Origin: Streptosporangium sp. NBC_01495
GTDB taxonomy: Bacteria > Actinomycetota > Actinomycetes > Streptosporangiales > Streptosporangiaceae
Assembly (NCBI RefSeq): GCF_036250735.1
Contig: NZ_CP109430.1
Span: forward strand, 7,688,001-7,752,000
DNA: 64,000 bases
Direction: 5' to 3'
Shown here: in pieces, positions 1 through 64,000 of the stretch
Layout of the letters: each line of letters opens with the position of its first letter
How positions within the stretch are numbered: position 1 is the first letter of the stretch
Position numbers and translations under genes: made by a program
The notes under the pieces: model-generated
Seen by the model: only the letters and a program-made list of their open reading frames with translations
Databases searched by the model: none
Told to the model about the DNA's origin: nothing

Positions 1-19
1 CCGGTTGTTCACCTTTCAT
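1..19 (-). CDS. Possible 5' end of a gene leaving the left edge
   Basis: On the minus strand an ATG at 19-17 opens a short frame (MKGEQP) that runs out of the window. A weak purine-rich stretch (AAGG) lies about 12 bases upstream of it. Only six codons are visible, so no family can be assigned and the start may be accidental. Confidence 0.2.
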
Positions 20-72
20 GTCTAGATGCGACCTTGCATCGGCACGGTGACGCCGTGAGGGGCCCCGAGGCG

Positions 73-786
73 TCAGTTCACGGTGAGGCCGCGGGCGGCG
101 AGGATCAGGGCGGCCTGGGTGGGGTTGATGACCGCTCCGCGCAGCGACCTGAGCCGGGTGTCGTCGACCTCGCCAAGGTCGGCGCCGCGCAGGTCCGCCT
201 TGGTGAAGACCGTCTCGACGGTGCGGGCGCCGATCAGGCGGCAGTCGTCGAACACGGTCTTGGTGAAGTCGCAGCCCGACAGGTTGGCGTCGTCGAAGCG
301 GACGCCCCGCAGGTGGAGACCTCGGAACGAGCAACCGGTGAGGTCGGCCAGCGCCAGGTTGGAACCGTCGAACCGGTAGCCGGTGCCCCGGCAGGCGGAC
401 AGCACCGCGCCGATCATGCGGCAACCGGTGAAGGTGACGTCGGTCATCAGGGCCAGCTCGAAGCGCGCGCCCGACAGGTCGACGTCGGTGAAGGCCGCGT
501 CGACGAGCTCGGCGTTCGCGAACCTGAGCCCCGCTCCCCCGCCGCCGGAGAAACGCGCTCCGTCCAGGTCCGCACGGCGGAAGTCGGCCCGCTCCAGCAC
601 GCACTTCTCGAACGTGGCCTCGACCAGCGACGCCCCGGTGAAGTCCGCACCGGTGAGGTCGCACTCCCTGAACACGTAGGGCCCGTCACCGGTCAGATGA
701 TCGCCAAGCGAGAGCCCCGCCAGATCGACGCCGTGGATCTCCCGCTGGTCCGCCAGCAACTGTGCCGCATTCATCCCACGATTCAA
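73..786 (-). CDS. Pentapeptide-repeat protein
   Basis: This is a 237-residue protein built almost wholly of pentapeptide repeats of the A(D/N)LXX / A(D/N)FXX type (for example CDLTGADFTGASL near residues 42-54 and ADLRGADL near 194-201). Such repeats fold as a right-handed quadrilateral beta-helix. There is no signal peptide or membrane segment, so it is probably cytosolic. The last 25 residues (RGAVINPTQAALILAARGL) leave the repeat and form the usual capping tail. Two starts are possible, ATG at 786 or ATG at 774. Family members range from DNA-gyrase-protecting mimics to proteins of unknown role, and nothing here selects one. It is downstream of and co-directional with the GH3 gene, separated by a tandem repeat. 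Confidence 0.85.
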   Translation of the reverse strand: MNRGMNAAQLLADQREIHGVDLAGLSLGDHLTGDGPYVFRECDLTGADFTGASLVEATFEKCVLERADFRRADLDGARFSGGGGAGLRFANAELVDAAFTDVDLSGARFELALMTDVTFTGCRMIGAVLSACRGTGYRFDGSNLALADLTGCSFRGLHLRGVRFDDANLSGCDFTKTVFDDCRLIGARTVETVFTKADLRGADLGEVDDTRLRSLRGAVINPTQAALILAARGLTVN

Positions 787-812
787 GCAGCCCGCCCCGA
801 CAGAATCCTCAC

Positions 813-884
813 CGGCGTACTCCGAGAGACCGCCGTACCCCGGGAAACCGCCGTACCCCGGGAGACCGACGCACTCCGGGGAGA
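813..884. repeat. Four tandem copies of an 18-bp repeat
   Basis: Four head-to-tail 18-bp units lie at 813-830, 831-848, 849-866 and 867-884. The two central copies differ at a single position (CGCCGTACCCCGGGAAAC versus ...GGGAGAC); the outer two are more divergent. The array fills the gap between the GH3 stop (895) and the pentapeptide-protein start (786). The CCCGGG cores could form weak hairpins. The copy number is likely to vary between strains. Confidence 0.85.
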
Positions 885-894
885 GTGCTCCCGG

Positions 895-2418
895 TCAGGC
901 GGTGCCCGTGTCCCCGGCGAGGAGCTCGGCGGCGGCCTGGCCGCAGACGCGAGAGGCCCCGTGGGTGGCGATGTGGACGGCGCCGAGGTCGGAGCGGCCG
1001 GGCAGCCCCATCTCGACCACGACCGCGTCGGCGCGGGCGGCCAGGAGGTGCCGGAGCGCGTCGGCCTGCCAGGGGTGGCGGTGCGCGTCGCGGACGACGA
1101 TGACCAGGGGGCGCTCGGCCGCCGCGGCGAGCACGGCCTCGATGGCGCCTCCGGTGGCGGTGGAGGCGGCCAGCCGGGTGACCGTGGTACCGGGGAGGAG
1201 CTTGCCGAGCGGCTCGCCGACGCCCCACGGGGTGTCCTTCTCGATGGCGAGGTTCATCTCGGGGGCGAGCTCGACGACGTGCGGCGGGGCGGGCAGGGGG
1301 AACACCGCGCTCGCGGAGCGGCGGGTGATCCGCAGGGCCCGCCGGGCGGCGGCCAGGCCGATCGACGGGTCGCCGGGACGGCCGGAGGCGTCGGAGCGCG
1401 AGAGCGCGCTCCGGGGGGTGGTCGTGGCCCAGAGGGCGAGTTCGCAGACGCGCCGGGAGGCGTCGGCGAGCCGCTCCTCGGAGAGCCTGCCCTCGATCAC
1501 GGCGTCCACGATCGCGTCGCGGATCCCGATCGCGGTCTCCTCCCCCGCGTGCTCGCCGCCCACGCAGATCGCGTCGGCGCCCCCGGCGACGGCGAGGACG
1601 GAGGCCCCGCCGATGCCGTACGGGCCGGAGACGGCGGCCATCTCGATGCCGTCGGTGACGATGACGCCCTCGAAGCCCAGCTCGACCCTGAGCAGGTCGT
1701 GCAGGACCGGACGGCTGAGGGTGGCGGGCATCGCGGGGTCCAGGGCGGAGACGAGCAGGTGCCCGGTCATGACCGTGCGCACCCCCTGCTCGACGGCCGC
1801 GCGGAAGGGCCGCAGTGCCACGTCGCGCAGTTCCGCGGGGGTGGCGGCGACGAGCGGCACGCCGTGGTGGGAGTCGACCGAGGTGTCGCCGTGCCCGGGG
1901 AAGTGCTTGGCGCAGGCGGCCACTCCCGCCGACTGCATGCCCCGGATCCAGGCGGCGGTGTGCCGGGCGACGAGGTCGGGGTCCGCGCCGAAGGAGCGCA
2001 GGCCGATGACCGGGTTGTCGGGGTTGGAGTTCACGTCGGCCGAGGGGGCGAAGTTGAGGTTGACCCCCGCCAGGGCCAGGTCGCGGCCGAGGTCGGCGGC
2101 GAGTTCCTCGGTGAGTCCGACGTCGTCGACCACGCCGAGGGCGAAGTTGCCCGGCCGGGTGCTCCCGCCCGCGGCCTCCAGGCGGGTGACCTCGCCGGAC
2201 TCCTCGTCGATGCCGACCAGGACCTGGGGGTTCTCCCCGCGGAGCGCGGCCGTGAGATCGGCGACCTGGGAGGGGGTGGCGATGTTCCTGGAGAAGAGCA
2301 CCACCCCGGCCAGTCCCTCACCGAGCCGGCGCCGGATCCAGTCGGGCGGGGACTTGCCCTCGAAGCCGGGAAAGACGACCGTCTCCGCCAGACGGAGCAG
2401 CTCTGGGCCGCGCTTCAT
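895..2418 (-). CDS. Family GH3 beta-N-acetylhexosaminidase (NagZ type)
   Basis: This 507-residue GH3 glycosidase should release N-acetylglucosamine-type residues from the non-reducing end of oligosaccharides. The diagnostic NagZ loop KHFPGHGDTSVDSHHG lies at residues 171-186 and carries the His-Asp catalytic pair. The nucleophile is predicted as Asp256 in VTDGIEM. A C-terminal domain of about 170 residues follows the barrel. There is no signal peptide, so the enzyme is predicted to act in the cytoplasm on imported oligosaccharides. The promoter region carries an AGGAAAGTTTCCT palindrome shared with the chitosanase gene and a LacI-family-like site, which suggests induction by chitin- or chitosan-derived sugars. 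The start is ATG at 2418. The exact substrate (chitooligosaccharide or muropeptide) is inferred. Confidence 0.88.
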   Translation of the reverse strand: MKRGPELLRLAETVVFPGFEGKSPPDWIRRRLGEGLAGVVLFSRNIATPSQVADLTAALRGENPQVLVGIDEESGEVTRLEAAGGSTRPGNFALGVVDDVGLTEELAADLGRDLALAGVNLNFAPSADVNSNPDNPVIGLRSFGADPDLVARHTAAWIRGMQSAGVAACAKHFPGHGDTSVDSHHGVPLVAATPAELRDVALRPFRAAVEQGVRTVMTGHLLVSALDPAMPATLSRPVLHDLLRVELGFEGVIVTDGIEMAAVSGPYGIGGASVLAVAGGADAICVGGEHAGEETAIGIRDAIVDAVIEGRLSEERLADASRRVCELALWATTTPRSALSRSDASGRPGDPSIGLAAARRALRITRRSASAVFPLPAPPHVVELAPEMNLAIEKDTPWGVGEPLGKLLPGTTVTRLAASTATGGAIEAVLAAAAERPLVIVVRDAHRHPWQADALRHLLAARADAVVVEMGLPGRSDLGAVHIATHGASRVCGQAAAELLAGDTGTA

Positions 2419-2495
2419 TCACCCCTCCTCGCCTGACGGCCGGTCGGCGTTCCTGCCGAAGACGCGCAGACACCACGTTGTCACCGGACCCCTGA

Positions 2496-2510
2496 GGGAA
2501 AGCGCTCCCA
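2496..2510 (-). promoter_or_regulatory. LacI/CebR-like operator upstream of GH3
   Basis: Read on the minus strand the site is TGGGAGCGCTTTCCC, a near-palindrome with the central GCGC typical of LacI-family sugar repressors. One half matches the TGGGAGC half of known actinomycete CebR boxes. It lies 78-92 bases upstream of the GH3 start, downstream of the CsnR-type palindrome, where it could overlap the transcript start. Assignment to a particular repressor is inference. Confidence 0.5.
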
Positions 2511-2532
2511 CAGCGGCTCTGCGCAAATCTAA

Positions 2533-2547
2533 TAGGAAAGTTTCCTA
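2533..2547. promoter_or_regulatory. CsnR-box-like palindrome, GH3 promoter
   Basis: TAGGAAAGTTTCCTA is a perfect dyad centred on base 2540. The core AGGAAASTTTCCT recurs upstream of the chitosanase gene at 6707-6719. It matches the operator type I recall for CsnR, the ROK repressor of chitosanase genes in Streptomyces. It sits about 115 bases upstream of the GH3 start, in an AT-rich promoter-like stretch. Confidence 0.65.
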
Positions 2548-2891
2548 ATTGCTAGTGGGCTGACCATAGGCCTTTGACTCAGGATTTTGCGGATCGGCAC
2601 GATGGACGAGCCGAAGGCCCGCTGATAGAGAGCCGGGAAACGAGAGATCCCCGCCCGTCCGGAAGACAGATCCGCCGCCGACGTCGGCGAATCCGCCCGC
2701 GCGGCACCGGGCACGGGTCGTCGGCCGGCCATCGCCCGGCACGGGTCTCGGCTCCGGCGGCCACCCGGAGTACGGGCCGCGCCGGCGACGCGCGCCTCGC
2801 TCACCGTCCAGCCCCTCCGCGTCCGCCCGGCGGGAAGGTAGCAAGCATTTGGTCACGATGGAAAACGGGGATGAGCTGGCGCGTTCCGGTG

Positions 2892-2905
2892 AACAAGCGA
2901 TTGCG
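2892..2905 (+). promoter_or_regulatory. KstR2-like operator candidate
   Basis: The sequence AACAAGCGATTGCG fits the form AnCAAGnnCTTGnT known for mycobacterial KstR2 at 8 of 10 defined positions. It lies just upstream of a regulator whose protein sequence resembles KstR2, overlapping the expected -35 area. This would be autoregulation. The motif comparison is from memory and unscored. Confidence 0.4.
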
Positions 2906-2913
2906 CAAGGGCT

Positions 2914-2919
2914 CATAAT
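2914..2919 (+). promoter_or_regulatory. -10 element, probable leaderless transcript
   Basis: CATAAT lies six bases before the GTG start at 2926, so transcription would begin at or next to the start codon. No ribosome-binding site is visible, which agrees with a leaderless mRNA, common in actinomycete TetR genes. Confidence 0.4.
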
Positions 2920-2925
2920 GGGGAC

Positions 2926-3615
2926 GTGAACACGCGAAAGAACTCCGGCGGCGCGACCACGACCCCGGTCAAGCGCCAGGGCGGGACCAAGCGCGCGGCC
3001 ACATCCGGCCCCGCCTCAGAGCGCCGCGACCACCTCGTCAAGCTCGCCGCCGAGCTCTTCGCCCGCAAGGGCTTCCAGGCGACGACCGTCCGGGAGATCG
3101 CGGAGGAGGCGGGCATCCTGTCCGGAAGCCTCTACCACCACTTCGACTCCAAGGAGACGATCGTCGACGAGGTGCTGACCACCTTCCTCGACGACCTCGT
3201 CGGCCGCTACCGCGCCGCCCTGGACCAGAACGGCGGCCCCCGCACGATCCTCTCAGAGATGGTGCGCATCGGGTTCAGCACGCTGGAGCCCCACCGCGCG
3301 GCGATCACCGTCATGCAGAACGACTGGAACTATCTGAGGTCACTGCCCGGCGACCGCTTCGACTACCTGGTCAGGGCCGAGGAGGAGGTCGAGCGCATGT
3401 GGGTCGGGCAGATCAAGCTCGGCCAGGCCGACGGCCTGTTCCGCGCCGACGTCGACCCCAAGCTCACCTACCGCATGATCCGCGACACCATCTGGGTGAC
3501 GGTTCGCTGGTTCCGCCCGGGGGGCCGTCTCAACACCACCGGCCTCGCCGAGCACTACATCACCGTCCTGTTCGACGGCCTGGCGACCGGCGAGCGGAGT
3601 AGCCAAAAGGCATGA
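2926..3615 (+). CDS. TetR-family regulator, KstR2-like
   Basis: This 229-residue protein has a TetR DNA-binding domain at about residues 36-82 (ATTVREIAEEAGILSGSLYHH), preceded by a basic Lys/Arg-rich N-terminal tail. The recognition helix and the C-terminal stretch IRDTIWVTVRWFRPGGRL closely resemble mycobacterial KstR2, the repressor of steroid C/D-ring catabolism genes. No steroid catabolic genes are adjacent, so the ligand may be another acyl-CoA. The start is GTG at 2926, apparently leaderless. The following AlkD-like gene begins 82 bases downstream and might be co-transcribed. The family is clear; the KstR2-like role is inference. Confidence 0.85.
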   Translation: MNTRKNSGGATTTPVKRQGGTKRAATSGPASERRDHLVKLAAELFARKGFQATTVREIAEEAGILSGSLYHHFDSKETIVDEVLTTFLDDLVGRYRAALDQNGGPRTILSEMVRIGFSTLEPHRAAITVMQNDWNYLRSLPGDRFDYLVRAEEEVERMWVGQIKLGQADGLFRADVDPKLTYRMIRDTIWVTVRWFRPGGRLNTTGLAEHYITVLFDGLATGERSSQKA

Positions 3616-3697
3616 CGCCCGCCGAACCCGGCGCGGCGAGCGGCGCGGCCTGTGAGAATCAAGCGTCCGCGAAGCGAACGGGAAGTGGTGGGCGAGC

Positions 3698-4381
3698 GTG
3701 GAGATCCTGCAGAAGGCCGTACGAATGGCGCTCACCGACGTGGCCGACCCCGCCAAGGCCCCGGTCATGCAGGCCTACATGAAGTCGGCGATGCCGTTCC
3801 TCGGCGTGCAGGCCGCGCCCCGCCGCGCCGCGCTGAAGCAGGTCTTCGCCGACTATCCCGTCGACGCGGCGCCCGCGTGGCGGGAGGCGACACTGACCCT
3901 GTGGCGCGGCGCCGAATACCGCGAGGAGCGCTACGCGGCGATCGAGCTGACCGGCTTCCGCCTCTATCGCGCCTTCCAGACGCTCGACGCGCTGCCGATG
4001 TACGAGGAGATGATCGTCACCGGAGCCTGGTGGGACTACGTCGACGAGCTCGCCGTCCACCGCGTCGGCGGCCTGCTCGCGGCCTTCCCCGACACCATGC
4101 GCCCCCTCATGCTCCGCTGGGCCCGCGGCACCGACCTGTGGAAGCGCCGTACGGCCATCCTCAGCCAGAACCGCTTCAAGTCCGCCACCGACACCGGCCT
4201 GCTGTACGCCTGCATCGAGCCGAGCCTGTCCGACAACGACTTCTTCGCCCGCAAGGCGATCGGCTGGGCCCTGCGCGAGTACGCCAAGACGAACCCCGGC
4301 GAGGTCGTCCGCTACGTCGACCACACCCGGATCAGCGGCCTGAGCCGCCGCGAGGCCCTGAAAAACCTCCCGACCCGTTGA
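3698..4381 (+). CDS. AlkD-type DNA alkylation repair glycosylase
   Basis: This 227-residue all-helical HEAT-like protein of the DNA alkylation repair (AlkD) family excises N3- or N7-alkylated purines without base flipping. The catalytic surface is visible as WWDYVDELAVH (Trp111-Trp112, Asp113, Asp116) and the Arg pair in LWKRRTAILSQ (about 150-151), equivalent to the Trp/Asp/Arg residues of Bacillus AlkD. It is cytosolic. The start is GTG at 3698 behind a purine-rich GGGAAGTGG. It follows the TetR gene on the same strand. There is no sign of truncation. Confidence 0.88.
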   Translation: MEILQKAVRMALTDVADPAKAPVMQAYMKSAMPFLGVQAAPRRAALKQVFADYPVDAAPAWREATLTLWRGAEYREERYAAIELTGFRLYRAFQTLDALPMYEEMIVTGAWWDYVDELAVHRVGGLLAAFPDTMRPLMLRWARGTDLWKRRTAILSQNRFKSATDTGLLYACIEPSLSDNDFFARKAIGWALREYAKTNPGEVVRYVDHTRISGLSRREALKNLPTR

Positions 4382-4482
4382 CCCGGGGCCCGCGCCGTCA
4401 TGCTCTCCCGGGGAGGCTGCGCTCCATGTTGTTCGGCCCCGGACATGCTGGTCTCGCGGCGAAACGACGATTTCGGTGATCA

Positions 4483-4980
4483 CTATTGGCGGGTTGATCC
4501 CTGGGGGAAAAGATCAAGTCGCGATACGAGACGCTGGCAGAAGTCGATGATCCCGGCGGTCCACGTGACCGCCTCGTCGAGTTCGTCGCCGGTGACCGCC
4601 TCGCTGGGCTGGCCGGAGTATTCGAGAACGTTTCTTCTGCGTCGCGTGTGGTCGAGCCGACGGAGAGAAGCCCCTTCCCTGGTCTGCCCAAACTGAGCCG
4701 TGACGGCTTCCCTGAGAGCGATGTGGCCACCGGCGGACGTGGCACGCAGTCCCTGAGCCTGTAGAAGCGCCGCGGAAGCCTTTCTTGCCGCGTCGTAGCA
4801 GAGGGTTTAGGCGCCGTCGGGATCGGTGTCACGGATCAACTCCACCGATTCGAGGTGGCTTCGCGCCGATTCGAGCATCGACTCGGCCATGTGATCGGCC
4901 AGAGGAACTCGTTGAAGCTCACGATTGTCGAGAAGCTTGCGGATCGCGGCTTCGCCAATGGTCCGCTGCGCTGCCGATCT
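4483..4980 (-). pseudogene. HEPN-domain protein, inactivated by an in-frame stop
   Basis: Directly downstream of the nucleotidyltransferase gene a minus-strand frame reads ...TIGEAAIRKLLDNRELQRV...LIRDTDPDGA, then TAA at 4809-4807, then continues in the same frame TLCYDAARKASAALLQAQGL...RRLDHTRRRRNVLEYSG...IIDFCQRLVSRLDLF to a stop at 4485-4483. The D-P-x-G-A-(Y)-x-L-x-Y-D-A-A-R-K-A block and the R-R-R-R-N-x-x-E-Y block are hallmarks of HEPN partners of MNT proteins, and the stop replaces an expected Tyr codon (TAC/TAT to TAA). No ATG or GTG is present in this frame between the upstream stop and the first conserved residues, so the start also seems lost. Total length would be about 165 codons. 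The gene appears dead or encodes only fragments. Confidence 0.75.
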
Positions 4981-4984
4981 CCCT

Positions 4985-5560
4985 CTAGACCTCCACGGTT
5001 ACCGTCGGCCCGTTCGCGATCTCGCGGAGCAGGCCTTCGCCGCCGGACTCCCACGCGGATACGCTCCGTAACACCGGATTCACGGAAATGCCCAGACGGC
5101 GCTCGGCTCGCTCCGCCGCGTCGTAAACGTCCCCCCGGGATGGCGAGCCGATGACCAGGAGTTCCACATCGTTGGGCTGGAGACCAGGCTGACCGTGATA
5201 GCGCACGGCCCAGGAGCCGAAGATGATGAGCCGTTCGACCTCGGGCACCGACGCGAACTCCTCTGAGATGATCGCGGGAGGACCGAAGGTGACGGCCAGC
5301 AGCTGCGCCAGCGGTCGTGAGGCAGCGGTCTCGGTGTTGGCTCTCACAAGCCGTGCTCTGCCGATTTTGCGCTCCCGGAGAAGACCGGCGCGCACGAGGC
5401 GATGAACCTCGCGCTGGACCGTGGGAAGAGGAGAACCGAGGAGGTCCGCCAGATCGGTGATCGTGAATTCCTCGTCGACGGCCAGGAACAGGTGGGCCAG
5501 AAGGCGGGCCTGAAGACGTGACCGGAAGATGGGCATGAGCTCGGGAGCTGACGCTCTCAT
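4985..5560 (-). CDS. MNT-type nucleotidyltransferase with N-terminal winged helix
   Basis: This 191-residue fusion has an N-terminal winged-helix domain (about residues 15-75, ITDLADLLGSPLPTVQREVHRLVRAGLL) followed by a minimal nucleotidyltransferase domain. The polymerase-beta-fold signature is GSWAVRYHG (GS at 115-116) with the acidic pair NDVELLV (Asp131, Glu133). Proteins of this class act as antitoxins, adenylylating or otherwise neutralising HEPN ribonuclease partners. Here the partner gene immediately downstream is broken. The winged helix suggests it also autoregulates, and an ATAAC/GTTAT dyad lies 11 bases upstream of its ATG. It now appears to be an orphan antitoxin. Confidence 0.82.
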   Translation of the reverse strand: MRASAPELMPIFRSRLQARLLAHLFLAVDEEFTITDLADLLGSPLPTVQREVHRLVRAGLLRERKIGRARLVRANTETAASRPLAQLLAVTFGPPAIISEEFASVPEVERLIIFGSWAVRYHGQPGLQPNDVELLVIGSPSRGDVYDAAERAERRLGISVNPVLRSVSAWESGGEGLLREIANGPTVTVEV

Positions 5561-5570
5561 ATAACTGACG

Positions 5571-5584
5571 ATAACTCTCGTTAT
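5571..5584 (-). promoter_or_regulatory. Dyad operator of the MNT gene
   Basis: ATAAC-TCTC-GTTAT is a perfect 5-bp inverted repeat, with a further ATAAC at 5561-5565 in direct orientation. It lies 11-24 bases upstream of the start at 5560, and the local AT-richness contrasts with the flanks. It is a likely target of the protein's own winged-helix domain (inference). Confidence 0.45.
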
Positions 5585-5653
5585 TCGAGAACGTCAACGA
5601 CATCGATCGGGAGGGCCCCGGTGGGGTGGGGTGCCGCCGGGACCCCGCGGGGG

Positions 5654-6529
5654 TTAGCTGATCTTGAAGGGGTCCCCGTAGACCTTCCAGGACAGCGGGG
5701 TGTTGAGGTCGAGGTTGCCGTTGTTGAGGAAGACGCGCTGGGCGGTGTCGACGCGGCTGGTGTCCTCGTGGGCCTCCTCGGCCTTCATCGCGACCTTGCG
5801 GGCGTCGAGGAAGGCGTGCAGATACTTCGTCTCGTCGCCGCCCTGCGCGGGGGGCTTCGCCTTCTTCAGGGCGTTCTTGCGGATCGCGCCGAAGCTCTGG
5901 GGGTCGGTGCCGCCGCCATGCATGACGATGGCGTCGTAGTAGGCGAACTGCCCGAGGGCGCGCAGGCCGTCCTTCTTGGCCTGGTTGACCGCGGGGTTGA
6001 AGTAGACCCGGTCGCGCTCGTCGTTCTGGGCCTGCTGGAAGACCGTGTCCTTGGCCGCGGTGGCCCAGTCCCTGGTGTAGTTCGGGTCGAGGCCCTGGTG
6101 GGAGTCGGTGCCGTCGACCTTGCGCAGGGCGGGAAGATACCTGGCGAGCACGTTCCCCGGCTTGAGCTTGGCGTAGCGCTCGACGAGGTCGAGCATGTCC
6201 CCGGTGCCGGAGCAGAAGCCGATGATCCCGGCGGTGTAGCCCCGGCCGTCGTCGATGTCCTCGATGTACTTGTACTGCGCCTTCCAGTTCAGCGAGGAGT
6301 TCTCGGCGCTGGACACCAGCTGCATGGCGATGTCCTTCTTGCGCGGGTCGGTGAGGTCGACCGCGGCGGAGGACGCGAACAGCCCGGCGGGAGAGAACGA
6401 CGCGGGCGGGAGCGTGGCGGCGTGCCCGGCACCGGCGGGGGCGATCATGACCGGGACGGCGGTCGCGGCCGACGCCAGCAGGAAGCTCAGGGTACGGCGG
6501 CCGGAGCGGGGGTTCGACGAGAAGGGCAC
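5654..6529 (-). CDS. csn: Secreted chitosanase, family GH46
   Basis: This 291-residue enzyme hydrolyses chitosan internally. Residues 1-38 form a signal peptide with a twin-arginine look (SGRRTLSFLLA) ending in AGHA. The mature domain carries the GH46 catalytic pair: Glu76 in SSAENSSLNW and Asp94 in DIDDGRGYT. These are 18 residues apart, the same spacing as Glu22/Asp40 of the Streptomyces N174 enzyme, and the length is normal. The start is GTG at 6529 with GGAGAG seven bases upstream. The promoter holds a long perfect palindrome (6703-6723) of the CsnR-box type, shared with the GH3 gene 4 kb away. It probably degrades external chitosan so that oligomers can be imported. Confidence 0.93.
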   Translation of the reverse strand: MPFSSNPRSGRRTLSFLLASAATAVPVMIAPAGAGHAATLPPASFSPAGLFASSAAVDLTDPRKKDIAMQLVSSAENSSLNWKAQYKYIEDIDDGRGYTAGIIGFCSGTGDMLDLVERYAKLKPGNVLARYLPALRKVDGTDSHQGLDPNYTRDWATAAKDTVFQQAQNDERDRVYFNPAVNQAKKDGLRALGQFAYYDAIVMHGGGTDPQSFGAIRKNALKKAKPPAQGGDETKYLHAFLDARKVAMKAEEAHEDTSRVDTAQRVFLNNGNLDLNTPLSWKVYGDPFKIS

Positions 6530-6702
6530 GTGTCTCTCCAGGGAAGGGGACGGAGGAACGCCCGGGGGCTCTTCCGGGGGAACCCCCTCGGAGGAGGGAG
6601 AGGTTCCGTGAAGGCCCTCCGGGAATGGAGCCGGGGGCGGGGACGATCGCGGGCAGGGGCACGGGCGGAGGGGTGACTCCAGGTGAGGAAACCTACACCG
6701 CT

Positions 6703-6723
6703 CGTTAGGAAACTTTCCTAACG
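6703..6723. promoter_or_regulatory. CsnR-box-like palindrome, chitosanase promoter
   Basis: This is a perfect 21-bp dyad centred on C6713 with core AGGAAACTTTCCT and outer arms CGTT/AACG. It lies about 175 bases upstream of the chitosanase start. It shares its 13-bp core, apart from the central base, with the site at 2534-2546. This is the operator form known for the ROK repressor CsnR upstream of actinomycete chitosanase genes. No CsnR gene is recognisable nearby. Confidence 0.75.
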
Positions 6724-6953
6724 AACCTACCCCTCACCCCTCCCCGCCCGTCAACCCGTTCGCGCCGATCGAACCTGAAGGCAGCCTTACGAAAGGCTCA
6801 AGCGACCCTGATCGAGGTGCCGTCGACAAGCGTGCCGTCAGCCCCGAACCCGCAGGATCATGCGCTCTGACGACGAACGCCTCGGCCCGGCGTAGTCGCC
6901 GTCCTCCGCTCGCTGTGGACGCGATCCACTGTCACGCAGAAGTATGATGGCTG

Positions 6954-6964
6954 TCAAACTTTGA
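6954..6964 (+). promoter_or_regulatory. TCAAACTTTGA palindrome, ArsR-gene promoter
   Basis: A perfect 11-bp dyad lies 23 bases upstream of the ArsR-family start, placed where it would cover the -10 region. Its size and position fit an autoregulatory ArsR operator; binding is inferred. Confidence 0.45.
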
Positions 6965-6986
6965 TGGAGGTCGTACTATTGGGCCC

Positions 6987-7304
6987 ATGGGACGCACACC
7001 GCCGCATCCAGAGATGTCGCAGTTCGACCTCCAGCAGGTGCTGGAGGCGCTCGTCGATCCGGTACGCCGGAGCATCGTCACGCAGCTCGACATCGCCGGC
7101 GAGGACATCAAGTGCGGCGATTTCGACATATCGGTTAGCAAGTCGACCGCCACCCACCACTTCAAGGTGCTGCGCGCGGCGGGCCTGATCCGGCAGTACT
7201 ACGTCGGGACCTCGCGGATGAACTCCCTCCGCCGCGCCGAGATGGACGAGGCGTTCCCGGGCCTGCTCGACGCCCTCACCACGCGCCCGGCCAGGGTGCG
7301 CTGA
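6987..7304 (+). CDS. ArsR-family winged-helix regulator
   Basis: This 105-residue protein consists of a single winged-helix domain (about residues 15-85). The recognition helix lies in SVSKSTATHHFKVLRAAGLI, and the wing contains YYVGTSRMNSL. The pair of cysteines that would form a classical metal site is absent (only one Cys, in IKCGDF), so it is more likely a metabolite or redox sensor than an arsenic sensor. The SDR gene starts 115 bases downstream on the same strand and is the probable target, together with the gene itself. A short perfect palindrome precedes the start. Confidence 0.85.
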   Translation: MGRTPPHPEMSQFDLQQVLEALVDPVRRSIVTQLDIAGEDIKCGDFDISVSKSTATHHFKVLRAAGLIRQYYVGTSRMNSLRRAEMDEAFPGLLDALTTRPARVR

Positions 7305-7419
7305 CTCCCGCCCCGCCGGAGGACCGGGAGGGGTCGCCGGCCGAGAGGGGCGGCGAACGCGCCCGGCCGGTTCGGGTCGGCGGTGAATCACATCATCGAG
7401 AAGAAAGAAGGACACCGGC

Positions 7420-8256
7420 TTGACGAGGACATTCGTGGTCACAGGTGGCACCGACGGGATCGGCGCGGCCGTCAGCCGGGCGCTGTTCTCCAGGGGAGAC
7501 CATGTCGTGGTGATCGGCAAGAACCCGGAGAAAGGTGATCGGCTCGTCCGGGAGGCGGCCGGAGCGCCGGGAAGCGTGACCTTCGTCCAGGCGGACCTCA
7601 GCCTCATGTCCAGCACCAGGCGTACCGTCGACGAGGTGGTCGAGGCCCATCCGAGAATCGACGGCCTTGTCCTGTGCGCGCGCTACTTCCGGACACACCG
7701 ATCGGTCACCTCCGAGGGATTCGAGGACAACTTCGCGCTCTTCTACCTGAGCCGCGTCCTGTTCGGCTACGGACTGCGAGGCGCTCTCGAGAAGGCGGAC
7801 AGGCCGGTCGTCGTCAACGTGGCGGGTCCGGGCCACGACACACCGATCGATTGGGAGGATCTGCAGGGGGCCAGGCGATACGACGGCGTGAACGCGATGT
7901 TCGTGACCGGACGGTACAACGACCTGCTCGGGGTCACGTTCGCCGAGCGCCACGGCGACGGCCCGGTCAGGTACGTGCTCTTCCATCCGGGAACGACGTC
8001 GACGAGCTTCGCCGGTGAGTTCGACGCCCCGACGGGGGCGTACATCGAACAGCAGAAGGCGCTGGCGAAACCCGCCACCGACGTCGTCCCCCCGATCCTC
8101 CGGCTTCTTGACGATCCTCCCGGGAAACCGCTCAGCGCGTTCAGCATGCACACCGAACTGAGCGTCCGGACCGGCCTGTTCTCCCCCGCGGCGGCGGCCC
8201 GCCTCGCGGACCTCACGGCGGAACTGATGGAGCCCGGCGGTCACACCCCTACTTGA
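7420..8256 (+). CDS. Atypical short-chain dehydrogenase/reductase
   Basis: This 278-residue Rossmann-fold protein has the SDR cofactor loop TGGTDGIG at residues 8-15 and a structural NVAG. At the catalytic site the Tyr is followed by YNDLL instead of Y-x-x-x-K, so the Lys is missing and classical oxidoreductase activity is doubtful. A substrate-binding or regulatory role is possible. The start is TTG at 7420 with AAGAAGGA eight bases upstream. It follows the ArsR gene. Its 3' end overlaps the end of the convergent permease gene by eight bases (8249-8256). Confidence 0.8.
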   Translation: MTRTFVVTGGTDGIGAAVSRALFSRGDHVVVIGKNPEKGDRLVREAAGAPGSVTFVQADLSLMSSTRRTVDEVVEAHPRIDGLVLCARYFRTHRSVTSEGFEDNFALFYLSRVLFGYGLRGALEKADRPVVVNVAGPGHDTPIDWEDLQGARRYDGVNAMFVTGRYNDLLGVTFAERHGDGPVRYVLFHPGTTSTSFAGEFDAPTGAYIEQQKALAKPATDVVPPILRLLDDPPGKPLSAFSMHTELSVRTGLFSPAAAARLADLTAELMEPGGHTPT

Positions 8257-9160
8257 GCGCGCCCGCGGTGAGGCCCTTCTGGATCTGGCTCTGGAAGAGC
8301 GTGTAGACGATCAGCATCGGCAGGATGGCCATGCTCAGCGCGGCGAACAGGGCCGACCAGTCGGCGTCGTAGCCCGCGGCCGTGGAGATGTCGGCGATGC
8401 CCTGGGTGAGCACCCACTTGTCCCGGTCGGAGTTGAGCAGGACGAGGGGCAGCTGGTACTGGTTCCACTGGCCGAGCACGTTGAAGATGGTCACGCTGAC
8501 GATGCCCGGCTTGGCCATCGGCAGCATGATCTGGAAGAACACCCGGGCGTGCGAGGCCCCGTCCACGAAGGCCGCCTCGGCCACCGCTCCCGGCAGCGTC
8601 CTGAAGAAGGCCGCGAGGAAGAAGACGGTGAAGGGCAGCGAGTAGGCGATGTAGACCAGCACCAGCCCGCCGTGCGTGTTCAGGCCGATGAACGGGCCGA
8701 TCACCGGGACCGTCCCCATGTTCTGCACGACGAAGAACAGCGGGGTCAGCGCCAGGTAGACCGGGAAGGCCAGGCCGGAGACGAACAGCAGATAGATCGC
8801 CCGGTTGCCCCGGAAGCGGTAACGGGCCAGCACGTACGCGGCCATCGAGCCGAACAGCATCGTGCCGAAGGTGCCGAAGGCCACCACGACGACGCTGTTG
8901 ATCATGTACTGGCCGATGTGCGCCTGCTCCCAGGCGCGGGCCCAGTTGTCGAGGCGGAGGGAGGCCGGCAGCGACCAGGCGTCGCCGAAGATCTCGTCCT
9001 CGCTCTTCACCGACGCGAGGAACGTCCACACGATCGGCACGACGACCAGGACCGTCCAGACCAGCAGCGCGACGTGCGTCAGGGCCGACAGGGGCCCCAG
9101 GCGCCTCCTGCGCTCCTCGCGGGCGAGGGCCCTGCTCCGGGGAATCACGACGTCCGCCAC
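8249..9160 (-). CDS. Sugar ABC transporter permease (MalG type)
   Basis: This 303-residue inner-membrane permease of the carbohydrate-uptake-1 family has six predicted transmembrane helices and an EAA loop (EAAFVDGASHARVFFQIMLP) that docks the ATPase. Its GTG start overlaps the stop of the upstream permease by one base (TAGTG), giving tight translational coupling. No ATPase gene follows. As in many actinomycetes, a shared MsiK-type ATPase encoded elsewhere probably powers the importer (inference). Confidence 0.92.
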   Translation of the reverse strand: MADVVIPRSRALAREERRRRLGPLSALTHVALLVWTVLVVVPIVWTFLASVKSEDEIFGDAWSLPASLRLDNWARAWEQAHIGQYMINSVVVVAFGTFGTMLFGSMAAYVLARYRFRGNRAIYLLFVSGLAFPVYLALTPLFFVVQNMGTVPVIGPFIGLNTHGGLVLVYIAYSLPFTVFFLAAFFRTLPGAVAEAAFVDGASHARVFFQIMLPMAKPGIVSVTIFNVLGQWNQYQLPLVLLNSDRDKWVLTQGIADISTAAGYDADWSALFAALSMAILPMLIVYTLFQSQIQKGLTAGALK

Positions 9161-10062
9161 TAGAACTCGATCCGCTCACGCCGCGACAGGCGCAGAGCCA
9201 GCGCCGCGAACCCGATGGTGAAGAAGAACAGCACCACGCCCATCGCGGAGGCGTAGCCGAACTTGAAGTATTGGAAGGCAGTGCGGTAGATCTCCGCCGC
9301 CATCACGGTCGTGGAGTGGTCGGGGCCGCCGTGCTCGGCCGTCATCACCCACACGATGGCGAAGACGTCCAGCGCCGCGATGCCGAGATAGACCCAGCCG
9401 ACCTGGATGGTGTCCCACAGCAGCGGCAGCGTGACCCGCAGGAACAGCTGTGGCCCCCCGGCGCCGTCGATCGCCGCCGCCTCGAACAGGTCGCGCGGGA
9501 TGGAGGCGATGCCCGCGGAGAAGAGCACGACGTAGAAGCCGACCGCCTGCCAGACCAGCACCGCGAGGATCGACCAGAACGCGACGTCGGTGTCGGACAG
9601 GAAGCCGACCGGCTCGAACCCCAGGGCGATGAGCGGCGCGTTGAGCATGCCGCTGCGGTCGGGCCTGAAGACCTGCTGGAACAGCACGGCGACCACGGCG
9701 ACGGCCAGCACCTGGGGGAAGAAGAACACCACGCGGTAGAACTTCGACCCCCAGATACCCCCGGTGCCGCCCCGCCCGCCCGCGTTGAGCAGGAAGGCGA
9801 AGAAGAGCGCGATGCCGAGCGTGAGGATCGGCATCAGGACCAGCAGGACGAGGTTGTGGCTGACCGCCTGCCAGAACACGTTGTCGGCCAGGAGCCGCTG
9901 GAAGTTCTCCAGCCCCACGAGGCGCGGGGTCGCGTTCACCCCGCGCCAGTCGGTGAACGCGATGTAGAAGGCCTGCGCGTATGGCGCGATCACGTAGATC
10001 AGGTAGAGCGCCACCGGGATCGCGAGGAAGCTCGCGACGAACCGTGTCCTGCCGTGGTCCAT
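9160..10062 (-). CDS. Sugar ABC transporter permease (MalF type)
   Basis: This 300-residue permease has an N-terminal helix (FLAIPVALYLIYVIAPYAQAF region) and five further membrane segments. The EAA loop is EAAAIDGAGGPQLFLRVTLP. It is the heterodimer partner of the MalG-type permease, with which it overlaps by one base. It lies 156 bases downstream of the binding-protein gene. The start is ATG at 10062. Confidence 0.92.
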   Translation of the reverse strand: MDHGRTRFVASFLAIPVALYLIYVIAPYAQAFYIAFTDWRGVNATPRLVGLENFQRLLADNVFWQAVSHNLVLLVLMPILTLGIALFFAFLLNAGGRGGTGGIWGSKFYRVVFFFPQVLAVAVVAVLFQQVFRPDRSGMLNAPLIALGFEPVGFLSDTDVAFWSILAVLVWQAVGFYVVLFSAGIASIPRDLFEAAAIDGAGGPQLFLRVTLPLLWDTIQVGWVYLGIAALDVFAIVWVMTAEHGGPDHSTTVMAAEIYRTAFQYFKFGYASAMGVVLFFFTIGFAALALRLSRRERIEF

Positions 10063-10218
10063 GGCGGGCTTACCGTTCCCTCTGCGATTCGCCGCCGGCC
10101 GTCGTCGTCCCGCCGTGGCTCATGACCCGGTCACCGTTCCCCGGGCGGCTCGCCGTCCCGTCCCGCCGTGCCTCGTGACCGGCCGACCGTCCCCCGGACG
10201 CCCCACCGCGTGCCGCCG

Positions 10219-11628
10219 TCATCGGCTGAACTTCTTCACCGAGGAGTCCTTCTTGATGGCGTCGGCCTTGCCCTGTGCCCGGTCCGCCCACTGGTCGACG
10301 GTGAGCTTGCCGCTCATGAGCTGCCCGGTCGCGGCGGCCACCTCGTCGTGCAGTTCGACGTACCACTTGCGGAACAGGAACCAGACGGCGTTGTCTCCCG
10401 CCGCGTCCAGCGCGGCCGAGGCGCTCTTCAGGCCGGGCTTGAGCGTACGGCCCTCGTCGGCGCCCCTGACGACCGTGAGCGTGGAGACCAGCTCCATGAA
10501 CTTGCCCGCGCCCTCCTTGGAGAGCATGGCGCGCATGTACTCCATGCCCGCGCGGGGGTTCGCCGACTTCGCCGGGACGACGTACTCCTCGCCCGGCTGG
10601 GCGTGCAGGGTGCCGTACGGGAGGGCGTCGGAGGAGCCGAAGTCGGGGAGCGCGAACATCGCGTAGTCGAAGTCGGCCGGGGTGGAGTCCTTCTGCTCGT
10701 TCTCCAGCCAGGAGCCGCAGGGCAGCATCGCGACCTGGCCCTTGTTGTGCGCGGTCTGGGTCTGCACGTGGTCGAGCCCGGCGGTGCCCTGGAGCAGGTA
10801 CTTCGACCCGAGCTCGACGAAGGCCCCCGCGGCCTGCCTGACCGGCTCGGCCTTCCAGGCGCCGTCCTGGAGGTTGTCGATGTTCTTCAGCACGTCCTTG
10901 CCGCCGATCTTCGCGGCGAGCGTGAGGATGGCCTCGTAGATGTAGTACGGGTGCTTGCCCGCGTAGGTGAAGGGCGCCATTTTGCCCGACTTCTTGATGG
11001 TCTCGCACAGGGCCAGGAAGTCGGCCCAGGTCTTGGGGACCTGCCAGCCCTCGGCCTCGAAGAGCTTGCGCGAGTACCAGATGCCCCAGACGGTGTTGGC
11101 GTAGTTGAGGACGTACGGCTTGCCGTCGTAGCTGCCCAGCTCGATCGCGTTCGGGTCGATCGTGTCGCGCACCTTGACGGCGGGGTCGTCCCAGCTCGGC
11201 GCGTCGTACAGCGGCGTGAGGTCGGCGAGCTGGCCGTCCTGGACCAGGGCGCCGAAGTCCATCGCGTTGGCGCCGGAGTTGTTGACGAACTCCGGCGGGT
11301 CGCCGCCGGCGAAGCGCGGCTGGAGGGTCTTGGCGACCTCCTTGGTGGCGTTGTGTTTGATCTCCAGCTTGGGGTACTTGGCCTTGAGCAGCGGCTCGTG
11401 GACGTTCGTGGCGTAGGCGTCGCCGAAACCGCCGTCGAAGATCCAGACCTCCAGGGGCTTGTTCTCGGCGAAGCCGAGCGGGTTGGCCGCGCTGGTGGCC
11501 CCGACGACGGGTGCCGGGGAGGCGGCGCCGCCGTTGCCCGCGGGGGTGGCGCACGCGGACAGGACCGGCAGGGTGAGGCCGGCCAGGGCCGCGCTGCGCA
11601 GAAGCTCACGCCTGGATAGCTGGGTCAT
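10219..11628 (-). CDS. Extracellular sugar-binding lipoprotein of the ABC importer
   Basis: This 469-residue solute-binding protein (family 1) begins with a twin-arginine-like lipoprotein signal, SRRELLRSAALAGLTLPVLSAC; the lipobox Cys is residue 26. The mature part is a periplasmic-type two-lobe sugar-binding fold, with WADF, an aromatic-rich cleft and a typical C-terminal DQWADRAQ. It captures an unidentified carbohydrate outside the membrane for the two permeases downstream. It lies between the SIS-protein gene and the permeases, so the substrate is probably an amino sugar or similar phosphorylatable sugar (inference). Confidence 0.92.
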   Translation of the reverse strand: MTQLSRRELLRSAALAGLTLPVLSACATPAGNGGAASPAPVVGATSAANPLGFAENKPLEVWIFDGGFGDAYATNVHEPLLKAKYPKLEIKHNATKEVAKTLQPRFAGGDPPEFVNNSGANAMDFGALVQDGQLADLTPLYDAPSWDDPAVKVRDTIDPNAIELGSYDGKPYVLNYANTVWGIWYSRKLFEAEGWQVPKTWADFLALCETIKKSGKMAPFTYAGKHPYYIYEAILTLAAKIGGKDVLKNIDNLQDGAWKAEPVRQAAGAFVELGSKYLLQGTAGLDHVQTQTAHNKGQVAMLPCGSWLENEQKDSTPADFDYAMFALPDFGSSDALPYGTLHAQPGEEYVVPAKSANPRAGMEYMRAMLSKEGAGKFMELVSTLTVVRGADEGRTLKPGLKSASAALDAAGDNAVWFLFRKWYVELHDEVAAATGQLMSGKLTVDQWADRAQGKADAIKKDSSVKKFSR

Positions 11629-11667
11629 GCTTCCTCCTGGAAGTGGCCTGGGAGTGGAAGGCGGTGG

Positions 11668-12426
11668 TCAGGCACCTCGCCGGATCCTTCCGGCGTAGCG
11701 GTTCTCAAGCGTGCGGTTGTGCTCGTCGCCGCCGGTCACGTTGGCGGAGCGGTAGATCGGCGGGGTCAGGCCCGCCTCGGTCAGGCCGCGCACCACCTCG
11801 GCCACGACCATCTGGGCCAGCAGCGCCGACGTGATCGTGGACACCGCCCCGAACGTGCCGCCGTCCTGGAGCGGGAGGACCGCGTCGCCGTACGGGGCGC
11901 GGTTGTCGAGCACCACGTCGGCGAGGTCGAGCAGCTTGCGGCCCGAGGGGTGGCGGGAGGTCATCGCGGTGCTGTGCTGCACCGACGTCAGGGCGATCAG
12001 GTCGTGCCCGTGCTCCTTGACGATCGAGGCCAGCTCGACCACCGACCCGTTCACCCCGGAGCTGGAGATCAGCACGAACACGTCCGGCGGCCGGACGGGA
12101 GCCAGGTCGTAGATCCGCCGGGCGACCGAGGGGTCGCGCTCCAGCTCACCGGGGGCGCCGAGGAGGGTGCCGACCGGGGCGTCCCCGTACAGGACGACGT
12201 CGCGCAGGGCCAGGCGGTTGCTGGGCACCAGGCCGCCCGCGCGCCCGGCGATCTCCATCGCGATCGCCTCGGAGTGCCCGGAGCCGAACGCCTGGATCAC
12301 GCCGCCGCCGCGCAGGGACGCGACGATCAGCGCCGCCGCGGCCCCCACCGCGTCCGTCTGGGTCCTGGAGACCTCGTCCACCAGGGCCTTGACCTCGTGA
12401 ACGTACTCGGAAGCACCGATCTCCAC
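11668..12426 (-). CDS. SIS-domain sugar isomerase-like protein (UPF0309 type)
   Basis: This 252-residue protein contains one SIS phosphosugar-binding domain. The glycine-rich loop AFGSGHSEAIAMEIAGRAGG (about residues 45-64) and the downstream serine cluster LISSSGVNGS (about 113-122) line the sugar-phosphate site. It resembles the UPF0309 group of putative sugar-phosphate isomerases. I chose GTG at 12426 because it begins two bases after the stop of the RpiR gene and has GAGGAG upstream; the open frame extends further but would overlap that gene. It probably processes the sugar brought in by the neighbouring importer, for example by isomerising or deaminating an amino-sugar phosphate. Confidence 0.87.
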   Translation of the reverse strand: MEIGASEYVHEVKALVDEVSRTQTDAVGAAAALIVASLRGGGVIQAFGSGHSEAIAMEIAGRAGGLVPSNRLALRDVVLYGDAPVGTLLGAPGELERDPSVARRIYDLAPVRPPDVFVLISSSGVNGSVVELASIVKEHGHDLIALTSVQHSTAMTSRHPSGRKLLDLADVVLDNRAPYGDAVLPLQDGGTFGAVSTITSALLAQMVVAEVVRGLTEAGLTPPIYRSANVTGGDEHNRTLENRYAGRIRRGA

Positions 12427-12428
12427 GG

Positions 12429-13313
12429 TCAGCTCCTCTCCACGCGATGGCTCTCCAGAGCCCGGATCGTCAGCTCGAAGGCCTCGTTGGTCTGCTCGTA
12501 GGTGCGCTGCGCGACCGCGACGTAGACCGTGTCGAGGACGAAGAGCTGGGAGTGGACGGCGGCCAGGCCGCCGAGCCTGAAGGTGGTCTCGCGGCTCGCG
12601 GTGGTCAGCACCAGGTCGGCCAGCTCGGCCAGCGGGGAGCGGGCGAAGGAGGTGACCGCGACGGTCAGCGCGCCCCGGTCCCCGGCCTCGCCGAGGGACT
12701 CCAGCACCTCGCGGGTACGGCCCTGGTGGGAGATGCCGATCGCGACGTCGCCCTCGCCGAGCAGCGCGGCGTCGGCGAGCGCCTCGTGCGCGTCGGCGTG
12801 GCTCCAGCAGGGGACCCGGATGCGGCGCAGCCGCCCGCCCATCATCACGGCCACCGCCCCGCTGGTGGAGACCCCGAAGATGAGGACGCGGCGGGCCTCG
12901 ACGATGGCCTCGGCGACCGTGGCGACCGTGCCCGCGTCCAGTTGGGCCGCGGTCTCCTGGATGAGCCGGGAGTCGGCGGCGGCCATCACGCCGATCGCCG
13001 CGTCGAGCGGGTCGGTGGGGCCGATCTCGTGGCCCACCCCCGCGTCCCAGTTGGCCTGCGCGGCACGCCCGTTCTCCGTGGCCAGCGCGACCCGCAGCCC
13101 GGCGTACCCGGCGAAGCCGAACACCCGGCAGAAGCGGGTCACCGTGGCGGGCGAGCTGCCGCTCCGCTCGGCCAGCGTGATGATCGTGGATCGCGCCGCC
13201 TCGGCCGGGTCGGCCAGGATCGCCTCCCCCACCCGGCGCAGCGCCTCGGGCAGCGTGGGTGTCTCGGTCTGTATGCGTCCGAGTGCACCTGCGGCCACAA
13301 GCATTCCTTTCAC
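12429..13313 (-). CDS. MurR/RpiR-family transcriptional regulator
   Basis: This 294-residue regulator has an N-terminal RpiR helix-turn-helix (about residues 20-95, TIITLAERSGSSPATVTRFCRVFGFAGYAGL) and a C-terminal SIS domain (about 130-265, VLIFGVSTSGAVAV and ISHQGRTREV) that senses a sugar phosphate. It leads an operon with the SIS protein and the ABC importer. A TGAAA/TTCTCA dyad lies 16-30 bases upstream of its start. It is likely a repressor relieved by the phosphorylated substrate. Confidence 0.92.
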   Translation of the reverse strand: MKGMLVAAGALGRIQTETPTLPEALRRVGEAILADPAEAARSTIITLAERSGSSPATVTRFCRVFGFAGYAGLRVALATENGRAAQANWDAGVGHEIGPTDPLDAAIGVMAAADSRLIQETAAQLDAGTVATVAEAIVEARRVLIFGVSTSGAVAVMMGGRLRRIRVPCWSHADAHEALADAALLGEGDVAIGISHQGRTREVLESLGEAGDRGALTVAVTSFARSPLAELADLVLTTASRETTFRLGGLAAVHSQLFVLDTVYVAVAQRTYEQTNEAFELTIRALESHRVERS

Positions 13314-13328
13314 TGGAAGTCATCTGGG

Positions 13329-13343
13329 TGAAAATTATTCTCA
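13329..13343 (-). promoter_or_regulatory. Probable RpiR operator
   Basis: TGAAAATTATTCTCA is an AT-rich imperfect dyad of the TGAAA-N5-TTTCA type common for MurR/RpiR regulators. It lies in the promoter area of the regulator gene itself, in an otherwise GC-rich region. Confidence 0.5.
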
Positions 13344-13503
13344 AGTCAAGCTCGCGTCAAGGCCGTCAGTGGCACAGTTGGGGACACGATGCCTGTGGCG
13401 CCGGGGCTTCGGAGGAAAATTCCGACAACCTCCGGCGCCTTTCAAGCGTCGTTCCTAACAGAGGTTCCAGAAAAGGAGCCGCCTGACGGAGGCGAACCCC
13501 ACG

Positions 13504-13872
13504 ATGACTCGACGTCCGGCCGACACGCCGCACCACGTTTCCAGCGCGCACGTCCACGACGAGCTGGCCGCCCGGCGTGCCCGGCGCGCCTGGGACCAGA
13601 GATTGCGCAACGACCCGCACATCCGGCTGCTGGAGCGCGAGCACGGCATCCGCTTCACCGTCGAGGAGCTCCAGGCCGCGGACCGGCAGGCCCAGGAGCT
13701 GCTGGCACCGCTCCGCCAGGAGCCGCCCGTCGACGAGGAGACGCGCTCCCTGCAGCTGCTCGTCTGGCGCCGCCTGGGCCCGAAGGGGTTCCAGGGGTTC
13801 ATGCAGGAGCTGGAGGAGATGGAGGCCGAGCTGGCCAGGGCACGGCACGACGGCTGGGGCGAGATCAGCTAG
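13504..13872 (+). CDS. Small charged helical protein, unknown function
   Basis: I do not recognise a family for this 122-residue protein. It is highly charged and predicted mostly helical, with repeated Glu/Arg/Leu segments (RRARRAWDQRLRNDPHIRLLEREHGIRF and QELEEMEAELARARH) suggesting a short coiled coil near the C-terminus. There is no signal peptide, membrane segment or cysteine. The ATG at 13504 follows GGAGGCGAA, a plausible ribosome-binding site. Codon use is typical of the neighbours, which supports it being real. It is divergent from the RpiR operon. Confidence 0.7.
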   Translation: MTRRPADTPHHVSSAHVHDELAARRARRAWDQRLRNDPHIRLLEREHGIRFTVEELQAADRQAQELLAPLRQEPPVDEETRSLQLLVWRRLGPKGFQGFMQELEEMEAELARARHDGWGEIS

Positions 13873-13904
13873 GTCCTCCCCGCTCCGACCGGCCCCCGCG
13901 CCCG

Positions 13905-14018
13905 CGCCCGCCGTCGCGATCTCACCATCACGGTGACGCGACCACCCCCGGGCAGGCGCCCGCCGTCGCGATCTCACCGTCACGGTGACGCGACCACCCC
14001 CCGGGCAGGCGCCCGCCG
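13905..14018. repeat. Two tandem 52-bp repeats with internal hairpin, plus a partial third
   Basis: Copy 1 spans 13905-13956, copy 2 spans 13957-14009, and a truncated copy runs to about 14018. Each copy contains the palindrome TCACCGTCACGGTGA (one mismatch in copy 1) flanked by GTCGCG and CGCGAC, giving a strong stem-loop. Copy 2 has one extra C. They lie just after the stop of the small protein gene and before the HAD gene, and may act as a terminator or a repeat of the bacterial-interspersed type. Confidence 0.85.
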
Positions 14019-14069
14019 GTTCCGTCCGCGTAAAGTGGGCGGAGATCCACCGTCACGTGTTAGGCGACC

Positions 14070-14663
14070 ATGCTTCACCAGCGACTCCAGCCCTCCACGC
14101 CTTACGCCGCCCTGGTCTTCGACTGCGACGGGACCCTCGTCGACACCGCCTCCGCCAACGAGAGCGCCTGGCGGACCGCGCTGGCCGGGTGGCAGGTGGA
14201 CCTCGACCCCGCGTGGTACCGGGCCCGTACGGGCCTGTCGGCCGACCGCCTGCTGGCCGAGCTGGAGACCGAGACCGGAGCCGAGTTCGACTACCAGGCG
14301 GTGCGCGCGGCGGCGCTCGACGCCTACCAGTGGCTGATCCACACGGTCACCCCGCACCAGCCGGTCAGCGCGGTCGCCGAGGCGCACCGGGGGCGGGTGC
14401 CGATGGCCGTGGCCTCGGGAGGCGCCCGCCAGGCCGTGGAGGAGACCCTGCGCGTCACCGGCCTGCGCCCCCTCTTCGACACCGTGGTCACCAGGGACGA
14501 CGTCCGCTACGGCAAGCCGGCCCCCGACGTCTACCTTCTCGCCGCGCGTCTCCTCGGCGTCGCCCCGTACGCCTGCGTCGCCTACGAGGACACCGACGAG
14601 GGAGTGGACTCCGCCCTCGCCGCGGGGATGACCGTCATCGACGTCCGCCCCTCACTGCGCTAG
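14070..14663 (+). CDS. HAD-superfamily phosphatase (beta-phosphoglucomutase-like)
   Basis: This 197-residue HAD hydrolase has motif I FDCDGTLVDT (nucleophile Asp, about residue 16), motif II in AVASGGAR, Lys in GKPAPDVYLLAA and motif IV YEDTDEG. The helical cap sits between motifs I and II, placing it with beta-phosphoglucomutase/sugar-phosphate phosphatases of subfamily I. Its substrate is probably a small sugar phosphate, but the sequence alone does not decide. The gene stands alone between the hairpin repeats and the MerR gene. Confidence 0.87.
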   Translation: MLHQRLQPSTPYAALVFDCDGTLVDTASANESAWRTALAGWQVDLDPAWYRARTGLSADRLLAELETETGAEFDYQAVRAAALDAYQWLIHTVTPHQPVSAVAEAHRGRVPMAVASGGARQAVEETLRVTGLRPLFDTVVTRDDVRYGKPAPDVYLLAARLLGVAPYACVAYEDTDEGVDSALAAGMTVIDVRPSLR

Positions 14664-14709
14664 GCGCGTCCCGGCTCACGGCCTCCGCGTTGGCTATCTG
14701 TACTATCCA

Positions 14710-15366
14710 ATGATGCGGATATCCGAGCTCAGCGCCGCATCGGGCGTACCCATCCCGACGATCAAGTACTACCTGCGCGAGGGCCTGCTTCCCGCCGGGG
14801 AGCAGACCTCGGCCACCAGGGCGCGGTACGGCGAGGAGCACGTGCGCAGGCTGCGGCTGATCCGGGCGCTGCTGGAGGTCGGGCGGCTGTCCATCGCCTC
14901 CATCGGCAAGGTGATGGCCGCCGTCGACGACGAGAACCTGGACCTGCACCACGTCCTCGGCACCGCGCAGTACGCCCTCGCGCCCGCGGTCGAGCCGCAG
15001 GCGTCCGGCGAGGAGTGGGCGCGTGCCCGCGCCGAGGCCGACACCATGATCACCGATCTCGGCTGGCGGGTCGACCCCGATGCCCCGGCCCGCGACGAGC
15101 TGGCCCAGGCCATCATCACCCTCGGCCGGCTCGGCATGCCCGCCGGCGGCGAGGCCCTGCGGCCCTACGCCGACGCCGCCCTGCGACTCGTGACCGAGCA
15201 CGAGATCGGCGCCATCCCGCTCGACGGCCCCCGCGAGGCCGCGGTCGAGGCGATGGTCCTCGGCACCGTCGTGCACGGCAGGGTTCTCGACATCATGCGG
15301 CGGCTCGCCCACGAGTCGGTCTCGGCCGGCGTCTTCGGCACCCGTCCCCACATGGGACAAAAGTGA
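14710..15366 (+). CDS. MerR-family regulator
   Basis: This 218-residue regulator has a MerR winged-helix domain at residues 1-70 (MRISELSAASGVPIPTIKYYLREGLL) and a coiled region, then a helical C-terminal sensor of about 130 residues without a cysteine cluster. That argues against metal sensing. The start is ATG at 14710 (or 14713); a TACTAT element ends four bases before it, so the transcript may be leaderless. The target is unknown and could be the gene itself or the HAD gene upstream. Confidence 0.85.
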   Translation: MMRISELSAASGVPIPTIKYYLREGLLPAGEQTSATRARYGEEHVRRLRLIRALLEVGRLSIASIGKVMAAVDDENLDLHHVLGTAQYALAPAVEPQASGEEWARARAEADTMITDLGWRVDPDAPARDELAQAIITLGRLGMPAGGEALRPYADAALRLVTEHEIGAIPLDGPREAAVEAMVLGTVVHGRVLDIMRRLAHESVSAGVFGTRPHMGQK

Positions 15367-15444
15367 TGAAAACCCACTAGAGCAATAATCCATTTCACCT
15401 GTGACGAATGTCTCCATCGTTCCAATCGTCCCGCGAAAGGGCAG

Positions 15445-15460
15445 CTCACAGCCCTGAAAC
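15445..15460 (+). promoter_or_regulatory. GlnR-type half box
   Basis: CTCAC-N6-GAAAC fits the actinomycete GlnR unit (GTnAC-N6-GAAAC) at all but one defined base. It lies 145 bases upstream of the glutamine synthetase start. Confidence 0.45.
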
Positions 15461-15510
15461 CGCGTGTGTGCGGATTTCAATACAGCCACTGCCTGCTCAT
15501 ATAGGCCTGA

Positions 15511-15548
15511 GTAACACCCTGTTCACACACGGGCAACAGTTGCGAAAT
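15511..15548 (+). promoter_or_regulatory. GlnR box upstream of glutamine synthetase II
   Basis: Four 5-mers repeat with an exact 11-base period: GTAAC, TTCAC, GCAAC and GAAAT, each separated by six bases. This is the a-b-a-b arrangement of actinomycete GlnR boxes (GTnAC/GAAAC). Three of the four match well; TTCAC is poor. The position, 57-94 bases upstream of the start, suits control of nitrogen-dependent expression. Confidence 0.6.
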
Positions 15549-15604
15549 CGCGACTTGCGAATCTTTGAGAGCAGCAGATCCCTCCATCCTCAAGGACTCC
15601 GCCG

Positions 15605-16618
15605 ATGAGCTTCAAGGCCGAATACATCTGGATCGACGGCACTCAGCCGACCGCCAAGCTTCGCTCCAAGACCAGGGTTATGGCGGACGGTGCGGAGCTC
15701 CCGATCTGGGGCTTCGACGGGTCCAGCACCAACCAGGCCGACGGCTCCTCCTCGGACCGCGTCCTCAAGCCGGTCTTCACCTGCCCGGACCCGATCCGCG
15801 GCGGCAGCAACGTGCTGGTGCTGTGCGAGGTGCTCGACATCGACATGACCCCGCACTCCAGCAACGCCCGCGCCGCCCTCGTCGAGGTCGCCGAGAAGTA
15901 CGCCGACCAGGAGTCGTGGTTCGGCATCGAGCAGGAGTACACCTTCTTCAAGGAGGGCCGCCCGCTCGGCTTCCCGATCGGCGGCTTCCCCGCCCCGCAG
16001 GGCGGCTACTACTGCGGCGTCGGCGCCGACGAGGTCTTCGGCCGCGAGATCGTCGAGAAGCACCTCGACTACTGCATCGAGGCGGGCCTGGCCATCTCCG
16101 GCATCAACGCCGAGGTCATGCCGGGCCAGTGGGAGTTCCAGATCGGCCCGGCCGGTCCCGTCGAGGCCTCCGACCACATGTGGATCGCCCGCTGGCTGCT
16201 CTACCGCACCGCGGAGGACTTCAACGTCGGCGCCACCCTGGACGCCAAGCCGGTGAAGGGCGACTGGAACGGCGCGGGCGCGCACACCAACTTCTCCACC
16301 AAGGCGATGCGCGAGGACTACGACCCGATCATCACCGCCTGCGAGGCCCTCGCCGCAAACGCCCTGGAGCACGTCAAGCACTACGGCGCCGGCATCGAGG
16401 AGCGCCTCACCGGCCTGCACGAGACCGCCCCCTGGAACGAGTTCAGCTACGGCGTCTCCGACCGCGGCGCCTCGGTCCGCATCCCGTGGCAGGTCGAGGT
16501 GGAGAAGAAGGGCTACATCGAGGACCGGCGTCCGAACGCCAACATCGACCCCTACCTGGTCACCCGCCTCATCGTGAACACCTGCTGCTCCGCGCTGGAG
16601 AAGGCCGACCAGGTCTGA
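15605..16618 (+). CDS. glnII: Glutamine synthetase, type II (eukaryote-like)
   Basis: This 337-residue enzyme makes glutamine from glutamate, ammonia and ATP in the cytosol. It has the short GSII architecture, with the beta-grasp start IWIDGTQPTAKLRSKTRV, the GFDGSST loop (about residues 36-42), metal/substrate glutamates in WFGIEQEYTFF and NAEVMPGQWEFQIGP, and the NGAGAHTNFSTKAMR signature (about 221-235). It lacks the adenylylated Tyr region of GSI, so it is not controlled that way. The start is ATG at 15605 with AAGGA upstream. Two GlnR-like boxes precede it and a strong hairpin terminator follows, making it a single-gene unit. Confidence 0.96.
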   Translation: MSFKAEYIWIDGTQPTAKLRSKTRVMADGAELPIWGFDGSSTNQADGSSSDRVLKPVFTCPDPIRGGSNVLVLCEVLDIDMTPHSSNARAALVEVAEKYADQESWFGIEQEYTFFKEGRPLGFPIGGFPAPQGGYYCGVGADEVFGREIVEKHLDYCIEAGLAISGINAEVMPGQWEFQIGPAGPVEASDHMWIARWLLYRTAEDFNVGATLDAKPVKGDWNGAGAHTNFSTKAMREDYDPIITACEALAANALEHVKHYGAGIEERLTGLHETAPWNEFSYGVSDRGASVRIPWQVEVEKKGYIEDRRPNANIDPYLVTRLIVNTCCSALEKADQV

Positions 16619-16633
16619 TCCGGCCGACAGACT

Positions 16634-16675
16634 CGAAGGCCGCGAACGCCCTGCCGGGGGCGTCCGCGGCCTTCG
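16634..16675 (+). terminator. Terminator after glnII
   Basis: A 17-bp stem with one mismatch (arms 16634-16650 and 16659-16675, GAAGGCCGCG / CGCGGCCTTC) closes an eight-base loop 16 bases after the glnII stop. A G/C-rich tail follows instead of a U-run, as is usual in actinomycetes. Confidence 0.8.
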
Positions 16676-16884
16676 GCGTTCCGCCCCCGCCCCCCACCCC
16701 CCTGCCCCCGACCACCCACCCCTCCGCCCGCCCGCCCGCGCCTTCTCCGCCCGCGCCCCTGTCGCGGGTGCCCGCATCCCCGCGGGCAGAATCGGCGCCG
16801 GGAGGATCGGCCCGCGAGGCCGCCGGGCGTGACGAGCCAGACAAGACGAGACGTTTCGCCTCGCAAAATGATACATTCGGGCAC

Positions 16885-17475
16885 GTGAAAACATCGAACC
16901 CGGCCCGTCGCAGCGAGCAGTCGCGCCAGGCCATCCTGAGCGCCGCCTTCGACCTGGTCGCCGAGTCCGGATACGCCAGGCTGACGATAGAGGCGATCGC
17001 CGCCCGCGCAGGGGTGGGCAAGCAGACGATCTACCGCTGGTGGCCGTCCAAGGGCGCCGTGCTCGTCGACGCCTTCCTCTCCCGGACCTCGGACGAGGAG
17101 GGGGGCCTCGCGCTGCCCGACACCGGCGACCTCGGGGCCGACCTGCGCCTCGTGCTCCGGGCCATCGTCGACGAGCACAACGATCCCAGGCTCGACACGA
17201 TGACCCGGGCACTGATCGTCGAGTCGCTGAACGATCCCGCGATCAACACCGAGATCACCGCGCGGATCATGGAGCCGCACCTGGAGGCGACCAGGGAGCG
17301 GCTGCGCGGCGCCCAGCGGGCGGGGCAGGTGGCCGAGGACGCGGACCTGAGCGTCGCCGTCGAGCTGCTGTACGGCCCCGTCCACCACCGCTGGATGTTG
17401 CGTACCGCCCCGCTCACCCACGAGTACGCCGACACGGTCGTGGAGTTCGCCCTCAGGGCCCTGAGGGTGGCGTAG
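16885..17475 (+). CDS. TetR-family regulator
   Basis: This 196-residue regulator has a DNA-binding domain at about residues 13-60 (LTIEAIAARAGVGKQTIYRWW) and a helical ligand domain of the TetR_C_11-like type (ESLNDPAINTEITARIMEPH). The GTG at 16885 was chosen because upstream in-frame sequence is a low-complexity proline-rich tract that is not protein-like. No obvious target gene adjoins it, so its regulon is not predictable from position. Confidence 0.83.
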   Translation: MKTSNPARRSEQSRQAILSAAFDLVAESGYARLTIEAIAARAGVGKQTIYRWWPSKGAVLVDAFLSRTSDEEGGLALPDTGDLGADLRLVLRAIVDEHNDPRLDTMTRALIVESLNDPAINTEITARIMEPHLEATRERLRGAQRAGQVAEDADLSVAVELLYGPVHHRWMLRTAPLTHEYADTVVEFALRALRVA

Positions 17476-17626
17476 CGGGGTGGCGACCCGGCGGTGACCG
17501 GGAGGCGCGGGACAGGACCGAAATTACCGCGCACGCCATCCGCGCGGGACGGGCTCCGGCCCGTGGCGCGTCCTCCGGAGGACCCCTGCCGGGCCGGGCG
17601 GGATCCGGGCCGGGACCGGCTCCGGC

Positions 17627-17656
17627 GCGTGCTCGTCACCGGGCGTCTGAGCACGC
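17627..17656 (+). terminator. Hairpin downstream of the TetR gene
   Basis: Perfect 8-bp arms GCGTGCTC (17627-17634) and GAGCACGC (17649-17656) enclose a 14-base loop, about 150 bases after the TetR stop. There is no U-tract, so it may be a weak terminator or just a stem-loop. Confidence 0.35.
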
Positions 17657-17780
17657 ACGATGAATCCGCTGAAACCAAATGAAAGTAAAATATCCACCCG
17701 TGGAGCGCTCCCTCGTTCCGTTACCCCAGTTCCACGGGCCCGGACGACTTCACGTCACGAAAATCCTACAAAACAGGTGC

Positions 17781-17797
17781 TTTAGGACAGCGCTAAA
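17781..17797 (+). promoter_or_regulatory. TTTAG-N7-CTAAA dyad upstream of TrmB gene
   Basis: This inverted repeat lies 30-46 bases upstream of the TrmB start, where it would overlap a -35 element. TrmB proteins often bind short AT-rich dyads in their own promoters. The assignment is inference. Confidence 0.35.
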
Positions 17798-17826
17798 CGG
17801 GTAGCTCGCGCCGTACCATAACTGCG

Positions 17827-18744
17827 ATGCGGGACGTAGTGGAGCAATTACAGCGCTTGGGCATGTCGGGCTACGAGGCCAAGGCGTATGTCACCCTGGT
17901 CGGTGCCGGACAGCCTCTCAACGGCTACGAGGTCGCCAAACGGTCGGGCGTGCCGCGCAGCACGGTCTACGAGACCCTCGGCAAGCTGGTGGCCAAGGGC
18001 GCGGCCTACGAGCTGCGCGGCTCCGACGACGCCACCGACTACCTGCCGCTGCCCCCGCGATCCCTGCTGGAGCGCATGCGCAGGGAGTTCGACGACTCGA
18101 TCGAGTCGCTGGAGGTCGCGCTGCCCGCGATCGTGGCGCCGCCCAAGGCCTACCTGATCCACAACCTCAAGGACGCCGGGGCGCTGCTCGACCGGGCCGA
18201 GGACGTGGTGGCCGGGGCGCGGGGCGACCTGTTCGTGTCGATCTGGCCCCAGGAGATGGGGCTGCTCTCCCCGCTGATCAAGCGGGCGGTCGAGCGCGGG
18301 GTCGAGACCTCGGTGATGCACTTCGGGACGGCGCGGGAGCCTGTCGGGCACCTGTACGAGCACCGCTTCCCCTGCGCCGTCCCCGAGGGCGAGGGGGGCA
18401 AGGAGAACCCGGACCACCGGCTGCTCGTCGTCACGGGCGACCGGCGGGAGGCTCTGGTCGGCGGCTTCGCCGGTGGCACCGCGTGGGGCGTCTACACCGA
18501 GGACCCTGCCGTCGTCGCGATGGCGGTCGAGTACGTCAGGCAGGACATCGCCCTGCAGATCGTCGCCGACCGGGTCGGGCACGAGGCCATGCGCGAGATC
18601 TGGGCGACCGACCCCGAACTCAGGCGTTTCCTCACGGACCGCGACCGCTCGGCCGCCCTGCTGCGTGCCGCCGGGATGCCCGGTCATCGTCCCTACGGTT
18701 CCCCCACGCCCCCCGGTGCCCACACCCCCCACGACCACGCCTGA
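17827..18744 (+). CDS. TrmB-family sugar-responsive regulator
   Basis: This 305-residue protein has a winged-helix TrmB domain (residues 1-75, LQRLGMSGYEAKAYVTLV and VPRSTVYETLGKLVAKGAAYEL), then a phospholipase-D-like/TrmB effector domain (about 105-270, AYLIHNLKDAGALLDRAEDVV...). In Archaea and actinomycetes such proteins sense sugars. The C-terminal 30 residues are Pro-rich and probably disordered. The ATG at 17827 sits closely downstream of a CATAAC -10-like element, so the mRNA may be leaderless. Its target is unclear. Confidence 0.85.
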   Translation: MRDVVEQLQRLGMSGYEAKAYVTLVGAGQPLNGYEVAKRSGVPRSTVYETLGKLVAKGAAYELRGSDDATDYLPLPPRSLLERMRREFDDSIESLEVALPAIVAPPKAYLIHNLKDAGALLDRAEDVVAGARGDLFVSIWPQEMGLLSPLIKRAVERGVETSVMHFGTAREPVGHLYEHRFPCAVPEGEGGKENPDHRLLVVTGDRREALVGGFAGGTAWGVYTEDPAVVAMAVEYVRQDIALQIVADRVGHEAMREIWATDPELRRFLTDRDRSAALLRAAGMPGHRPYGSPTPPGAHTPHDHA

Positions 18745-18784
18745 TCGATGTTCGCTTTAACGCGGATGTGACATCCTTCGGAGA

Positions 18785-18811
18785 GATTGTCCCCATATCG
18801 ATTGTCTCCAT
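18785..18811 (+). repeat. Direct repeat GATTGTCYCCAT
   Basis: Two 12-base copies (18785-18796 and 18800-18811, one mismatch) lie 15 bases apart, directly upstream of the response-regulator start at 18830. The spacing of about 1.5 helical turns suggests a regulator binding site in the promoter or leader, but none can be named. Confidence 0.45.
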
Positions 18812-18829
18812 CTCGGGGGAAGGCAGGAC

Positions 18830-20509
18830 ATGGATAAACCGGTCATCATGACGGTCGACGACGATCCCGGCGTGTCCCGTTCCGTCGCCCGCGACCTGCG
18901 GCGCCGCTACGGCCACTCCTACCGCATCGTCCGGGCCGACACAGCGGCCGACGGCATCGCCAGTGTCCGCGAACTGCGGCTGCGGGGCGACGACGTGGCG
19001 GCGATCCTCGCCGACTACCGGATGCCCCAGATGAACGGTGTGGAGTTCCTGGAGCAGGCCATGGACCTGTATCCCTACGCGCGCCGCGTGCTGCTGACCG
19101 CCTACGCCGACACCGAGGCCGCGATCCAGGCGATCAACGTGGTCGATCTCGACCACTACCTGCTCAAGCCGTGGGACCCGCCGGAGGAGAAGTTCTACCC
19201 GGTGCTGGACGCCCAGCTCGACGCCTGGCAGCGGACGGACCGGCGCGAGTCCGACGAGCTGCGGGTGGTGGGCGCGCGCTGGTCGGCCCCGTCGTACGCG
19301 GTCAGGGACTTCCTGTCGCGCAACCAGGTGCCCTACCGCTGGATGCTGGCCGACTCCCCCGAGGGCGCCGAGCTGATCGCGGCGGCCGGGGAGAAGGGCA
19401 CGGGGGGCGGGGAGGCCGTCAGCCCGGCCAGGCTGCCGCTGGTCATCACCGGCGACGGTACGAAGCTCACCGCGCCGAGCCCCTCGGAGCTGGCCCAGGC
19501 CGTGGGGCTGTCCACCGCCCCGGCCACCGACTTCTACGACCTGATCGTGATCGGGGGCGGCCCCGGCGGGCTGGGCGCCGCGGTCTACGGCGCCTCCGAG
19601 GGACTGCGCACCGTGATGGTCGAGCAGCACGCCTCGGGCGGGCAGGCGGGCCAGAGCTCCAGGATCGAGAACTACCTGGGCTTCCCCGACGGCGTCTCCG
19701 GCGCCCAGCTCGCCGACCGGGCGCGGCGCCAGGCCGCGAAGTTCGGCGCCGAGCTGCTCACCGCCCGCACGGTCACCAGCCTGGAGGTCAAGGGCCGGGC
19801 CCGGGTGGTCGGCTTCGCCGACGGCGGCACGATCGCCGCGCACACCGTCATCCTGGCCACCGGCGTCTCCTACCGGCGGCTGAACGCCCCCGGCCTCGAC
19901 GACTTCATCGGCTCCGGCTGCTACTACGGCGCGGCCGTCACCGAGGCGCCCGAGTGCGCGAACCGCGAGGTCTACATCGTCGGCGCCGCCAACTCGGCCG
20001 GCCAGGGCGCGGTCTACCTGTCGGGATACGCCAGCAAGGTCCACCTGATCGTCAGGAGCGACGGGCTGGAGAGGACCATGTCGCACTACCTGATCGAGCA
20101 GATCTCGCGGATCCCGAACATCGAGGTGCACACCGAGACCGAGGTGGTCGGCGCCGAGGGCGACGGCCACATGGAGCGGATCACGCTGAAGGGTCCCGAG
20201 GGCGAGCGCACCGTCGAGGCCGAGTGGCTGTTCGTCTTCATCGGCGCCCAGCCGTTCACCGAGTGGCTCGGCGACACCGTCGAGCGCGACGCGAGAGGCT
20301 TCGTCCTCACCGGCCCCGACCTGACCGCCGACGAGAACAGGCCGCGCAACTGGCCGCTCCGGCGGGAGCCGTACCACCTGGAGACCAACGTGCCGGGGGT
20401 GTTCGCCGCCGGCGACGTCCGGGCCGACTCGATCAAGCGGGTCGCCTCGGCGGTCGGCGAGGGCGCGATGGCCGTGGCCCTCGTCCACCGCTACCTGGAG
20501 AAGACTTGA
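18830..20509 (+). CDS. Response regulator fused to glutaredoxin-like and thioredoxin-reductase-like domains
   Basis: This 559-residue protein has three parts. Residues 1-130 are a CheY-like receiver with phospho-acceptor Asp62 (ILADYRMPQMNG), Thr90 and Lys113 (LLKPW). Residues about 145-230 resemble a glutaredoxin-like fold but lack CxxC. Residues 235-559 are a pyridine-nucleotide-disulfide oxidoreductase of the thioredoxin-reductase type, with FAD loop GGGPGG (242-247), NAD(P)H loop VGAANSAGQGA (384-394) and a C-terminal FAAGDVR. At the usual CxxC position it has GSGCYYGA, a single Cys (364), so it cannot be a classical thioredoxin reductase. There is no DNA-binding output domain; the flavoenzyme itself is probably the output. 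The next gene encodes its likely sensor kinase. Confidence 0.9.
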   Translation: MDKPVIMTVDDDPGVSRSVARDLRRRYGHSYRIVRADTAADGIASVRELRLRGDDVAAILADYRMPQMNGVEFLEQAMDLYPYARRVLLTAYADTEAAIQAINVVDLDHYLLKPWDPPEEKFYPVLDAQLDAWQRTDRRESDELRVVGARWSAPSYAVRDFLSRNQVPYRWMLADSPEGAELIAAAGEKGTGGGEAVSPARLPLVITGDGTKLTAPSPSELAQAVGLSTAPATDFYDLIVIGGGPGGLGAAVYGASEGLRTVMVEQHASGGQAGQSSRIENYLGFPDGVSGAQLADRARRQAAKFGAELLTARTVTSLEVKGRARVVGFADGGTIAAHTVILATGVSYRRLNAPGLDDFIGSGCYYGAAVTEAPECANREVYIVGAANSAGQGAVYLSGYASKVHLIVRSDGLERTMSHYLIEQISRIPNIEVHTETEVVGAEGDGHMERITLKGPEGERTVEAEWLFVFIGAQPFTEWLGDTVERDARGFVLTGPDLTADENRPRNWPLRREPYHLETNVPGVFAAGDVRADSIKRVASAVGEGAMAVALVHRYLEKT

Positions 20510-20553
20510 CCGCCCCGGACAAGGTCCCTCGCGGCGCTCACGGAGGAGGTCAC

Positions 20554-21975
20554 ATGATCGACATTGAGATGCTCCGCGGGCTGTTCCTCTTCGAGAAGCT
20601 CGACGAGGAGAAGCTCCGGTGGCTCGCGAGGTACGGGGACGAGGAGGAGTACGACGCGGGCGAGGCGATCATCAAGCAGGGTGATCCGGCCGACTGCTTC
20701 GCCGTGCTCGTCGAGGGCGAGGTGGTGATGATCACCGAGACCACCGCCGGGCCGGTCACCATGACCCCGACCTCGCAGCCCGGCGCCTACGGCGGCGCGG
20801 TCCTGGCCTACATGGGCGACCGCGCCCCGGCCACCTACAACCACTCGCTGCGCGCCACCAAGCCGACGCGCATGTTCATGCTCCCGGCCAAAAAGTACGG
20901 CATGATCATGGCCGAGTGGTTCCCGATGGCGGTGCACCTGCTCGACGGGGCCCGGATCGGCGGGATGGCCCAGCGGGAGCTCGTCGACCGGCGGCAGCGG
21001 CTCACCGCGCTCGGCACGATCACGGCCGGGCTCACCCACGAGCTCAACAACCCGGCCGCGGCGGCCGTACGGGCCGTGGACGACCTGCGGGAGAGGACGA
21101 AGACCTCGCGCAGGCGGCTGGCCGCGCTCGCCGAGGACGGTATCGAGCCCCAGCGGCTGCGCGCCCTGATCGACCTGCAGGAGGCGTGCGCCGCCAGCAT
21201 CGCCGAGGCCCCGGCCCGCTCCCCGCTGGAGATCTCCGACGCCGAGGACGAGCTGGCCGACGCCCTGGAGGAGGCGGGGGTGGAGGACGCCTGGGAGATC
21301 GCCCCGCCGCTGGTGGCGGCCGGGTTCAAGGTCGGCAAAATGGACAAGGTCCGCGAGGCGCTGGGCGAGCGCTACCTGGACGGGGCGATGCACTGGCTGT
21401 CGGAGGCCATCGAGATCACCCAGATGCTGAACGAGGTGACGGACGCGACCGAGCGGATCTCCTCCCTGATCGCCTCCGCCAAGCAGTACTCCCAGATGGA
21501 CCGGGCGCCGTACCAGACGGTGAACGTGCGGGAGCTGCTGGACAGCACCCTCACCATGTTCCGCGGCAAGATCCCGCCGGGGATCACCATCGCCACCGAC
21601 TACGACCCCGAGCTGCCGCCCATCCCCGCCTACGCCGGGGAGCTCAACCAGGTGTGGACCAACCTGATCCACAACGCACTGGACGCGATGGCCGGCACCG
21701 GCGTCCTGACCGTCCGCACCCGGCTCGAACACGACACGATCGCGCTGATCGAGATCTGCGACACCGGCCCCGGCGTCCCCGAGGCCCTGCGCGAGCGGAT
21801 CTTCGAGCCGTTCTTCACCACGAAGGCGGTGGGCGAGGGCACCGGGCTCGGCCTGGACATCTCCTTCCGCATCGTCGCCGGTCGGCACGGCGGCGACCTG
21901 CGCGTGGAGTCGGAGCCCGGCGACACCCGCTTCCAGGTGCGTCTCCCCCTGACCGAGGCGGCCGGCCCCACCTGA
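20554..21975 (+). CDS. Histidine kinase with N-terminal cyclic-nucleotide-binding-type domain
   Basis: This 473-residue soluble sensor kinase has a CRP-like cNMP-binding domain at residues 1-125 (GEAIIKQGDPADCFAVLVEGEV), then a phospho-acceptor helix with GTITAGLTHELNNPAAA (His162) and a long helical insert to about 300. Its HATPase domain carries an N-box (NQVWTNLIHNALDAM), G1 (DTGPGVP) and G2 (GEGTGLGLDIS). No transmembrane segment is present, so it senses a cytosolic signal. I chose ATG at 20554 because GGAGGAGGT lies immediately upstream; the open frame extends far into the previous gene. It begins 44 bases after the response-regulator/oxidoreductase gene and is its probable cognate kinase. 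Confidence 0.9.
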   Translation: MIDIEMLRGLFLFEKLDEEKLRWLARYGDEEEYDAGEAIIKQGDPADCFAVLVEGEVVMITETTAGPVTMTPTSQPGAYGGAVLAYMGDRAPATYNHSLRATKPTRMFMLPAKKYGMIMAEWFPMAVHLLDGARIGGMAQRELVDRRQRLTALGTITAGLTHELNNPAAAAVRAVDDLRERTKTSRRRLAALAEDGIEPQRLRALIDLQEACAASIAEAPARSPLEISDAEDELADALEEAGVEDAWEIAPPLVAAGFKVGKMDKVREALGERYLDGAMHWLSEAIEITQMLNEVTDATERISSLIASAKQYSQMDRAPYQTVNVRELLDSTLTMFRGKIPPGITIATDYDPELPPIPAYAGELNQVWTNLIHNALDAMAGTGVLTVRTRLEHDTIALIEICDTGPGVPEALRERIFEPFFTTKAVGEGTGLGLDISFRIVAGRHGGDLRVESEPGDTRFQVRLPLTEAAGPT

Positions 21976-21985
21976 TCACGGGCGT

Positions 21986-23245
21986 TCAGGAGCCGTGGAC
22001 GCCGTTGGAGATGTCCATCAGGCGGGCGAGGACGCCGCCCCCGGAGACGCGGACGCCGTCGTGCTGCCACTCGTTGGTCACCCAGGTCCGCACGTTGCCC
22101 ACCGCCCGCGCGGTGCGCATGGACAGGCCCTCGTCGACGTACATGTCGTCGTAGTAGACGGCGGCGGTCACCGGGACCCGGTTGGCGGCCAGCCGGACGG
22201 GATCGTAGAGGGCGGGCCAGTCCGAGGCGGCGGCGAGGATCTCGGCGGCGCCCTTGAAGGGGCGGAGCGCGGCGATCTCGTCGAACATCCAGGGATAGAT
22301 CATCTCCCCGGTGGGCAGCGTCGGCCCGGCGTCCTCGCGGAACTCCTCGGGCAGCAGCCGGTGCGCGGCCCAGCCGGTGGCGGCGCCCTGGGCGTAGATC
22401 GACTCGTGCAGGACCGCGTAGAGCGGGTTGCCGACGAAGCCGGTGGCCATCATGACCTCGTACAGGAACAGGTCGGAGAGCCTGTCGCCGGTCCAGGCCT
22501 CCTCCAGCACCCAGTGCAGGTATTCGGCCCCGTCGCTCATGCCCAGGCACATGCCGAGGGTCTGCAGGCGGCGTACGGTCAGCACGTCGCCGTCGGGCAG
22601 GGAGACCTCGCGGAGGCGCAGGTGGGCGGCGATCTCGTCCAGGCGCTCCGAGTCTTGCGGGTAGCGGGCGAAGTAGCGGTTCACCTTGTCGCGGACGCGC
22701 GGGTAGGTGCGGGAGTAGACGTCGTCGGCGGTGGCGTCGAGCCCGGCCAGGCCACCGGTCACGTAGCAGGCCGCCAGGCCCTCGGGAGCCCGGGAGAGGT
22801 AGGTCAGCGTGATGAAACCGCCGTAGCTCTGGCCGAGGGTCTCCCACGGCCGGTCGCCGGAGAGCTCCCGCCGGATCAGCTCGGCGTCGGCCACGATCGA
22901 GTCGGCCCGGAAGTGTCCGAGCCGGGCGGCGATCTCGGCGTCCGTGCCGCGCGCGGTCCTCGCGGTGACGGGGGTGCTGCGGCCGGTCCCCCGCTGGTCG
23001 AGCAGCAGGACCCGGTGGGTCCGCAGCGCGTGCCCCAGCCACCCGTCGGCGGCGGCCGGGCGTGGCGACTTGCCCCCGGGACCGCCCTGAAGGAAGAGCA
23101 ACCACGGCAGGTCCTCCCCCCGCCGTGCCGGATCCACCGCCTCGCGGGCGAAGACCTCGATGGTCTCGCCACCGGGGTCGGCGTGGTCGAGGGGAACGGT
23201 GAACACGTGGTCGGTGAGCGCCACACCGGGCAGAAGGACAGTCAC
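21986..23245 (-). CDS. Alpha/beta hydrolase of the prolyl aminopeptidase (S33) type
   Basis: This hydrolase of about 419 residues has the oxyanion motif LFLQGGPGGKS, a LLDQRGTGRS strand and the nucleophile elbow GQSYGGF, all typical of peptidase family S33 (proline iminopeptidase). It is predicted cytosolic and would remove N-terminal proline or hydrolyse related amides or esters. I prefer the GTG at 23245 (VTVLLPGVALTDHVF); an upstream ATG at 23323 would add 26 poorly conserved Arg/Ser/Gly residues. It is convergent with the kinase gene, with only 10 bases between the stops. Confidence 0.87.
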   Translation of the reverse strand: MTVLLPGVALTDHVFTVPLDHADPGGETIEVFAREAVDPARRGEDLPWLLFLQGGPGGKSPRPAAADGWLGHALRTHRVLLLDQRGTGRSTPVTARTARGTDAEIAARLGHFRADSIVADAELIRRELSGDRPWETLGQSYGGFITLTYLSRAPEGLAACYVTGGLAGLDATADDVYSRTYPRVRDKVNRYFARYPQDSERLDEIAAHLRLREVSLPDGDVLTVRRLQTLGMCLGMSDGAEYLHWVLEEAWTGDRLSDLFLYEVMMATGFVGNPLYAVLHESIYAQGAATGWAAHRLLPEEFREDAGPTLPTGEMIYPWMFDEIAALRPFKGAAEILAAASDWPALYDPVRLAANRVPVTAAVYYDDMYVDEGLSMRTARAVGNVRTWVTNEWQHDGVRVSGGGVLARLMDISNGVHGS

Positions 23246-23451
23246 CCACGGAAAGCTATCGGACCCGCGCGACGTCCCTCCCCCTGACCGCCTCGGTGTC
23301 CGGCCGGCATGCCGTACGGTCATGGTCGCCGGTCTCTCACGGACCGCGACGAGGGCCGGTTCCCGGGAGCCGGCTCCTAGGGGTGTTGCGGCAGCCCTCC
23401 GACATGGATCGGTACTGTCCGTAACCTGGGAAACGACTCGATAACACCACC

Positions 23452-23481
23452 TTGACGCAGACGGAGCTTTGCCTCTTAAAT
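23452..23481 (+). promoter_or_regulatory. Candidate sigma-70-type promoter for GH1
   Basis: TTGACG (23452-23457) and TTAAAT (23476-23481) are spaced by 18 bases in an unusually AT-rich stretch. Transcription would start near 23488, leaving a leader of about 180 bases that includes the LacI-like operator. Confidence 0.45.
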
Positions 23482-23525
23482 TTCAATATGAATTAAGCCT
23501 CGAAGTTGAGCAGTCACCACTCCCC

Positions 23526-23537
23526 GTGAGCGCTCAC
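23526..23537 (+). promoter_or_regulatory. LacI-type operator of the GH1 gene
   Basis: GTGAGCGCTCAC is a perfect 12-bp palindrome with central GC, the form bound by LacI-family sugar repressors such as CebR/BglR types. It lies about 40 bases downstream of the predicted transcription start, where a bound repressor would block elongation. No LacI-family gene is in the window. Confidence 0.55.
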
Positions 23538-23670
23538 AAAGCGCGGGAGGGTGACTCGATGCGCAGAGGGCACCGGTGGGCGCTGCCCCGGCGCCCCCGC
23601 CACCGATCGTCGTCCCGGCGCTGCTCCGAAGGCGACACATCCGCGTAACCACGCAAGGAGCGATCAAGGG

Positions 23671-25056
<1,386 letters not shown>

Positions 25057-25061
25057 CGAGA

Positions 25062-25116
25062 GCCCGACACGGATGCCCCCCGCCCTCGGGAAGGGGGCGG
25101 GGGCATCCCGTCGGGC
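25062..25116 (+). terminator. Strong hairpin terminator after GH1
   Basis: The inverted repeat begins five bases after the stop. Outer arms GCCCGAC/GTCGGGC and inner arms GGATGCCCCC...GGGGGCATCC form a nearly continuous stem. It may also serve the convergent dehydrogenase gene that ends at 25191. Confidence 0.8.
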
Positions 25117-25190
25117 GGTCGGCCGTGTTCGGCGATCGCACGATCGGCCACGGGGCTCCGGGGTGGCCCCTCGGGACCGCCGTCCTCACG

Positions 25191-26213
25191 TCACGCGATG
25201 ATCGCCAGCAGGTCCGGGTCCACCGGGTGGCGCAGCGGCCGGCCCGCCAGCGCCAGGAGCACCTCGTCCACCGCGCACGCCCCCAGCCTGGCCAGCTCGT
25301 TGCCCAGCGCTCCGGCGACGTGCGGGGTGAGGATGACGTTGGGCAGGTCCCACAGCACCGAGTCCGCGGGGGTGACCTCGGGCTCGGTCACGTCGAGCAC
25401 CGCGGACAGCCTGCCGGTGGCCAGCTCCGCGACCAGCGCCCCCTGGTCCACCAGGGAGCCCCTCGCGGTGTTGATGAGCGTCGCGCCGTCGCGCATCGCG
25501 GCCAGGCGGGCCGCGGTGACCATCCCCCGCGTGTCGTCGGTGGCGGGGGCGTGCAGGGAGACGATGTCGGCGGCGGCGAACAGCTCGTCGAGCCCTACCA
25601 GGCGGGCGCCGAGCGTCCGCGCGTCCCGGGTGTCCAGGTACGGATCGGCGATCAGCACGTCCAGGTCGAAGGGGGCGAGCAGCTCGGCGACCCTCCTGCC
25701 GATCCTGGAAGCCCCGACCAGGCCGACGGTCCTGCCGTAGTTGCCGTACTCACCGTGGTCACCGGCCTCCTGGAACAGGCGGAGGTCCTCCTTCCTGGCC
25801 CGGTACTCGCGGGCGAGCGCGAGGACGGACTTGCCGGTGAGCAGGATCATCGCCACGGTGTACTCGGCGACCGGCAGGGCGTTGGCCGAGGCGGCCGAGC
25901 TCACCGGGATGCCCCGGTCGAACACTGCCTGGCCGACGTGGCCCTTGACGCTTCCCGCCGCGTGCACGACGGCCCGCAGGCGTGGCGCGTGCCGCAGCAC
26001 GTGCTCGTCGATGACCGGGCAGCCCCAGCCGGTGACCAGGACCTCCGCCCGCTCCAGACGGGCCCGCGCCTCGCCGGACCCGAACTCGGTGAGCGGCGCC
26101 GCCAGGTCGGCCTCGGCGACCGCGCGGAGGCGGTCGCCGACGGCGGCGGGGAACAGGCGGGCCGGCAGCCCCGGATACATCGCCAGCGCCACCGACGGCG
26201 GACCGCCGGTCAC
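25191..26213 (-). CDS. D-2-hydroxyacid dehydrogenase
   Basis: This 340-residue NAD(P)-dependent dehydrogenase interconverts a 2-keto and a D-2-hydroxy acid. The cofactor loop is GLVGASRIGRRVAELL (about residues 171-186), and the catalytic Arg, Glu and His are visible in NTARGSLVD, LDVTEPE and LTPHVAGALG. GTG at 26213 was chosen because it overlaps the stop of the ThuA gene (GTGA). Third gene of a coupled operon with ThuA and aldehyde dehydrogenase, it may reduce or oxidise a sugar-derived acid (inference). Confidence 0.9.
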   Translation of the reverse strand: MTGGPPSVALAMYPGLPARLFPAAVGDRLRAVAEADLAAPLTEFGSGEARARLERAEVLVTGWGCPVIDEHVLRHAPRLRAVVHAAGSVKGHVGQAVFDRGIPVSSAASANALPVAEYTVAMILLTGKSVLALAREYRARKEDLRLFQEAGDHGEYGNYGRTVGLVGASRIGRRVAELLAPFDLDVLIADPYLDTRDARTLGARLVGLDELFAAADIVSLHAPATDDTRGMVTAARLAAMRDGATLINTARGSLVDQGALVAELATGRLSAVLDVTEPEVTPADSVLWDLPNVILTPHVAGALGNELARLGACAVDEVLLALAGRPLRHPVDPDLLAIIA

Positions 26214-26842
26214 CGGCCGGCCCAGATCAGGCCGCGCCGGGTGAGCTCGTACACGGTGGGGTGCCGCAGGTCCTCCAGCCGGTGGCCGACCGCGGAGAAG
26301 AAGACCTTGCCCCTCCCCCACCGGCGGGTCCAGACGACGGGCATGGGGGTCTCGGGGGAGACGAACCGCGTGCCGGCGAGGACCTCGTTGTGGGCGTCGG
26401 TGAGCATCCAGTACTGCTCGGTCTCGACGGTGAAGTCGTCCAGCCCGGCGACGATCGGATGGTCGGCGTGCGCGGGGTCGATCACGACGTCGTAGGTGAG
26501 GAAGTCCTCGGGGTGGTGCAGGAAGAGCCCGCCGACCATCCGCAGGTAGTCGTGGCTGCCGTCGAAGGTCGCCACCAGGCCGCCGTGCCAGCCGGCGAAG
26601 CCGGTGCCCGCGCGGACCGCGGACACCAGTCCCGCCTCCTGCTCCGGCGTCAGGACGCCGCCCGTCCAGCACTGCACGATCAGGTCGGTCCCGGCCAGCA
26701 GCGGCCCGTCGGCGTAGACCTCCAGGTCCTCGGCGACGGTCACCTCGAAGCCCGCGTCGGCCAGCTCGGGGACGAACAGCTCGGTCGCCTCGACGGGGAC
26801 GTGCCCCTCCCAGCCGCCGCGGACGACCAGCGCCCTCCTCAT
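26210..26842 (-). CDS. ThuA-like domain protein
   Basis: This 210-residue protein has the ThuA fold, related to class-I glutamine amidotransferases (LIVQCWTGGVLTPEQEAGL, FAGWHGGLVATF, GKVFFSAVGHRLEDLRHPTVYELTRRGLIWAG). ThuA was first linked to trehalose/maltitol utilisation and 3-keto-sugar metabolism in rhizobia; its reaction is uncertain. No nucleophilic Cys is present in an amidotransferase elbow. ATG at 26842 overlaps the aldehyde-dehydrogenase stop by four bases (ATGA), and its own stop overlaps the next start, so the three proteins are translationally coupled and should work on one substrate. Confidence 0.88.
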   Translation of the reverse strand: MRRALVVRGGWEGHVPVEATELFVPELADAGFEVTVAEDLEVYADGPLLAGTDLIVQCWTGGVLTPEQEAGLVSAVRAGTGFAGWHGGLVATFDGSHDYLRMVGGLFLHHPEDFLTYDVVIDPAHADHPIVAGLDDFTVETEQYWMLTDAHNEVLAGTRFVSPETPMPVVWTRRWGRGKVFFSAVGHRLEDLRHPTVYELTRRGLIWAGR

Positions 26843-28260
26843 CGGCGGCCGGCCGGGTCGCTCGCCCAGTCGGGCAGGGTCAGCGGGGTGCGCTGGACCC
26901 CGATCCACTGGCGCCTGGTGAAGCCCGGCATCTGGTTCTCCGCCCCGTGGCGGGCGTGCGCGTCGTTGACGTGGACCTCGCCCGCCCGCAGCCGCTCGGC
27001 CACGTCCATGCCGCGCATCAGGTCGGCGGTGAACACCGAGTCCATCATCATCGGGTGCCGGTTGGCCAGCTCGACGGCCTCGTCCTCGGAGTCGACGACC
27101 GTCACCGGGATGACCGGCCCGAAGATCTCCTCGGTGAACGCGGGCATGTCCGGGGTCACGTCGGCCAGCACGGTGGGGCGGTAGAACAGCCCGTCGTAGG
27201 TGCCGCCGGTGACCAGCCGGGCGCCCTTGGCGATCGAAGGCGCGACGATCCGCTCGTGGAGCCGATCTCGCTGGCCCTCGCTGATCAGCGGTCCCAGGTC
27301 GGTGTCCGGCGACATCGGGTCGCCCAGGCGCAGTGCCTCGACCCGCCTGGTCACGGCCTCCAGGTAGCGGTCGGCGACCTCGCGGACGACGATGTGCCGG
27401 CTGGAGCTGATGCACGTCTGCCCCTGGAACTCCAGCGAGGCGATCATGGCGTGGGACGCGGCCAGCTCGACGTCGGCGTCCTCCAGGACGATGAAGGCGT
27501 TGTCGCCGCCGAGCTCCAGCCGGATCGCGCGCAGGTCGGTGGCGGCGGAGGCCGCGATGGCCAGGCCGACCTCGCGGGAGCCGGTGAAGTCCAGCAGGTC
27601 CAGCTCCCGGTGGTCGGCCAGCGCCCAGCCGGCCTCGGGACCGTCGCCGGTGACCACGTTGAAGACGCCGGCGGGCAGCCCGACGGCCTCGGCGGCCTCG
27701 GCCAGCACGTGGCCGCCGACGAGCGGGGTCAGCTCGGCGGGCTTGAGCACGATGGTGTTGCCGAACGCCAGGCCGGGCGCGACCATCCGCATGGCGAGGT
27801 TCATCGGGTAGTTCCACGGGGTGATGACCCCGATGACACCCAGCGGCACCGCGCGCGACAGCGAGAGCTTGCCCGCCTTGTACGGGGGCAGGATGTCCCC
27901 GGCGTTCTCGGTCGCCTGGACCGAGGAGATGAGGAGCTGGCGGATGCTCGTGGTCACCTCGTCCTCGGCCTTGGCCCGCACCCCGCCCGTCTCGCGGATG
28001 CTCAGCTCGACCAGATCTTCGTAGCGGCTCTGGAGGTGCTCGGCGAGGCCGCGCAGGTATCCGGCCCGATCGGGTGCCGAGAGGGCGGCCCAGGCGGGCT
28101 GCGCGGCGCGGGCCGCGTCGACGGCCCGATCGACGTCGGCGGGACCTCCCAGCGCGTACGTGCCGATCCGCGCGCCGGTCGCCTTCTCGTGCACGGGGGC
28201 GACCCGTCCCGAGGCGGCGTCCTGGAATGTCCCGTCGATGTACAACCTGCCCACAGCCAT
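26839..28260 (-). CDS. NAD(P)-dependent aldehyde dehydrogenase
   Basis: This 473-residue ALDH-superfamily enzyme oxidises an aldehyde to an acid. PWNYPMN marks the oxyanion Asn, LELGGDNAFIVLEDAD carries the general-base Glu, and FQGQTCISSSR the nucleophilic Cys; the C-terminal EEIFGPVIPV is normal. It is first in the operon with ThuA and hydroxyacid dehydrogenase and lies downstream of the ROK gene. Its promoter carries TTAGTACA, also present in the ROK promoter, suggesting control by that repressor. The aldehyde substrate is unknown; a sugar-derived semialdehyde is likely from context. Confidence 0.92.
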   Translation of the reverse strand: MAVGRLYIDGTFQDAASGRVAPVHEKATGARIGTYALGGPADVDRAVDAARAAQPAWAALSAPDRAGYLRGLAEHLQSRYEDLVELSIRETGGVRAKAEDEVTTSIRQLLISSVQATENAGDILPPYKAGKLSLSRAVPLGVIGVITPWNYPMNLAMRMVAPGLAFGNTIVLKPAELTPLVGGHVLAEAAEAVGLPAGVFNVVTGDGPEAGWALADHRELDLLDFTGSREVGLAIAASAATDLRAIRLELGGDNAFIVLEDADVELAASHAMIASLEFQGQTCISSSRHIVVREVADRYLEAVTRRVEALRLGDPMSPDTDLGPLISEGQRDRLHERIVAPSIAKGARLVTGGTYDGLFYRPTVLADVTPDMPAFTEEIFGPVIPVTVVDSEDEAVELANRHPMMMDSVFTADLMRGMDVAERLRAGEVHVNDAHARHGAENQMPGFTRRQWIGVQRTPLTLPDWASDPAGRR

Positions 28261-28280
28261 CCCCTACTTCATTATTACTC

Positions 28281-28288
28281 TTAGTACA
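28281..28288. promoter_or_regulatory. TTAGTACA motif, aldehyde-dehydrogenase promoter
   Basis: This 8-base AT-rich motif lies 21 bases upstream of the aldehyde-dehydrogenase start, inside the only AT-rich patch of the gap. The same 8-mer occurs upstream of the ROK gene at 29818-29825 in the same orientation, so both may be bound by the ROK repressor. Confidence 0.4.
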
Positions 28289-28401
28289 GAATGCAAAATA
28301 AGTGCTGAACAGAGGCGGCGTCAACAGTCGCGGGGACGCCGTGAAAGCGGTCCCGGCGCCTCGCTCCCGAGGTCACGACGGGCGCGGGTCCAGCGCCCCC
28401 G

Positions 28402-28565
28402 GGGCCGGGCGCGCGAGGCCGAGTGCGCGCGAGGCCGGGCGGACGCGAGATCGAGCAGGTCCGAGGCGGGTGGGTACGAGGCGGGTGAGCGCCGAGCCGG
28501 GCGCGCCCGAGGCCGAGCGAGCCCGAGGCGTGGTGAACGCGGGGCCGGGCGCGCCCGAGGTCAGG
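28402..28565. repeat. Degenerate GC-rich repeats downstream of the ROK gene
   Basis: The segment consists of loosely repeated units of the kind GGCCGGGCGCGCCCGAGG; the 17-mer GCCGGGCGCGCCCGAGG appears twice, near 28494 and 28545. It fills most of the gap between the ROK stop (28561) and the aldehyde-dehydrogenase promoter. Internal GGGCGCGCCC palindromes could terminate ROK transcription. No gene is credible here. Confidence 0.6.
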
Positions 28566-29787
28566 CGGGCGCGTGTCCCGCCGGCGCCGGGGTCGCGACG
28601 CGGCCTGCGGGGCGCACCGCGTGGCTGCGCAGCAGGAAGTCCTCGACCACCAGAGTGGCCGCGCCCAGGGCGACCGCCTCGGCGCCGAGCCTGCCCAGCT
28701 CGATCGACGCCTGCGAGAAGGGCAGGGGCAGGGAGTATCGGGCGGCGGCGGCGCGGATCTCGGGGAGGAACCTCCGCGCGAGGAGGGACCCGGCCCAGCC
28801 GCCGAGGATGACCCGCTCGGGGTTGAAGAGGTTGATGAGGTTGGCCAGCCCGGCCCCCAGGCAGTGGATGGCCTCGTCGAGCGCGGGCCGCGCCAGCGGG
28901 TCGGTGAGGAGTTCGGCGAAGACGCTCTCCTCGTCGTCGCCGCCCAGGTCCCTTCCCGCGCCGGCGAGGATCGCCTCGGCGCCGATGTAGGCCTCCAGAC
29001 AGCCCCGGCTGCCGCACCGGCAGGGGCGCCCGTCGAGAGCGATCTTCGTGTGGCCCCACTCGCCCGCGCCGCTCGCCGTTCCCCGGTAGGTGACGCCGCT
29101 GTTGATGATGCTCGCCCCGGCTCCCGTACCGATGAAGGTCATGACCAGGTGCTGGGCGCCCTTGCCCGCGCCGAACCAGAGCTCGGCCTGGCCCGTCGTC
29201 TTGACGCCGTTGTCGGCGAAGATCGGGAGCGAGGTGCCCTCCCGGATGAGCGCGCCCAGGGGCACGCCGTCCCAGCCGAACGCACGGGCGTGGATGAGCA
29301 GGTCGGCGCCCTGCTCGGCGACTCCGGGGACCCCGAGGCCCATGCCGAGCACCTCGGACTCCGTGGCTCCGGCGTCGGACAGGACCGCCTCGAGACCGTC
29401 GAGGATGTGACGGGCCACCACGGCCGGCTCGTGGTGGCTCGGGTCGAGGGCGAACTCCTTCCTCGCCCGCTCCTCCATCGCCAGGTCGTACAGCTCCACG
29501 CGGACGCGCGTCTCCCCGACGCCCACCCCGACCACGTACCCGTACGAGGGGTCGACCTTGAGCATGATCCGCGGTCGCCCGCCGTCGGAGTCGACGGAAC
29601 CCGTCTCCACCACGATGCCGTCCGCGATGAGGTCGCCGATCACGTTGCTGACCGTGGCGGCGCTGAGCCCGGTCAGCTGGGCCAGGTCGTGTCTGCTCAG
29701 CTCGCCGGCGAAATACAGCGTCCACAGGACCACGGACCGGTTGCCCTTGCGCACGTCACGAAGGGTCCCCCGTTGTGGACGACTCAT
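28561..29787 (-). CDS. ROK-family transcriptional repressor
   Basis: This 408-residue protein has an N-terminal winged helix (residues about 15-75, LSRHDLAQLTGLSAATVSNVIGDLI) and a ROK sugar-kinase-like domain. The ROK zinc site is complete: GH in GEWGHTKIA and CRCGSRGCLEAYIG. FADNGVKTTGQAELWFG replaces the DND ATP-site motif of active kinases, so it is a sensor and not an enzyme. It precedes the aldehyde-dehydrogenase/ThuA/hydroxyacid-dehydrogenase operon on the same strand and shares a TTAGTACA promoter motif with it, which makes that operon its likely target. Confidence 0.9.
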   Translation of the reverse strand: MSRPQRGTLRDVRKGNRSVVLWTLYFAGELSRHDLAQLTGLSAATVSNVIGDLIADGIVVETGSVDSDGGRPRIMLKVDPSYGYVVGVGVGETRVRVELYDLAMEERARKEFALDPSHHEPAVVARHILDGLEAVLSDAGATESEVLGMGLGVPGVAEQGADLLIHARAFGWDGVPLGALIREGTSLPIFADNGVKTTGQAELWFGAGKGAQHLVMTFIGTGAGASIINSGVTYRGTASGAGEWGHTKIALDGRPCRCGSRGCLEAYIGAEAILAGAGRDLGGDDEESVFAELLTDPLARPALDEAIHCLGAGLANLINLFNPERVILGGWAGSLLARRFLPEIRAAAARYSLPLPFSQASIELGRLGAEAVALGAATLVVEDFLLRSHAVRPAGRVATPAPAGHAPA

Positions 29788-29817
29788 GCTTCTCCCCCGG
29801 GGAAGTAATTTCAGATG

Positions 29818-29825
29818 TTAGTACA
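29818..29825. promoter_or_regulatory. TTAGTACA motif, ROK promoter
   Basis: Identical to the 8-mer at 28281-28288. It lies 31 bases upstream of the ROK start within an AT-rich stretch followed by AACTATTCTAG. It is a candidate autoregulatory operator. Confidence 0.4.
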
Positions 29826-29909
29826 ACTATTCTAGTCACTGCCGGTCCAGGCTTCTCTGTCACGCTCCCACCTGGCCGGGAACGGCCCCCGGGACGCGTG
29901 TGAGGCGAG

Positions 29910-29977
29910 TTTCCCAGGTCGCGCCACGCGTCGCCATGCCCCGCTTTCCCGGGCCGCGCCACGCGTCGCCATGCCCC
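29910..29977. repeat. 35-bp-period direct repeat
   Basis: Two copies of a 33-base unit (29910-29942 and 29945-29977) share an exact 23-base block (starting CGCGCCACGCGTCGCC) preceded by TTTCCC. The gap between the ROK and esterase genes (29788-30089) otherwise holds the AT-rich ROK promoter and, near 30055, the AAGCAAGTGCTCAATTC region of the esterase promoter. I see no gene in it. Confidence 0.8.
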
Positions 29978-30089
29978 CGCGGCATGGGCCCCGCAGGCCG
30001 GACCCCCTGTCTTCTGGGCCTGGACGGCTCCGGTTGTTAGGCTCGGCCACCAAGCAAGTGCTCAATTCAGGTGGATGCGAGGACGGGCG

Positions 30090-31346
30090 ATGGCGGCAGA
30101 GAGTGGGAGCGGAGGTCGGGTGGACACCTACGGGCACTGCGACCCACGGTTCTCGCGGGTACGGGAGGCGTTCGACGCGCACTTCGCCGACGGTGAGGAA
30201 CTGGGCGCGGCGTTCGCGGTCTTCCTGGACGGCGAACCGGTCGTGGACCTGTGGGGCGGGGTCGCCGACCGCCGCGACGGGCGGGCCTGGAAGCGCGACA
30301 CCCCCGTGCTGGCGTACTCGTGCACCAAGGCGGTGACCGCGACGGCCGCGCAACTGCTGGCCGAGCGCGGCCTGCTCGACGTCGCCGCCCCGGTCGCGGA
30401 CGTCTGGCCGGAGTTCGCGCGGCGCGGCAAGGAGCGCGTCACCGTCGAGCAGCTCCTCACCCACCAGGTGGGGCTGCCCGTGATCGAGGAGGAGGTCCCG
30501 GTCGAGGAGTTCGAGGACCAGGCCGCCATCGCGGACCGGCTGGCCGGGCAGGAGCCGATCTGGGAGCCTGGCACCGCGCACGGCTACCACGCGCTGACGT
30601 ACGGGTTCCTGGTCGGCGAGGTGATCCGCAGGGTGTCGGGCAAGTCCGTGAGCGAGATCGTGGCCACCGAGATCTCCGGGCCCTTCGATCTGGAGCTCTG
30701 GGTCGGCGCCCCGGACGAGGTGGCGGCGCGGGCGGCCCGGCTGTCCGCCGGGGATCGCCCCAGCCCGCCCGACGAACCCGCGGACCCCTCGGAACCCTCG
30801 GGGGCGGAGTTGCCGGGCCAGGGGCCGGGAGACCCGGTCCACGAGATGGCCAGGGCCGCGCTCGACAGGGACAGCCTGATGAACCGGGCCCTGGGCAACC
30901 CCCCGATCCACCGGCTGCGGGGCGGCGCCAACAACCCGGTCGTGCTGCGCGCGGGCTGGCCCGCGATGGGCGCCGTCACCACCGCGCGGGGCCTGGCGGG
31001 TTTCTACCGTGACCTGGTGGCCGGGCGGATCGTACGCCCGGAGACCCTGCGCGCCGCGACGCGCAGGAGGGTGAACGGCCCGGACAGGGTGCTGTTCGTC
31101 GACAGCTCCTTCGGCCTGGGCTACATGCGCCCGGCGATGACCTTCCTCACCCCCGCGCGAGGCGCGGAGTCCGCGTTCGGCCACACCGGCATGGGCGGGT
31201 CGCTGGGCCTCGGCGACGCCGAGCACGGCCTGGGCGTGGCGTACACGATGAACAGGATGGCGGGCGCCGCCTCGGGCGCCCTCCGCGCCTACCGGCTGGC
31301 CGAGGCCGTCTACGAGTCCCTCCCCCGGACTCGCGCGGCCCGCTGA
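30090..31346 (+). CDS. Beta-lactamase-like serine hydrolase (class C/EstB type)
   Basis: This 418-residue protein has the beta-lactamase/transpeptidase-like fold: nucleophile motif SCTK (Ser77, Lys80), the second motif as YHA in HGYHALTYGFLVGEV, and HTG in GHTGMGGSLG replacing KTG. These features match cytosolic EstB-type esterases, which hydrolyse short esters more than beta-lactams. There is no signal peptide. ATG at 30090 has GAGGACGG upstream; an ATG at 30075 is the alternative. It stands alone between the ROK and kinase genes. Confidence 0.88.
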   Translation: MAAESGSGGRVDTYGHCDPRFSRVREAFDAHFADGEELGAAFAVFLDGEPVVDLWGGVADRRDGRAWKRDTPVLAYSCTKAVTATAAQLLAERGLLDVAAPVADVWPEFARRGKERVTVEQLLTHQVGLPVIEEEVPVEEFEDQAAIADRLAGQEPIWEPGTAHGYHALTYGFLVGEVIRRVSGKSVSEIVATEISGPFDLELWVGAPDEVAARAARLSAGDRPSPPDEPADPSEPSGAELPGQGPGDPVHEMARAALDRDSLMNRALGNPPIHRLRGGANNPVVLRAGWPAMGAVTTARGLAGFYRDLVAGRIVRPETLRAATRRRVNGPDRVLFVDSSFGLGYMRPAMTFLTPARGAESAFGHTGMGGSLGLGDAEHGLGVAYTMNRMAGAASGALRAYRLAEAVYESLPRTRAAR

Positions 31347-31478
31347 CCCCGCGTACGCGACCCGATCGGCTATCGATCACGATTTCAACGTCACCCCCCG
31401 CAAAAGTTGACCAATCGTGACAACCAACCGCGGGGGTGAGACCGTCGAACAAGTCGACGGCACTCGGAAGGGGACGGG

Positions 31479-33731
31479 ATGGTTCCGGGATACCGCGAGG
31501 TTCGAGAGCTCGGCGTCGGCGGGGGCGGGCGCGTGGTGCTGGCCACGTATGCCCCCACCGGCGCCTACGTGGCCATCAAGTACCTCAACGCGACCCTCAA
31601 GGACGATCACCGCTTCCTGGCGCGCTTCCGCGCGGAGGCGCGCGTCATGGTGGAGCTGCAGGACCCGAACGTGGTCCAGCTCTACGAGTACTACGAGGAC
31701 GTGCTCGAGGCCGCGATCGTGATGGAGCTGGTCGACGGGGTCGCGCTCAGGGGGATCCTGTCCGAGCACGGCAGCACGAGCCCGGAGGCGGCGCTGACCG
31801 TGCTCAAGGGCTCGCTGCTCGGCCTGGCCTTCGCGCACTCGGCCGGGGTCGTGCACCGCGACTACAAGCCGGAGAACGTGCTGATCCAGGCCGACGGCGG
31901 CAGCAAGCTGGCCGACTTCGGCATCGCCGCCCACATCGGGGAGGCCGGTGGGATCGCCGGCACCCCGGCCTACATGGCTCCCGAGCAGTGGGAGGGGGCG
32001 CCGGCGAGCACGGCGACCGACGTCTACGCGGCCACGTGCGTGTTCTTCGAGTGCCTCACGGGGCGCAGGCCCTATCTCGCCGACCACCGCGTCGTGCTGA
32101 TGCACCGCCACCGGCACGAGCCGATCCCGGTGGAGGAGGTGCCGAGCTCGGTACGCGGGCTGGTCACGCGGGGCATGGCCAAGAATCCGGTGGACCGGCC
32201 GCGGAGCGCGCGGGCGTTCCTGGAGGAGCTGGAGGCGGCGGCGCAGGCGGCGTACGGGCCGGAGTGGGAGCAGCGCGGGCGGCGGCACCTGGCCGAGCTC
32301 GCCACGCTGCTGGCACTGGCGTTCCCGCTGGCCAAGCCCGCGCCGAAGGCCGGCTCCTCGGTCGCCCAGACGGTGCTCGGCCGGGTGGGGCGGGTGAGGC
32401 GGGTGCGCCGCCCCCGGCTGGGCCCCAGGACCCTGGCCGGGCTGGGGGTGATCACCGTCGCGATGACCGCCGGTGTGATCGCGGCCAACCGGCCGCAGGA
32501 CCGGCTCTCCGCCGACACGATCTTCACCCCGCCGCCCAGTTCCGCGATGATCGAGGAAACCCCAGCGCAGCGGCGGCGGAGCCAGGTGTCGGCGCCGCCG
32601 GAGCCCTCCCCCGGCCCTGGCCGCCCCTCGGGGGGCGCCGCCGCCAGGAGGCCCGGCTCCCCCTCGAACGGCGCGAACCCCGGCCAGGTCACCTCGCCCC
32701 CCTCACAGGTCCCGTCCTCCACTCGGACGGTGGTCCCCTCATCTCCCTCGACCCCCTCGCCTCCCTCGCCGACCGGTTCGCAGCCGCCGCCCCCGCTGCC
32801 CACACGCACCCGGACCCCGGCCCCCACCCGCCCGCCCACGCCGACGCCCGTGCCCACGTCCACCCGCCCGCCGGTGCCCGACCCCACGGGGACGGGGGCA
32901 CCGGGGTCCGTGCACACGGTCAGCGGACTGAGGGTCGTGGGGATCGACGCGCACGGGACCACGGTCGGCTTCCGGGCCTCCACCACGGGGAACGTCGCGG
33001 TGACCGTCACCTTCGCCGAGGGACCCGACCGTGACCGGCTCGTCCGGGCGGCCTCGCGCACCTCCGTGATCGGCGGGCTGAGGACCTACTCCCACACCGT
33101 CCCGCACACCTTCACCGCCCCCGCCTGCGGGCAGACCCTCTACCGCCGGGTCACGGTCTCCACCGTGCCGCGTTCCTCGGGCGGGACGGCCGGCCGCACC
33201 GAGCGGGTCCGCGGCGAGCCGTGCGCGCCGCCCGCGGTCTCGATCACCTCCTTCGACGGCACCACGGTCGGTTTCCGGGTGAAGACCTCCGGCCCCTCGG
33301 CGGTGACCGTGCGGCTCGAGTTCGCCCAGCGGCTCGGGGGCACGCGCGAGACGCCGGGCGGCGGCACGCGGGAGCTGGAGCTGTCCGGCGACACCGAGTA
33401 CGAGCGGGAGGTGACCGGGGAGTTCGCCGATCCGCCCCGGTGCGGGGGTTACGTCACCCGGCTGGTGACAATCACCACCGTTCCCGAGGGCGACACGCCC
33501 TCCCGGGCCGTCCGGATCGACCTACCCTCCTGCGCCCCCGACCCGGGCACCGGCCCGGACTCGGACTCGGACGCGGACGCGGGCCCGGACACCGGCCCTG
33601 CCCCGGACACGGGCACGGATCCGGACACGGACCCTGGTCCGCGGGAGCCTCGGAACTCGGAACGGCCCACCGGGGACGAGCCGGGCCTGGTGGACATCGA
33701 CCTGGGCATCGACCTGGGCGGCATCCTGTGA
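31479..33731 (+). CDS. Transmembrane Ser/Thr protein kinase with duplicated extracellular module
   Basis: This 750-residue protein starts with a Hanks-type kinase domain (residues 1-260): catalytic Lys34 (VAIKYLN), Asp128 in HRDYKPEN, DFG and APE segments intact. A single membrane helix lies at about 325-345 (LAGLGVITVAMTAGVIAAN), then a long Pro/Ser/Thr-rich stalk (about 350-470). Outside, two related beta-rich modules follow, recognisable by TTVGFRASTTGNVAVTVTF and TTVGFRVKTSGPSAVTVRL, each with a Cys pair pattern. An Asp/Pro-rich tail ends with DIDLGIDLGGIL. It lacks PASTA repeats. It probably senses an extracellular signal and phosphorylates cytosolic proteins; the ligand is unknown. Confidence 0.9.
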   Translation: MVPGYREVRELGVGGGGRVVLATYAPTGAYVAIKYLNATLKDDHRFLARFRAEARVMVELQDPNVVQLYEYYEDVLEAAIVMELVDGVALRGILSEHGSTSPEAALTVLKGSLLGLAFAHSAGVVHRDYKPENVLIQADGGSKLADFGIAAHIGEAGGIAGTPAYMAPEQWEGAPASTATDVYAATCVFFECLTGRRPYLADHRVVLMHRHRHEPIPVEEVPSSVRGLVTRGMAKNPVDRPRSARAFLEELEAAAQAAYGPEWEQRGRRHLAELATLLALAFPLAKPAPKAGSSVAQTVLGRVGRVRRVRRPRLGPRTLAGLGVITVAMTAGVIAANRPQDRLSADTIFTPPPSSAMIEETPAQRRRSQVSAPPEPSPGPGRPSGGAAARRPGSPSNGANPGQVTSPPSQVPSSTRTVVPSSPSTPSPPSPTGSQPPPPLPTRTRTPAPTRPPTPTPVPTSTRPPVPDPTGTGAPGSVHTVSGLRVVGIDAHGTTVGFRASTTGNVAVTVTFAEGPDRDRLVRAASRTSVIGGLRTYSHTVPHTFTAPACGQTLYRRVTVSTVPRSSGGTAGRTERVRGEPCAPPAVSITSFDGTTVGFRVKTSGPSAVTVRLEFAQRLGGTRETPGGGTRELELSGDTEYEREVTGEFADPPRCGGYVTRLVTITTVPEGDTPSRAVRIDLPSCAPDPGTGPDSDSDADAGPDTGPAPDTGTDPDTDPGPREPRNSERPTGDEPGLVDIDLGIDLGGIL

Positions 33732-33939
33732 GGTGACCGGGCCCGCGCCGGCGCGGTGACCGAACCGGCGACCGGACCCGGCGACCCGGGCGGCGGGTCA
33801 CCGATCCACGGGCCCGCCCCGGTGAGTGCCCGACCGGCCACGAGGTGTGCACGGGAAAACGCCCGGCACATAGTGTGGACTGTGCCGGGCGGATTCGGAT
33901 ATACGGCGATCTGCTTGCCAAAACCGGCATGAGGCGCTG

Positions 33940-36321
33940 ATGAAAGAGATGGCACCGGCCACCCCGAGGCGGTGGCAGGCGACGGGCCTGCCCCCCGAGG
34001 TGACCAGTTTCGTGGGGCGTCGGCACGAGATGGCCGAGGTCAAGCGCCTGCTGTCCGGGGCACGCGTGGTGACCCTCACCGGCCCCGGCGGGGTCGGCAA
34101 GACCCGGTTGGCGCTGCACGTCGCCGCCGACGTCCAGCGGGCGTTTCCCGACGGGGTGTGGCTGGTCGAGCTCGCCGGGCTGGAGAGTCCGGAGCCGCTC
34201 GCCGGAACGGTGAACGAGGCCCTGGAGATCAGGGACGTCTCCCACCGGTCTCCCGTGGAGGTGCTCATCGACCACCTGCGGGACAAGCGGGCACTGCTGA
34301 TCCTCGACAACTGCGAGCATCTCCTGCGGGCCTGCGCCGTACTGGCGGGAACCCTCGTGCGCTCGGCCCCCTCCCTTCGGATCCTCGCCACCAGCCGGCA
34401 GGCGCTGGGCATCGCAGGCGAGCAGACGCTGGTCGTCCCCACGCTGCCGCTGCCACCGCCGCCGGGCTCCGGCCTCGGGCCGCCCGCCGAGCTGTCGGCG
34501 CCGTCGGAGGCGGTACGCCTGTTCACCGAACGGGCCACCGCCGTCCTGCCGGACTTCACGCTCACCGAGGCCAACCGGTCCGCCGTGGAGCGGATCTGCC
34601 GCCGGCTGGACGGCATCCCGCTCGCGATCGAGCTGGCGGTGGTGCGGCTGCGCGCCCTCTCCCCCGAGGAACTGCTGTCCAGGCTGGACAACAGGTTCCG
34701 GCTGCTCACCGGAGGTTCGCCCGCGACGCTGCCCCGCCAGCAGACGCTGCGCGCACTGATCGACTGGAGCTACGTCCTGTGCACCGAGAAGGAGCAGCTG
34801 CTGTGGGAGCGCGTCTCGGTGTTCGTCGACGGCCTGGACCTCGAAGCCGCGGAGGCGGTCTGCTCGGGGGACGGCATCGACCGCGACGAGGTGGTCGACC
34901 TGGTGATCGGGCTGGTGGGCAAGTCGGTCCTGATCCGGGAGGATCCTCCCTCGGCCTCCACGGCGACCCGCTACCGGCTGCTGGAGACGATCAGGCAGTA
35001 CGGCAGGGAGAGACTCGTGACCTCGGGGCAGGAGGGCACGCTGCAGCGGCTGCACCGCGACCACTACCGGCGGCTGGCGGCGGAGGCGTACGCGCAGCGG
35101 TTCGGCCCGCTCCAGGTGTCCTGGCTCGGCAGGCTGAAACTCGACCACGCCAACCTGCGCACCGCACTGGAGTACTGCTTCGCCGAACCCGGGGAGACCT
35201 CCACCGCCCTGGGTGTGGCCACCGACCTGCTCTACCACTGGATCACGAATTACTACCTCAGGGAGGGGCGCCGCTGGATGGACCTGAGCCTCCTCAGCGG
35301 CACCGGAACGGACGAGATCCGGGGCCGCGCGCTGTGGTCCAACAGCTGGCTGGCGATCATCCAGGCCGATGTCGTCTCCGCCGCGACGATGCTGGAGGAG
35401 GCCCGGGAACTCGGGGGGCGTCCGGGACACGAGCCGATCCTGGCCTACGTCGCTCTCTACTCGGGGATGATCGCGATGTTCCGGGGGGACGTCGATCTCG
35501 CGATCAGCCTGTACGAGGAGGCGGCGGCGCGTCACCGCGCCGACGACGACCCCGCGGGCCAGGCCCTGGCGCTCGTCCGGCTCTGCCTCGCCCGCTCCTT
35601 CCGGGGCGACTGGTCGGGCGCCGTCGCCGCCGGCGAGGAGTGCGTCGCACTGTGCGACGCCCACGGGGAGGGCTGGCACCGGGCATACGCGATGATGGCG
35701 CTCGGTGTCGGGGTCTGGTGCCAGGGCGACGCCCGGCGCGCCGCCGAGCTGGAGAAGGAGAGCCTCAAGTTCAACCGCTCGATCGACGATCTTCTGGGCG
35801 TCGGCGTCAACCTGGAGGTGCTGGCCTGGATCGCCGCCGGGGACGGCGACCACCAGCGGGCGGCCAGGTTGCTGGGGATCCTGGAGCCGGTCTGGCGGGC
35901 GATCGGGGCTCCACTGTCCGGTTTCGGGCACCTGACGCGCTACCACGACGAATGTGAGGACCGTACGCGCGAGGCTCTCGGGAAGCAGGCCTTCGACACC
36001 GTGGTCAGGCAGGGCTCGAAGATGCAGTGCGACGAGGCGATCGCCTTCGCCCTCGAGGAGAGCGCGCACCGCGGCGAGCCCGCAGGCGAGGCCGAGGAAC
36101 CGTCGCCGCTGACCCGCAGGGAGACCGAGATCGCCAAGCTTGTCGCCCAGGGGCTGAGCAACAAGGAGATCGCGGCCTCGCTGACGATCGCCCAGCGCAC
36201 CGCGGAGGGTCACGTCGAGCACATCATGACCAAACTCGGCTTCCACTCGCGGGCCCAGATCGCCGTCTGGACCGGCGAGCGGATCCGGAACGCGAACGAG
36301 GAACGCCCGCCAGGCGCCTGA
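33940..36321 (+). CDS. STAND-type LuxR-family regulator
   Basis: This 793-residue protein has an NB-ARC-like ATPase with P-loop GPGGVGKT (48-55) and Walker B LLILDNCEHLL, then winged-helix and TPR-like helical repeats (about 380-700). A C-terminal LuxR helix-turn-helix occupies about 720-785 (LTRRETEIAKLVAQGLSNKEIAASL...RTAEGHVEHIMTKL). ATP-driven oligomerisation probably gates DNA binding in response to an inducer bound to the repeats. It follows the Ser/Thr kinase gene on the same strand by about 200 bases, so the kinase could act on it, but this is only positional. Confidence 0.92.
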   Translation: MKEMAPATPRRWQATGLPPEVTSFVGRRHEMAEVKRLLSGARVVTLTGPGGVGKTRLALHVAADVQRAFPDGVWLVELAGLESPEPLAGTVNEALEIRDVSHRSPVEVLIDHLRDKRALLILDNCEHLLRACAVLAGTLVRSAPSLRILATSRQALGIAGEQTLVVPTLPLPPPPGSGLGPPAELSAPSEAVRLFTERATAVLPDFTLTEANRSAVERICRRLDGIPLAIELAVVRLRALSPEELLSRLDNRFRLLTGGSPATLPRQQTLRALIDWSYVLCTEKEQLLWERVSVFVDGLDLEAAEAVCSGDGIDRDEVVDLVIGLVGKSVLIREDPPSASTATRYRLLETIRQYGRERLVTSGQEGTLQRLHRDHYRRLAAEAYAQRFGPLQVSWLGRLKLDHANLRTALEYCFAEPGETSTALGVATDLLYHWITNYYLREGRRWMDLSLLSGTGTDEIRGRALWSNSWLAIIQADVVSAATMLEEARELGGRPGHEPILAYVALYSGMIAMFRGDVDLAISLYEEAAARHRADDDPAGQALALVRLCLARSFRGDWSGAVAAGEECVALCDAHGEGWHRAYAMMALGVGVWCQGDARRAAELEKESLKFNRSIDDLLGVGVNLEVLAWIAAGDGDHQRAARLLGILEPVWRAIGAPLSGFGHLTRYHDECEDRTREALGKQAFDTVVRQGSKMQCDEAIAFALEESAHRGEPAGEAEEPSPLTRRETEIAKLVAQGLSNKEIAASLTIAQRTAEGHVEHIMTKLGFHSRAQIAVWTGERIRNANEERPPGA

Positions 36322-36521
36322 CGGGCGGGACGGAGCGGCCGGAGAAGGGGGACGCCGGAGCCGACGAGTGCGATGATCCCGTCGGCTCCGGCGTCCGGCC
36401 GAGACCGAGTCGGGGGACTCGGCGCCAGCCCTCGGAGGTGGTATGTGTGCTCAGCCCCCGAAGGGGCCGCGCGGGGGGTTTTCCGCGTGTCCGGCGCCAG
36501 GTTCGCCGGTCGGCCTCGCGG

Positions 36522-36932
36522 TCAGGCCGCGATCGCGTTCGCCGTGAGCTCGAACCAGACGGCCTTGCCCTCGGAGGTGCGGGCACTGCCCCAGCAGCAG
36601 GACAGGAGTTCGAGCAGGTGCAGCCCTCGTCCCCGCTCCTCGTCGTCGCGTGCCCGGCACGCGCGGGGCAGGGAGGGGTCGGCGTCCTCGACCTCGCAGC
36701 GCAGCAGACCGTCCTGGAAGGAGAGGACGAGCCTGATGGTTCCTCGCGAGTGGCACAGCGCGTTGGTGACCAGCTCGCTGACGAGCAGTTCGGCGACCGT
36801 GCTGTGCTCGTGCAGTCCCCAGTCCGCCAGGCAGGCGCGGGTCAGGTGGCGTGCCTGGGGCACCGATGCCGACTCGGGTGGGAAGGAGTACGACGTCTCC
36901 TGGACGTACGACTCTTCGAGGAGAGGGTTCAT
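36522..36932 (-). CDS. RsbW-like ATP-binding regulatory protein
   Basis: This 136-residue HATPase_c protein of the anti-sigma-factor/serine-kinase class has an N-box in ELLVSELVTNALCHS, a G1-like EVEDADPSLP and a G2-like ERGRGLHLLELL. No sigma-factor or anti-anti-sigma gene is adjacent, a common situation in actinomycetes. ATG at 36932 starts it; the open frame continues upstream through low-quality sequence that includes the DUF5999 gene in another frame. It may form an operon with the small gene 142 bases upstream. Confidence 0.87.
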   Translation of the reverse strand: MNPLLEESYVQETSYSFPPESASVPQARHLTRACLADWGLHEHSTVAELLVSELVTNALCHSRGTIRLVLSFQDGLLRCEVEDADPSLPRACRARDDEERGRGLHLLELLSCCWGSARTSEGKAVWFELTANAIAA

Positions 36933-37074
36933 GAGCGTTCTCCCACCTGGTCGGCGGTTGTCTCGATCGAATGCGGTCCGCACGCGCGTCCGCTGCCGGA
37001 GGCCGCCGGCCACCGCGGAACTACCTGTCCGCGTGGCGCGTTCGGTCCCGGTCCGGCGGGCGCGCGGCGCGAGA

Positions 37075-37284
37075 TCATGCCGCCTGGCCCAAGGAGACCC
37101 GGTGGAGCGCCATGCCGTGGACGGGGGTGCTACGACCGTCAGGCATGAGCGCTCCGGTGTCGTCGAAGACCACCACACCGTTGCAGAGCAGACCCCACCC
37201 CTGCTCGGGGTGGAAGGCCACGAGAGACGCGGCTTCGTGATCGGGTGCGCTTGCGAGTGGGCATCGCGGCTGGTGCTGACACAT
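37075..37284 (-). CDS. Small DUF5999-like protein
   Basis: This 69-residue protein starts MCQHQPRCP and contains HPEQGWGLLCNGVVVFDDTGALMPDG. That pattern matches the short actinomycete DUF5999 proteins (from memory), whose function is unknown. The N-terminal Cys-His-Cys cluster could bind a metal. It is often found beside RsbW-like ATPases, as here. The start is ATG at 37284. Confidence 0.7.
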   Translation of the reverse strand: MCQHQPRCPLASAPDHEAASLVAFHPEQGWGLLCNGVVVFDDTGALMPDGRSTPVHGMALHRVSLGQAA

Positions 37285-37795
37285 GGCTCGTACCTTTTAA
37301 CCTTCGCTGGTTGCTGTTGAGCCTTTCCTGGTGTGACCAGCATCTCCCGATGACGTCACCCGCATATCGGGAGAAATACCTATATGTCTACCTATTTCGC
37401 CCAAAGGTAAAGAAACCGGGCATCGACGCAAAGGACGATCGACAAGATCGATCGGCGCGGTTACGGCGGTCCCGGCCCCGCTTGCGGCCGTCCGGTAGAT
37501 CTTTTTCCCGAGCGTTTTACCATCAAAGATCACGTAGCAGCCCCCTGACATCGACTTTTGTCCACTTATATGGCGATGATCGACTTGACGCACCCTTTAG
37601 TCTGTCGTGACCTGTCCTTGGGGGCGGGTAATCTCCCTCGTCACGGAAGACAACTGGCCAGCGGTGCCGCCACACGCGTCCCTCCTCGGTGGGCTCGCGT
37701 GAACGTGCCGTCGCTCAACCCGTCTCCCGGTGGCCAGGTCGCGAGGCGGAGCGGCCATGCCCGCACGGCCGCCGGGGGTCCCCCTGAAACCCCCT
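37285..37795. other. Long intergenic region upstream of the CHAP gene
   Basis: This gap of about 510 bases holds no credible gene. The first half is unusually AT-rich for the window (ATATCGGGAGAAATACCTATATG) and probably contains promoters for both divergent genes, including TTGACG at 37585-37590. The second half, 37600-37760, can fold into a long structured leader listed separately. Confidence 0.55.
37600..37651 (+). ncRNA. Structured leader hairpin upstream of the CHAP gene
   Basis: The arms GTCT-GT-CGTGAC (37600-37611) and GTCACG-GA-AGAC (37640-37651) pair at 10 of 12 positions around a 28-base loop containing GGGGGCGGGTAATCTCCC, which can fold further. The element lies 145-196 bases upstream of the CHAP start. 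Actinomycete cell-wall hydrolase genes often carry c-di-AMP riboswitches, but the conserved AGCUAAC core of that class is missing here. It is therefore an unassigned structured leader. Confidence 0.4.
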
Positions 37796-39391
37796 ATGAC
37801 ACCTGAGATGCACAAGTTCGTCGAGCTGCTGGAGAGCCAGCTCGGATACTCCGAGAAGAGCGGCGGCTACACCAAGTTCGGTGACTGGTACGGCAGGAAC
37901 GTCGAGTTCGACGCCGACTACTCCACCGCCCCCTGGTGCGACATGTACCTGTCGTGGGCGGCGGAGAAGCTCGGCTACCAGGAGTGGGTCGGCCAGTTCG
38001 CCTACACCGTCCACCACGCCCAGTGGTTCCGGCAGCAGGACGCCTGGGGCACCGTTCCCAGGCCGGGGGCCATCGTCTTCTTCGACTGGAGCGGCTCGAA
38101 CAGGATCGACCACATCGACCACGTCGGAATCGTCACCGAGGTCGAGGGGAACAGGATCCACACGATCGAGGGCAACATCGACGGCGGGATCGCCAAACGC
38201 AAGGAGCGCGACACCGGCAAGGTCGTCGGCTACGGGTATCCGGAGAAGATCAAGGCCCGGCTGGACCGGGAGGCCACCGAGAAGCAGACGATCGTCAAGC
38301 CCGCCGCGGCCGGGGACAACGCGGTGGTGATCGGCCCCGGGCCCGGCCTGCTCGCGATGGTCCCTGCCCCCGCGCCCACGCAGGAGAACCGGGCGTCCAC
38401 AGGGCCGGGCAAGGGATCGGACAGGGGGAACAAGAGGGACAGAGGAACGGACAGGGCCGAACCGGCTCCCGAGCACGCCGCCGTGACGGCGACCGGAAAA
38501 ACCGGCAAGACCGGCAAGACCGCCTCGGGGAACGACGGCCGGACCGCGTCCGGGGAGAACGCCCCGCGAGGCGACCGGGTGACCGCGGGGGCGCCCGTCA
38601 CACCGCGGATACCGGCCTCCAGCGGCCGTACCGCGCCGGGCAAGCACGCCAAGGCCTCCACCGCCGACACCAGCGCGCTCGCCGTCACCCCCACCGCCAC
38701 CGTCCGCGACCTCGCCACGCCCGTCCCCGGCTTCGACACCCCCGCCGTACTCGCCCCGGTACTGCTCGCCGCGGTCGCGATCCTCGCGCACGGCAAGGCC
38801 AGGCAGTCGAGGGTACGGCTCCTCGCGCCCGCCTCGGGGCGTACCGCGGCGGCCCCCTCGCCCTCGTCCCGCAAAACCCCGGGCCGCCGCCGAGCCCCGG
38901 GCCGCCGCCGCATGCCCAGGAACGCCCCCGCCCTCTCCCGTGCCCCCGGGAACGCGTCCGTCTCCCGCGACCTCGTGGAGACCCCCGCCCTGGCCCACGG
39001 CCTCGGGAACGCCCCCGCCCCCTACCGGGGCAGACGCCGCCTGCATGAGCAGACCGCGGTGGAGTCGACCTGGGTGCGGGACGCCCCGCCGCGCGGCCGT
39101 CGCCATCGTCGGGCCGACTCCGTGATCACCACCACCATCCCCGCCACCCCTGCCACCCCTGCCACCCCTGCCACCCCGACGCGTCCCACCCGTCCCACCC
39201 GTCCCGCTCGCCCTGCCCGTCCCGCCCACCCGGTCGCCGGACCGAGAACGGCCGTTCCGGTCTCGATGCCCCGGACCGGTCGAGGCGATTCCGCCGTCCC
39301 ACCCGGTTCCGCCGCGCTCCCCGCGGAGCCGGGCGACATCCTGGTCCACAGCGGCTACCGGGGACGCCGCCGGGCCGAGGCACTGGTCTAG
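37796..39391 (+). CDS. CHAP-domain amidase/peptidase with membrane segment and disordered tail
   Basis: This protein of about 531 residues has an N-terminal CHAP domain (1-145) with catalytic Cys48 (APWCDMYLSWAA), His109 (IDHVGIVTEV) and the downstream EGNIDGG (about 125-131). CHAP enzymes cut peptidoglycan cross-links. Unusually, no signal peptide precedes the domain. A Lys/Thr-rich linker leads to a hydrophobic stretch LAPVLLAAVAILAHGKAR (about 320-335), then a long Pro/Arg-rich tail with PATPATP repeats. ATG at 37796 is preferred because homologue-like sequence begins MTPEMHKFVELLESQLGYSEKSG; a GTG at 37730 would add 22 residues. Topology and export route are uncertain. Confidence 0.87.
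   Translation: MTPEMHKFVELLESQLGYSEKSGGYTKFGDWYGRNVEFDADYSTAPWCDMYLSWAAEKLGYQEWVGQFAYTVHHAQWFRQQDAWGTVPRPGAIVFFDWSGSNRIDHIDHVGIVTEVEGNRIHTIEGNIDGGIAKRKERDTGKVVGYGYPEKIKARLDREATEKQTIVKPAAAGDNAVVIGPGPGLLAMVPAPAPTQENRASTGPGKGSDRGNKRDRGTDRAEPAPEHAAVTATGKTGKTGKTASGNDGRTASGENAPRGDRVTAGAPVTPRIPASSGRTAPGKHAKASTADTSALAVTPTATVRDLATPVPGFDTPAVLAPVLLAAVAILAHGKARQSRVRLLAPASGRTAAAPSPSSRKTPGRRRAPGRRRMPRNAPALSRAPGNASVSRDLVETPALAHGLGNAPAPYRGRRRLHEQTAVESTWVRDAPPRGRRHRRADSVITTTIPATPATPATPATPTRPTRPTRPARPARPAHPVAGPRTAVPVSMPRTGRGDSAVPPGSAALPAEPGDILVHSGYRGRRRAEALV
39143..39178 (+). repeat. Four tandem 9-bp repeats inside the CHAP gene
   Basis: GCCACCCCT is repeated four times (the last ends in G), encoding the PATPATPATPAT stretch of the C-terminal tail. 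The in-frame period means copy changes would only lengthen or shorten the tail. Confidence 0.85.
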
Positions 39392-39544
39392 CCGCGCGTC
39401 CCGCCGGGGGCACGAAGGAGACCGGCGCAACAGGCGCAGAACGCTCCGCCGCGGTGAGGCACCGTTCACGACCGGCCCGGGACCGGTCATCCAACCCGTC
39501 AGTCCCGACGTCGGTGAGTCTGCGCGGCCTGCGGCGCTTTCGAC

Positions 39545-40204
39545 TCACGGTTGGCGCGCACACCGATCCGGCCGTGCACGGGGTACGGCCTGCAACAGTG
39601 AACGCAGCAGTCGCGCGGCGGTGTCGGCGGACACTTCGCCGGGTGTGTTCACGATCTGGGCGGCGAGTCCGTCGACGAACGTGTGCAGGAGTGCCGCCCA
39701 GAGCTCGACCTGGGCATCAGGGTGCGGAAGCGTGGCCTGACCCGGTTCGCGGGTCGTCTCGTGTCCGCGCATGGAGGCGACGCATTGGCGGTACAGCGCC
39801 CGTTGGTCGTTCCACGTCACAGAGCCTCCTTCCGGAGGATGTTGACGTTCCCATTCCACGATCGCCGACCACAGCGCGTATTCCTCGCGTCGCTCGGCGT
39901 CGAGCGGCAGCATCTCCTCCACGATCGAGGCGATCCGTTCGACCACCGAGTCTTGGGTGCGGGGCCGCTGGACACGTGGGAGGACCCGTCGGCGGAGGGT
40001 GTCGGTGGTGGCCCGTACGACGTAGGCCTGCAGTTCGTGCTGATTGCCGAAGTAATGCCGCAGGGACCCGGTGGACCAGCCGGCTTCGGCGGCGACTCCG
40101 CGGACGCTCACGCCGGCAAGGCCTTCGCGCAGGATCACCCGGATGGCGGCCTCGCCGAGCTCGGCCCGTCTCTGGTCATGATCAACGAGTCGCGGCACGT
40201 TCAC
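39545..40204 (-). CDS. TetR-family regulator
   Basis: This 219-residue protein has a helix-turn-helix at about residues 15-58 (VSVRGVAAEAGWSTGSLRHYF) and a BetI-like C-terminal domain (ERIASIVEEMLPLDAERREEYALWSAIVEWERQ). GTG at 40204 starts it. A perfect 16-bp dyad lies five bases upstream, between it and the divergent membrane-protein gene, so it most likely represses both. Confidence 0.9.
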   Translation of the reverse strand: MNVPRLVDHDQRRAELGEAAIRVILREGLAGVSVRGVAAEAGWSTGSLRHYFGNQHELQAYVVRATTDTLRRRVLPRVQRPRTQDSVVERIASIVEEMLPLDAERREEYALWSAIVEWERQHPPEGGSVTWNDQRALYRQCVASMRGHETTREPGQATLPHPDAQVELWAALLHTFVDGLAAQIVNTPGEVSADTAARLLRSLLQAVPRARPDRCARQP

Positions 40205-40208
40205 ATGC

Positions 40209-40224
40209 TAACACGCATGTGTTA
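40209..40224. promoter_or_regulatory. TetR operator between divergent genes
   Basis: TAACAC-GCAT-GTGTTA is a perfect inverted repeat with a four-base spacer in the 76-base gap between the TetR gene and the GAP-family gene. An overlapping CACATG/CATGTG dyad strengthens it. Confidence 0.75.
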
Positions 40225-40280
40225 TTTTAACTGACACGGGCGTATTATTACGATTCGTTGGCTCCCGTAAGGAGGCAGGG

Positions 40281-40949
40281 TTGTCGATCGAGACGATCGG
40301 GGCGGTGCTCGCACTGGCCCTGCTCGATACGCTGAGCCCCACCGTGATCGGGGTAACCCTCTATCTGTTGCTGGCCAGGCCGCACCGCGTGGGCGCGCTG
40401 CTCGGCGTGTACCTCGGATCGGTCGCGATCGCGTACTTCGCCCTGGGCGTACTGCTCATGCTCGGCCTGGGCGCTGTCGTGCCGATTGTCGATGACAGCG
40501 TGTGGGCCTGGGGACAGGCCGTCCTCGGCGCGGCGCTCATCGTGGGAAGCTACTTCATCCCCGACAAGAACCCCGAACGCGCATCCGTCAGGGCCCGGTC
40601 CTTCACCCTGGGCTCGATGCTGCTGCTGGGGCTGGGGACCTGGCTGTTCGAGTTCGCCACCGCCGTGCCGTACTTCGCCGCGATCGGCGTCATGACCTCG
40701 GCCAACCTGCCCACCGTCCAATGGTCACCGCTCCTCGGCGTGTACGTGACCATCATGGTGATCCCGGGCATCCTGCTCTTCGCCGCCTGGGCCACCCTGG
40801 GCGAACGGATGCGCGAACGGTTCGAACGGTGGCAGTCCAAGCTCTCCTCAGGATCCCGCGCGACCCTGCGCTGGATCGTCGGGATAGCGGGATTCCTGAT
40901 CCTCCTGGACGCGGCACCGGACCAGATCACCATCACGATGAGCCCATAA
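40281..40949 (+). CDS. GAP/Sap-family integral membrane protein
   Basis: This 222-residue membrane protein has about six predicted helices (for example TIGAVLALALLDTLSPTVIGVTLYLLLA at the N-terminus and WIVGIAGFLILLDAA at the C-terminus). It belongs to the GAP/Sap family related to LysE exporters; mycobacterial members help export glycopeptidolipids and sulfolipid. Start TTG at 40281 with GGAGG ten bases upstream. It is divergent from and probably repressed by the TetR regulator, so it may export a toxic amphiphile (inference). Confidence 0.85.
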   Translation: MSIETIGAVLALALLDTLSPTVIGVTLYLLLARPHRVGALLGVYLGSVAIAYFALGVLLMLGLGAVVPIVDDSVWAWGQAVLGAALIVGSYFIPDKNPERASVRARSFTLGSMLLLGLGTWLFEFATAVPYFAAIGVMTSANLPTVQWSPLLGVYVTIMVIPGILLFAAWATLGERMRERFERWQSKLSSGSRATLRWIVGIAGFLILLDAAPDQITITMSP

Positions 40950-41107
40950 CCGCCCGCATCGGCGCCATGGCGAAGCTCGCGTACTCCGCGACCCGCTCCT
41001 CGGGCGGAAACTCCACCGGCACGGCGTGGTGGTGAAGGGCGAGGGAGCGCTGGAAAGGCCGGGTCTCGCCCCCGAGGGCCGACCCGGCGCCACCCGGCCG
41101 GGCGCCT

Positions 41108-41353
41108 TCAGCGCTGCTCGGGCGGGTGCTGCCCCATGGTGCGGCGCAGCTGCTCCAGTTCCGCCTCCAGGCCCGCGATCCGGGTGTTAACCCCGGGCCC
41201 CCCGCCGCCCGGATGGGACTGTGGTGGACCGTAGGGCGAGTGCGGGCGGACCGCCCGGGTCTCCTCGGGCGCGGCGGGGAGCGGGTAGGGCGCCCGCTGC
41301 CGGTACTGCCGCGGCGCGCCGTACGGCTCGCTCAGACCGTGCCCGTGCTTCAC
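41108..41353 (-). CDS. Small hypothetical protein, doubtful
   Basis: A GTG at 41353 opens an 81-residue frame that is Pro/Tyr/Gly-rich in the first half (EPYGAPRQYRQRAPYPLPAAP) and ends in a short coiled-coil-like helix GLEAELEQLRRTMGQ. No family is recognised. Ribosome-binding site quality is poor, and the preceding fragment ends only 11 bases upstream, so it could be a leftover of a decayed locus. Confidence 0.35.
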   Translation of the reverse strand: MKHGHGLSEPYGAPRQYRQRAPYPLPAAPEETRAVRPHSPYGPPQSHPGGGGPGVNTRIAGLEAELEQLRRTMGQHPPEQR

Positions 41354-41363
41354 CCAGCCGCGA

Positions 41364-41447
41364 TCACAGAGCGGCCGAGGTCTTTTCCAGGATGGCTGCG
41401 AGCTCCTTGTAGTCGACTTCCTGCTCTTCCTTGATGTCGTCCTCGGG
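41364..41447 (-). pseudogene. C-terminal gene fragment
   Basis: The frame PEDDIKEEQEVDYKELAAIL...SAAL followed by TGA looks like a genuine charged helical protein end, but no start or upstream domain is attached; upstream sequence in this frame becomes non-protein-like and runs into the neighbouring gene. I cannot name the parent family. It is probably the relic of a deleted gene. Confidence 0.35.
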
Positions 41448-41469
41448 ACGACCTCGAGAGCACGTTCCA

Positions 41470-41796
41470 TCACCCGCCGGGTGTCCGGCGCGGGCTGTGC
41501 TGGTGGCCCACGTGCGCGACGATCTCCACGGTGGTGAGGACGGTGCTGACGAGGCCGACCCGGGCGGCCTGCCGGGTGCCGCTCTCGACGAGTGCCTTGA
41601 ACACGTCTGCTGACTCCGGGTCGCCGAAAATGGCCGTGGTGTGGCTTCTGCCGCTCTCCGGATCGTGCATCCAGTAGCCGGTCAGGAATCCGGGCTGGCG
41701 TGTGACCAGCGGGATGATCTCCTCCCACAGCAGGCGGCGCTGCTCGTCCTGCCAGGCCGGGTCCACGGTCCAGATGCCGATCACCGCATGCATCAC
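41470..41796 (-). CDS. Dimeric alpha/beta-barrel (ABM-like) protein
   Basis: This 108-residue protein reads as a ferredoxin-like alpha/beta barrel of the antibiotic-biosynthesis-monooxygenase type: strand IGIWTVDPAWQDEQ, helix RRLLWEEIIPLVTRQPGFLTGYWMHD, and strand SHTTAIFGDPESADVF. Such proteins act as small cofactor-less oxygenases, heme degraders or binding proteins. GGAGGGAGGA lies upstream of the ATG at 41796. It follows the LuxR gene on the same strand after 86 bases. Confidence 0.75.
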   Translation of the reverse strand: MMHAVIGIWTVDPAWQDEQRRLLWEEIIPLVTRQPGFLTGYWMHDPESGRSHTTAIFGDPESADVFKALVESGTRQAARVGLVSTVLTTVEIVAHVGHQHSPRRTPGG

Positions 41797-41882
41797 GCCG
41801 CGTCCTCCCTCCGCCGATCGGCCTATGCCATGGTCACGCCAGGCGCCACGGTGCGCATCGGGGGGATCACTCAGGCGGGTAC

Positions 41883-44645
41883 TCAGCCGGTCTGCCGGCG
41901 TGCGGTGTACCAGGTGGCGACGCGGGCGCGGGAGTCGAAGCCGAGCTTGGTCAGGATGTGCGTGACGTGGTTTTCCGCCGTGCGTTCCGCCATGCGCAGA
42001 CGGTGGGCGATCTGCCGGTTGCTGAGCCCCTCGGCGACCAGTTCGGCGACCTGTTCCTCTCGTGGGGTGAGCACGCCCGCGCGTCCCCGGGTCTCGTGCA
42101 GTGTCTCGGCGTGGGCCAGCAGCGACGGCATGCCCACGCGGCGGGCGATCCGCAGCGCGCCGTCGAGATGCTCGTCGGTGGCCGCGCCGGACGATGGCCG
42201 CGGCATCCGGGCCAGCTCCAGCCGGGTGTACGCCTCGTACGGTGCCGAGCCCATCGCCTGGCAGGCCATCAGCGCGGCGTGCAGATGCGCCTCCGCCTCC
42301 TCCCAGCGCCTCAGGAGCCTCGCGAGCATGCCGAGATAGAGCGACACAGGGCCGGAGCTCGGGGTGTGCGCCCCGGAGGCGATCTGCCGGTCGGCGTACG
42401 GCAGCAGGGCCTCATAGACGGCGGCGGCCGTGACTCGGTCGTCGAACGCGACGCAGAGCTGGGCGTTCCCGGCCCCGGCGACGATCCACTCCGGTGCGTC
42501 GCGGGGGAAGGCGGCCAGATGCGGGGTGATCGCCTCCCAGAGCGCCGCGGCGTCCTCGTGCCGTCCCATACCGGCGAGTACGAGCGCATGCCAGCTCCGC
42601 GCCAGATAGGGCCCGGTTTCCACGAACCCGCGTACGGCGGCCTCGACCTGGTCGAGGCCCATTCCGTCCTGCAGGCCCACGTGTGAGCGGAAGACCAGGT
42701 GGACGAAGTGTGCGCCCTCGTGGCCGCCATGTAATCCGATCACCAGTGCTTCTTCGGCCAGCAGGCGTGCCTGTTCGAACCGGCCCTCCAGCAGGGCCAC
42801 CGTCGCCTGCATCAAGATGAGTCTCCATCGCCACAGCGGCTCTCGCAGTTGCGCCACCACCGCGCCGAACGCCTTCAGTTCGGCATCAAGCTGCACTCGC
42901 CTGCCCAGCTCCCAGAACGCGTCCAGCCGCCATGTGTGTCCCCACGCCGCGTATTCGCCGTGCCCGGTCTCGTCCGCGAGCCGGATCGCGCGCTGCCCGA
43001 TGGACAGACGCTCCAACACGTGCCGGCCGTCGACCAGCTCGGTGTAGCGCGCCTGCATGGCCAGAAACCGGGCATCGGGGTCGCCGGTCGCCTCGGCCGC
43101 CCGCAAGGCGCGCAGACTCACGTCGCTCTCGCCACGTTCGGCGAAAGGATCCGCCGTGATCACGAGTTGCGCCAGTACCTTCGCCTCGCGTATCTCATCG
43201 GAGCCGGCCAGCATGGTCAGCGCCTCCCGGCACAGCACGTGGATCGCGGCCGTCACCGGCGAGTTGGAGATACCCCGCAACACGGTCGCGGCGTCCGCGA
43301 CGACCGCTCCGTCGCCCGTGGCCCGCCCCAGGTCGGCCGCCGCCTGGCACGACCGCCACGCCTCCTCCACCGCGCCGGAACGGAACTCGCATCGGGCCAG
43401 CTCCAGCAGGAGCTCCGGGCGCTGGGCGGCGCCGTACGGCAACAGCGTGAGCAGGTCGAGCGCCGCGCGGTACTGGAAGGCCGCGTGCTCGTAGGCCAGC
43501 TGGGCGCGTGCCCTCGTCGCGGCCGTACGCGTGACCCGCAGAGCCTCCTCCGCGTTGCCGAGCTGAGCGGACTGACGCAGGTGATACGCCAGAGCGTCGA
43601 CAGGGACCTCCTCCGCACTCGTCGACCTGACGGCGTTGGCCGCCCGCGCGTGCAACCGACGGCGCGTGAGGGTGGAGAGCTCGGCGTACAGCACCTCCTG
43701 CGTCAGCACATGGGTGAAGCGCAGGGAATGCCCGTCAGCGCGGATCACGTTCGCCGCGAGTGCGGGATCCAGGAGGTCGAGCACCTCCTCGATCTTCTCG
43801 CCGACGAGCGCGCCCACCGCCTCACCGGTGAACTCGCGACCCAGCACCGCGGCGTGCCTCAGCAGCCTGCGGGTCCCGGCCGGCAGACCGTCCAGGCGGC
43901 GACCGACGACATGGCGTACGCCGCTGGGCAGTCCGGGGTCGAGGCTCCCCGCGGTATCGACCAGCCGCAGCAGCTCCAGTAGGAACAGCGGATTGCCGGC
44001 GGCGCGCTCCTCCAGCGTGCGCAGCAGGGCAGGCTCCGGGCGGCTTCCGAGCACCAGCCCGGCCAGCTCGGCCACCTCGGCCGGGGCGAGACCGCCCAGG
44101 CTCAGGCGGGTGGTGGCCCGCTCCCTGGTCAACGGTCGCAGCTCGTCGGACGGCCCGGCGGGCGGGAACGCGTCGCGGGTGCGACAGAGCCCGATCACCA
44201 GCAGCCGGGAGTCGGCGACCGTCGACGCGACCGCCTGCAGCAGCCGTATCGACGGCACGTCCGCCCAGTGCAGGTCGTCGAGGATCAGCAGCAAGCCTGC
44301 GTCTCCAGCCGCGCGGTAGAGCGTTCCCACCACGTCCTCGAAGACTTGGAAGCGGCTGTCCGTCTCGGCGTCGAGCAGCATCGTGGCGGGCTGCCCCAGC
44401 CCGCGGAGGATCTGGACCCACGGCTGGTAGGCCGGGGCGCCTTCGCCCTCGCGGCAGGCGCCCCACGCCGTCCGCACACCGGCACGCCGCGCGCGACGCA
44501 CGATCGAATGGGCCAGCGCCGTCTTCCCGGCACCGGTTTCGCCCTCCACCAGGACCAGCGCGCCGCTGCCCTCGCGGGCCGCGGCCACGCGGCGTTCCAG
44601 ATCCGCGAGCTCCCGGGCCCTGCCGACGAAGACACTGTCTTCCAT
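41883..44645 (-). CDS. Large LuxR-family ATPase (LAL/MalT-like) regulator
   Basis: This 920-residue protein has an AAA/STAND ATPase at the N-terminus (VFVGRARELADLERRV, P-loop GETGAGKTAL at about 40-49, Walker B LLLILDDLHWADVPS) and a long TPR-like helical section (about 330-840). A C-terminal LuxR helix-turn-helix follows (LTPREEQVAELVAEGLSNRQIAHRL...RTAENHVTHILTKL). ATG at 44645 (MEDSVFVGR) is preferred, since 34 further upstream residues would reach into the divergent promoter. Its targets may include the divergent membrane-protein gene, from which it is separated by 102 bases. Confidence 0.92.
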   Translation of the reverse strand: MEDSVFVGRARELADLERRVAAAREGSGALVLVEGETGAGKTALAHSIVRRARRAGVRTAWGACREGEGAPAYQPWVQILRGLGQPATMLLDAETDSRFQVFEDVVGTLYRAAGDAGLLLILDDLHWADVPSIRLLQAVASTVADSRLLVIGLCRTRDAFPPAGPSDELRPLTRERATTRLSLGGLAPAEVAELAGLVLGSRPEPALLRTLEERAAGNPLFLLELLRLVDTAGSLDPGLPSGVRHVVGRRLDGLPAGTRRLLRHAAVLGREFTGEAVGALVGEKIEEVLDLLDPALAANVIRADGHSLRFTHVLTQEVLYAELSTLTRRRLHARAANAVRSTSAEEVPVDALAYHLRQSAQLGNAEEALRVTRTAATRARAQLAYEHAAFQYRAALDLLTLLPYGAAQRPELLLELARCEFRSGAVEEAWRSCQAAADLGRATGDGAVVADAATVLRGISNSPVTAAIHVLCREALTMLAGSDEIREAKVLAQLVITADPFAERGESDVSLRALRAAEATGDPDARFLAMQARYTELVDGRHVLERLSIGQRAIRLADETGHGEYAAWGHTWRLDAFWELGRRVQLDAELKAFGAVVAQLREPLWRWRLILMQATVALLEGRFEQARLLAEEALVIGLHGGHEGAHFVHLVFRSHVGLQDGMGLDQVEAAVRGFVETGPYLARSWHALVLAGMGRHEDAAALWEAITPHLAAFPRDAPEWIVAGAGNAQLCVAFDDRVTAAAVYEALLPYADRQIASGAHTPSSGPVSLYLGMLARLLRRWEEAEAHLHAALMACQAMGSAPYEAYTRLELARMPRPSSGAATDEHLDGALRIARRVGMPSLLAHAETLHETRGRAGVLTPREEQVAELVAEGLSNRQIAHRLRMAERTAENHVTHILTKLGFDSRARVATWYTARRQTG

Positions 44646-44747
44646 TGCGTGATCGTAAGCCGATATCCAGGGGTGTGGTGGGTCTGAGTACTCCGCTGAG
44701 TGGTTTCCCGGATGGCACCGCGCCGACCGTTCCCTAACGTCCGGCAT

Positions 44748-45392
44748 ATGAACATCACGTCCGCAACCGAGACGCGGCCCGGCTTCGTGCGCCTCTCCGG
44801 GCTGTTCTGCCTGCTTGGCGCGGTCATCGGTGTGCTCGGCGCACTGGTGGGCCTCTATATGTCACCCGCCGTCGCCATCGACCGGTACAGCTACCCACTC
44901 ACCCCGGGCGCCTTCGTCGTCTTGGAGATTTCGGTCATCGTCAACCATCTGCTGCTGCTCACCGGTGTGGCCGGGCTCATGCGCTCCAACGCGGCGGGCG
45001 GCGGTCTGGGCCGCACCGGTTCGTGGACGGCGATGGTCGGTCTCGTGGGCCTGACCCTGTGCGAGGTCGGCGCGATCATGCTGGCCGACTCCGCGTATCC
45101 CACGTCTCAGACCGACGCCCTCGACACGGGCTACGGCATCACCAGCATCGCCATCGGCATCGGGTTCATCCTGGCCGGAATCGCCGCCATCAAGACCGGA
45201 AAGTGGACGGGATGGGCCCCGTACACCCCACTCGCCTGCGGCCTGGCGGTTTTCGTGCTCGTCCTCCCCGGTGTCTTCCTGTCCGGCGACAACACCTTCA
45301 CCGTCGGCAAGCTGACCCTGATGGCCTGGATGCTCGCCTTCGCCGCGCTGGGTCTGGCTCTCAGCCGCCGGTCGGCTCCAAACGACCGGTGA
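44748..45392 (+). CDS. Integral membrane protein, six predicted helices
   Basis: This 214-residue protein has hydrophobic segments near residues 14-37, 58-80, 93-112, 130-150, 160-180 and 187-207, resembling the general DUF998/DUF4386 type of actinomycete membrane proteins, though I cannot fix a family. ATG at 44748 (MNITSATETRPGF) was chosen over an earlier in-frame ATG at 44700 that would enter the divergent regulator's promoter. Function is unknown; its position suggests control by the LuxR ATPase. Confidence 0.8.
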   Translation: MNITSATETRPGFVRLSGLFCLLGAVIGVLGALVGLYMSPAVAIDRYSYPLTPGAFVVLEISVIVNHLLLLTGVAGLMRSNAAGGGLGRTGSWTAMVGLVGLTLCEVGAIMLADSAYPTSQTDALDTGYGITSIAIGIGFILAGIAAIKTGKWTGWAPYTPLACGLAVFVLVLPGVFLSGDNTFTVGKLTLMAWMLAFAALGLALSRRSAPNDR

Positions 45393-45512
45393 GATTCTCG
45401 CCGGAAATTCAAGACCTGATTCCTCATTGGAACGAGGGATGGTCGCGCTTCGCCACTACGCGTAGAACAAACAGTGGCGCTCAAGACCTGCTTCCAGCAA
45501 AGGAAAAGTGTC

Positions 45513-45638
45513 ATGAAAAGGATCCGCAGGATCACGGGTGCGGCCGCGGTGCTCCCGGTGAAGGTCGCCTCGCTGAACCCGGCGCTCCTGGAGAAGACCG
45601 CCTGGCCGAACTGGGCCCGTGCGGCGTGGCACGGCTGA
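45513..45638 (+). pseudogene. N-terminal remnant (41 codons)
   Basis: ATG at 45513 follows AAAGGAAAAG, a good ribosome-binding site. The frame gives MKRIRRITGAAAVLPVKVAS and then stops after AAWHG. It resembles the beginning of a small secreted or regulatory protein that has been cut short. It could alternatively be a genuine small peptide. Confidence 0.35.
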
Positions 45639-45756
45639 TCGACACGTCGGTTGCCTCGCCGGCTCGCTACGCCCGGGTCTCGGGCGAAGCCCGAAAGCTG
45701 ACTCGACACTGTTGGTCGTGCACCGCCCTGACCTGCTCGAACAGCCCGTACCGCTA

Positions 45757-45930
45757 ATGACTGTCCCGTTGTTCCCCGACCCCGGCGTCGGCGGCGTCGG
45801 GTACGGCCTGGCCGGTGGAACGTTCCTGATGACCGACCAGCTCGACTTCCTGTTCCCGGCCGCCGCGGGCATCGCGGTCTGGGCCATGGCCGTGGGAGTC
45901 GAACCGCTCCCGCGGCACCGATCCGCGTGA
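45757..45930 (+). pseudogene. C-terminal membrane-protein remnant
   Basis: The frame from ATG 45757 encodes 57 residues with hydrophobic segments VGGVGYGLAGGTFLM and LDFLFPAAAGIAVWAMAVGV. There is no ribosome-binding site and no upstream domain, so it is most likely the 3' end of a lost membrane-protein gene. The family is not recognised. Confidence 0.35.
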
Positions 45931-45968
45931 TCACCATCCATACGAATTCACGAAAGAAGGAACGTCTG

Positions 45969-46691
45969 ATGACCATCTCCGCACGCCTTCGACCAGCGGC
46001 CCTGCTCGTCGGTGCCACGCTGTTACTGCTTCCCGCGCTCGCGGCTCCCGCCTCGGCGACGGCGGTCCTCGCCGGGACGTGCAAGGAGGGCCCCAAAGCC
46101 GGGCTGCTGACCTACACCGCCGAGCCCGGTATCGCGAACGAACTCACCATCACCCAGAACGGCACCACGCTCCTGCTGGAGGACGCCGCCGGTCAGGTCG
46201 CGGGCTGCAACACGTTGGGGGACGCCGCCGAGGCCGGTCCCGCCACGGTGATCAGGGTGCTGCTGGGCGACGAGAGCGACGCCGTGGCCGTGAACGTCCT
46301 GCCGCAGGGGCAGAAGCTGACAGTGTTCGGCGGCGAGGGCGATGACGATCTGCTCGGCAGCGTGAACGCGGATGACCTGCGCGGCGGCCTCGGCGACGAC
46401 AGCATTCGCGGCATCGAGGGCAACGACATGCTCCGCGGTGACGCGGGCGACGACGACCTGCGCGGCGGCAACGAGGCCGATGTGCTGATCGGCGGAGGCG
46501 GCGACGACGACCTGAGCGGCGGTGCCGGTGCGGACGAACTGAACGGCGGCAGCGGCGAGGACGAACTGCGCGGCGAGGCCGGCACCGACGAGCTGAACGG
46601 CGGAGGCGGCCCCGACGAACTCGACGGCGGCGCCGGCACCGACGTGTGCAACGGCGGTCCGGGCACCGACACCGCGACCCGCTGCGAATAA
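45969..46691 (+). CDS. Secreted RTX-like calcium-binding repeat protein
   Basis: This 240-residue protein has a Sec signal peptide (residues 1-32, ending APASA) and a small beta-rich N-terminal part (to about 118). About twelve nonapeptide repeats of the GGxGxDxLx kind follow (GGEGDDDLLG, GGGGDDDLSGGAGADELNGG) from about 119 to 230. The repeats should form a Ca2+-bound parallel beta-roll. The C-terminal Cys pair (VCNGG...RCE) may lock the end. There is no type I secretion gene, so export is via Sec, as in other actinomycete 'calcium-binding' proteins. ATG at 45969 has AAGGAACG upstream. Confidence 0.88.
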   Translation: MTISARLRPAALLVGATLLLLPALAAPASATAVLAGTCKEGPKAGLLTYTAEPGIANELTITQNGTTLLLEDAAGQVAGCNTLGDAAEAGPATVIRVLLGDESDAVAVNVLPQGQKLTVFGGEGDDDLLGSVNADDLRGGLGDDSIRGIEGNDMLRGDAGDDDLRGGNEADVLIGGGGDDDLSGGAGADELNGGSGEDELRGEAGTDELNGGGGPDELDGGAGTDVCNGGPGTDTATRCE

Positions 46692-46755
46692 CGAGACTCG
46701 GCCGGACCTCGTCCGCCGCGTCTCGAGTTTGAATCCGCTCGATGCACAGAGGGGC

Positions 46756-46790
46756 GGCGGCTCGCACGTGATCGTCACGTGCGGGCCGCC
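46756..46790. terminator. Bidirectional terminator between convergent genes
   Basis: The stem GCACGTGA / TCACGTGC closes a TCG loop and is extended by GGCGG/CCGCC after a three-base mismatch. It lies between the stops of the RTX-like gene (46691) and the MMPL gene (46843) and can serve both. Confidence 0.8.
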
Positions 46791-46842
46791 GTGGAGGCTA
46801 CTTGGGAGGACTTGGACACCGACCGGGGCGGGTCGCCGCCTC

Positions 46843-49077
46843 TCAGCCGCGACCGGCGCCGACGAGCTCCCGGTGCGGTTCCTCCTTCTCCTCGTCCTCC
46901 TCGTGGCCCTCGACGGAGAGGTCGGGCAGGATGCGGTCCAGCCAGGCGGGGCACCACCAGTTGGCCCTGCCGAGCAGGGCCATGGTCGCCGGGACCAGCA
47001 GACCCCGGATGATCGTGGCGTCCACCGCGATGGCCACCGCCAGGCCGACACCGAAGATCTTGACCATGGGGTCGGGATAGGCGACGAACGCGACGAAGAC
47101 CGCGACCATGATCAGGGCGGCGGAGGTGATGACCCTGCCGGTCGACCCCAGCCCCTCGGCCACCGCCCTGCGGTTGTCGCCGTGCCTCAGGTACGCCTGC
47201 CGCACGGCGGTGAGCAGGAAGACCTCGTAGTCCATCGACAGGCCGAACAGGATCGCGAACAGCATCAGCGGGATGTAACTGTCGATCGGCACCGTGAAGA
47301 ACACCGTGCTCAGGTAGGACCCGTCCGCGCTGACCGGTGTGTCCATGCCGACCAGGCGGCTGCCCAGTCCCAGGGAGAAGACCAGCGAGAGCGCGCCGAA
47401 CGCGGCACCGAGGGAGACCAGGTTCATCAGCGCGGCCTTGATCGCGACGACCGGCGAGCGGAACGCCAGGAGCAGCAGCAGCGCGCTCAGCAGGACCACG
47501 ACGCCGACGACCAGGGGCGTGCGTCCGGCGATCCTCTCACCGGCGTCGGCCATGCCGGCGACCTGCCCGCCCACGTGCACCTGGGCCCCCTCGACGTCGA
47601 GCGCGCGCACCGCCTTGACCACGTCGAGCGCCCGGGGGTCGCCGGGGGCGTAGGCGGGGATCGCCTGCATCAGCGCCGCCGTACCGCCCCTGTTGAGGAC
47701 CGGGTCGCCGACGTGGACCACTCCCTCGACGTCCGCGACGCGGTCCTTCAGGTTGCCCAGTACGGCCGGGGCCGGCTCGCGGTCGACGACCCTCGTGTCC
47801 AGGTCGGCCACCACGACGAGCGGGCCGTTCATGCCGGGCCCGAACCCGGCCTGCAGGAGCTCGTAGGAGCGCCGCGTGTCGGTGCCGCGGTCGGCGTAGC
47901 CGTTGTCGAGCGGGCCCAGCTTGAGGGCGAGCGCGGGGGCGGCCAGCGCGGCCAGGAGGGCGACGCTGAGCGCGAGCACGCTCCACGGCCGCCGGGCCAC
48001 CCAGTTGCCCAGCGAGGCCCAGCCGGAGGAGCCGTGGCTGCCCCGCCGTCCCGTGAACGGCAGGCGCAGCGCGTTGATCCGGTGTCCGAGCAGGCCGAGC
48101 AGCGCGGGGACCAGCGTGACCGAGGTGAACACCGCGCAGACGACCGAGATGCCGGTGATCCAGCCGAGCGTCTGCAGCAGGGGGAAGCCGGCGAGCATGA
48201 GCGCGCTGAGCGCGATGATCACCGTGCCCCCGGCGAACACCACCGCGCCGCCCGAGCTGGCGACCACCCGGCGGACCGCCTCGCGGACCGGCAGGCCGTC
48301 GGCCAGCAGCTTGCGGTGCCTGCTGAGCAGGAAGAGCGCGTAGTCGATGCCGACGCCGAGACCGATCATCGTCGCCATGATCGACGCCTGCTTGGGCACG
48401 TCCACGACGTGGCCGAGCAGGCTCACCACGCCGAGCCCGGTCGCGATGCTGACCAGCGCGGCGAAGATCGGGATCATCGCGGCGACCAGGGTGCCGAACG
48501 CGAGCAGCAGGACCAGCAGCGCGCAGACCACGCCGATGATCTCGCTGGTCCCGGTCTTGATCTCCTTGTCCGCCGGGCTGCCCGAGGACGCGGGGACCGC
48601 CTCGATGCCCGCCGCCCGTGCGGGTGCGGCCGCCTCGGAGAGAAGCCTGGTGGTCTCGGCCAGCTTGGAGGTGTCGTTCCCCTCCAGCTTGACCGCGATG
48701 ATGCCGATCTCCAGGCTGGGAGCGAGACCGCCCACCTGGTAGGGGGATCTCACCTCCTTCACGTGCGGCACCTCGCGGATCAGGTCCACGGCGCGCTCCA
48801 CCGCGCGCTTCCTGGTCTCGGTGATGAGGGGGCCGTCGGGTGAGTAGAGGACGATCTGGGCCGAGCCCCCCGCCCCGTAACCGGGACCGAAACCGTCCTT
48901 CATCAGGTCGACGGCCCGCTGGGCGTCGGTGCCGGGAATGCTGACGTCGTTGCTGACCGGGCCGGGGAAGAACACCGATCCCGCCGTCAGCAGCACCGCG
49001 GCGACCACCCACAGGGCCAGCACGGCCTTGCCGTGCCGCGCGCACCAGCTTCCCAGCCGCCCCAGCAAACCAGACAT
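46843..49077 (-). CDS. MMPL-family RND transporter
   Basis: This 744-residue inner-membrane protein has the typical two-half RND layout: first helix LALWVVAAVLLTAGSVFF, a soluble loop with PGTDAQRAVDLM, helices around 190-340 with the DYALFLLSRHRKLL motif (GLGVGIDYALFL), a second loop, and the second half with LFGLSMDYEVFLLTAVRQAY. MMPL proteins export lipids, siderophores or hydrophobic compounds using the proton gradient. ATG at 49077 is preferred; an upstream extension would cross the TetR operator. It is divergent from the TetR gene that probably represses it. Confidence 0.93.
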   Translation of the reverse strand: MSGLLGRLGSWCARHGKAVLALWVVAAVLLTAGSVFFPGPVSNDVSIPGTDAQRAVDLMKDGFGPGYGAGGSAQIVLYSPDGPLITETRKRAVERAVDLIREVPHVKEVRSPYQVGGLAPSLEIGIIAVKLEGNDTSKLAETTRLLSEAAAPARAAGIEAVPASSGSPADKEIKTGTSEIIGVVCALLVLLLAFGTLVAAMIPIFAALVSIATGLGVVSLLGHVVDVPKQASIMATMIGLGVGIDYALFLLSRHRKLLADGLPVREAVRRVVASSGGAVVFAGGTVIIALSALMLAGFPLLQTLGWITGISVVCAVFTSVTLVPALLGLLGHRINALRLPFTGRRGSHGSSGWASLGNWVARRPWSVLALSVALLAALAAPALALKLGPLDNGYADRGTDTRRSYELLQAGFGPGMNGPLVVVADLDTRVVDREPAPAVLGNLKDRVADVEGVVHVGDPVLNRGGTAALMQAIPAYAPGDPRALDVVKAVRALDVEGAQVHVGGQVAGMADAGERIAGRTPLVVGVVVLLSALLLLLAFRSPVVAIKAALMNLVSLGAAFGALSLVFSLGLGSRLVGMDTPVSADGSYLSTVFFTVPIDSYIPLMLFAILFGLSMDYEVFLLTAVRQAYLRHGDNRRAVAEGLGSTGRVITSAALIMVAVFVAFVAYPDPMVKIFGVGLAVAIAVDATIIRGLLVPATMALLGRANWWCPAWLDRILPDLSVEGHEEDEEKEEPHRELVGAGRG

Positions 49078-49122
49078 CGGTGACCGCCCCGCTTTTAGTA
49101 TCAAACACCCTGAAAAGCCGTA

Positions 49123-49138
49123 CTGTACGCTCGTACAG
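49123..49138. promoter_or_regulatory. TetR operator between MMPL and TetR genes
   Basis: CTGTAC-GCTC-GTACAG is a perfect 16-bp inverted repeat in the 124-base divergent gap, 46 bases from the MMPL start and 63 from the TetR start. It is the obvious binding site for the TetR regulator. Confidence 0.75.
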
Positions 49139-49201
49139 AACCTACGGTAGAGAGTAGGGGGACAAATCAGGAAATGCTCTAGGCGGCGTGGGAGTGAGAC
49201 G

Positions 49202-49735
49202 ATGACCACACTCGAGCACGGGCATGACACGCGGGAACGGATCCTCGACGCCGCCCGCCGGCTGTTCGCCGAGCGCGGCTACGCGGCGACCTCGCTGGCC
49301 GACATCGCCTCCGCCGTCGGCCTGACGAAGACGGCCGTCGCCTACCACTTCCATCCCAAGGACCGCCTGGTCGCGGAGCTGACCGCCCCCGCGGGCGAGG
49401 ACATCGTGGCCCTGATCGAGGGCGAGTTCGACGACGACCGCGCCTTCGTCGAGGCCCTGGTGACCTTCGCGGTCAGGCACCGGGCGATCATACGGCTGAT
49501 CATGGAAGACATCAGCTGCGCCGACGACGCGCCCCCCGGCTCCCTCGGCGAGGCCATCCGCGTCTTCCGCGACGAGATCTACCGGCGCCTGGCCGGACCC
49601 GACCCCGACACCGCCCACCGGGTCTGGGCCTGGGCCACGCTGGGCTCGCTCCAGTACGCGGTGGTCAAGACGATCGACCTCCCTCAGGAGGACGTCAGGA
49701 AGGCCCTCCTGGCCACCGTCCTGGCCTCCCTCTGA
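49202..49735 (+). CDS. TetR-family regulator of the MMPL exporter
   Basis: This 177-residue regulator has a helix-turn-helix at about residues 10-57 (ATSLADIASAVGLTKTAVAYHF) and a short ligand-binding domain. It is divergent from the MMPL gene with a perfect dyad between them, the classic arrangement for a substrate-responsive efflux repressor. The start is ATG at 49202. Confidence 0.9.
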   Translation: MTTLEHGHDTRERILDAARRLFAERGYAATSLADIASAVGLTKTAVAYHFHPKDRLVAELTAPAGEDIVALIEGEFDDDRAFVEALVTFAVRHRAIIRLIMEDISCADDAPPGSLGEAIRVFRDEIYRRLAGPDPDTAHRVWAWATLGSLQYAVVKTIDLPQEDVRKALLATVLASL

Positions 49736-49873
49736 CCTCTCCGCACTTCCCCGCTTCACCCGGAACGCGGGAGAAAGACATCGAAGCTCCAGGTTCTGCT
49801 GGTTGATGGAGTCCGCGGGGTGGGGCGATACGTCCGGTGACGGCGGCACGCCCGCTACTTCCGGCACGCGACA

Positions 49874-50779
49874 CTAGAACACCAGGGCGACCTTTCCGGT
49901 GAGCCCGCGGGTCTCAAGGCGTTCGTACGCCTTGCGCACCTCGGCGATCGGGAAGCTCGAATCGAGGCGTAGCCGCAGATCACCTGTTTCGACCAGCTTG
50001 ACCAGCTCGGCCAGGCCCGCCCCGTCCTCCTTGACCTGGTGCAGTGTCGTGGTGACACCACGGTGACTCAGGTCCGGGGGATCGCCGTGCTCGCTGGCGA
50101 TCGTGGCGTACCGGCCGCCGTCGGAGACCGTTTCGCCGACCGGGGCCCCGCAGGTGTCGAACACCGCGTCGTAGTGTCGCCGGTCGAGCTCCGCGACGTC
50201 CGTCACGGCCCTCCGGGCGCCCAGGTCGGTGACGACCTCCAGCTGTGCCGGACGGGACACCAGCGCGTCGACCGTGATCCCCCGCGCCCGCGCCAGTTGC
50301 ACGGCGAGCCCGCCCACGGCTCCCGCGGCTCCGGTGACCAGCAGCCGCTGACCGCTGGAGACACCGAGCCAGTCGAGGGTCTGGGCGGCGGTGAGACCGG
50401 GCAGCGGCAGGGTGGCCGCCTCGACCAGGCTCGTGTTCAGCGGGGCGACCGCCAGGGTGCGGGCGGGCAGGGCGACCAGGTCGGCCCATGTCCCGCGTCC
50501 GGCCGCGAGCTGGGCCGACATCGCGATCACGCGCTCGCCGACGCTCAGGCCACTGCCACCGGGACTGACGACGACGCCCGCCAGATCCCAGCCGAGGGTC
50601 ATCGGCAGGGCGGGGGAGCCACCGCGTATCGTGCCGTTACGGGTTTTGACGTCCACCGGGTTGAGGCTGCCGGCCACGACCCGGACCAGGACCTCGTCAG
50701 GACCCGGTTCCGGCGCGGGGATCTCCCGGACCGCCACCACCTCCGGCCCGCCGAACCTGTCGATGCGAAGTGCGCGCAA
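49874..50779 (-). CDS. Quinone oxidoreductase-like MDR protein
   Basis: This 301-residue NADPH-dependent medium-chain reductase of the zinc-free quinone-reductase branch has an N-terminal GroES-like domain (RIDRFGGPEVVAVREIPAPEPGPDEVLV) and a Rossmann loop GAAGAVGGLAVQLARARG (about 151-168). The Cys/His ligands of zinc alcohol dehydrogenases are absent. It lies just downstream of the FadR-type regulator on the same strand (68-base gap) and may be part of its regulon. The substrate could be a quinone or enone generated by the dioxygenase pathway (inference). Confidence 0.9.
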   Translation of the reverse strand: MRALRIDRFGGPEVVAVREIPAPEPGPDEVLVRVVAGSLNPVDVKTRNGTIRGGSPALPMTLGWDLAGVVVSPGGSGLSVGERVIAMSAQLAAGRGTWADLVALPARTLAVAPLNTSLVEAATLPLPGLTAAQTLDWLGVSSGQRLLVTGAAGAVGGLAVQLARARGITVDALVSRPAQLEVVTDLGARRAVTDVAELDRRHYDAVFDTCGAPVGETVSDGGRYATIASEHGDPPDLSHRGVTTTLHQVKEDGAGLAELVKLVETGDLRLRLDSSFPIAEVRKAYERLETRGLTGKVALVF

Positions 50780-50847
50780 AACATCTCTCCTAGCTGAAAT
50801 ATGACGGTGTGAGACCTGGACGCCGGCACTCGCGGGCGCGCCTTCGC

Positions 50848-51525
50848 TCAGTCGCTGAAGCCGTCTGCCGCGTTCAGCAGAACGTGGGTCGTACGGGTGA
50901 TGTGGGCCCGGAGCCTCTCCGCTCCCGTGTCGGCGTCACGGGCGAGAGCCGCCTCCGTCAACCGGCGGTGCTCGCCGGCGATGTCCCGCTCCCGGTCCTT
51001 GCCGATCGGGCGTGACCAGCGGCGGTAGAGTTCCGCGCCGTCACGGAGGGACATGGCGAGATCACGCAACCGGCGGCTGCCGCAGGCGTCGAACAGGGTC
51101 ACGTGGAAGTGCGAGTGCGCCTTCGCCCACTCCTCGCTGAAGAGCTCGGGATCACCGTCCACCGTCATGGGCGTGTTCTCCAGCGTGTGGTGCGCCGCGA
51201 TGACACGGCTCTCCCAGGCCAGGTCACCGCGCTCGATGGAGTAGCGGAAGGCCATGCATTCGATGTCGCACCGCACGGCGGTGAGGTCCTCAAGGTCTTC
51301 CGGTGAGAGAGGGATCACCCGGAATCCCTGTCTCGGCGCCTCCACCACGAGCTTCTCCGCGCTGAGCTTCGCCAGCACCTCACGGAGAACGCTGATGCTG
51401 GTTCCATAGCGCTCCGAGAGCGCGGCGAACTTGAGCCGATCCCCCGGGCGCAGCCGCCCGGCGAGGATGTCGGCTCGCATCCGGTCATACGCGACTCCGT
51501 TGAGCGTGTTGGCCCCTTGCTTCAT
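50848..51525 (-). CDS. GntR-family regulator, FadR/FCD subfamily
   Basis: This 225-residue protein has a winged helix at residues 10-75 (LKFAALSERYGTSISVLREVLAKLSAEKLVVEAPRQGFRV) and an all-helical FCD ligand domain with the metal-binding Asp and His residues (about 85-220, including HSHFHVTLFDACGS and GEHRRLTEAAL). Such regulators respond to carboxylic-acid intermediates. It is divergent from the catabolic/import cluster that begins at 51700, and a 24-bp dyad lies in the gap, so it is the likely repressor of the cluster and of itself. Confidence 0.92.
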   Translation of the reverse strand: MKQGANTLNGVAYDRMRADILAGRLRPGDRLKFAALSERYGTSISVLREVLAKLSAEKLVVEAPRQGFRVIPLSPEDLEDLTAVRCDIECMAFRYSIERGDLAWESRVIAAHHTLENTPMTVDGDPELFSEEWAKAHSHFHVTLFDACGSRRLRDLAMSLRDGAELYRRWSRPIGKDRERDIAGEHRRLTEAALARDADTGAERLRAHITRTTHVLLNAADGFSD

Positions 51526-51547
51526 GCCTTATGGCTATCAGATCGCC

Positions 51548-51571
51548 GAATCAAAAGCAAATTTTCGATTC
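51548..51571. promoter_or_regulatory. Candidate GntR operator
   Basis: The arms GAATCAAAAG (51548-51557) and TTTTCGATTC (51562-51571) pair at 8 of 10 positions around CAAA. It is the most AT-rich point of the divergent gap and lies 23 bases upstream of the GntR start, well placed to control both directions. Confidence 0.5.
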
Positions 51572-51699
51572 TTTATTGACTTGTCGAACTTAGAGCTGCG
51601 ACGGTGTTACAGCAAAGTTAACGCACCACCTGAAGCCCCGACCGGCTGCAGGTCACGCGGTGGCAGCCATGCGCAGGCAGGCAGAAAGAACAGTGCCGC

Positions 51700-51999
51700 A
51701 TGATCACCCACCTAGCCGTTTTCCGATGGAAGAACGACGTGGACCCGGCCCAGATCGCCGGCCTCCGCGAGGCGCTCGCCGAGCTGCCCGACCTCATCCC
51801 CGCACTGGTGACCTACCGGTTCGGCGAGGATCTGGGGCTGCGCGAGGGCAACGGCGACTTCGGCGTCATGGCCGTCGTCGCGGACGAGGCGGATGTCTCG
51901 GGGTATCTCGATCACCCCGCGCATCTCAGGGTCGTCGAGAAGTTCACCAGGGTGATGGCCGCACAGCGGATCACCGTCCAGTTCTCCGTAAAGGACTGA
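51700..51999 (+). CDS. Dabb (stress-responsive A/B-barrel) protein
   Basis: This 99-residue ferredoxin-like dimeric barrel protein reads LAVFRWKNDVDPAQIAGLREALAELPDLIPALVTYRFGEDLGL and ends FTRVMAAQRITVQF, a pattern typical of Dabb proteins. Members include small lyases/cyclases such as olivetolic acid cyclase and many of unknown function. As the first gene of the cluster it might act on a reactive keto intermediate. The start is ATG at 51700. Confidence 0.87.
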   Translation: MITHLAVFRWKNDVDPAQIAGLREALAELPDLIPALVTYRFGEDLGLREGNGDFGVMAVVADEADVSGYLDHPAHLRVVEKFTRVMAAQRITVQFSVKD

Positions 52000-52054
52000 C
52001 GCGCCGGCGTCCCCGCCGCGTTTCCACCAACCTCATGAGGAAGGCATTCCTGTC

Positions 52055-52993
52055 ATGCGGATCATCAGCCATACCGAGAACGGCCGGACACAAGGCGGTG
52101 TCGCGCTCGGTGAGCATGTCGTCGAGCTCGGCGCGGCGGTCGCGCACGCCGGTTTCGCGATCCCCGACGGCGAGCCGCTGTCCGTCCGGGTCTTCCTCGG
52201 CCGTGACTACGACCGAGACGCGGTGCTGGCGGCGGCGGCCCAGCTCGTCGAGCGGGGCCGTGCCCGCCCGCTGAGCGAGCTGCGTCTCGCGCCGCCCGTA
52301 CCCGACCCCGACAAGATCCTCTGCATCGGGCTCAACTACCGCGACCACGCGAAGGAGGCGGGACTCGCCCTGCCGAGCGAGCCGATGGTCTTCGCCAAGT
52401 TCAGGAACTGCCTGATCGGGGCCGAGGACGAGATCGTGCTGCACGACGAGAGCGAGCGGGTCGACTACGAGGCCGAGCTCGCCGTAGTGATCGGGCGCAG
52501 GGGCAGGGCGATCACCGAGGAGCGTGCCCTCGACCACATCGCCGGCGTCACGGTTTTCAACGACGTCACCGCCAGGAACCTGCAGCTCGCCACCAGCCAG
52601 TGGACGCTGGGCAAGTCCGTCGACACGTTCGGCCCCTGCGGTCCGTATCTGGTCACCCTCGACGAGATCCCGGACCTGTCCGACCTGCGGCTGCGCACCC
52701 TGGTCAACGGCAGGACCGTGCAGGACGGCTCGACCTCGCAGATGGTGTTCACCGTCCCCCAGCTCGTCGCCTATGTCAGCCAGGCGATGACGCTCGAACC
52801 CGGCGACATCATCGCCACCGGAACTCCCGCGGGCGTCGGATTCAAGCGGACGCCCCCGATCCTGCTGCGTCACGGCGATCTGGTGGAGGTCGAGATCGAC
52901 TCGATCGGACGGCTGTCCAACCGCGTCGTCAGCGCCGTCCGGGCCGGATCGGATCCCTCCCGTGAATCCGCCGTAGGGGCGGGTTCACGCTGA
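52055..52993 (+). CDS. Fumarylacetoacetate hydrolase-family enzyme
   Basis: This 312-residue FAH-superfamily protein has an N-terminal cap (1-75) and a catalytic core with KILCIGLNYRDHAKEAG and metal ligands in DYEAELAVVIG (Glu-x-Glu) and FNDVTARNLQ (Asp), plus TGTPAGVGF. Such enzymes hydrolyse acylpyruvates or decarboxylate/hydrate oxo-acids from meta-cleavage of aromatics. With the extradiol-type dioxygenase two genes downstream, it would act after ring opening. ATG at 52055 follows GAGGAAGG. Confidence 0.92.
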   Translation: MRIISHTENGRTQGGVALGEHVVELGAAVAHAGFAIPDGEPLSVRVFLGRDYDRDAVLAAAAQLVERGRARPLSELRLAPPVPDPDKILCIGLNYRDHAKEAGLALPSEPMVFAKFRNCLIGAEDEIVLHDESERVDYEAELAVVIGRRGRAITEERALDHIAGVTVFNDVTARNLQLATSQWTLGKSVDTFGPCGPYLVTLDEIPDLSDLRLRTLVNGRTVQDGSTSQMVFTVPQLVAYVSQAMTLEPGDIIATGTPAGVGFKRTPPILLRHGDLVEVEIDSIGRLSNRVVSAVRAGSDPSRESAVGAGSR

Positions 52994-53030
52994 GCGGGCA
53001 GGTTCGTGCCGAGCGGCCGAGAAGCGGGGA

Positions 53031-53060
53031 ACCCGGTGAAACCCGGTGAAACCCGGTGGA
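53031..53060. repeat. Three tandem 10-bp repeats
   Basis: ACCCGGTGAA occurs at 53031-53040 and 53041-53050, and ACCCGGTGGA at 53051-53060, in the 226-base gap between the FAH and SDR genes. That gap otherwise shows no gene; near its end lies an AT-rich AAAACGTTAAT that may be a secondary promoter. Confidence 0.8.
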
Positions 53061-53219
53061 CCTCGGTGTCACGGCCGTACGGCGCACCTGCTCATCCCTG
53101 TCGAACCCGCTGAACCCGAGGCCGGCCACGCGCCGGTCTCCAAGACCCGGCCGGACCACTGAGGGCCCCGGCCGAGGGCGAAAACGTTAATCCGCACCAC
53201 CATTTAGGACCGGTATGTG

Positions 53220-54008
53220 ATGGACCTTCAACTTCGCGGCAAGACCGCGTTCGTGACCGGCGGCGCACAGGGCATCGGCCTCGCGATCGCCGATCGGCTC
53301 CACGGCGAGGGCGTGCGCCTGGCCGTCGCGGACATCGACCATGAGCAGCTGCTCAAGCATGAGGACCGGTGGACCGTCGACGGCCGCCCTCCGGCACTGA
53401 TCGAGGCCGACCTGTCGAGCGCCGAGGGTGTCGCCCGTGCGATCGACGCCACACTGGGGGCGTTCTCCGGGCCGCCGGACATCGTGGTCAACAACGTCGG
53501 GGTGGCGCTGTCCCGGGCCTTCGCCGACATCGACGACGCGGGATGGCAGCGCACGTTCGACCTCAACTTCATGAGTTACGTGCGGGTCACCCGGGCACTG
53601 ATGCCCAGGATGAAGTCGGGGGCGGTCGTCAACATCGCCTCGGACCTGGCCAAGCAGCCCGAGGTCGTGCCGGCGGACTACGGGGCGATGAAGGCGGCGG
53701 TGCTCCACCTGACCAAGGTGCTCGCCCTGGAGTTCGCGCCCGCCGTGCGGACGAACGCGGTGCTGCCGGGGCCGGTGTGGACCGGCCTGTGGTCCAGGCC
53801 CGGTGGACTGGTGGACATGCTGGCGGCGGACTACGGCACCGACCGGGACACCGCGCTGGCCCGCTATCTCGCCGACCGGCAGCTCACGTTCGGCATCGCC
53901 GACCCCGACGACGTGGCGAGCATGGTCGCCTATCTCGTCTCACCGCTGGCCCGACGGGTCAACGGCTCGGCCTTCGACATCGGCGGAACCGTACGTTCCC
54001 TGATCTGA
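53220..54008 (+). CDS. Short-chain dehydrogenase/reductase
   Basis: This 262-residue classical SDR has cofactor loop TGGAQGIG (about residues 13-20), NNVG (about 88-91), a catalytic Ser in VVNIASDLA and Tyr/Lys in ADYGAMKAAV (Y-x-x-x-K). ATG at 53220 is preferred over the GTG three bases upstream; AGGAC precedes it. In the cluster it may oxidise a diol or alcohol to the ring-cleavage substrate, like a cis-dihydrodiol dehydrogenase (inference). Confidence 0.92.
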   Translation: MDLQLRGKTAFVTGGAQGIGLAIADRLHGEGVRLAVADIDHEQLLKHEDRWTVDGRPPALIEADLSSAEGVARAIDATLGAFSGPPDIVVNNVGVALSRAFADIDDAGWQRTFDLNFMSYVRVTRALMPRMKSGAVVNIASDLAKQPEVVPADYGAMKAAVLHLTKVLALEFAPAVRTNAVLPGPVWTGLWSRPGGLVDMLAADYGTDRDTALARYLADRQLTFGIADPDDVASMVAYLVSPLARRVNGSAFDIGGTVRSLI

Positions 54009-54020
54009 GAGGCGGTCGTC

Positions 54021-54944
54021 ATGGCCTTGCACGCCTTGCAATCCCTGACCATCGGCGTCCCCGACCCTGTCCGTACCGCGGCCTTCTACGCCGAGTTCGG
54101 CCTCGGCTCGGGCACCGGACACGTCTTCGCCACCGCCGACGCCGGTGAGCAGCTCAGGATCCAACATTCGCCGTACCGGCGGCTGCTGGAGATGGTGATC
54201 GCCGCCGACGATCCCGATGACCTGGAGCGCGTCCGGCGATCGCTGGACGCGCGGGGGGTGGTGGCACGTCTTCTCGGCTCGTCCTTGTACTGCGTCGAAC
54301 CCGTCACGGGGACACGGGTCGAGGTGCGGGTCCTGCCCCGGCTCGTTCAGCGGAGGATTTCGCCGACCGCCTACAACGGTCCCGGCCGGGTGGAACGTGT
54401 GAACGAGCGCGCCGCCGTGGTGAACCGCGCCGGACCGGTGGTCCCCCGCAGGCTCGGCCACTGCGTGATCGGCACCCCGGAGCCCGAGGCCCTCCGGCGC
54501 TTCTTCGTCGAAGGCCTCGGGTTCAAGGTCAGCGACGAGGTCAAGGACGCCGCGGTGTTCCTGCGCTGCTCCGTCGACCACCACAACCTGCTCATCCATC
54601 AGGCGCCGGTGAACTTCCTGCATCACACCTCATGGCAGGTCGACGACGCCGACGAGGTCGGACGTGGCGCGATGCGGATGCTGGAGGCCGATCCCAGCCG
54701 TCACATCTGGGGGTTCGGCAGGCACTGCATCGGTGCGAACTTCTTCTGGTACCTGCGCGATCCGGCGGGCAACTTCGCCGAGTACTACAGCGACATGGAC
54801 ACCATCGTCGACGACGCGCTGTGGTCTCCCCAGGTCTGGGAGGGACACAAGGGGCTCTATCTGTGGGGACCGCCGCCACCGCCCTCTTTCCTCCACCCGG
54901 AGGATCTGGCCGGCCTGATGGTCGGCGCGCACGGTTCCACGTGA
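54021..54944 (+). CDS. Two-domain VOC protein, extradiol-dioxygenase type
   Basis: This 307-residue type I extradiol ring-cleavage dioxygenase has two vicinal-oxygen-chelate domains. The second holds a complete iron triad: His147 (LGHCVIG), His202 (FLHHTSWQVDD) and Glu254 (GNFAEYYSDMD), followed by the C-terminal WEGHKGLYLWGPPPPPSF. The usual second-shell His/Tyr candidates are also present (HIWGFGRHCIG). It is thus likely an active dioxygenase opening a catechol ring. It follows the SDR by 12 bases. Confidence 0.88.
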   Translation: MALHALQSLTIGVPDPVRTAAFYAEFGLGSGTGHVFATADAGEQLRIQHSPYRRLLEMVIAADDPDDLERVRRSLDARGVVARLLGSSLYCVEPVTGTRVEVRVLPRLVQRRISPTAYNGPGRVERVNERAAVVNRAGPVVPRRLGHCVIGTPEPEALRRFFVEGLGFKVSDEVKDAAVFLRCSVDHHNLLIHQAPVNFLHHTSWQVDDADEVGRGAMRMLEADPSRHIWGFGRHCIGANFFWYLRDPAGNFAEYYSDMDTIVDDALWSPQVWEGHKGLYLWGPPPPPSFLHPEDLAGLMVGAHGST

Positions 54945-54996
54945 CATTCCCGCGTCGGCCCGTGTCACCAAGGAACACCTTCGAAAGGAGAAAGAG

Positions 54997-55443
54997 ATGT
55001 CCAGCGTCATCGTAGGCGACACCCGGTCACCCGGTCGTGTGCTCGGCGTGCACGGCGGAGCCGGGGGCATGCACTGGTTGCGGATCGCCACCGGTTCCCA
55101 CCTCTACGGGGAGTGGGACGGCTTCGAGTGGGTGGGATTCGAGCCAGGGGCCAGCGCGGGACGCCACGTTCACAGCCACACGGAGGAGATCTGGTTCTTC
55201 CTCCGCGGTACGGGCGTGGTGGAACTCGACGGCGTCAAGCACGACGTCGGCCCCGGCTCGCTCGTGCTGACCCCGCACCACAGCAGCCACTCGGTGCGCA
55301 ACACCGGCGAGGAGCGGTTGGAGTTCGTGGTCATCGAGGTCTTCCCGCCCGCGATCAGCGGTGCCCTGCCGCCGCGACGACCGACCGAGGAACCGGACCA
55401 GATCCTGCTCGGTGAGGACACGACCAGGAAGGCAGGTGTGTGA
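54997..55443 (+). CDS. Cupin with intact metal site
   Basis: This 148-residue single-domain cupin has motif 1 GRHVHSHTEEIWFFLRGTG (two His and Glu) and motif 2 PHHSSHSVRNTG (His), so it can bind a metal. It might be a small isomerase or dioxygenase or a sugar-binding cupin. Its stop overlaps the start of the next cupin by one base (TGATG). RBS AAAGGAGAAAG precedes the ATG at 54997. Confidence 0.87.
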   Translation: MSSVIVGDTRSPGRVLGVHGGAGGMHWLRIATGSHLYGEWDGFEWVGFEPGASAGRHVHSHTEEIWFFLRGTGVVELDGVKHDVGPGSLVLTPHHSSHSVRNTGEERLEFVVIEVFPPAISGALPPRRPTEEPDQILLGEDTTRKAGV

Positions 55444-55751
55444 TGGCTGGTTTCGTCACGGTGCTCCAGACAGGGGACACGCTCTCGGCCGCCGGCCACT
55501 TCGCCGGTCCCTGGAGGGACTTCCGACGCGTTCGGATCGAGCCGGGCGCGTCCGAGACCGTGGTCGGCGACACGGTTGAGGCCGCGATCTTCGTGATGTC
55601 CGGCGCCGTCTCGGTACGCGTCGGCGACACCGACACACCGGTCGAGGAAGGCGGCGCGCTGGCCGTCGGGCTGGGCAGCCGGGTGGACCTGGTGGCCCGT
55701 GAGAACGGCGCGGAACTGTTCATCACCACACTCAACGTCGACCTCGGATAA
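55443..55751 (+). CDS. Cupin lacking metal ligands
   Basis: This 102-residue cupin-fold protein (RIEPGASETVVGDTVEAAIFVMSGAVSVRVGDTD...GGALAVGLGSRVDLVARE) has none of the metal-binding His residues. It may be a non-catalytic partner of the preceding cupin, with which it is translationally coupled by a one-base overlap, forming a heterodimer (inference). Confidence 0.8.
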   Translation: MAGFVTVLQTGDTLSAAGHFAGPWRDFRRVRIEPGASETVVGDTVEAAIFVMSGAVSVRVGDTDTPVEEGGALAVGLGSRVDLVARENGAELFITTLNVDLG

Positions 55752-55896
55752 CGGACCGGGCCCGGTTGACGAGACGAGCCGCCGTTTACGGGGAGCGGCG
55801 GTCGCGGAGGGTCCACCGTCGAGCGCGGCGGCTGGTCCGCCGCGCCACCGGCTCCCTCCGCCAAATACCCATCACCGTCCTCGCTTGGAGTAGGAC

Positions 55897-56970
55897 ATGC
55901 GCAACACCCCCCAATTTCCCACATCCCGTACGCCTCATATCGCCGCCGCGTTGCTCCTCGCCGGAGCACTGACGGGATGCGGCCTCACCTCCTCCGCCTC
56001 CACCGGCAAGGGCGCCGCCCAGGCGGGTGACGCCGTCGGCCCGATCGGCTACAGCGCGCTGTTCCTGCAGGATCCCGCCCAGTCCGCCATGGTGCGGATC
56101 TTTCAGGACGAGGCGAAACAGCGCGGGTTGAAAGCGCTCTCTCCCACCTCGGCCAACGGCGACGCGGCCAAGCAGGACTCCGACCTGCGCAACCTGGTCA
56201 ACGCGGGCGCCAAGAGCCTGTTCGTGATCCCGGCCGACCCCAAGGCCGTCGTGCCGTCCATCAAATACGCGATGGACCGAGGGGTCCGCGTGGTGACGCT
56301 CATGCAGGGCCCGTCCGGGGGGAGGACGACCATCAGCATGCAGGTCGACAACAAGCAGATCGGCGAGCAGGCGTGCCGCTTCCTCGCCGAGAAGGTCGGC
56401 GAGCGTGGCACGGTCCTTCAGCTCGAGGGCGACATGCGCTCGACGACCGCGCAGGAGCGTGAAGCCGGCTTCGACGCCTGCATGAAACGGGATCACCCCG
56501 GCATCACCGTGATCACGAAATCCGGAGGTCAGTGGGACCCGGTGAAGGCCGCGCAGTCGGCGGCCGGGGCGATGAGCACCGATCCGGAGATCCGCGGAAT
56601 CTTCATGCACACCGACGGCTACGTCCCAAGCATCCACCCGGTGCTCCAGCGCGCCGGGGCGGCGAAAGGCCGGGCCGACGCCGATCACGTATGGACGGTG
56701 AGCGTGGACGGCACACCGGCGGCGATCGACGCGATCCGCGCCGATCGGCTCGACGCCAGCATCAGCCAGCCCATCACCGCCTTCGTCTCCCGAGGCCTCG
56801 AACACCTCCAGGCACTGGCCGGCGGCGAGGAGATCCCGTCCGGTCCGACGGACTACGGGAGCACGGTCGCGCCCACCGGCGACGGGTACCCCGCCGACAC
56901 CTATCTGCCCCTGCTCGTGGACAGTCGCAACGTCGACGACCCCGCGCTGTGGGCCAACCGGAGAAGCTGA
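55897..56970 (+). CDS. Ribose-type substrate-binding lipoprotein
   Basis: This 357-residue solute-binding protein of the RbsB/periplasmic-binding-protein-4 class has lipobox LTGC (Cys28) after a hydrophobic helix, then two Rossmann-like lobes (LFVIPADPKAVVPSIKYAMDRGVRVVTL, MQVDNKQIGEQACRFLAEKVGERGTVLQLEGD). It is first of a complete importer. Ribose-type importers also carry aromatic glycosides, autoinducers and polyols, so the ligand could be a glycosylated aromatic (inference). Confidence 0.92.
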   Translation: MRNTPQFPTSRTPHIAAALLLAGALTGCGLTSSASTGKGAAQAGDAVGPIGYSALFLQDPAQSAMVRIFQDEAKQRGLKALSPTSANGDAAKQDSDLRNLVNAGAKSLFVIPADPKAVVPSIKYAMDRGVRVVTLMQGPSGGRTTISMQVDNKQIGEQACRFLAEKVGERGTVLQLEGDMRSTTAQEREAGFDACMKRDHPGITVITKSGGQWDPVKAAQSAAGAMSTDPEIRGIFMHTDGYVPSIHPVLQRAGAAKGRADADHVWTVSVDGTPAAIDAIRADRLDASISQPITAFVSRGLEHLQALAGGEEIPSGPTDYGSTVAPTGDGYPADTYLPLLVDSRNVDDPALWANRRS

Positions 56971-56975
56971 CCGCG

Positions 56976-58502
56976 ATGACAGCCGAAACGCGACGGCAGC
57001 CACCCGGCGGCACGCGGGGTCACCAGGTCGCCGAGTTGAGAACCATCACCAAGCGGTTCGGCGCGACGCTCGCCCTCGACGGAGTCGACCTCACCGTCCA
57101 CGCGGGACGGACTCACGGGCTCATCGGGAGAAACGGGGCGGGCAAGTCCACCGTGGTGGGAGTGCTCACCGGCCTGCACCACCCGGACAGCGGTGTGCTG
57201 ACCTTCGGCGGCCGGCCCGCGCCGTTCGACGCGCCCCGGCGGTGGCGCAGGCACGTCGCCTGCGTCTACCAGCACCCGATGCTGATCCCGAACCTGTCGG
57301 TGGCCGAGAACCTGCTGCTCGACAGGCTTCCCCGGAATCGACTGGGAATCGACTGGCGGCGCACCCGGCTCCAGGCCGCGCAGATCCTTGAGGAGTGGGA
57401 CCTGCGCGTCGCGCCGACCGCGCGCGCCGGGGACCTCGACGTCGAGCAGGCCCAGCTCCTGGAGATCGCCAAGGCGCTGTCCCACGGCAGCGACCTGATC
57501 GTGCTCGACGAACCCACGGCCAGGCTCGACTCCGGAGCCGCGGCCCGGCTGTTCGCCACCGTCCGGCGGCTGCAGGGCGCCGGTGCCACGTTCTTGTTGA
57601 TCTCGCATTACCTGCACGAGGTCTTCGACGTGTGCGACGAGGTGACCGTGCTCCGCGACGGCCGCCGCGTCGGTACACACTCCACCGCCGAGGTCACCGC
57701 GTCCGACCTCGTCGAGCAGATGGTCGGCGATGTCCCGCCACCACCGGCGACGGCGTCCGCGATGGTTTCCGGGCGGCCGCGTCTGACGGTCTCGGGGTTC
57801 TCCGGGGCACGGTTCCACGATCTCGACCTGACCGCGTCCGCCGGGGAGATCGTGGGGCTCGCCGGGCTGGTCGGCTCGGGCCGCTCGCAGGTCGGCGAGG
57901 CCCTGGGCGGGCTGGGTGAGGCCTCGGGGCGGGTGCTCCTCGACGGCGAACAGGTGCCCCTCGGGCGGGTCGACGCGGCGCTCGCCACCGGGATCGCGCT
58001 GATCCCGCGCGACCGGCACCAGGCGGGCATGGTCGCGGGGATGCGGGTGGACGACAACCTCACCCTCGCCGACGAGTGCCTGTCCACAGGCAGGCTCGGC
58101 GTGGTCAGCGCACGTCGCCGACGGCACCTCGCCGACTCGCTCATCGCCGAACTCGACGTCCGGCCCGCGCGCCGCGACGTGCCCGTCGGCGCACTCAGCG
58201 GCGGCAACCAGCAGAAGGTCGTCTTCGGGCGCGCGCTGGCGACGCGTCCGCGGGTGCTGATCGCGGTCGAGCCGACCGCCGGTGTCGACATCGCCAGCAA
58301 GACCACCCTGCTCAACGTGCTCAACCAGGCCTCGGCCGAGGGCACCACCGTGATCGTCTGCTCCGACGACCTTGACGACCTGCGCATCTGCCACCGCGTA
58401 CTGGTCATGCGCGCCGGGCGTCTCGCGACAGAACTGAACGCGGGCTGGAGCGACCGGCAGCTCGTCGGCGCGATCGAAGGGACCAACGATGTCGAAGACT
58501 GA
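56976..58502 (+). CDS. Ribose-type ABC transporter ATPase (two nucleotide-binding domains)
   Basis: This 508-residue RbsA-like protein has a first domain with Walker A GRNGAGKST and DEPTARLDSGAAARL, and a second domain with a degenerate P-loop GLVGSGRSQ and signature LSGGNQQK. The first domain lacks a classical LSGGQ (VEQAQLLEIAKAL), as usual in this family. ATG at 56976 is five bases after the binding-protein stop. Its end overlaps the permease start by 14 bases. Confidence 0.93.
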   Translation: MTAETRRQPPGGTRGHQVAELRTITKRFGATLALDGVDLTVHAGRTHGLIGRNGAGKSTVVGVLTGLHHPDSGVLTFGGRPAPFDAPRRWRRHVACVYQHPMLIPNLSVAENLLLDRLPRNRLGIDWRRTRLQAAQILEEWDLRVAPTARAGDLDVEQAQLLEIAKALSHGSDLIVLDEPTARLDSGAAARLFATVRRLQGAGATFLLISHYLHEVFDVCDEVTVLRDGRRVGTHSTAEVTASDLVEQMVGDVPPPPATASAMVSGRPRLTVSGFSGARFHDLDLTASAGEIVGLAGLVGSGRSQVGEALGGLGEASGRVLLDGEQVPLGRVDAALATGIALIPRDRHQAGMVAGMRVDDNLTLADECLSTGRLGVVSARRRRHLADSLIAELDVRPARRDVPVGALSGGNQQKVVFGRALATRPRVLIAVEPTAGVDIASKTTLLNVLNQASAEGTTVIVCSDDLDDLRICHRVLVMRAGRLATELNAGWSDRQLVGAIEGTNDVED

Positions 58503-59508
58503 GACGATGCCCGCGCCCGAGGGGCTGCGGCGCCGCCCGGGAGAGGGCCGTGGAAGGGCGCTCTCCGTTCAACTCGGCATGATTCCGGCGGTGGTGATCG
58601 CACTCGCCATCGGCTTCCTTGTCAATGACGCCTTCCTCACCCCCGGCAACCTGGTCAACGTGCTGCAGCAGAGCTCGGAGCTGGCGATCCTGGTGGTCGC
58701 GGAGACTCTCATCCTGCTGACCGGGAGATTCGACCTCTCCCTGGAATCGGTCGTCGCCTTCGCCCCGATGCTCGCCGTCTGGCTGGTCCTGCCCGCCGCG
58801 GTGGGCGGGGTGGGCGTGCTGCCCGCGACGGTCGGCCTGGTCGTCCTGTTCGCGGTAGGGGCGCTGACCGGGCTGTTCAACGGCCTCATGGTCACCCGGC
58901 TGCGGCTGAACGCCTTCATCGTGACCCTCGCCATGCTCATCCTGCTGCGCGGCGCGACCCTGGGCGTCGCGAACGGCCGTACCCTGGCCGACCTGCCCGC
59001 TCCGTTCACCTATCTCGGCAGCACGGCCTTCCTCGGCCTGCCTTTCACGGTATGGATCGCGGCCGCGTTGTTCGCGGGCGTTCACTGGTTCCTCCGCCAC
59101 CACCGGCACGGGCGGGCGCTGTACGCCGTCGGCGGTAACTCGACCGCCGCGCGGGCCGCGGGGATCCGCGTTCCATCGGCGATTCTCGCGGTCTATGTCG
59201 TCGGTGGTCTGCTGGCCGCCCTCGCGGGCCTGCTCCTGGCCGGACGGCTCGCCGCGGTGACGGCAGGTCAGGGCCAGAATATGATCTTCTCGGTGTTCGC
59301 GGCGGCGGTCATCGGCGGCATCGGCCTCAACGGGGGCAAGGGGTCGATTCTCGGCGCGCTCACCGGCGTGTTGCTGCTGGGGATCATCTCGAACATCCTG
59401 ACGCTGTCCCAGATCTCGACCTTCTGGATCGATGCCGCCAACGGCGCGATCATCCTCGGTGCGCTGCTCATCCAGCGGGCGACCGGGGAGACGGGCGAAG
59501 AACCCTGA
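58489..59508 (+). CDS. Ribose-type ABC transporter permease
   Basis: This 339-residue RbsC-family permease (BPD_transp_2) has about ten hydrophobic segments and the family motif AVGGNSTAARAAGI (about 215-228) preceding NGGKGSILGALTGVLLLG. It completes the importer encoded by the two genes before it. ATG at 58489 overlaps the ATPase gene. The cluster ends here; the convergent kinase gene ends 118 bases further on. Confidence 0.93.
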   Translation: MSKTETMPAPEGLRRRPGEGRGRALSVQLGMIPAVVIALAIGFLVNDAFLTPGNLVNVLQQSSELAILVVAETLILLTGRFDLSLESVVAFAPMLAVWLVLPAAVGGVGVLPATVGLVVLFAVGALTGLFNGLMVTRLRLNAFIVTLAMLILLRGATLGVANGRTLADLPAPFTYLGSTAFLGLPFTVWIAAALFAGVHWFLRHHRHGRALYAVGGNSTAARAAGIRVPSAILAVYVVGGLLAALAGLLLAGRLAAVTAGQGQNMIFSVFAAAVIGGIGLNGGKGSILGALTGVLLLGIISNILTLSQISTFWIDAANGAIILGALLIQRATGETGEEP

Positions 59509-59626
59509 CACCCGCGGGTTTCCACCGGCGCACGACCCGAATGCGAGGCATCCATGCGCCGGTGGCCGGGGAACCGGCTCGCCTGGACTCCGCGGAGGTG
59601 ACGGCCATCGCTCCCGGCCCGCCCCC

Positions 59627-61678
59627 TCACCCGGAGGGAGCGGCCTCCCCGGGAACGGGCTCCGGCGGGACCGAGGGATCGGGAGGCTCGACGGTCTCCC
59701 CGGGACCCGGTCCGGGTCCGGGCCCGCTCTGGCCCTCGACACCAACCGTGATCACGATCGTCGCGCCGGACCTGGCGCAGGTGCCGGGCGCCACGCTCTG
59801 CGCCAGCACCACTCCGTCCTGGGCCTCGTCGGTGACCAGCCGCGCCCGCGTCCGTACGGCGAAGCCCGCCCCGCCGAGGGTGTTGGAGGCGTCGGCCGCG
59901 CCCTGGCCGGTGACCGGCGGCACCGGGACACCCTGCCTGGAGACGACGAGCGCCACCGCGCTCCCGGGGGAGACACGCTTGCCCGCGCCCGGGGTGCTCG
60001 CCAGCACCCGCCCCGCCGGCTGGTCGGAGCAGCGCGTGCCGACCCCGCCGGAGACCAGCCCGGCCTGGGCCAGCGCCGCCTGGGCACTCCTCCTGGCGAG
60101 GCCGACCAGCGTGGGCACCTGGGTGCCGCCGGAGACCCGCAGGTCGACCCTGCCCTTCTTCGGCAGCGCGGTCCCCGGCGCCGGGCTGCTGCCGAGCACC
60201 TCCCCGAGCGGCCGGTCGGAGTCGACCTCCTCGACGGCCCCGGCGACCAGTCCGGCCCGTTTGATCAGGCGTGCCGCCTCGGAACGATCCAGTCCGACGA
60301 TCGCGGGCACGACCACCGTGGCGACGGGAGGCGGCAGGGGTGAGGACTTGACGCCCTCCGCGCGCGGTGGCCTGGCCGGGACCGTCGGCAGGATCGGGAG
60401 AGGTTTGATCGGAGCGCTCGTCCTGCCCGCGTGCGGCTCTGTGTCGCCCTGGGAGGTGGCCTCCACCGCCGGGACGACCGGCGGGGCGGGCGCGCCTCCC
60501 GGCGCCACACCGCTCAGCGCCGGGACCAGCACCCCCACCAGCACGGCGGCGCTGACGAGCAGCGCGCCGGAGACCGCGACCGAGGCCCTGGTGGCCGCCC
60601 GTCCCGGGTGGGTCCGGGGCTCGTCGAAGCCCTCGCCCCCGGTGTGGAACGCGCGCCCACCGGATCTCGCGGACGGACCGCCTGATTCACCGGACCCGCC
60701 GGACCCGCCGAGCCCGGCCCGCCAAGCGGCCCCCGGCGTGCCTCGCCGGCCGGAAAGACTCGTGAGGCCGGACCGGCCGGAGGAGACCGAGGGGCCGGAG
60801 ACGTCGGGACCGCCGGGCTCGAACGGGAATCCCGGCACCGGTGAGAAGCGGGACTCGGCCACCGACCGGCCCCCGTCGTCGCCGAGCAGCGCGAGCAGCA
60901 GTTCCCTGCTGGTGGGGCGGTTGCGGGGGTTCTTGTCCAGGCAGTCGACCACCAGCGCACCGAGCAGCCCGTCGAGACGGCCCAGCTGCGGGGCCGCGGT
61001 GAGGATCCGGTTCAGGACGGCGGCGATCGAGTCCTGCCCGAAGGGCGCCTGGGCGTTGGCGGCGAAACACATCGTGGCGCCCCAGGCGAAGACGTCGGCC
61101 GCCGGGTTGATCTCGGCGCCCTCCACCTGCTCGGGCGCCATGTAGGCGGGGGTGCCCGCGCCGCGCCCGCTCTGGGTGGCCGCGGCGTCCAGCGCCCTGG
61201 CCAACCCGAAGTCGATCACCCTCGGCCCGTCGGGACCGAGCAGCACGTTCTGCGGCTTGAAGTCGCGGTGCACGATCCCGGCCCGGTGGATGGCCGCCAG
61301 CGCGGTGGCCGTGCCGATGGCCAGGCGCTCCAGCCTGCCTCCCTCGCGGGGCCCGCTGACCGCGACCTCGCGGTGGAGCGACGGGCCGTCGACGTACTCG
61401 CTGACGATGTAGGGCCGGTCGCCGTCCAGCCCGGCGTCGATCACCTGGGCCGTGCAGAACCGGGCCACCTGCTTGGCCAGCTCGACCTCGCGCAGGAAGA
61501 CCTCGGGATCCTCGCCCACCGAACCGTGCAGAAGCTTGACCGCGTAGGGCTCGGAGCCGGTGTCGGGGCGCACCCCGACGTAGACCACCCCCTGCCCACC
61601 CTCTCCGAGACGCCCGATGATCTCGTACTCACCGAGCGCCGCCGGATCCCCCGTTTTGAGCGGCTGCGCATACGGCAC
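59627..61678 (-). CDS. PASTA-domain Ser/Thr protein kinase
   Basis: This 683-residue protein has a Hanks kinase domain at 15-275 with Lys48 (YAVKLLH), Asp139 in HRDFKPQN and a DFG. A disordered linker and a membrane helix follow (AVSGALLVSAAVLVGVLVPAL, about 367-387), then three PASTA repeats outside (VVPAIVGLDRSEA, VPTLVGLARRSA, VPPVTGQGAADA) and a Pro-rich end. PASTA repeats bind muropeptides or lipid II, so it probably monitors cell-wall state. It differs from the other kinase of the window, which has no PASTA repeats. Confidence 0.93.
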   Translation of the reverse strand: MPYAQPLKTGDPAALGEYEIIGRLGEGGQGVVYVGVRPDTGSEPYAVKLLHGSVGEDPEVFLREVELAKQVARFCTAQVIDAGLDGDRPYIVSEYVDGPSLHREVAVSGPREGGRLERLAIGTATALAAIHRAGIVHRDFKPQNVLLGPDGPRVIDFGLARALDAAATQSGRGAGTPAYMAPEQVEGAEINPAADVFAWGATMCFAANAQAPFGQDSIAAVLNRILTAAPQLGRLDGLLGALVVDCLDKNPRNRPTSRELLLALLGDDGGRSVAESRFSPVPGFPFEPGGPDVSGPSVSSGRSGLTSLSGRRGTPGAAWRAGLGGSGGSGESGGPSARSGGRAFHTGGEGFDEPRTHPGRAATRASVAVSGALLVSAAVLVGVLVPALSGVAPGGAPAPPVVPAVEATSQGDTEPHAGRTSAPIKPLPILPTVPARPPRAEGVKSSPLPPPVATVVVPAIVGLDRSEAARLIKRAGLVAGAVEEVDSDRPLGEVLGSSPAPGTALPKKGRVDLRVSGGTQVPTLVGLARRSAQAALAQAGLVSGGVGTRCSDQPAGRVLASTPGAGKRVSPGSAVALVVSRQGVPVPPVTGQGAADASNTLGGAGFAVRTRARLVTDEAQDGVVLAQSVAPGTCARSGATIVITVGVEGQSGPGPGPGPGETVEPPDPSVPPEPVPGEAAPSG

Positions 61679-61964
61679 GCGAGCCTCCCCTCGCCGCCAC
61701 CCTTCTCACTCAAGAAGAAGCATCGCCGACAGTCAACGGGGATGAAGGTCTTGTCTTCCTCACCGTGACACTCATGTGATGCTCAGGTCAGGGCAAGCCA
61801 CAACACATCCCCCGAATACGCAGCCGCCTTTCCACCCGGCCTGATCATGGAACCCAACACCGGCAGGGTTTTCCCAAGCCGTCTCGCCCGTGAACGACAC
61901 CCAACACCGGCAAGCTTTCCGCCCTCACCCCGTGAACGGACAACCTCGTAACGCAGCTACCGCG

Positions 61965-62504
61965 CTACCGGTTCGCGGCCAGATCCAGCACCAGGGCGTC
62001 GGACACCATGGAATCGGGCGCGGCCTGGACGGTGCCGACCACCCGCCAGCCACGACGCAGATACATGCCGTGCGCCGGAGCCGCCGGATTGGCGAGCAAC
62101 GTCGCGTACAGCGCATCCTGGTCGGCCAGCAGCTCCTCCAGCAGACGCCCGCCGACGCCACGGCCCCGATAGTCCTCGCGGACGTTCAACTCGATGACGG
62201 CGAACAGCCTCCCGGCCTCGGCCACCTCGGGCGGGCACGCCGTGGCCCGGCCGCCCCACCAGCCTTCCAGCGGAAGTCCGAAGGCGAAACCGACCATCGT
62301 CGGCCCGTCCTCGGCACAAACGGCGGCGAACCCGTCGCGCTCCACCTGCCGAGCCGTACGTTCCAGGTAGCGCTCCCGCCGATAGAGCGGCCCAGAGTTG
62401 TAGGGCGGCTCCGCACGAGTGGCGAGATACAGGTCAACATAGGGATCGCTCAGCACAGTCGCCACCGCGTCACCGACCAGAGCCCGAAAAACGATCTCGT
62501 TCAT
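61965..62504 (-). CDS. GNAT acetyltransferase
   Basis: This 179-residue acetyltransferase has a GNAT fold with acetyl-CoA loop motif VREDYRGRGVGGRLLEELLADQD (about 110-132) and C-terminal MYLRRGWRVVGTVQ. Its start overlaps the stop of the upstream XRE gene by four bases (ATGA), so the two are coupled. The substrate is unknown; the XRE protein may regulate or be acetylated by it (speculative). Confidence 0.88.
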   Translation of the reverse strand: MNEIVFRALVGDAVATVLSDPYVDLYLATRAEPPYNSGPLYRRERYLERTARQVERDGFAAVCAEDGPTMVGFAFGLPLEGWWGGRATACPPEVAEAGRLFAVIELNVREDYRGRGVGGRLLEELLADQDALYATLLANPAAPAHGMYLRRGWRVVGTVQAAPDSMVSDALVLDLAANR

Positions 62505-63823
62505 GTCTCTCCCCGCGACAGAGTCAGCTGTTCACGGTAATCGATCACAGCCGAGCGGGACCGCTCTCGCGGGGGGACGGCGTCGGCCACCCATTGAGCG
62601 GTACGCAGCACAAACCAGTTCACGTTCGTTCCGAGCCCCTCGACCGTACGGCGGGCCTGCTCCAAGACCTCCTCGACGTCTCCGTCCCGAACCGCTGAGA
62701 TCGCCTCGTGCAGGCGCACCTGAACGGTTGGTCGCGGGCGGCCAGAGGGGTGAGCGGCGAGTGCTTCCCGCTGGGCGCGCGCTGCGGCGGGATGACCTGA
62801 CAGGGCGCAGACGAGAGAGCGGGTATGAAGCAGACGAAACTCCGGCCAGCCGTCCATTGACAGCTCATCCCGGGTAACACGGTCGGGCAAGGCGTCGAAG
62901 ACACGGGCCTGCTGGTCCAAGCTCTCGTGTGCCGAGGCATGGTCACCGACGAGGGCCAGCGCGTGAGCGCGAGCGCCGAGTGCCCTGGCGGTCGCCTGAC
63001 AGGGTCGACCGCTGGTCAGCGCCAGAGCCGAGTCAACGCGGGACAGTACCAGCGCGGCAGGACGGTCCTCGTACAGACCCTGGACGGCTTCGGAGGCGTA
63101 CACCAATGCCATTGCCTCGTGATCGTCGGCCTGTTCCGCCGCCCGGCGCGCAGATCCCCACCAACGTCTGGACTCGCGAGCGTGTCCGGCGGAACCGAGC
63201 GCGTCGGCAAGGACGAATGCAAACCGAGCATTGAGCCGCCGCCACCGGTGCATATCGTGTCCGGACGCGTTGGCCACCATGGCCTGCTGGAAGGCGAGAT
63301 AGTCCAGGGACAGATCAGCGATCATCATCGCAGGAGGCCGCGAGGCCATTTGCAAGCCGTACTCCCAAGCGACTTCCTCCCACTCCGGTAGGCCGGAAGC
63401 GCCCACATTGTGATCGACAATGGCACGGAGATGCTCAAGGCCCTCCATCGGCGGAACCACCGCCGATACGCCGACCATGGCGACACCTGCGAGGAGCTTT
63501 CGCCGTAGCTTGTCCATATCGACAGCATCCTGCACATTCGGGGTTCCTGCCACAGGCGTGGATGCCGATCCGGTCAGGGCAACCTCGCGCAGAGCGATCA
63601 GAACACCATCGCCACCAAAGTAATCATCCAGGCGTTTCACCACGTCACGAGGTATTGGTCGTTCTCCACGTTCCCATCGGCCAAGCAAGGACCAGTCCAC
63701 CAGGACTTCCTTTGCCACATCCTTCAGGGAAAGGTCCTGGCACTCTCTCCAGTGCCGCAAAACCGCCCCGAGCAGATGCCACAGCGATCGCGAAGGATCA
63801 ACCGGACCGGAAACGCGAGGCAT
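62501..63823 (-). CDS. XRE-family regulator with C-terminal helical repeats
   Basis: This 440-residue protein has a Cro/C1-type helix-turn-helix at about 18-72 (LSLKDVAKEVLVDWSLLGRWERGERPIPRDVVKRLDDYF). A central helical region and TPR-like repeats follow (LNARFAFVLADALGSAGHARESRRWWGSARRAAEQADDHEAMALVYASE), the layout of quorum/peptide-sensing or BldD/WhiJ-like actinomycete regulators. A dyad of 23 bases lies 26-48 bases upstream. It is divergent from a gene starting at the right edge, a common pairing for WhiJ-type regulators with small DUF397-like partners, but that gene is not visible. Confidence 0.87.
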   Translation of the reverse strand: MPRVSGPVDPSRSLWHLLGAVLRHWRECQDLSLKDVAKEVLVDWSLLGRWERGERPIPRDVVKRLDDYFGGDGVLIALREVALTGSASTPVAGTPNVQDAVDMDKLRRKLLAGVAMVGVSAVVPPMEGLEHLRAIVDHNVGASGLPEWEEVAWEYGLQMASRPPAMMIADLSLDYLAFQQAMVANASGHDMHRWRRLNARFAFVLADALGSAGHARESRRWWGSARRAAEQADDHEAMALVYASEAVQGLYEDRPAALVLSRVDSALALTSGRPCQATARALGARAHALALVGDHASAHESLDQQARVFDALPDRVTRDELSMDGWPEFRLLHTRSLVCALSGHPAAARAQREALAAHPSGRPRPTVQVRLHEAISAVRDGDVEEVLEQARRTVEGLGTNVNWFVLRTAQWVADAVPPRERSRSAVIDYREQLTLSRGET

Positions 63824-63848
63824 AGCGACCTCCTGCTGTTTTGGCGGC

Positions 63849-63871
63849 TTTGGCCAATTCGATTGACCAAA
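63849..63871. promoter_or_regulatory. Dyad operator upstream of the XRE gene
   Basis: The arms TTTGGCCAAT (63849-63858) and ATTGACCAAA (63862-63871) pair at 9 of 10 positions around TCG. Located 26-48 bases before the XRE start and in the divergent gap, it is a likely XRE target. Confidence 0.6.
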
Positions 63872-63997
63872 GCAGATCTCTGGATGACCCCTGAGCGCGC
63901 CTTCACTATGGCACGTAACGCTTCATCGACCACGGGAAGTTAGCGACTCTCATTGATGAGCCGCGTTCCCTACCTTTCTCTCGCGAAAGGGAAGCTC

Positions 63998-64000
63998 ATG
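63998..64000 (+). CDS. Start codon of a gene running off the right edge
   Basis: The window ends with ATG preceded by AAAGGGAAG (63985-63993), a good ribosome-binding site at correct spacing. It is probably the first codon of a gene divergent from the XRE regulator. No further sequence is available. Confidence 0.4.

Follow-up and report, generated by a model that had tools for sequence, protein, structure and literature searches.

An island of ten genes at positions 50848–59508 of the window, the 64,000-nucleotide stretch of the Streptosporangium sp. NBC_01495 genome analyzed here, may encode a hybrid catabolic operon or operon pair, a reading to which we assign a probability of about 0.4. 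It would comprise import of a cyclitol-like compound, oxidation by an SDR, aromatization by a bicupin, extradiol cleavage and hydrolysis by an FAH-superfamily enzyme. Comparison of the encoded proteins with their relatives shows the island as a putative hybrid, in which an actinobacterial meta-cleavage module is combined with a bicupin and an SDR related to those of cyclitol-forming clusters.

In the proposed route, the CUT2 importer, whose genes are observed, would take up a cyclitol-like polyol; the SDR, judging from its clade, would turn one ring hydroxyl into a ketone; and the cupA/cupB pair would strip water beside the ketone in one or more rounds, ending with a polyhydroxybenzene ring. 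A ketocyclitol C6H10O6, for example, would give tetrahydroxybenzene C6H6O4 by loss of two waters, and a deoxy form would give C6H6O3. The extradiol dioxygenase would then, very probably, cut the ring beside two vicinal hydroxyls, and the FAH hydrolase would cleave the resulting dioxo acid to pyruvate and a short acid. No ring hydroxylase would be needed, because the cyclitol already bears the hydroxyls. Ketoinositol is reported to become aromatic through acid dehydration (PMC11467972). Among the matches listed in a search of titles and abstract openings of open-access articles, no paper joining cupins, cyclitols and extradiol cleavage was found.

Gene content and regulation of the island

The gene content given in an earlier note on this DNA was confirmed: an FCD-type GntR regulator faces genes for a Dabb protein, an FAH hydrolase, an SDR, an extradiol dioxygenase, two cupins and a CUT2 importer. 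The divergent regulator (50848–51525, minus strand; Pfam GntR PF00392, 55 bits; FCD PF07729, 72 bits) belongs, as an FCD-type protein, to the FadR group, in line with the FadR-type repressor proposed earlier, and probably keeps the operon off until an intermediate appears. It is 44–54% identical to regulators in dioxygenase loci, with near full-length matches above 150 bits; matches in other dioxygenase loci were weaker or absent. The regulator and the dioxygenase are both parts of a meta-cleavage module that is widespread in actinobacteria. The first gene of the plus strand encodes the Dabb (dimeric alpha/beta barrel) protein (51700–51999; PF07876, 56 bits), whose best solved relative is 3bgu, followed by olivetolic acid cyclase.

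The intergenic region between the two divergent genes (51526–51699, no strand assigned) is the presumed operator/promoter. Of 15 regions adjoining related regulators, 8 contain the palindrome TTTCGAAA, a count made without a shuffle control; in the window region the palindrome itself does not occur, and imperfect versions only were seen (TTTTCGATTC and GTCGAAC). A shared operator was accordingly set aside as weak. Promoter and terminator scans gave numbers near chance (1 versus 0.3 expected and 2 versus 2.4 expected, respectively).

The FAH and SDR genes lie 223 bp apart, and cupB is separated from the binding-protein gene by 145 bp, so that more than one transcript may be made. Transcripts that differ in this way would suit two unrelated operons, one for meta-cleavage and one for sugar or cyclitol import, that adjoin by chance. 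We consider this very unlikely, as the dioxygenase gene sits between those of the SDR and cupA, and a locus of another genus (L050) retains the order FAH-SDR-VOC-cupA-cupB beside a different CUT2 importer.

A type I extradiol dioxygenase and its FAH partner

The type I (VOC) extradiol dioxygenase (54021–54944, plus strand; Pfam Glyoxalase PF00903) was assigned from its invariant catalytic residues and fold match. The intact triad reported earlier is correct: H147, H202 and E254 are invariant in 38/38 aligned rows, which include the window's own sequence and two fragments, as are H187, H188, H201, H235 and Y244. Three of these, H187, H235 and Y244, make up the second-shell catalytic His/His/Tyr set of known extradiol enzymes; in an alignment with homoprotocatechuate 2,3-dioxygenase, H187 is matched by a His. 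Structure prediction, which had been suggested as a check, returned a model with a type I extradiol fold of two VOC modules, at a mean pLDDT of 73 and with values below 50 at residues 115–135, 231–239 (which hold H235) and 261–307. Its best Foldseek matches were 3b59, LapB, the RHA1 2,3-dihydroxybiphenyl dioxygenase and BphC, with query TM-scores of 0.61–0.70 among the best 50 matches listed. The protein scored below the NCBIfam cut-offs for catechol 2,3-dioxygenase (66.5/320 bits), HpaD (61/321 bits), BphC (40/366 bits) and HsaC (32/450 bits), and therefore represents a separate subfamily.

The neighbors of dioxygenase relatives were tabulated for 36 of the 38 rows, the two fragments being dropped; in L019 and L028 gene calling overlooked a complete dioxygenase gene, and in L054, a distant relative, it called none. 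Ring hydroxylases lie nearby in 20/36 neighborhoods and FAH genes in 28/36, which supports the earlier proposal of meta ring cleavage followed by FAH-type hydrolysis. The step placed before it, oxidation to a catechol, was not borne out, as none of the three hydroxylase types sought occurs within five genes of the window dioxygenase; L050 likewise lacks them. Residues, fold and neighbors together argue strongly that the dioxygenase opens a ring beside a vicinal diol, and iron- or manganese-dependent activity is predicted. A dioxygenase clade exclusive to cupin islands was sought and not found: the window and L050 enzymes are not sisters in a tree whose bootstrap, like that of the SDR tree, had not settled.

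The FAH-superfamily enzyme (52055–52993, plus strand; FAA_hydrolase PF01557, 257 bits) is likely a C–C hydrolase of the acylpyruvase type. Its best NCBIfam model, 2,4-didehydro-3-deoxy-L-rhamnonate hydrolase, was matched at 230 bits, below the cut-off of 500. The protein is 73% identical to the FAH of L050, with which it forms a clade of its own. Its assignment to the common dioxygenase module was rejected, as in the tree it stands apart from the main clade of dioxygenase-linked FAHs; the FAH of L051, which adjoins its dioxygenase, also falls outside. The FAH differs along with the front end of the pathway.

These neighborhoods bear on an alternative, ordinary phenol catabolism, in which a free di- or trihydroxybenzene (or acid) would be imported and meta-cleaved while the SDR, Dabb protein and cupins process side chains or ring-fission products only. 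Many dioxygenase loci are indeed ordinary aromatic clusters that encode hydroxylases and in some cases an acetoacetate-CoA ligase, and in one from the same genus (L053) genes for a hydroxylase, an FAH and a dioxygenase occur together with those of a CUT2 ATPase and permease. We nonetheless regard this alternative as doubtful: the window FAH comes from another clade, the nearest SDR and cupin relatives reside in cyclitol clusters or cupin/CUT2 loci, and SDR and cupins recur with CUT2 genes where the dioxygenase is not in view.

A split bicupin and an SDR with relatives in cyclitol clusters

CupA (54997–55443, plus strand) is a metal-type cupin and proposed dehydratase/lyase, whose HxH/E/H ligands (H57, H59, E63 and H98) are invariant in 16/16 rows. 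Pfam Cupin_2 was clear for cupA; for cupB (55440–55751, plus strand), which has no HxH metal motif and is a separate gene directly after cupA, the match was weak and under the curated cut-off. CupB aligned with the C-halves of fused bicupins at an hhalign probability of 99.0 (E = 2.7e-18, 97 columns), and cupA is 32–46% identical, varying with the measure, to the N-halves. By these alignments the two are taken as one split bicupin, cupA being the N-half and cupB the C-half, whose relatives are mostly fused.

A sugar-phosphate cyclase of the valiolone- or deoxyinosose-synthase type was encoded near bicupin relatives in 23/25 loci, within 48 bp in 20 of the 23, and in 19/21 when the four loci that had seeded the profile were left out. 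The corresponding background was 0/37 among loci fetched around dioxygenase homologs, at a stricter E-limit (1e-12, versus 1e-8 in the bicupin loci). Two loci (L113 and L115) lack a cyclase, and in L117 the match is weak (74 bits); two of 24 bicupin places (G866 and G876) were left out of the flank comparison. The cyclase of L104 is EEVS-like (4p53, 483 bits) and that of L075 is DOIS-like (2d2x, 257 bits versus 136 for the next dehydroquinate synthase). The L104 cluster also bears a 58% homolog of the window dioxygenase, a single case. In L074 the bicupin halves are separate, and ORF calling missed the cupA-like gene.

The SDR (53217–54008, plus strand; PF13561/PF00106, 144 bits) is proposed to be a ketocyclitol-forming dehydrogenase. 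It falls in a clade of seven with 100/100 support, four members of which come from cyclase/bicupin clusters. These four are among 12 SDRs from cyclase loci, and over the whole SDR tree the cyclase-locus label was not clustered beyond shuffles (82/500 as low). For the cupA, bicupin and SDR searches, about 8–11 candidates were scored per genome in samples that overlap, so matches may be missed.

The island shares the bicupin with cyclase clusters, yet it is distinct from such biosynthetic clusters: Pfam found no sugar-phosphate cyclase among its ten genes. The one EEVS match in the host genome lies outside the island at only 33% identity, and the host therefore probably lacks synthesis of such cyclitols. 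Among plasmid records, from which seven regions were hand-picked out of 25 listed rows, the top scores were about 55 bits for cupA and 61 bits for the bicupin, neither of them from a good relative.

The importer and the nature of the substrate

The importer comprises a CUT2-type substrate-binding lipoprotein (55897–56970; Peripla_BP_4, 142 bits), an ATPase with two ABC domains (56976–58502; ABC_tran, two stretches) and a permease (58489–59508; BPD_transp_2, 116 bits), all on the plus strand. The ATPase start codon was read from the sequence at about 56976, replacing the long-ORF start at 56532. The earlier description of a full ribose-type importer stands in the sense of a complete CUT2 set: the NCBIfam cut-offs for RbsB (83/337 bits), RbsA (355/745) and RbsC (175/398) were all missed, and the system is CUT2-type rather than RbsBAC. 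The ATPase scored 352–358 bits against the AraG, RbsA and YtfR models, under every cut-off. Since the CUT2 ATPase and permease of L053 accompany the ordinary version with a hydroxylase, CUT2 genes alone do not imply a polyol.

The substrate may be a glycosylated or polyol-linked aromatic, as the earlier note had suggested, but Pfam found no glycoside hydrolase among the ten island genes. A scan of ten further window genes revealed one GH1 gene about 26 kb upstream, which at that distance was rejected as a glycosidase partner (20 window genes scanned in all). The main competing explanation develops this idea: the importer would take up a glycoside, the SDR would make a keto-glycoside, the cupins would eliminate a phenol, and the dioxygenase and FAH would degrade it. 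The same ketone-plus-elimination chemistry works on a glycoside, and a catechol aglycone would make a ring hydroxylase unnecessary. The nearest solved relatives of the binding protein are ribose-type and bind sugars, the cupA fold (AlphaFold2, Foldseek) is similar to that of lyase cupins, the DMSP lyase DddK among them, and one cyclase cluster encodes a pyranose-oxidase-like GMC protein (438 bits versus a cut-off of 545). Against this, the neighbors of the bicupins are cyclitol-forming cyclases, in clusters where glycosides need not occur; the missing glycoside hydrolase tells less, as this route would not require one. We judge the glycoside route unlikely overall, if the strongest of the competitors. 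Because the cupins form a split bicupin with relatives in cyclitol clusters, where SDR relatives are also found, a free cyclitol turned aromatic gains likelihood, and conversion of the cyclitol itself appears at least as likely as a glycosylated or polyol-linked aromatic.

Relation to known pathways

The proposed route follows the logic of quinate/shikimate catabolism, in which an alicyclic polyol is imported, oxidized and dehydrated to an aromatic (3-dehydroshikimate to protocatechuate) that is then ring-cleaved. It differs in its enzyme families, with a cupin that would perform the dehydration; no dehydroshikimate dehydratase model was among the NCBIfam matches listed for the island proteins. 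Inositol catabolism via inosose (iol genes) likewise uses a CUT2-type importer and forms a ketone by oxidation, whereas ring opening in the island would be oxidative and at the aromatic stage, and no iol-type models were among the Pfam and NCBIfam matches listed, which numbered up to 25 each for the SDR and the ATPase. The EEVS/DOIS clusters for C7/C6 cyclitols, of the cetoniacytone, BE-40644 and aminoglycoside type, have the bicupin adjoining the cyclase, and some have an SDR of the window's clade. The island, by contrast, has no cyclase or aminotransferase and carries an importer and a ring-cleavage pair, and therefore looks catabolic.

In the orcinol/methylhydroquinone pathway, 2,3,5-trihydroxytoluene is reported to be converted to 2,4,6-trioxoheptanoate (PMC8571283); the proposed route resembles it in that a polyhydroxybenzene undergoes extradiol cleavage and the product, a dioxo or trioxo acid, is then hydrolyzed. 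The ordinary actinobacterial module (FMO, VOC and FAH, joined in some loci by acetoacetate-CoA ligase) would fit such a pathway. The window departs from it: neither a hydroxylase nor an acetoacetate-CoA ligase lies within five genes of the dioxygenase, the FAH is of another clade, and an SDR, a split bicupin and a CUT2 importer are present in addition.

If correct, the cyclitol reading would describe an unusual degradation route for ring-shaped polyols, modular in design, in which the substrate's own hydroxyls stand in for ring hydroxylation. It would link cyclitol metabolism (inositols, quercitols and aminocyclitol antibiotics) with aromatic meta-cleavage, fields studied separately, and give a function, with a testable aromatization step, to a bicupin family seen near a cyclase in most of the loci compared here. 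Soil actinomycetes could then feed on cyclitols, possibly including those from antibiotic-producing neighbors.

Recurrence in other genomes

A search for conserved FAH-SDR-VOC-cupin-CUT2 synteny, also suggested earlier, found nearly the whole set once more, in L050 (CUT2-FAH-SDR-VOC-cupA-cupB), and its two halves apart. Orthology of the importers was rejected, the L050 components being just 27–36% identical to those of the window. We tentatively generalize to aerobic cyclitol catabolism via an aromatic, in which a cupin/SDR module also present in cyclitol-forming clusters would have been coupled to one for meta-cleavage of phenols, the importers differing between at least two genera. In L132 the order is cupA-cupB-SDR-CUT2, with the dioxygenase not in view; the SDRs of L050 and L132 are distant from that of the window (29–30%). 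L124 and L125 may be cyclitol loci: in L124 the top-scoring model is scyllo-inosose 3-dehydrogenase for a dehydrogenase (184/450 bits) and QuiC for a TIM barrel (63/1200 bits), but this locus also encodes a FolD homolog and an M24 protein that is 85% identical to the DddP-like M24 protein of L132.

Gene content of the island and context of its dioxygenase

All ten genes that the earlier note listed for window 50848-59508 were recovered in the 11.1 Mb genome: a divergent GntR/FCD regulator, then a Dabb protein, an FAH-family hydrolase, an SDR, an extradiol-type dioxygenase (54021..54944), two cupins (cupA, 54997..55443; cupB, 55440..55751) and the binding protein, ATPase and permease of a CUT2 importer. 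Each part belongs to a known family. The literature searched, at title and abstract level, yielded neither the combination nor its link to cyclitol-forming clusters.

H147, H187, H188, H201, H202, H235, Y244 and E254 of the dioxygenase are identical in 38 of 38 alignment rows, which take in the window's own sequence and two fragments. When aligned to homoprotocatechuate dioxygenase, the motifs fall on the metal-binding and catalytic positions of that enzyme. The AlphaFold2 model (mean pLDDT 73; residues 115-135, 231-239 and 261-307 low) gave extradiol dioxygenases as first structural matches, with TM-scores of 0.61-0.70 among the best 50 matches listed. The protein lies below every curated equivalog cut-off (66.5 of 320 bits for catechol 2,3-dioxygenase) and therefore represents a separate subfamily.

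A genome scan with the dioxygenase returned 31 loci, all labelled actinobacterial, 30 of them close relatives (56-64% identity). Within five genes of the dioxygenase, across 36 neighbourhoods including the window and locus L050, we counted FAH proteins in 28, ring hydroxylases in 20, the window-type GntR regulator in 14, a second FCD type in 6, and acetoacetate-CoA ligase and an Amidohydro_2 protein in 4 each. The hydroxylases comprised two FAD_binding_3 types (8 and 6) and an Acyl-CoA_dh_2 type (6) taken for two-component monooxygenases; a flavin reductase accompanied five of these last six. Among seven hand-picked annotated plasmid regions, four carried acetoacetate-CoA ligase and four an annotated monooxygenase or hydroxylase; in a fifth, a flavin reductase accompanied an acyl-CoA-dehydrogenase-family protein. 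Ligases at L053 and L017 (737 and 715 bits; curated cut-off 521) and the L053 hydroxylase (433 versus 390 bits) exceeded their cut-offs. A hydroxylase, an extradiol dioxygenase, an FAH and acetoacetate activation would together fit an orcinol-like route, running from trihydroxytoluene through trioxoheptanoate to pyruvate and acetoacetate; the intermediates appear in PMC8571283.

Unlike in this module, no hydroxylase and no acetoacetate-CoA ligase lies within five genes of the window's dioxygenase. The window and L050 FAHs (73% identity) form their own clade (99/99), outside a 25-row clade (97/85) holding most dioxygenase-linked FAHs; the L051 FAH and a second L044 FAH likewise fall outside. 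The island therefore lacks the ordinary module's hydrolase, and this suggests a different ring-fission product. Ordinary phenol catabolism to which accessory proteins have been added appears quite unlikely.

A split bicupin and its association with sugar-phosphate cyclases

CupA and cupB match the two halves of bicupins, mostly fused proteins of 234-276 aa found in cyclitol-forming clusters; cupB aligned to bicupin C-halves with an hhalign probability of 99.0 (E 2.7e-18). The cupA metal ligands H57, H59, E63 and H98 are unchanged in 16 of 16 rows. Its model (pLDDT 80) is similar in fold to TM1287, the lyase DddK, TM1459 and KdgF; such a predicted fold would suit a lyase or an isomerase, though it is not specific. 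Close cupA relatives are rare (4/341 family genomes, 6/394 in the class sample and 2/396 in the phylum sample; the window's genome is part of every count, the samples overlap, and a subset of candidates was scored in each genome). In one other family, the bicupin profile found 24 places in 20 of 297 genomes.

A sugar-phosphate cyclase was present in 23 of 25 bicupin neighbourhoods, within 48 bp of the bicupin in 20 of the 23, and in 19 of 21 after dropping four that seeded the profile; none occurred at 37 loci around dioxygenase homologues. L113 and L115 have a bicupin with no cyclase nearby, the L117 cyclase match is weak (74 bits) and the bicupin halves of L074 are separate. The cyclases are of two kinds, EEVS-like (L104, nearest to 4p53, the EEVS ValA, at 483 bits) and DOIS-like (L075, nearest to 2-deoxy-scyllo-inosose synthase 2d2x at 257 bits, then dehydroquinate synthase at 136). 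A further cyclase-cupin link is a cyclase with a fused C-terminal cupin domain (L067, 3049-4602). L075, L110 and L121, with adjacent DOIS-like cyclase, bicupin and SDR genes, are apparently a small cluster group.

When 27 SDRs of the loci fetched here were placed in one tree, the window SDR shared a 100/100 clade with six others, from three DOIS-type clusters (L075, L110, L121), one EEVS-type cluster (L067), L124 and L125. Eight of the 12 SDRs of cyclase loci sit elsewhere, and across the whole tree the cyclase-locus label clustered no more than in shuffles (82/500 as low). At E 1e-50, the window SDR matched in 3 of 296 class-sample genomes: its own, G508 and G578 (L124/L125).

Recurrence of the gene set

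L050 (G018, another genus of the window's family) reads LacI (assigned from its sequence), binding protein, permease, ATPase, permease, FAH, SDR, dioxygenase, cupA (76% identity to the window), cupB (50%) and GntR. Between the L050 importer and that of the window, identity is only 27-36%, so different CUT2 importers have been combined with similar gene sets. In L132 (G1268, of the same phylum), a LacI-type regulator, cupA (41%), cupB, an SDR and a CUT2 ATPase and permease occur together, with no dioxygenase in view on the 11.9 kb contig. The L050 and L132 SDRs belong to other subfamilies (29-30%). In L104 (G923), an EEVS-type cluster holds a bicupin and, four genes further along, a 58% homologue of the dioxygenase; this biosynthetic cluster may contain a ring-cleavage step. 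In L053, from the window's genus, a CUT2 ATPase and permease stand beside an ordinary hydroxylase, dioxygenase and FAH set, which counts against a simple reading.

The L104 cluster (6505-13269) also holds a VOC epimerase-like protein and a GMC oxidoreductase. L124, L125 and L132 look catabolic, all with M24 proteins, cupins and SDRs; L124 and L132 have CUT2 parts, the L132 M24 protein is DddP-like (114 of 600 bits), and L124 encodes both a homologue of FolD and a scyllo-inosose-dehydrogenase-like protein.

Proposed pathway

From genes, residues, predicted folds, homology and neighbourhoods, we infer a substrate, step order, products and regulation. In the most probable reading, a sugar-like ring compound would be imported, the SDR would produce a ketone, the bicupin would remove water to give a polyhydroxybenzene, the dioxygenase would open its ring and FAH would split the product; we give this reading a probability of about 0.4. 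The stoichiometry is consistent: loss of two waters turns a ketoinositol into a tetrahydroxybenzene, and inosose is known to dehydrate to tetrahydroxybenzene in acid (PMC11467972). With the same enzymes, a sugar-linked phenol might instead be released oxidatively, which we consider rather unlikely; bearing on it, a GH1 family glycosidase gene (23671-25056, 553 bits) lies ~26 kb from the island, and the 20 window genes scanned included no other glycosidase.

A second sugar importer region (8249-13232) encodes two BPD_transp_1 permeases, an SBP_bac_1 binding protein, a SIS-domain protein and an RpiR-type regulator. Short tandem gaaacccggt units occupy 53030-53060 in the 223 bp FAH-SDR gap. Upstream of GntR homologues, the palindrome AACTTTCGAAAGTT is common to three divergent regions (L038, L043, L031) and TTTCGAAA occurs in 8 of 15, a possible operator of this group of regulators.
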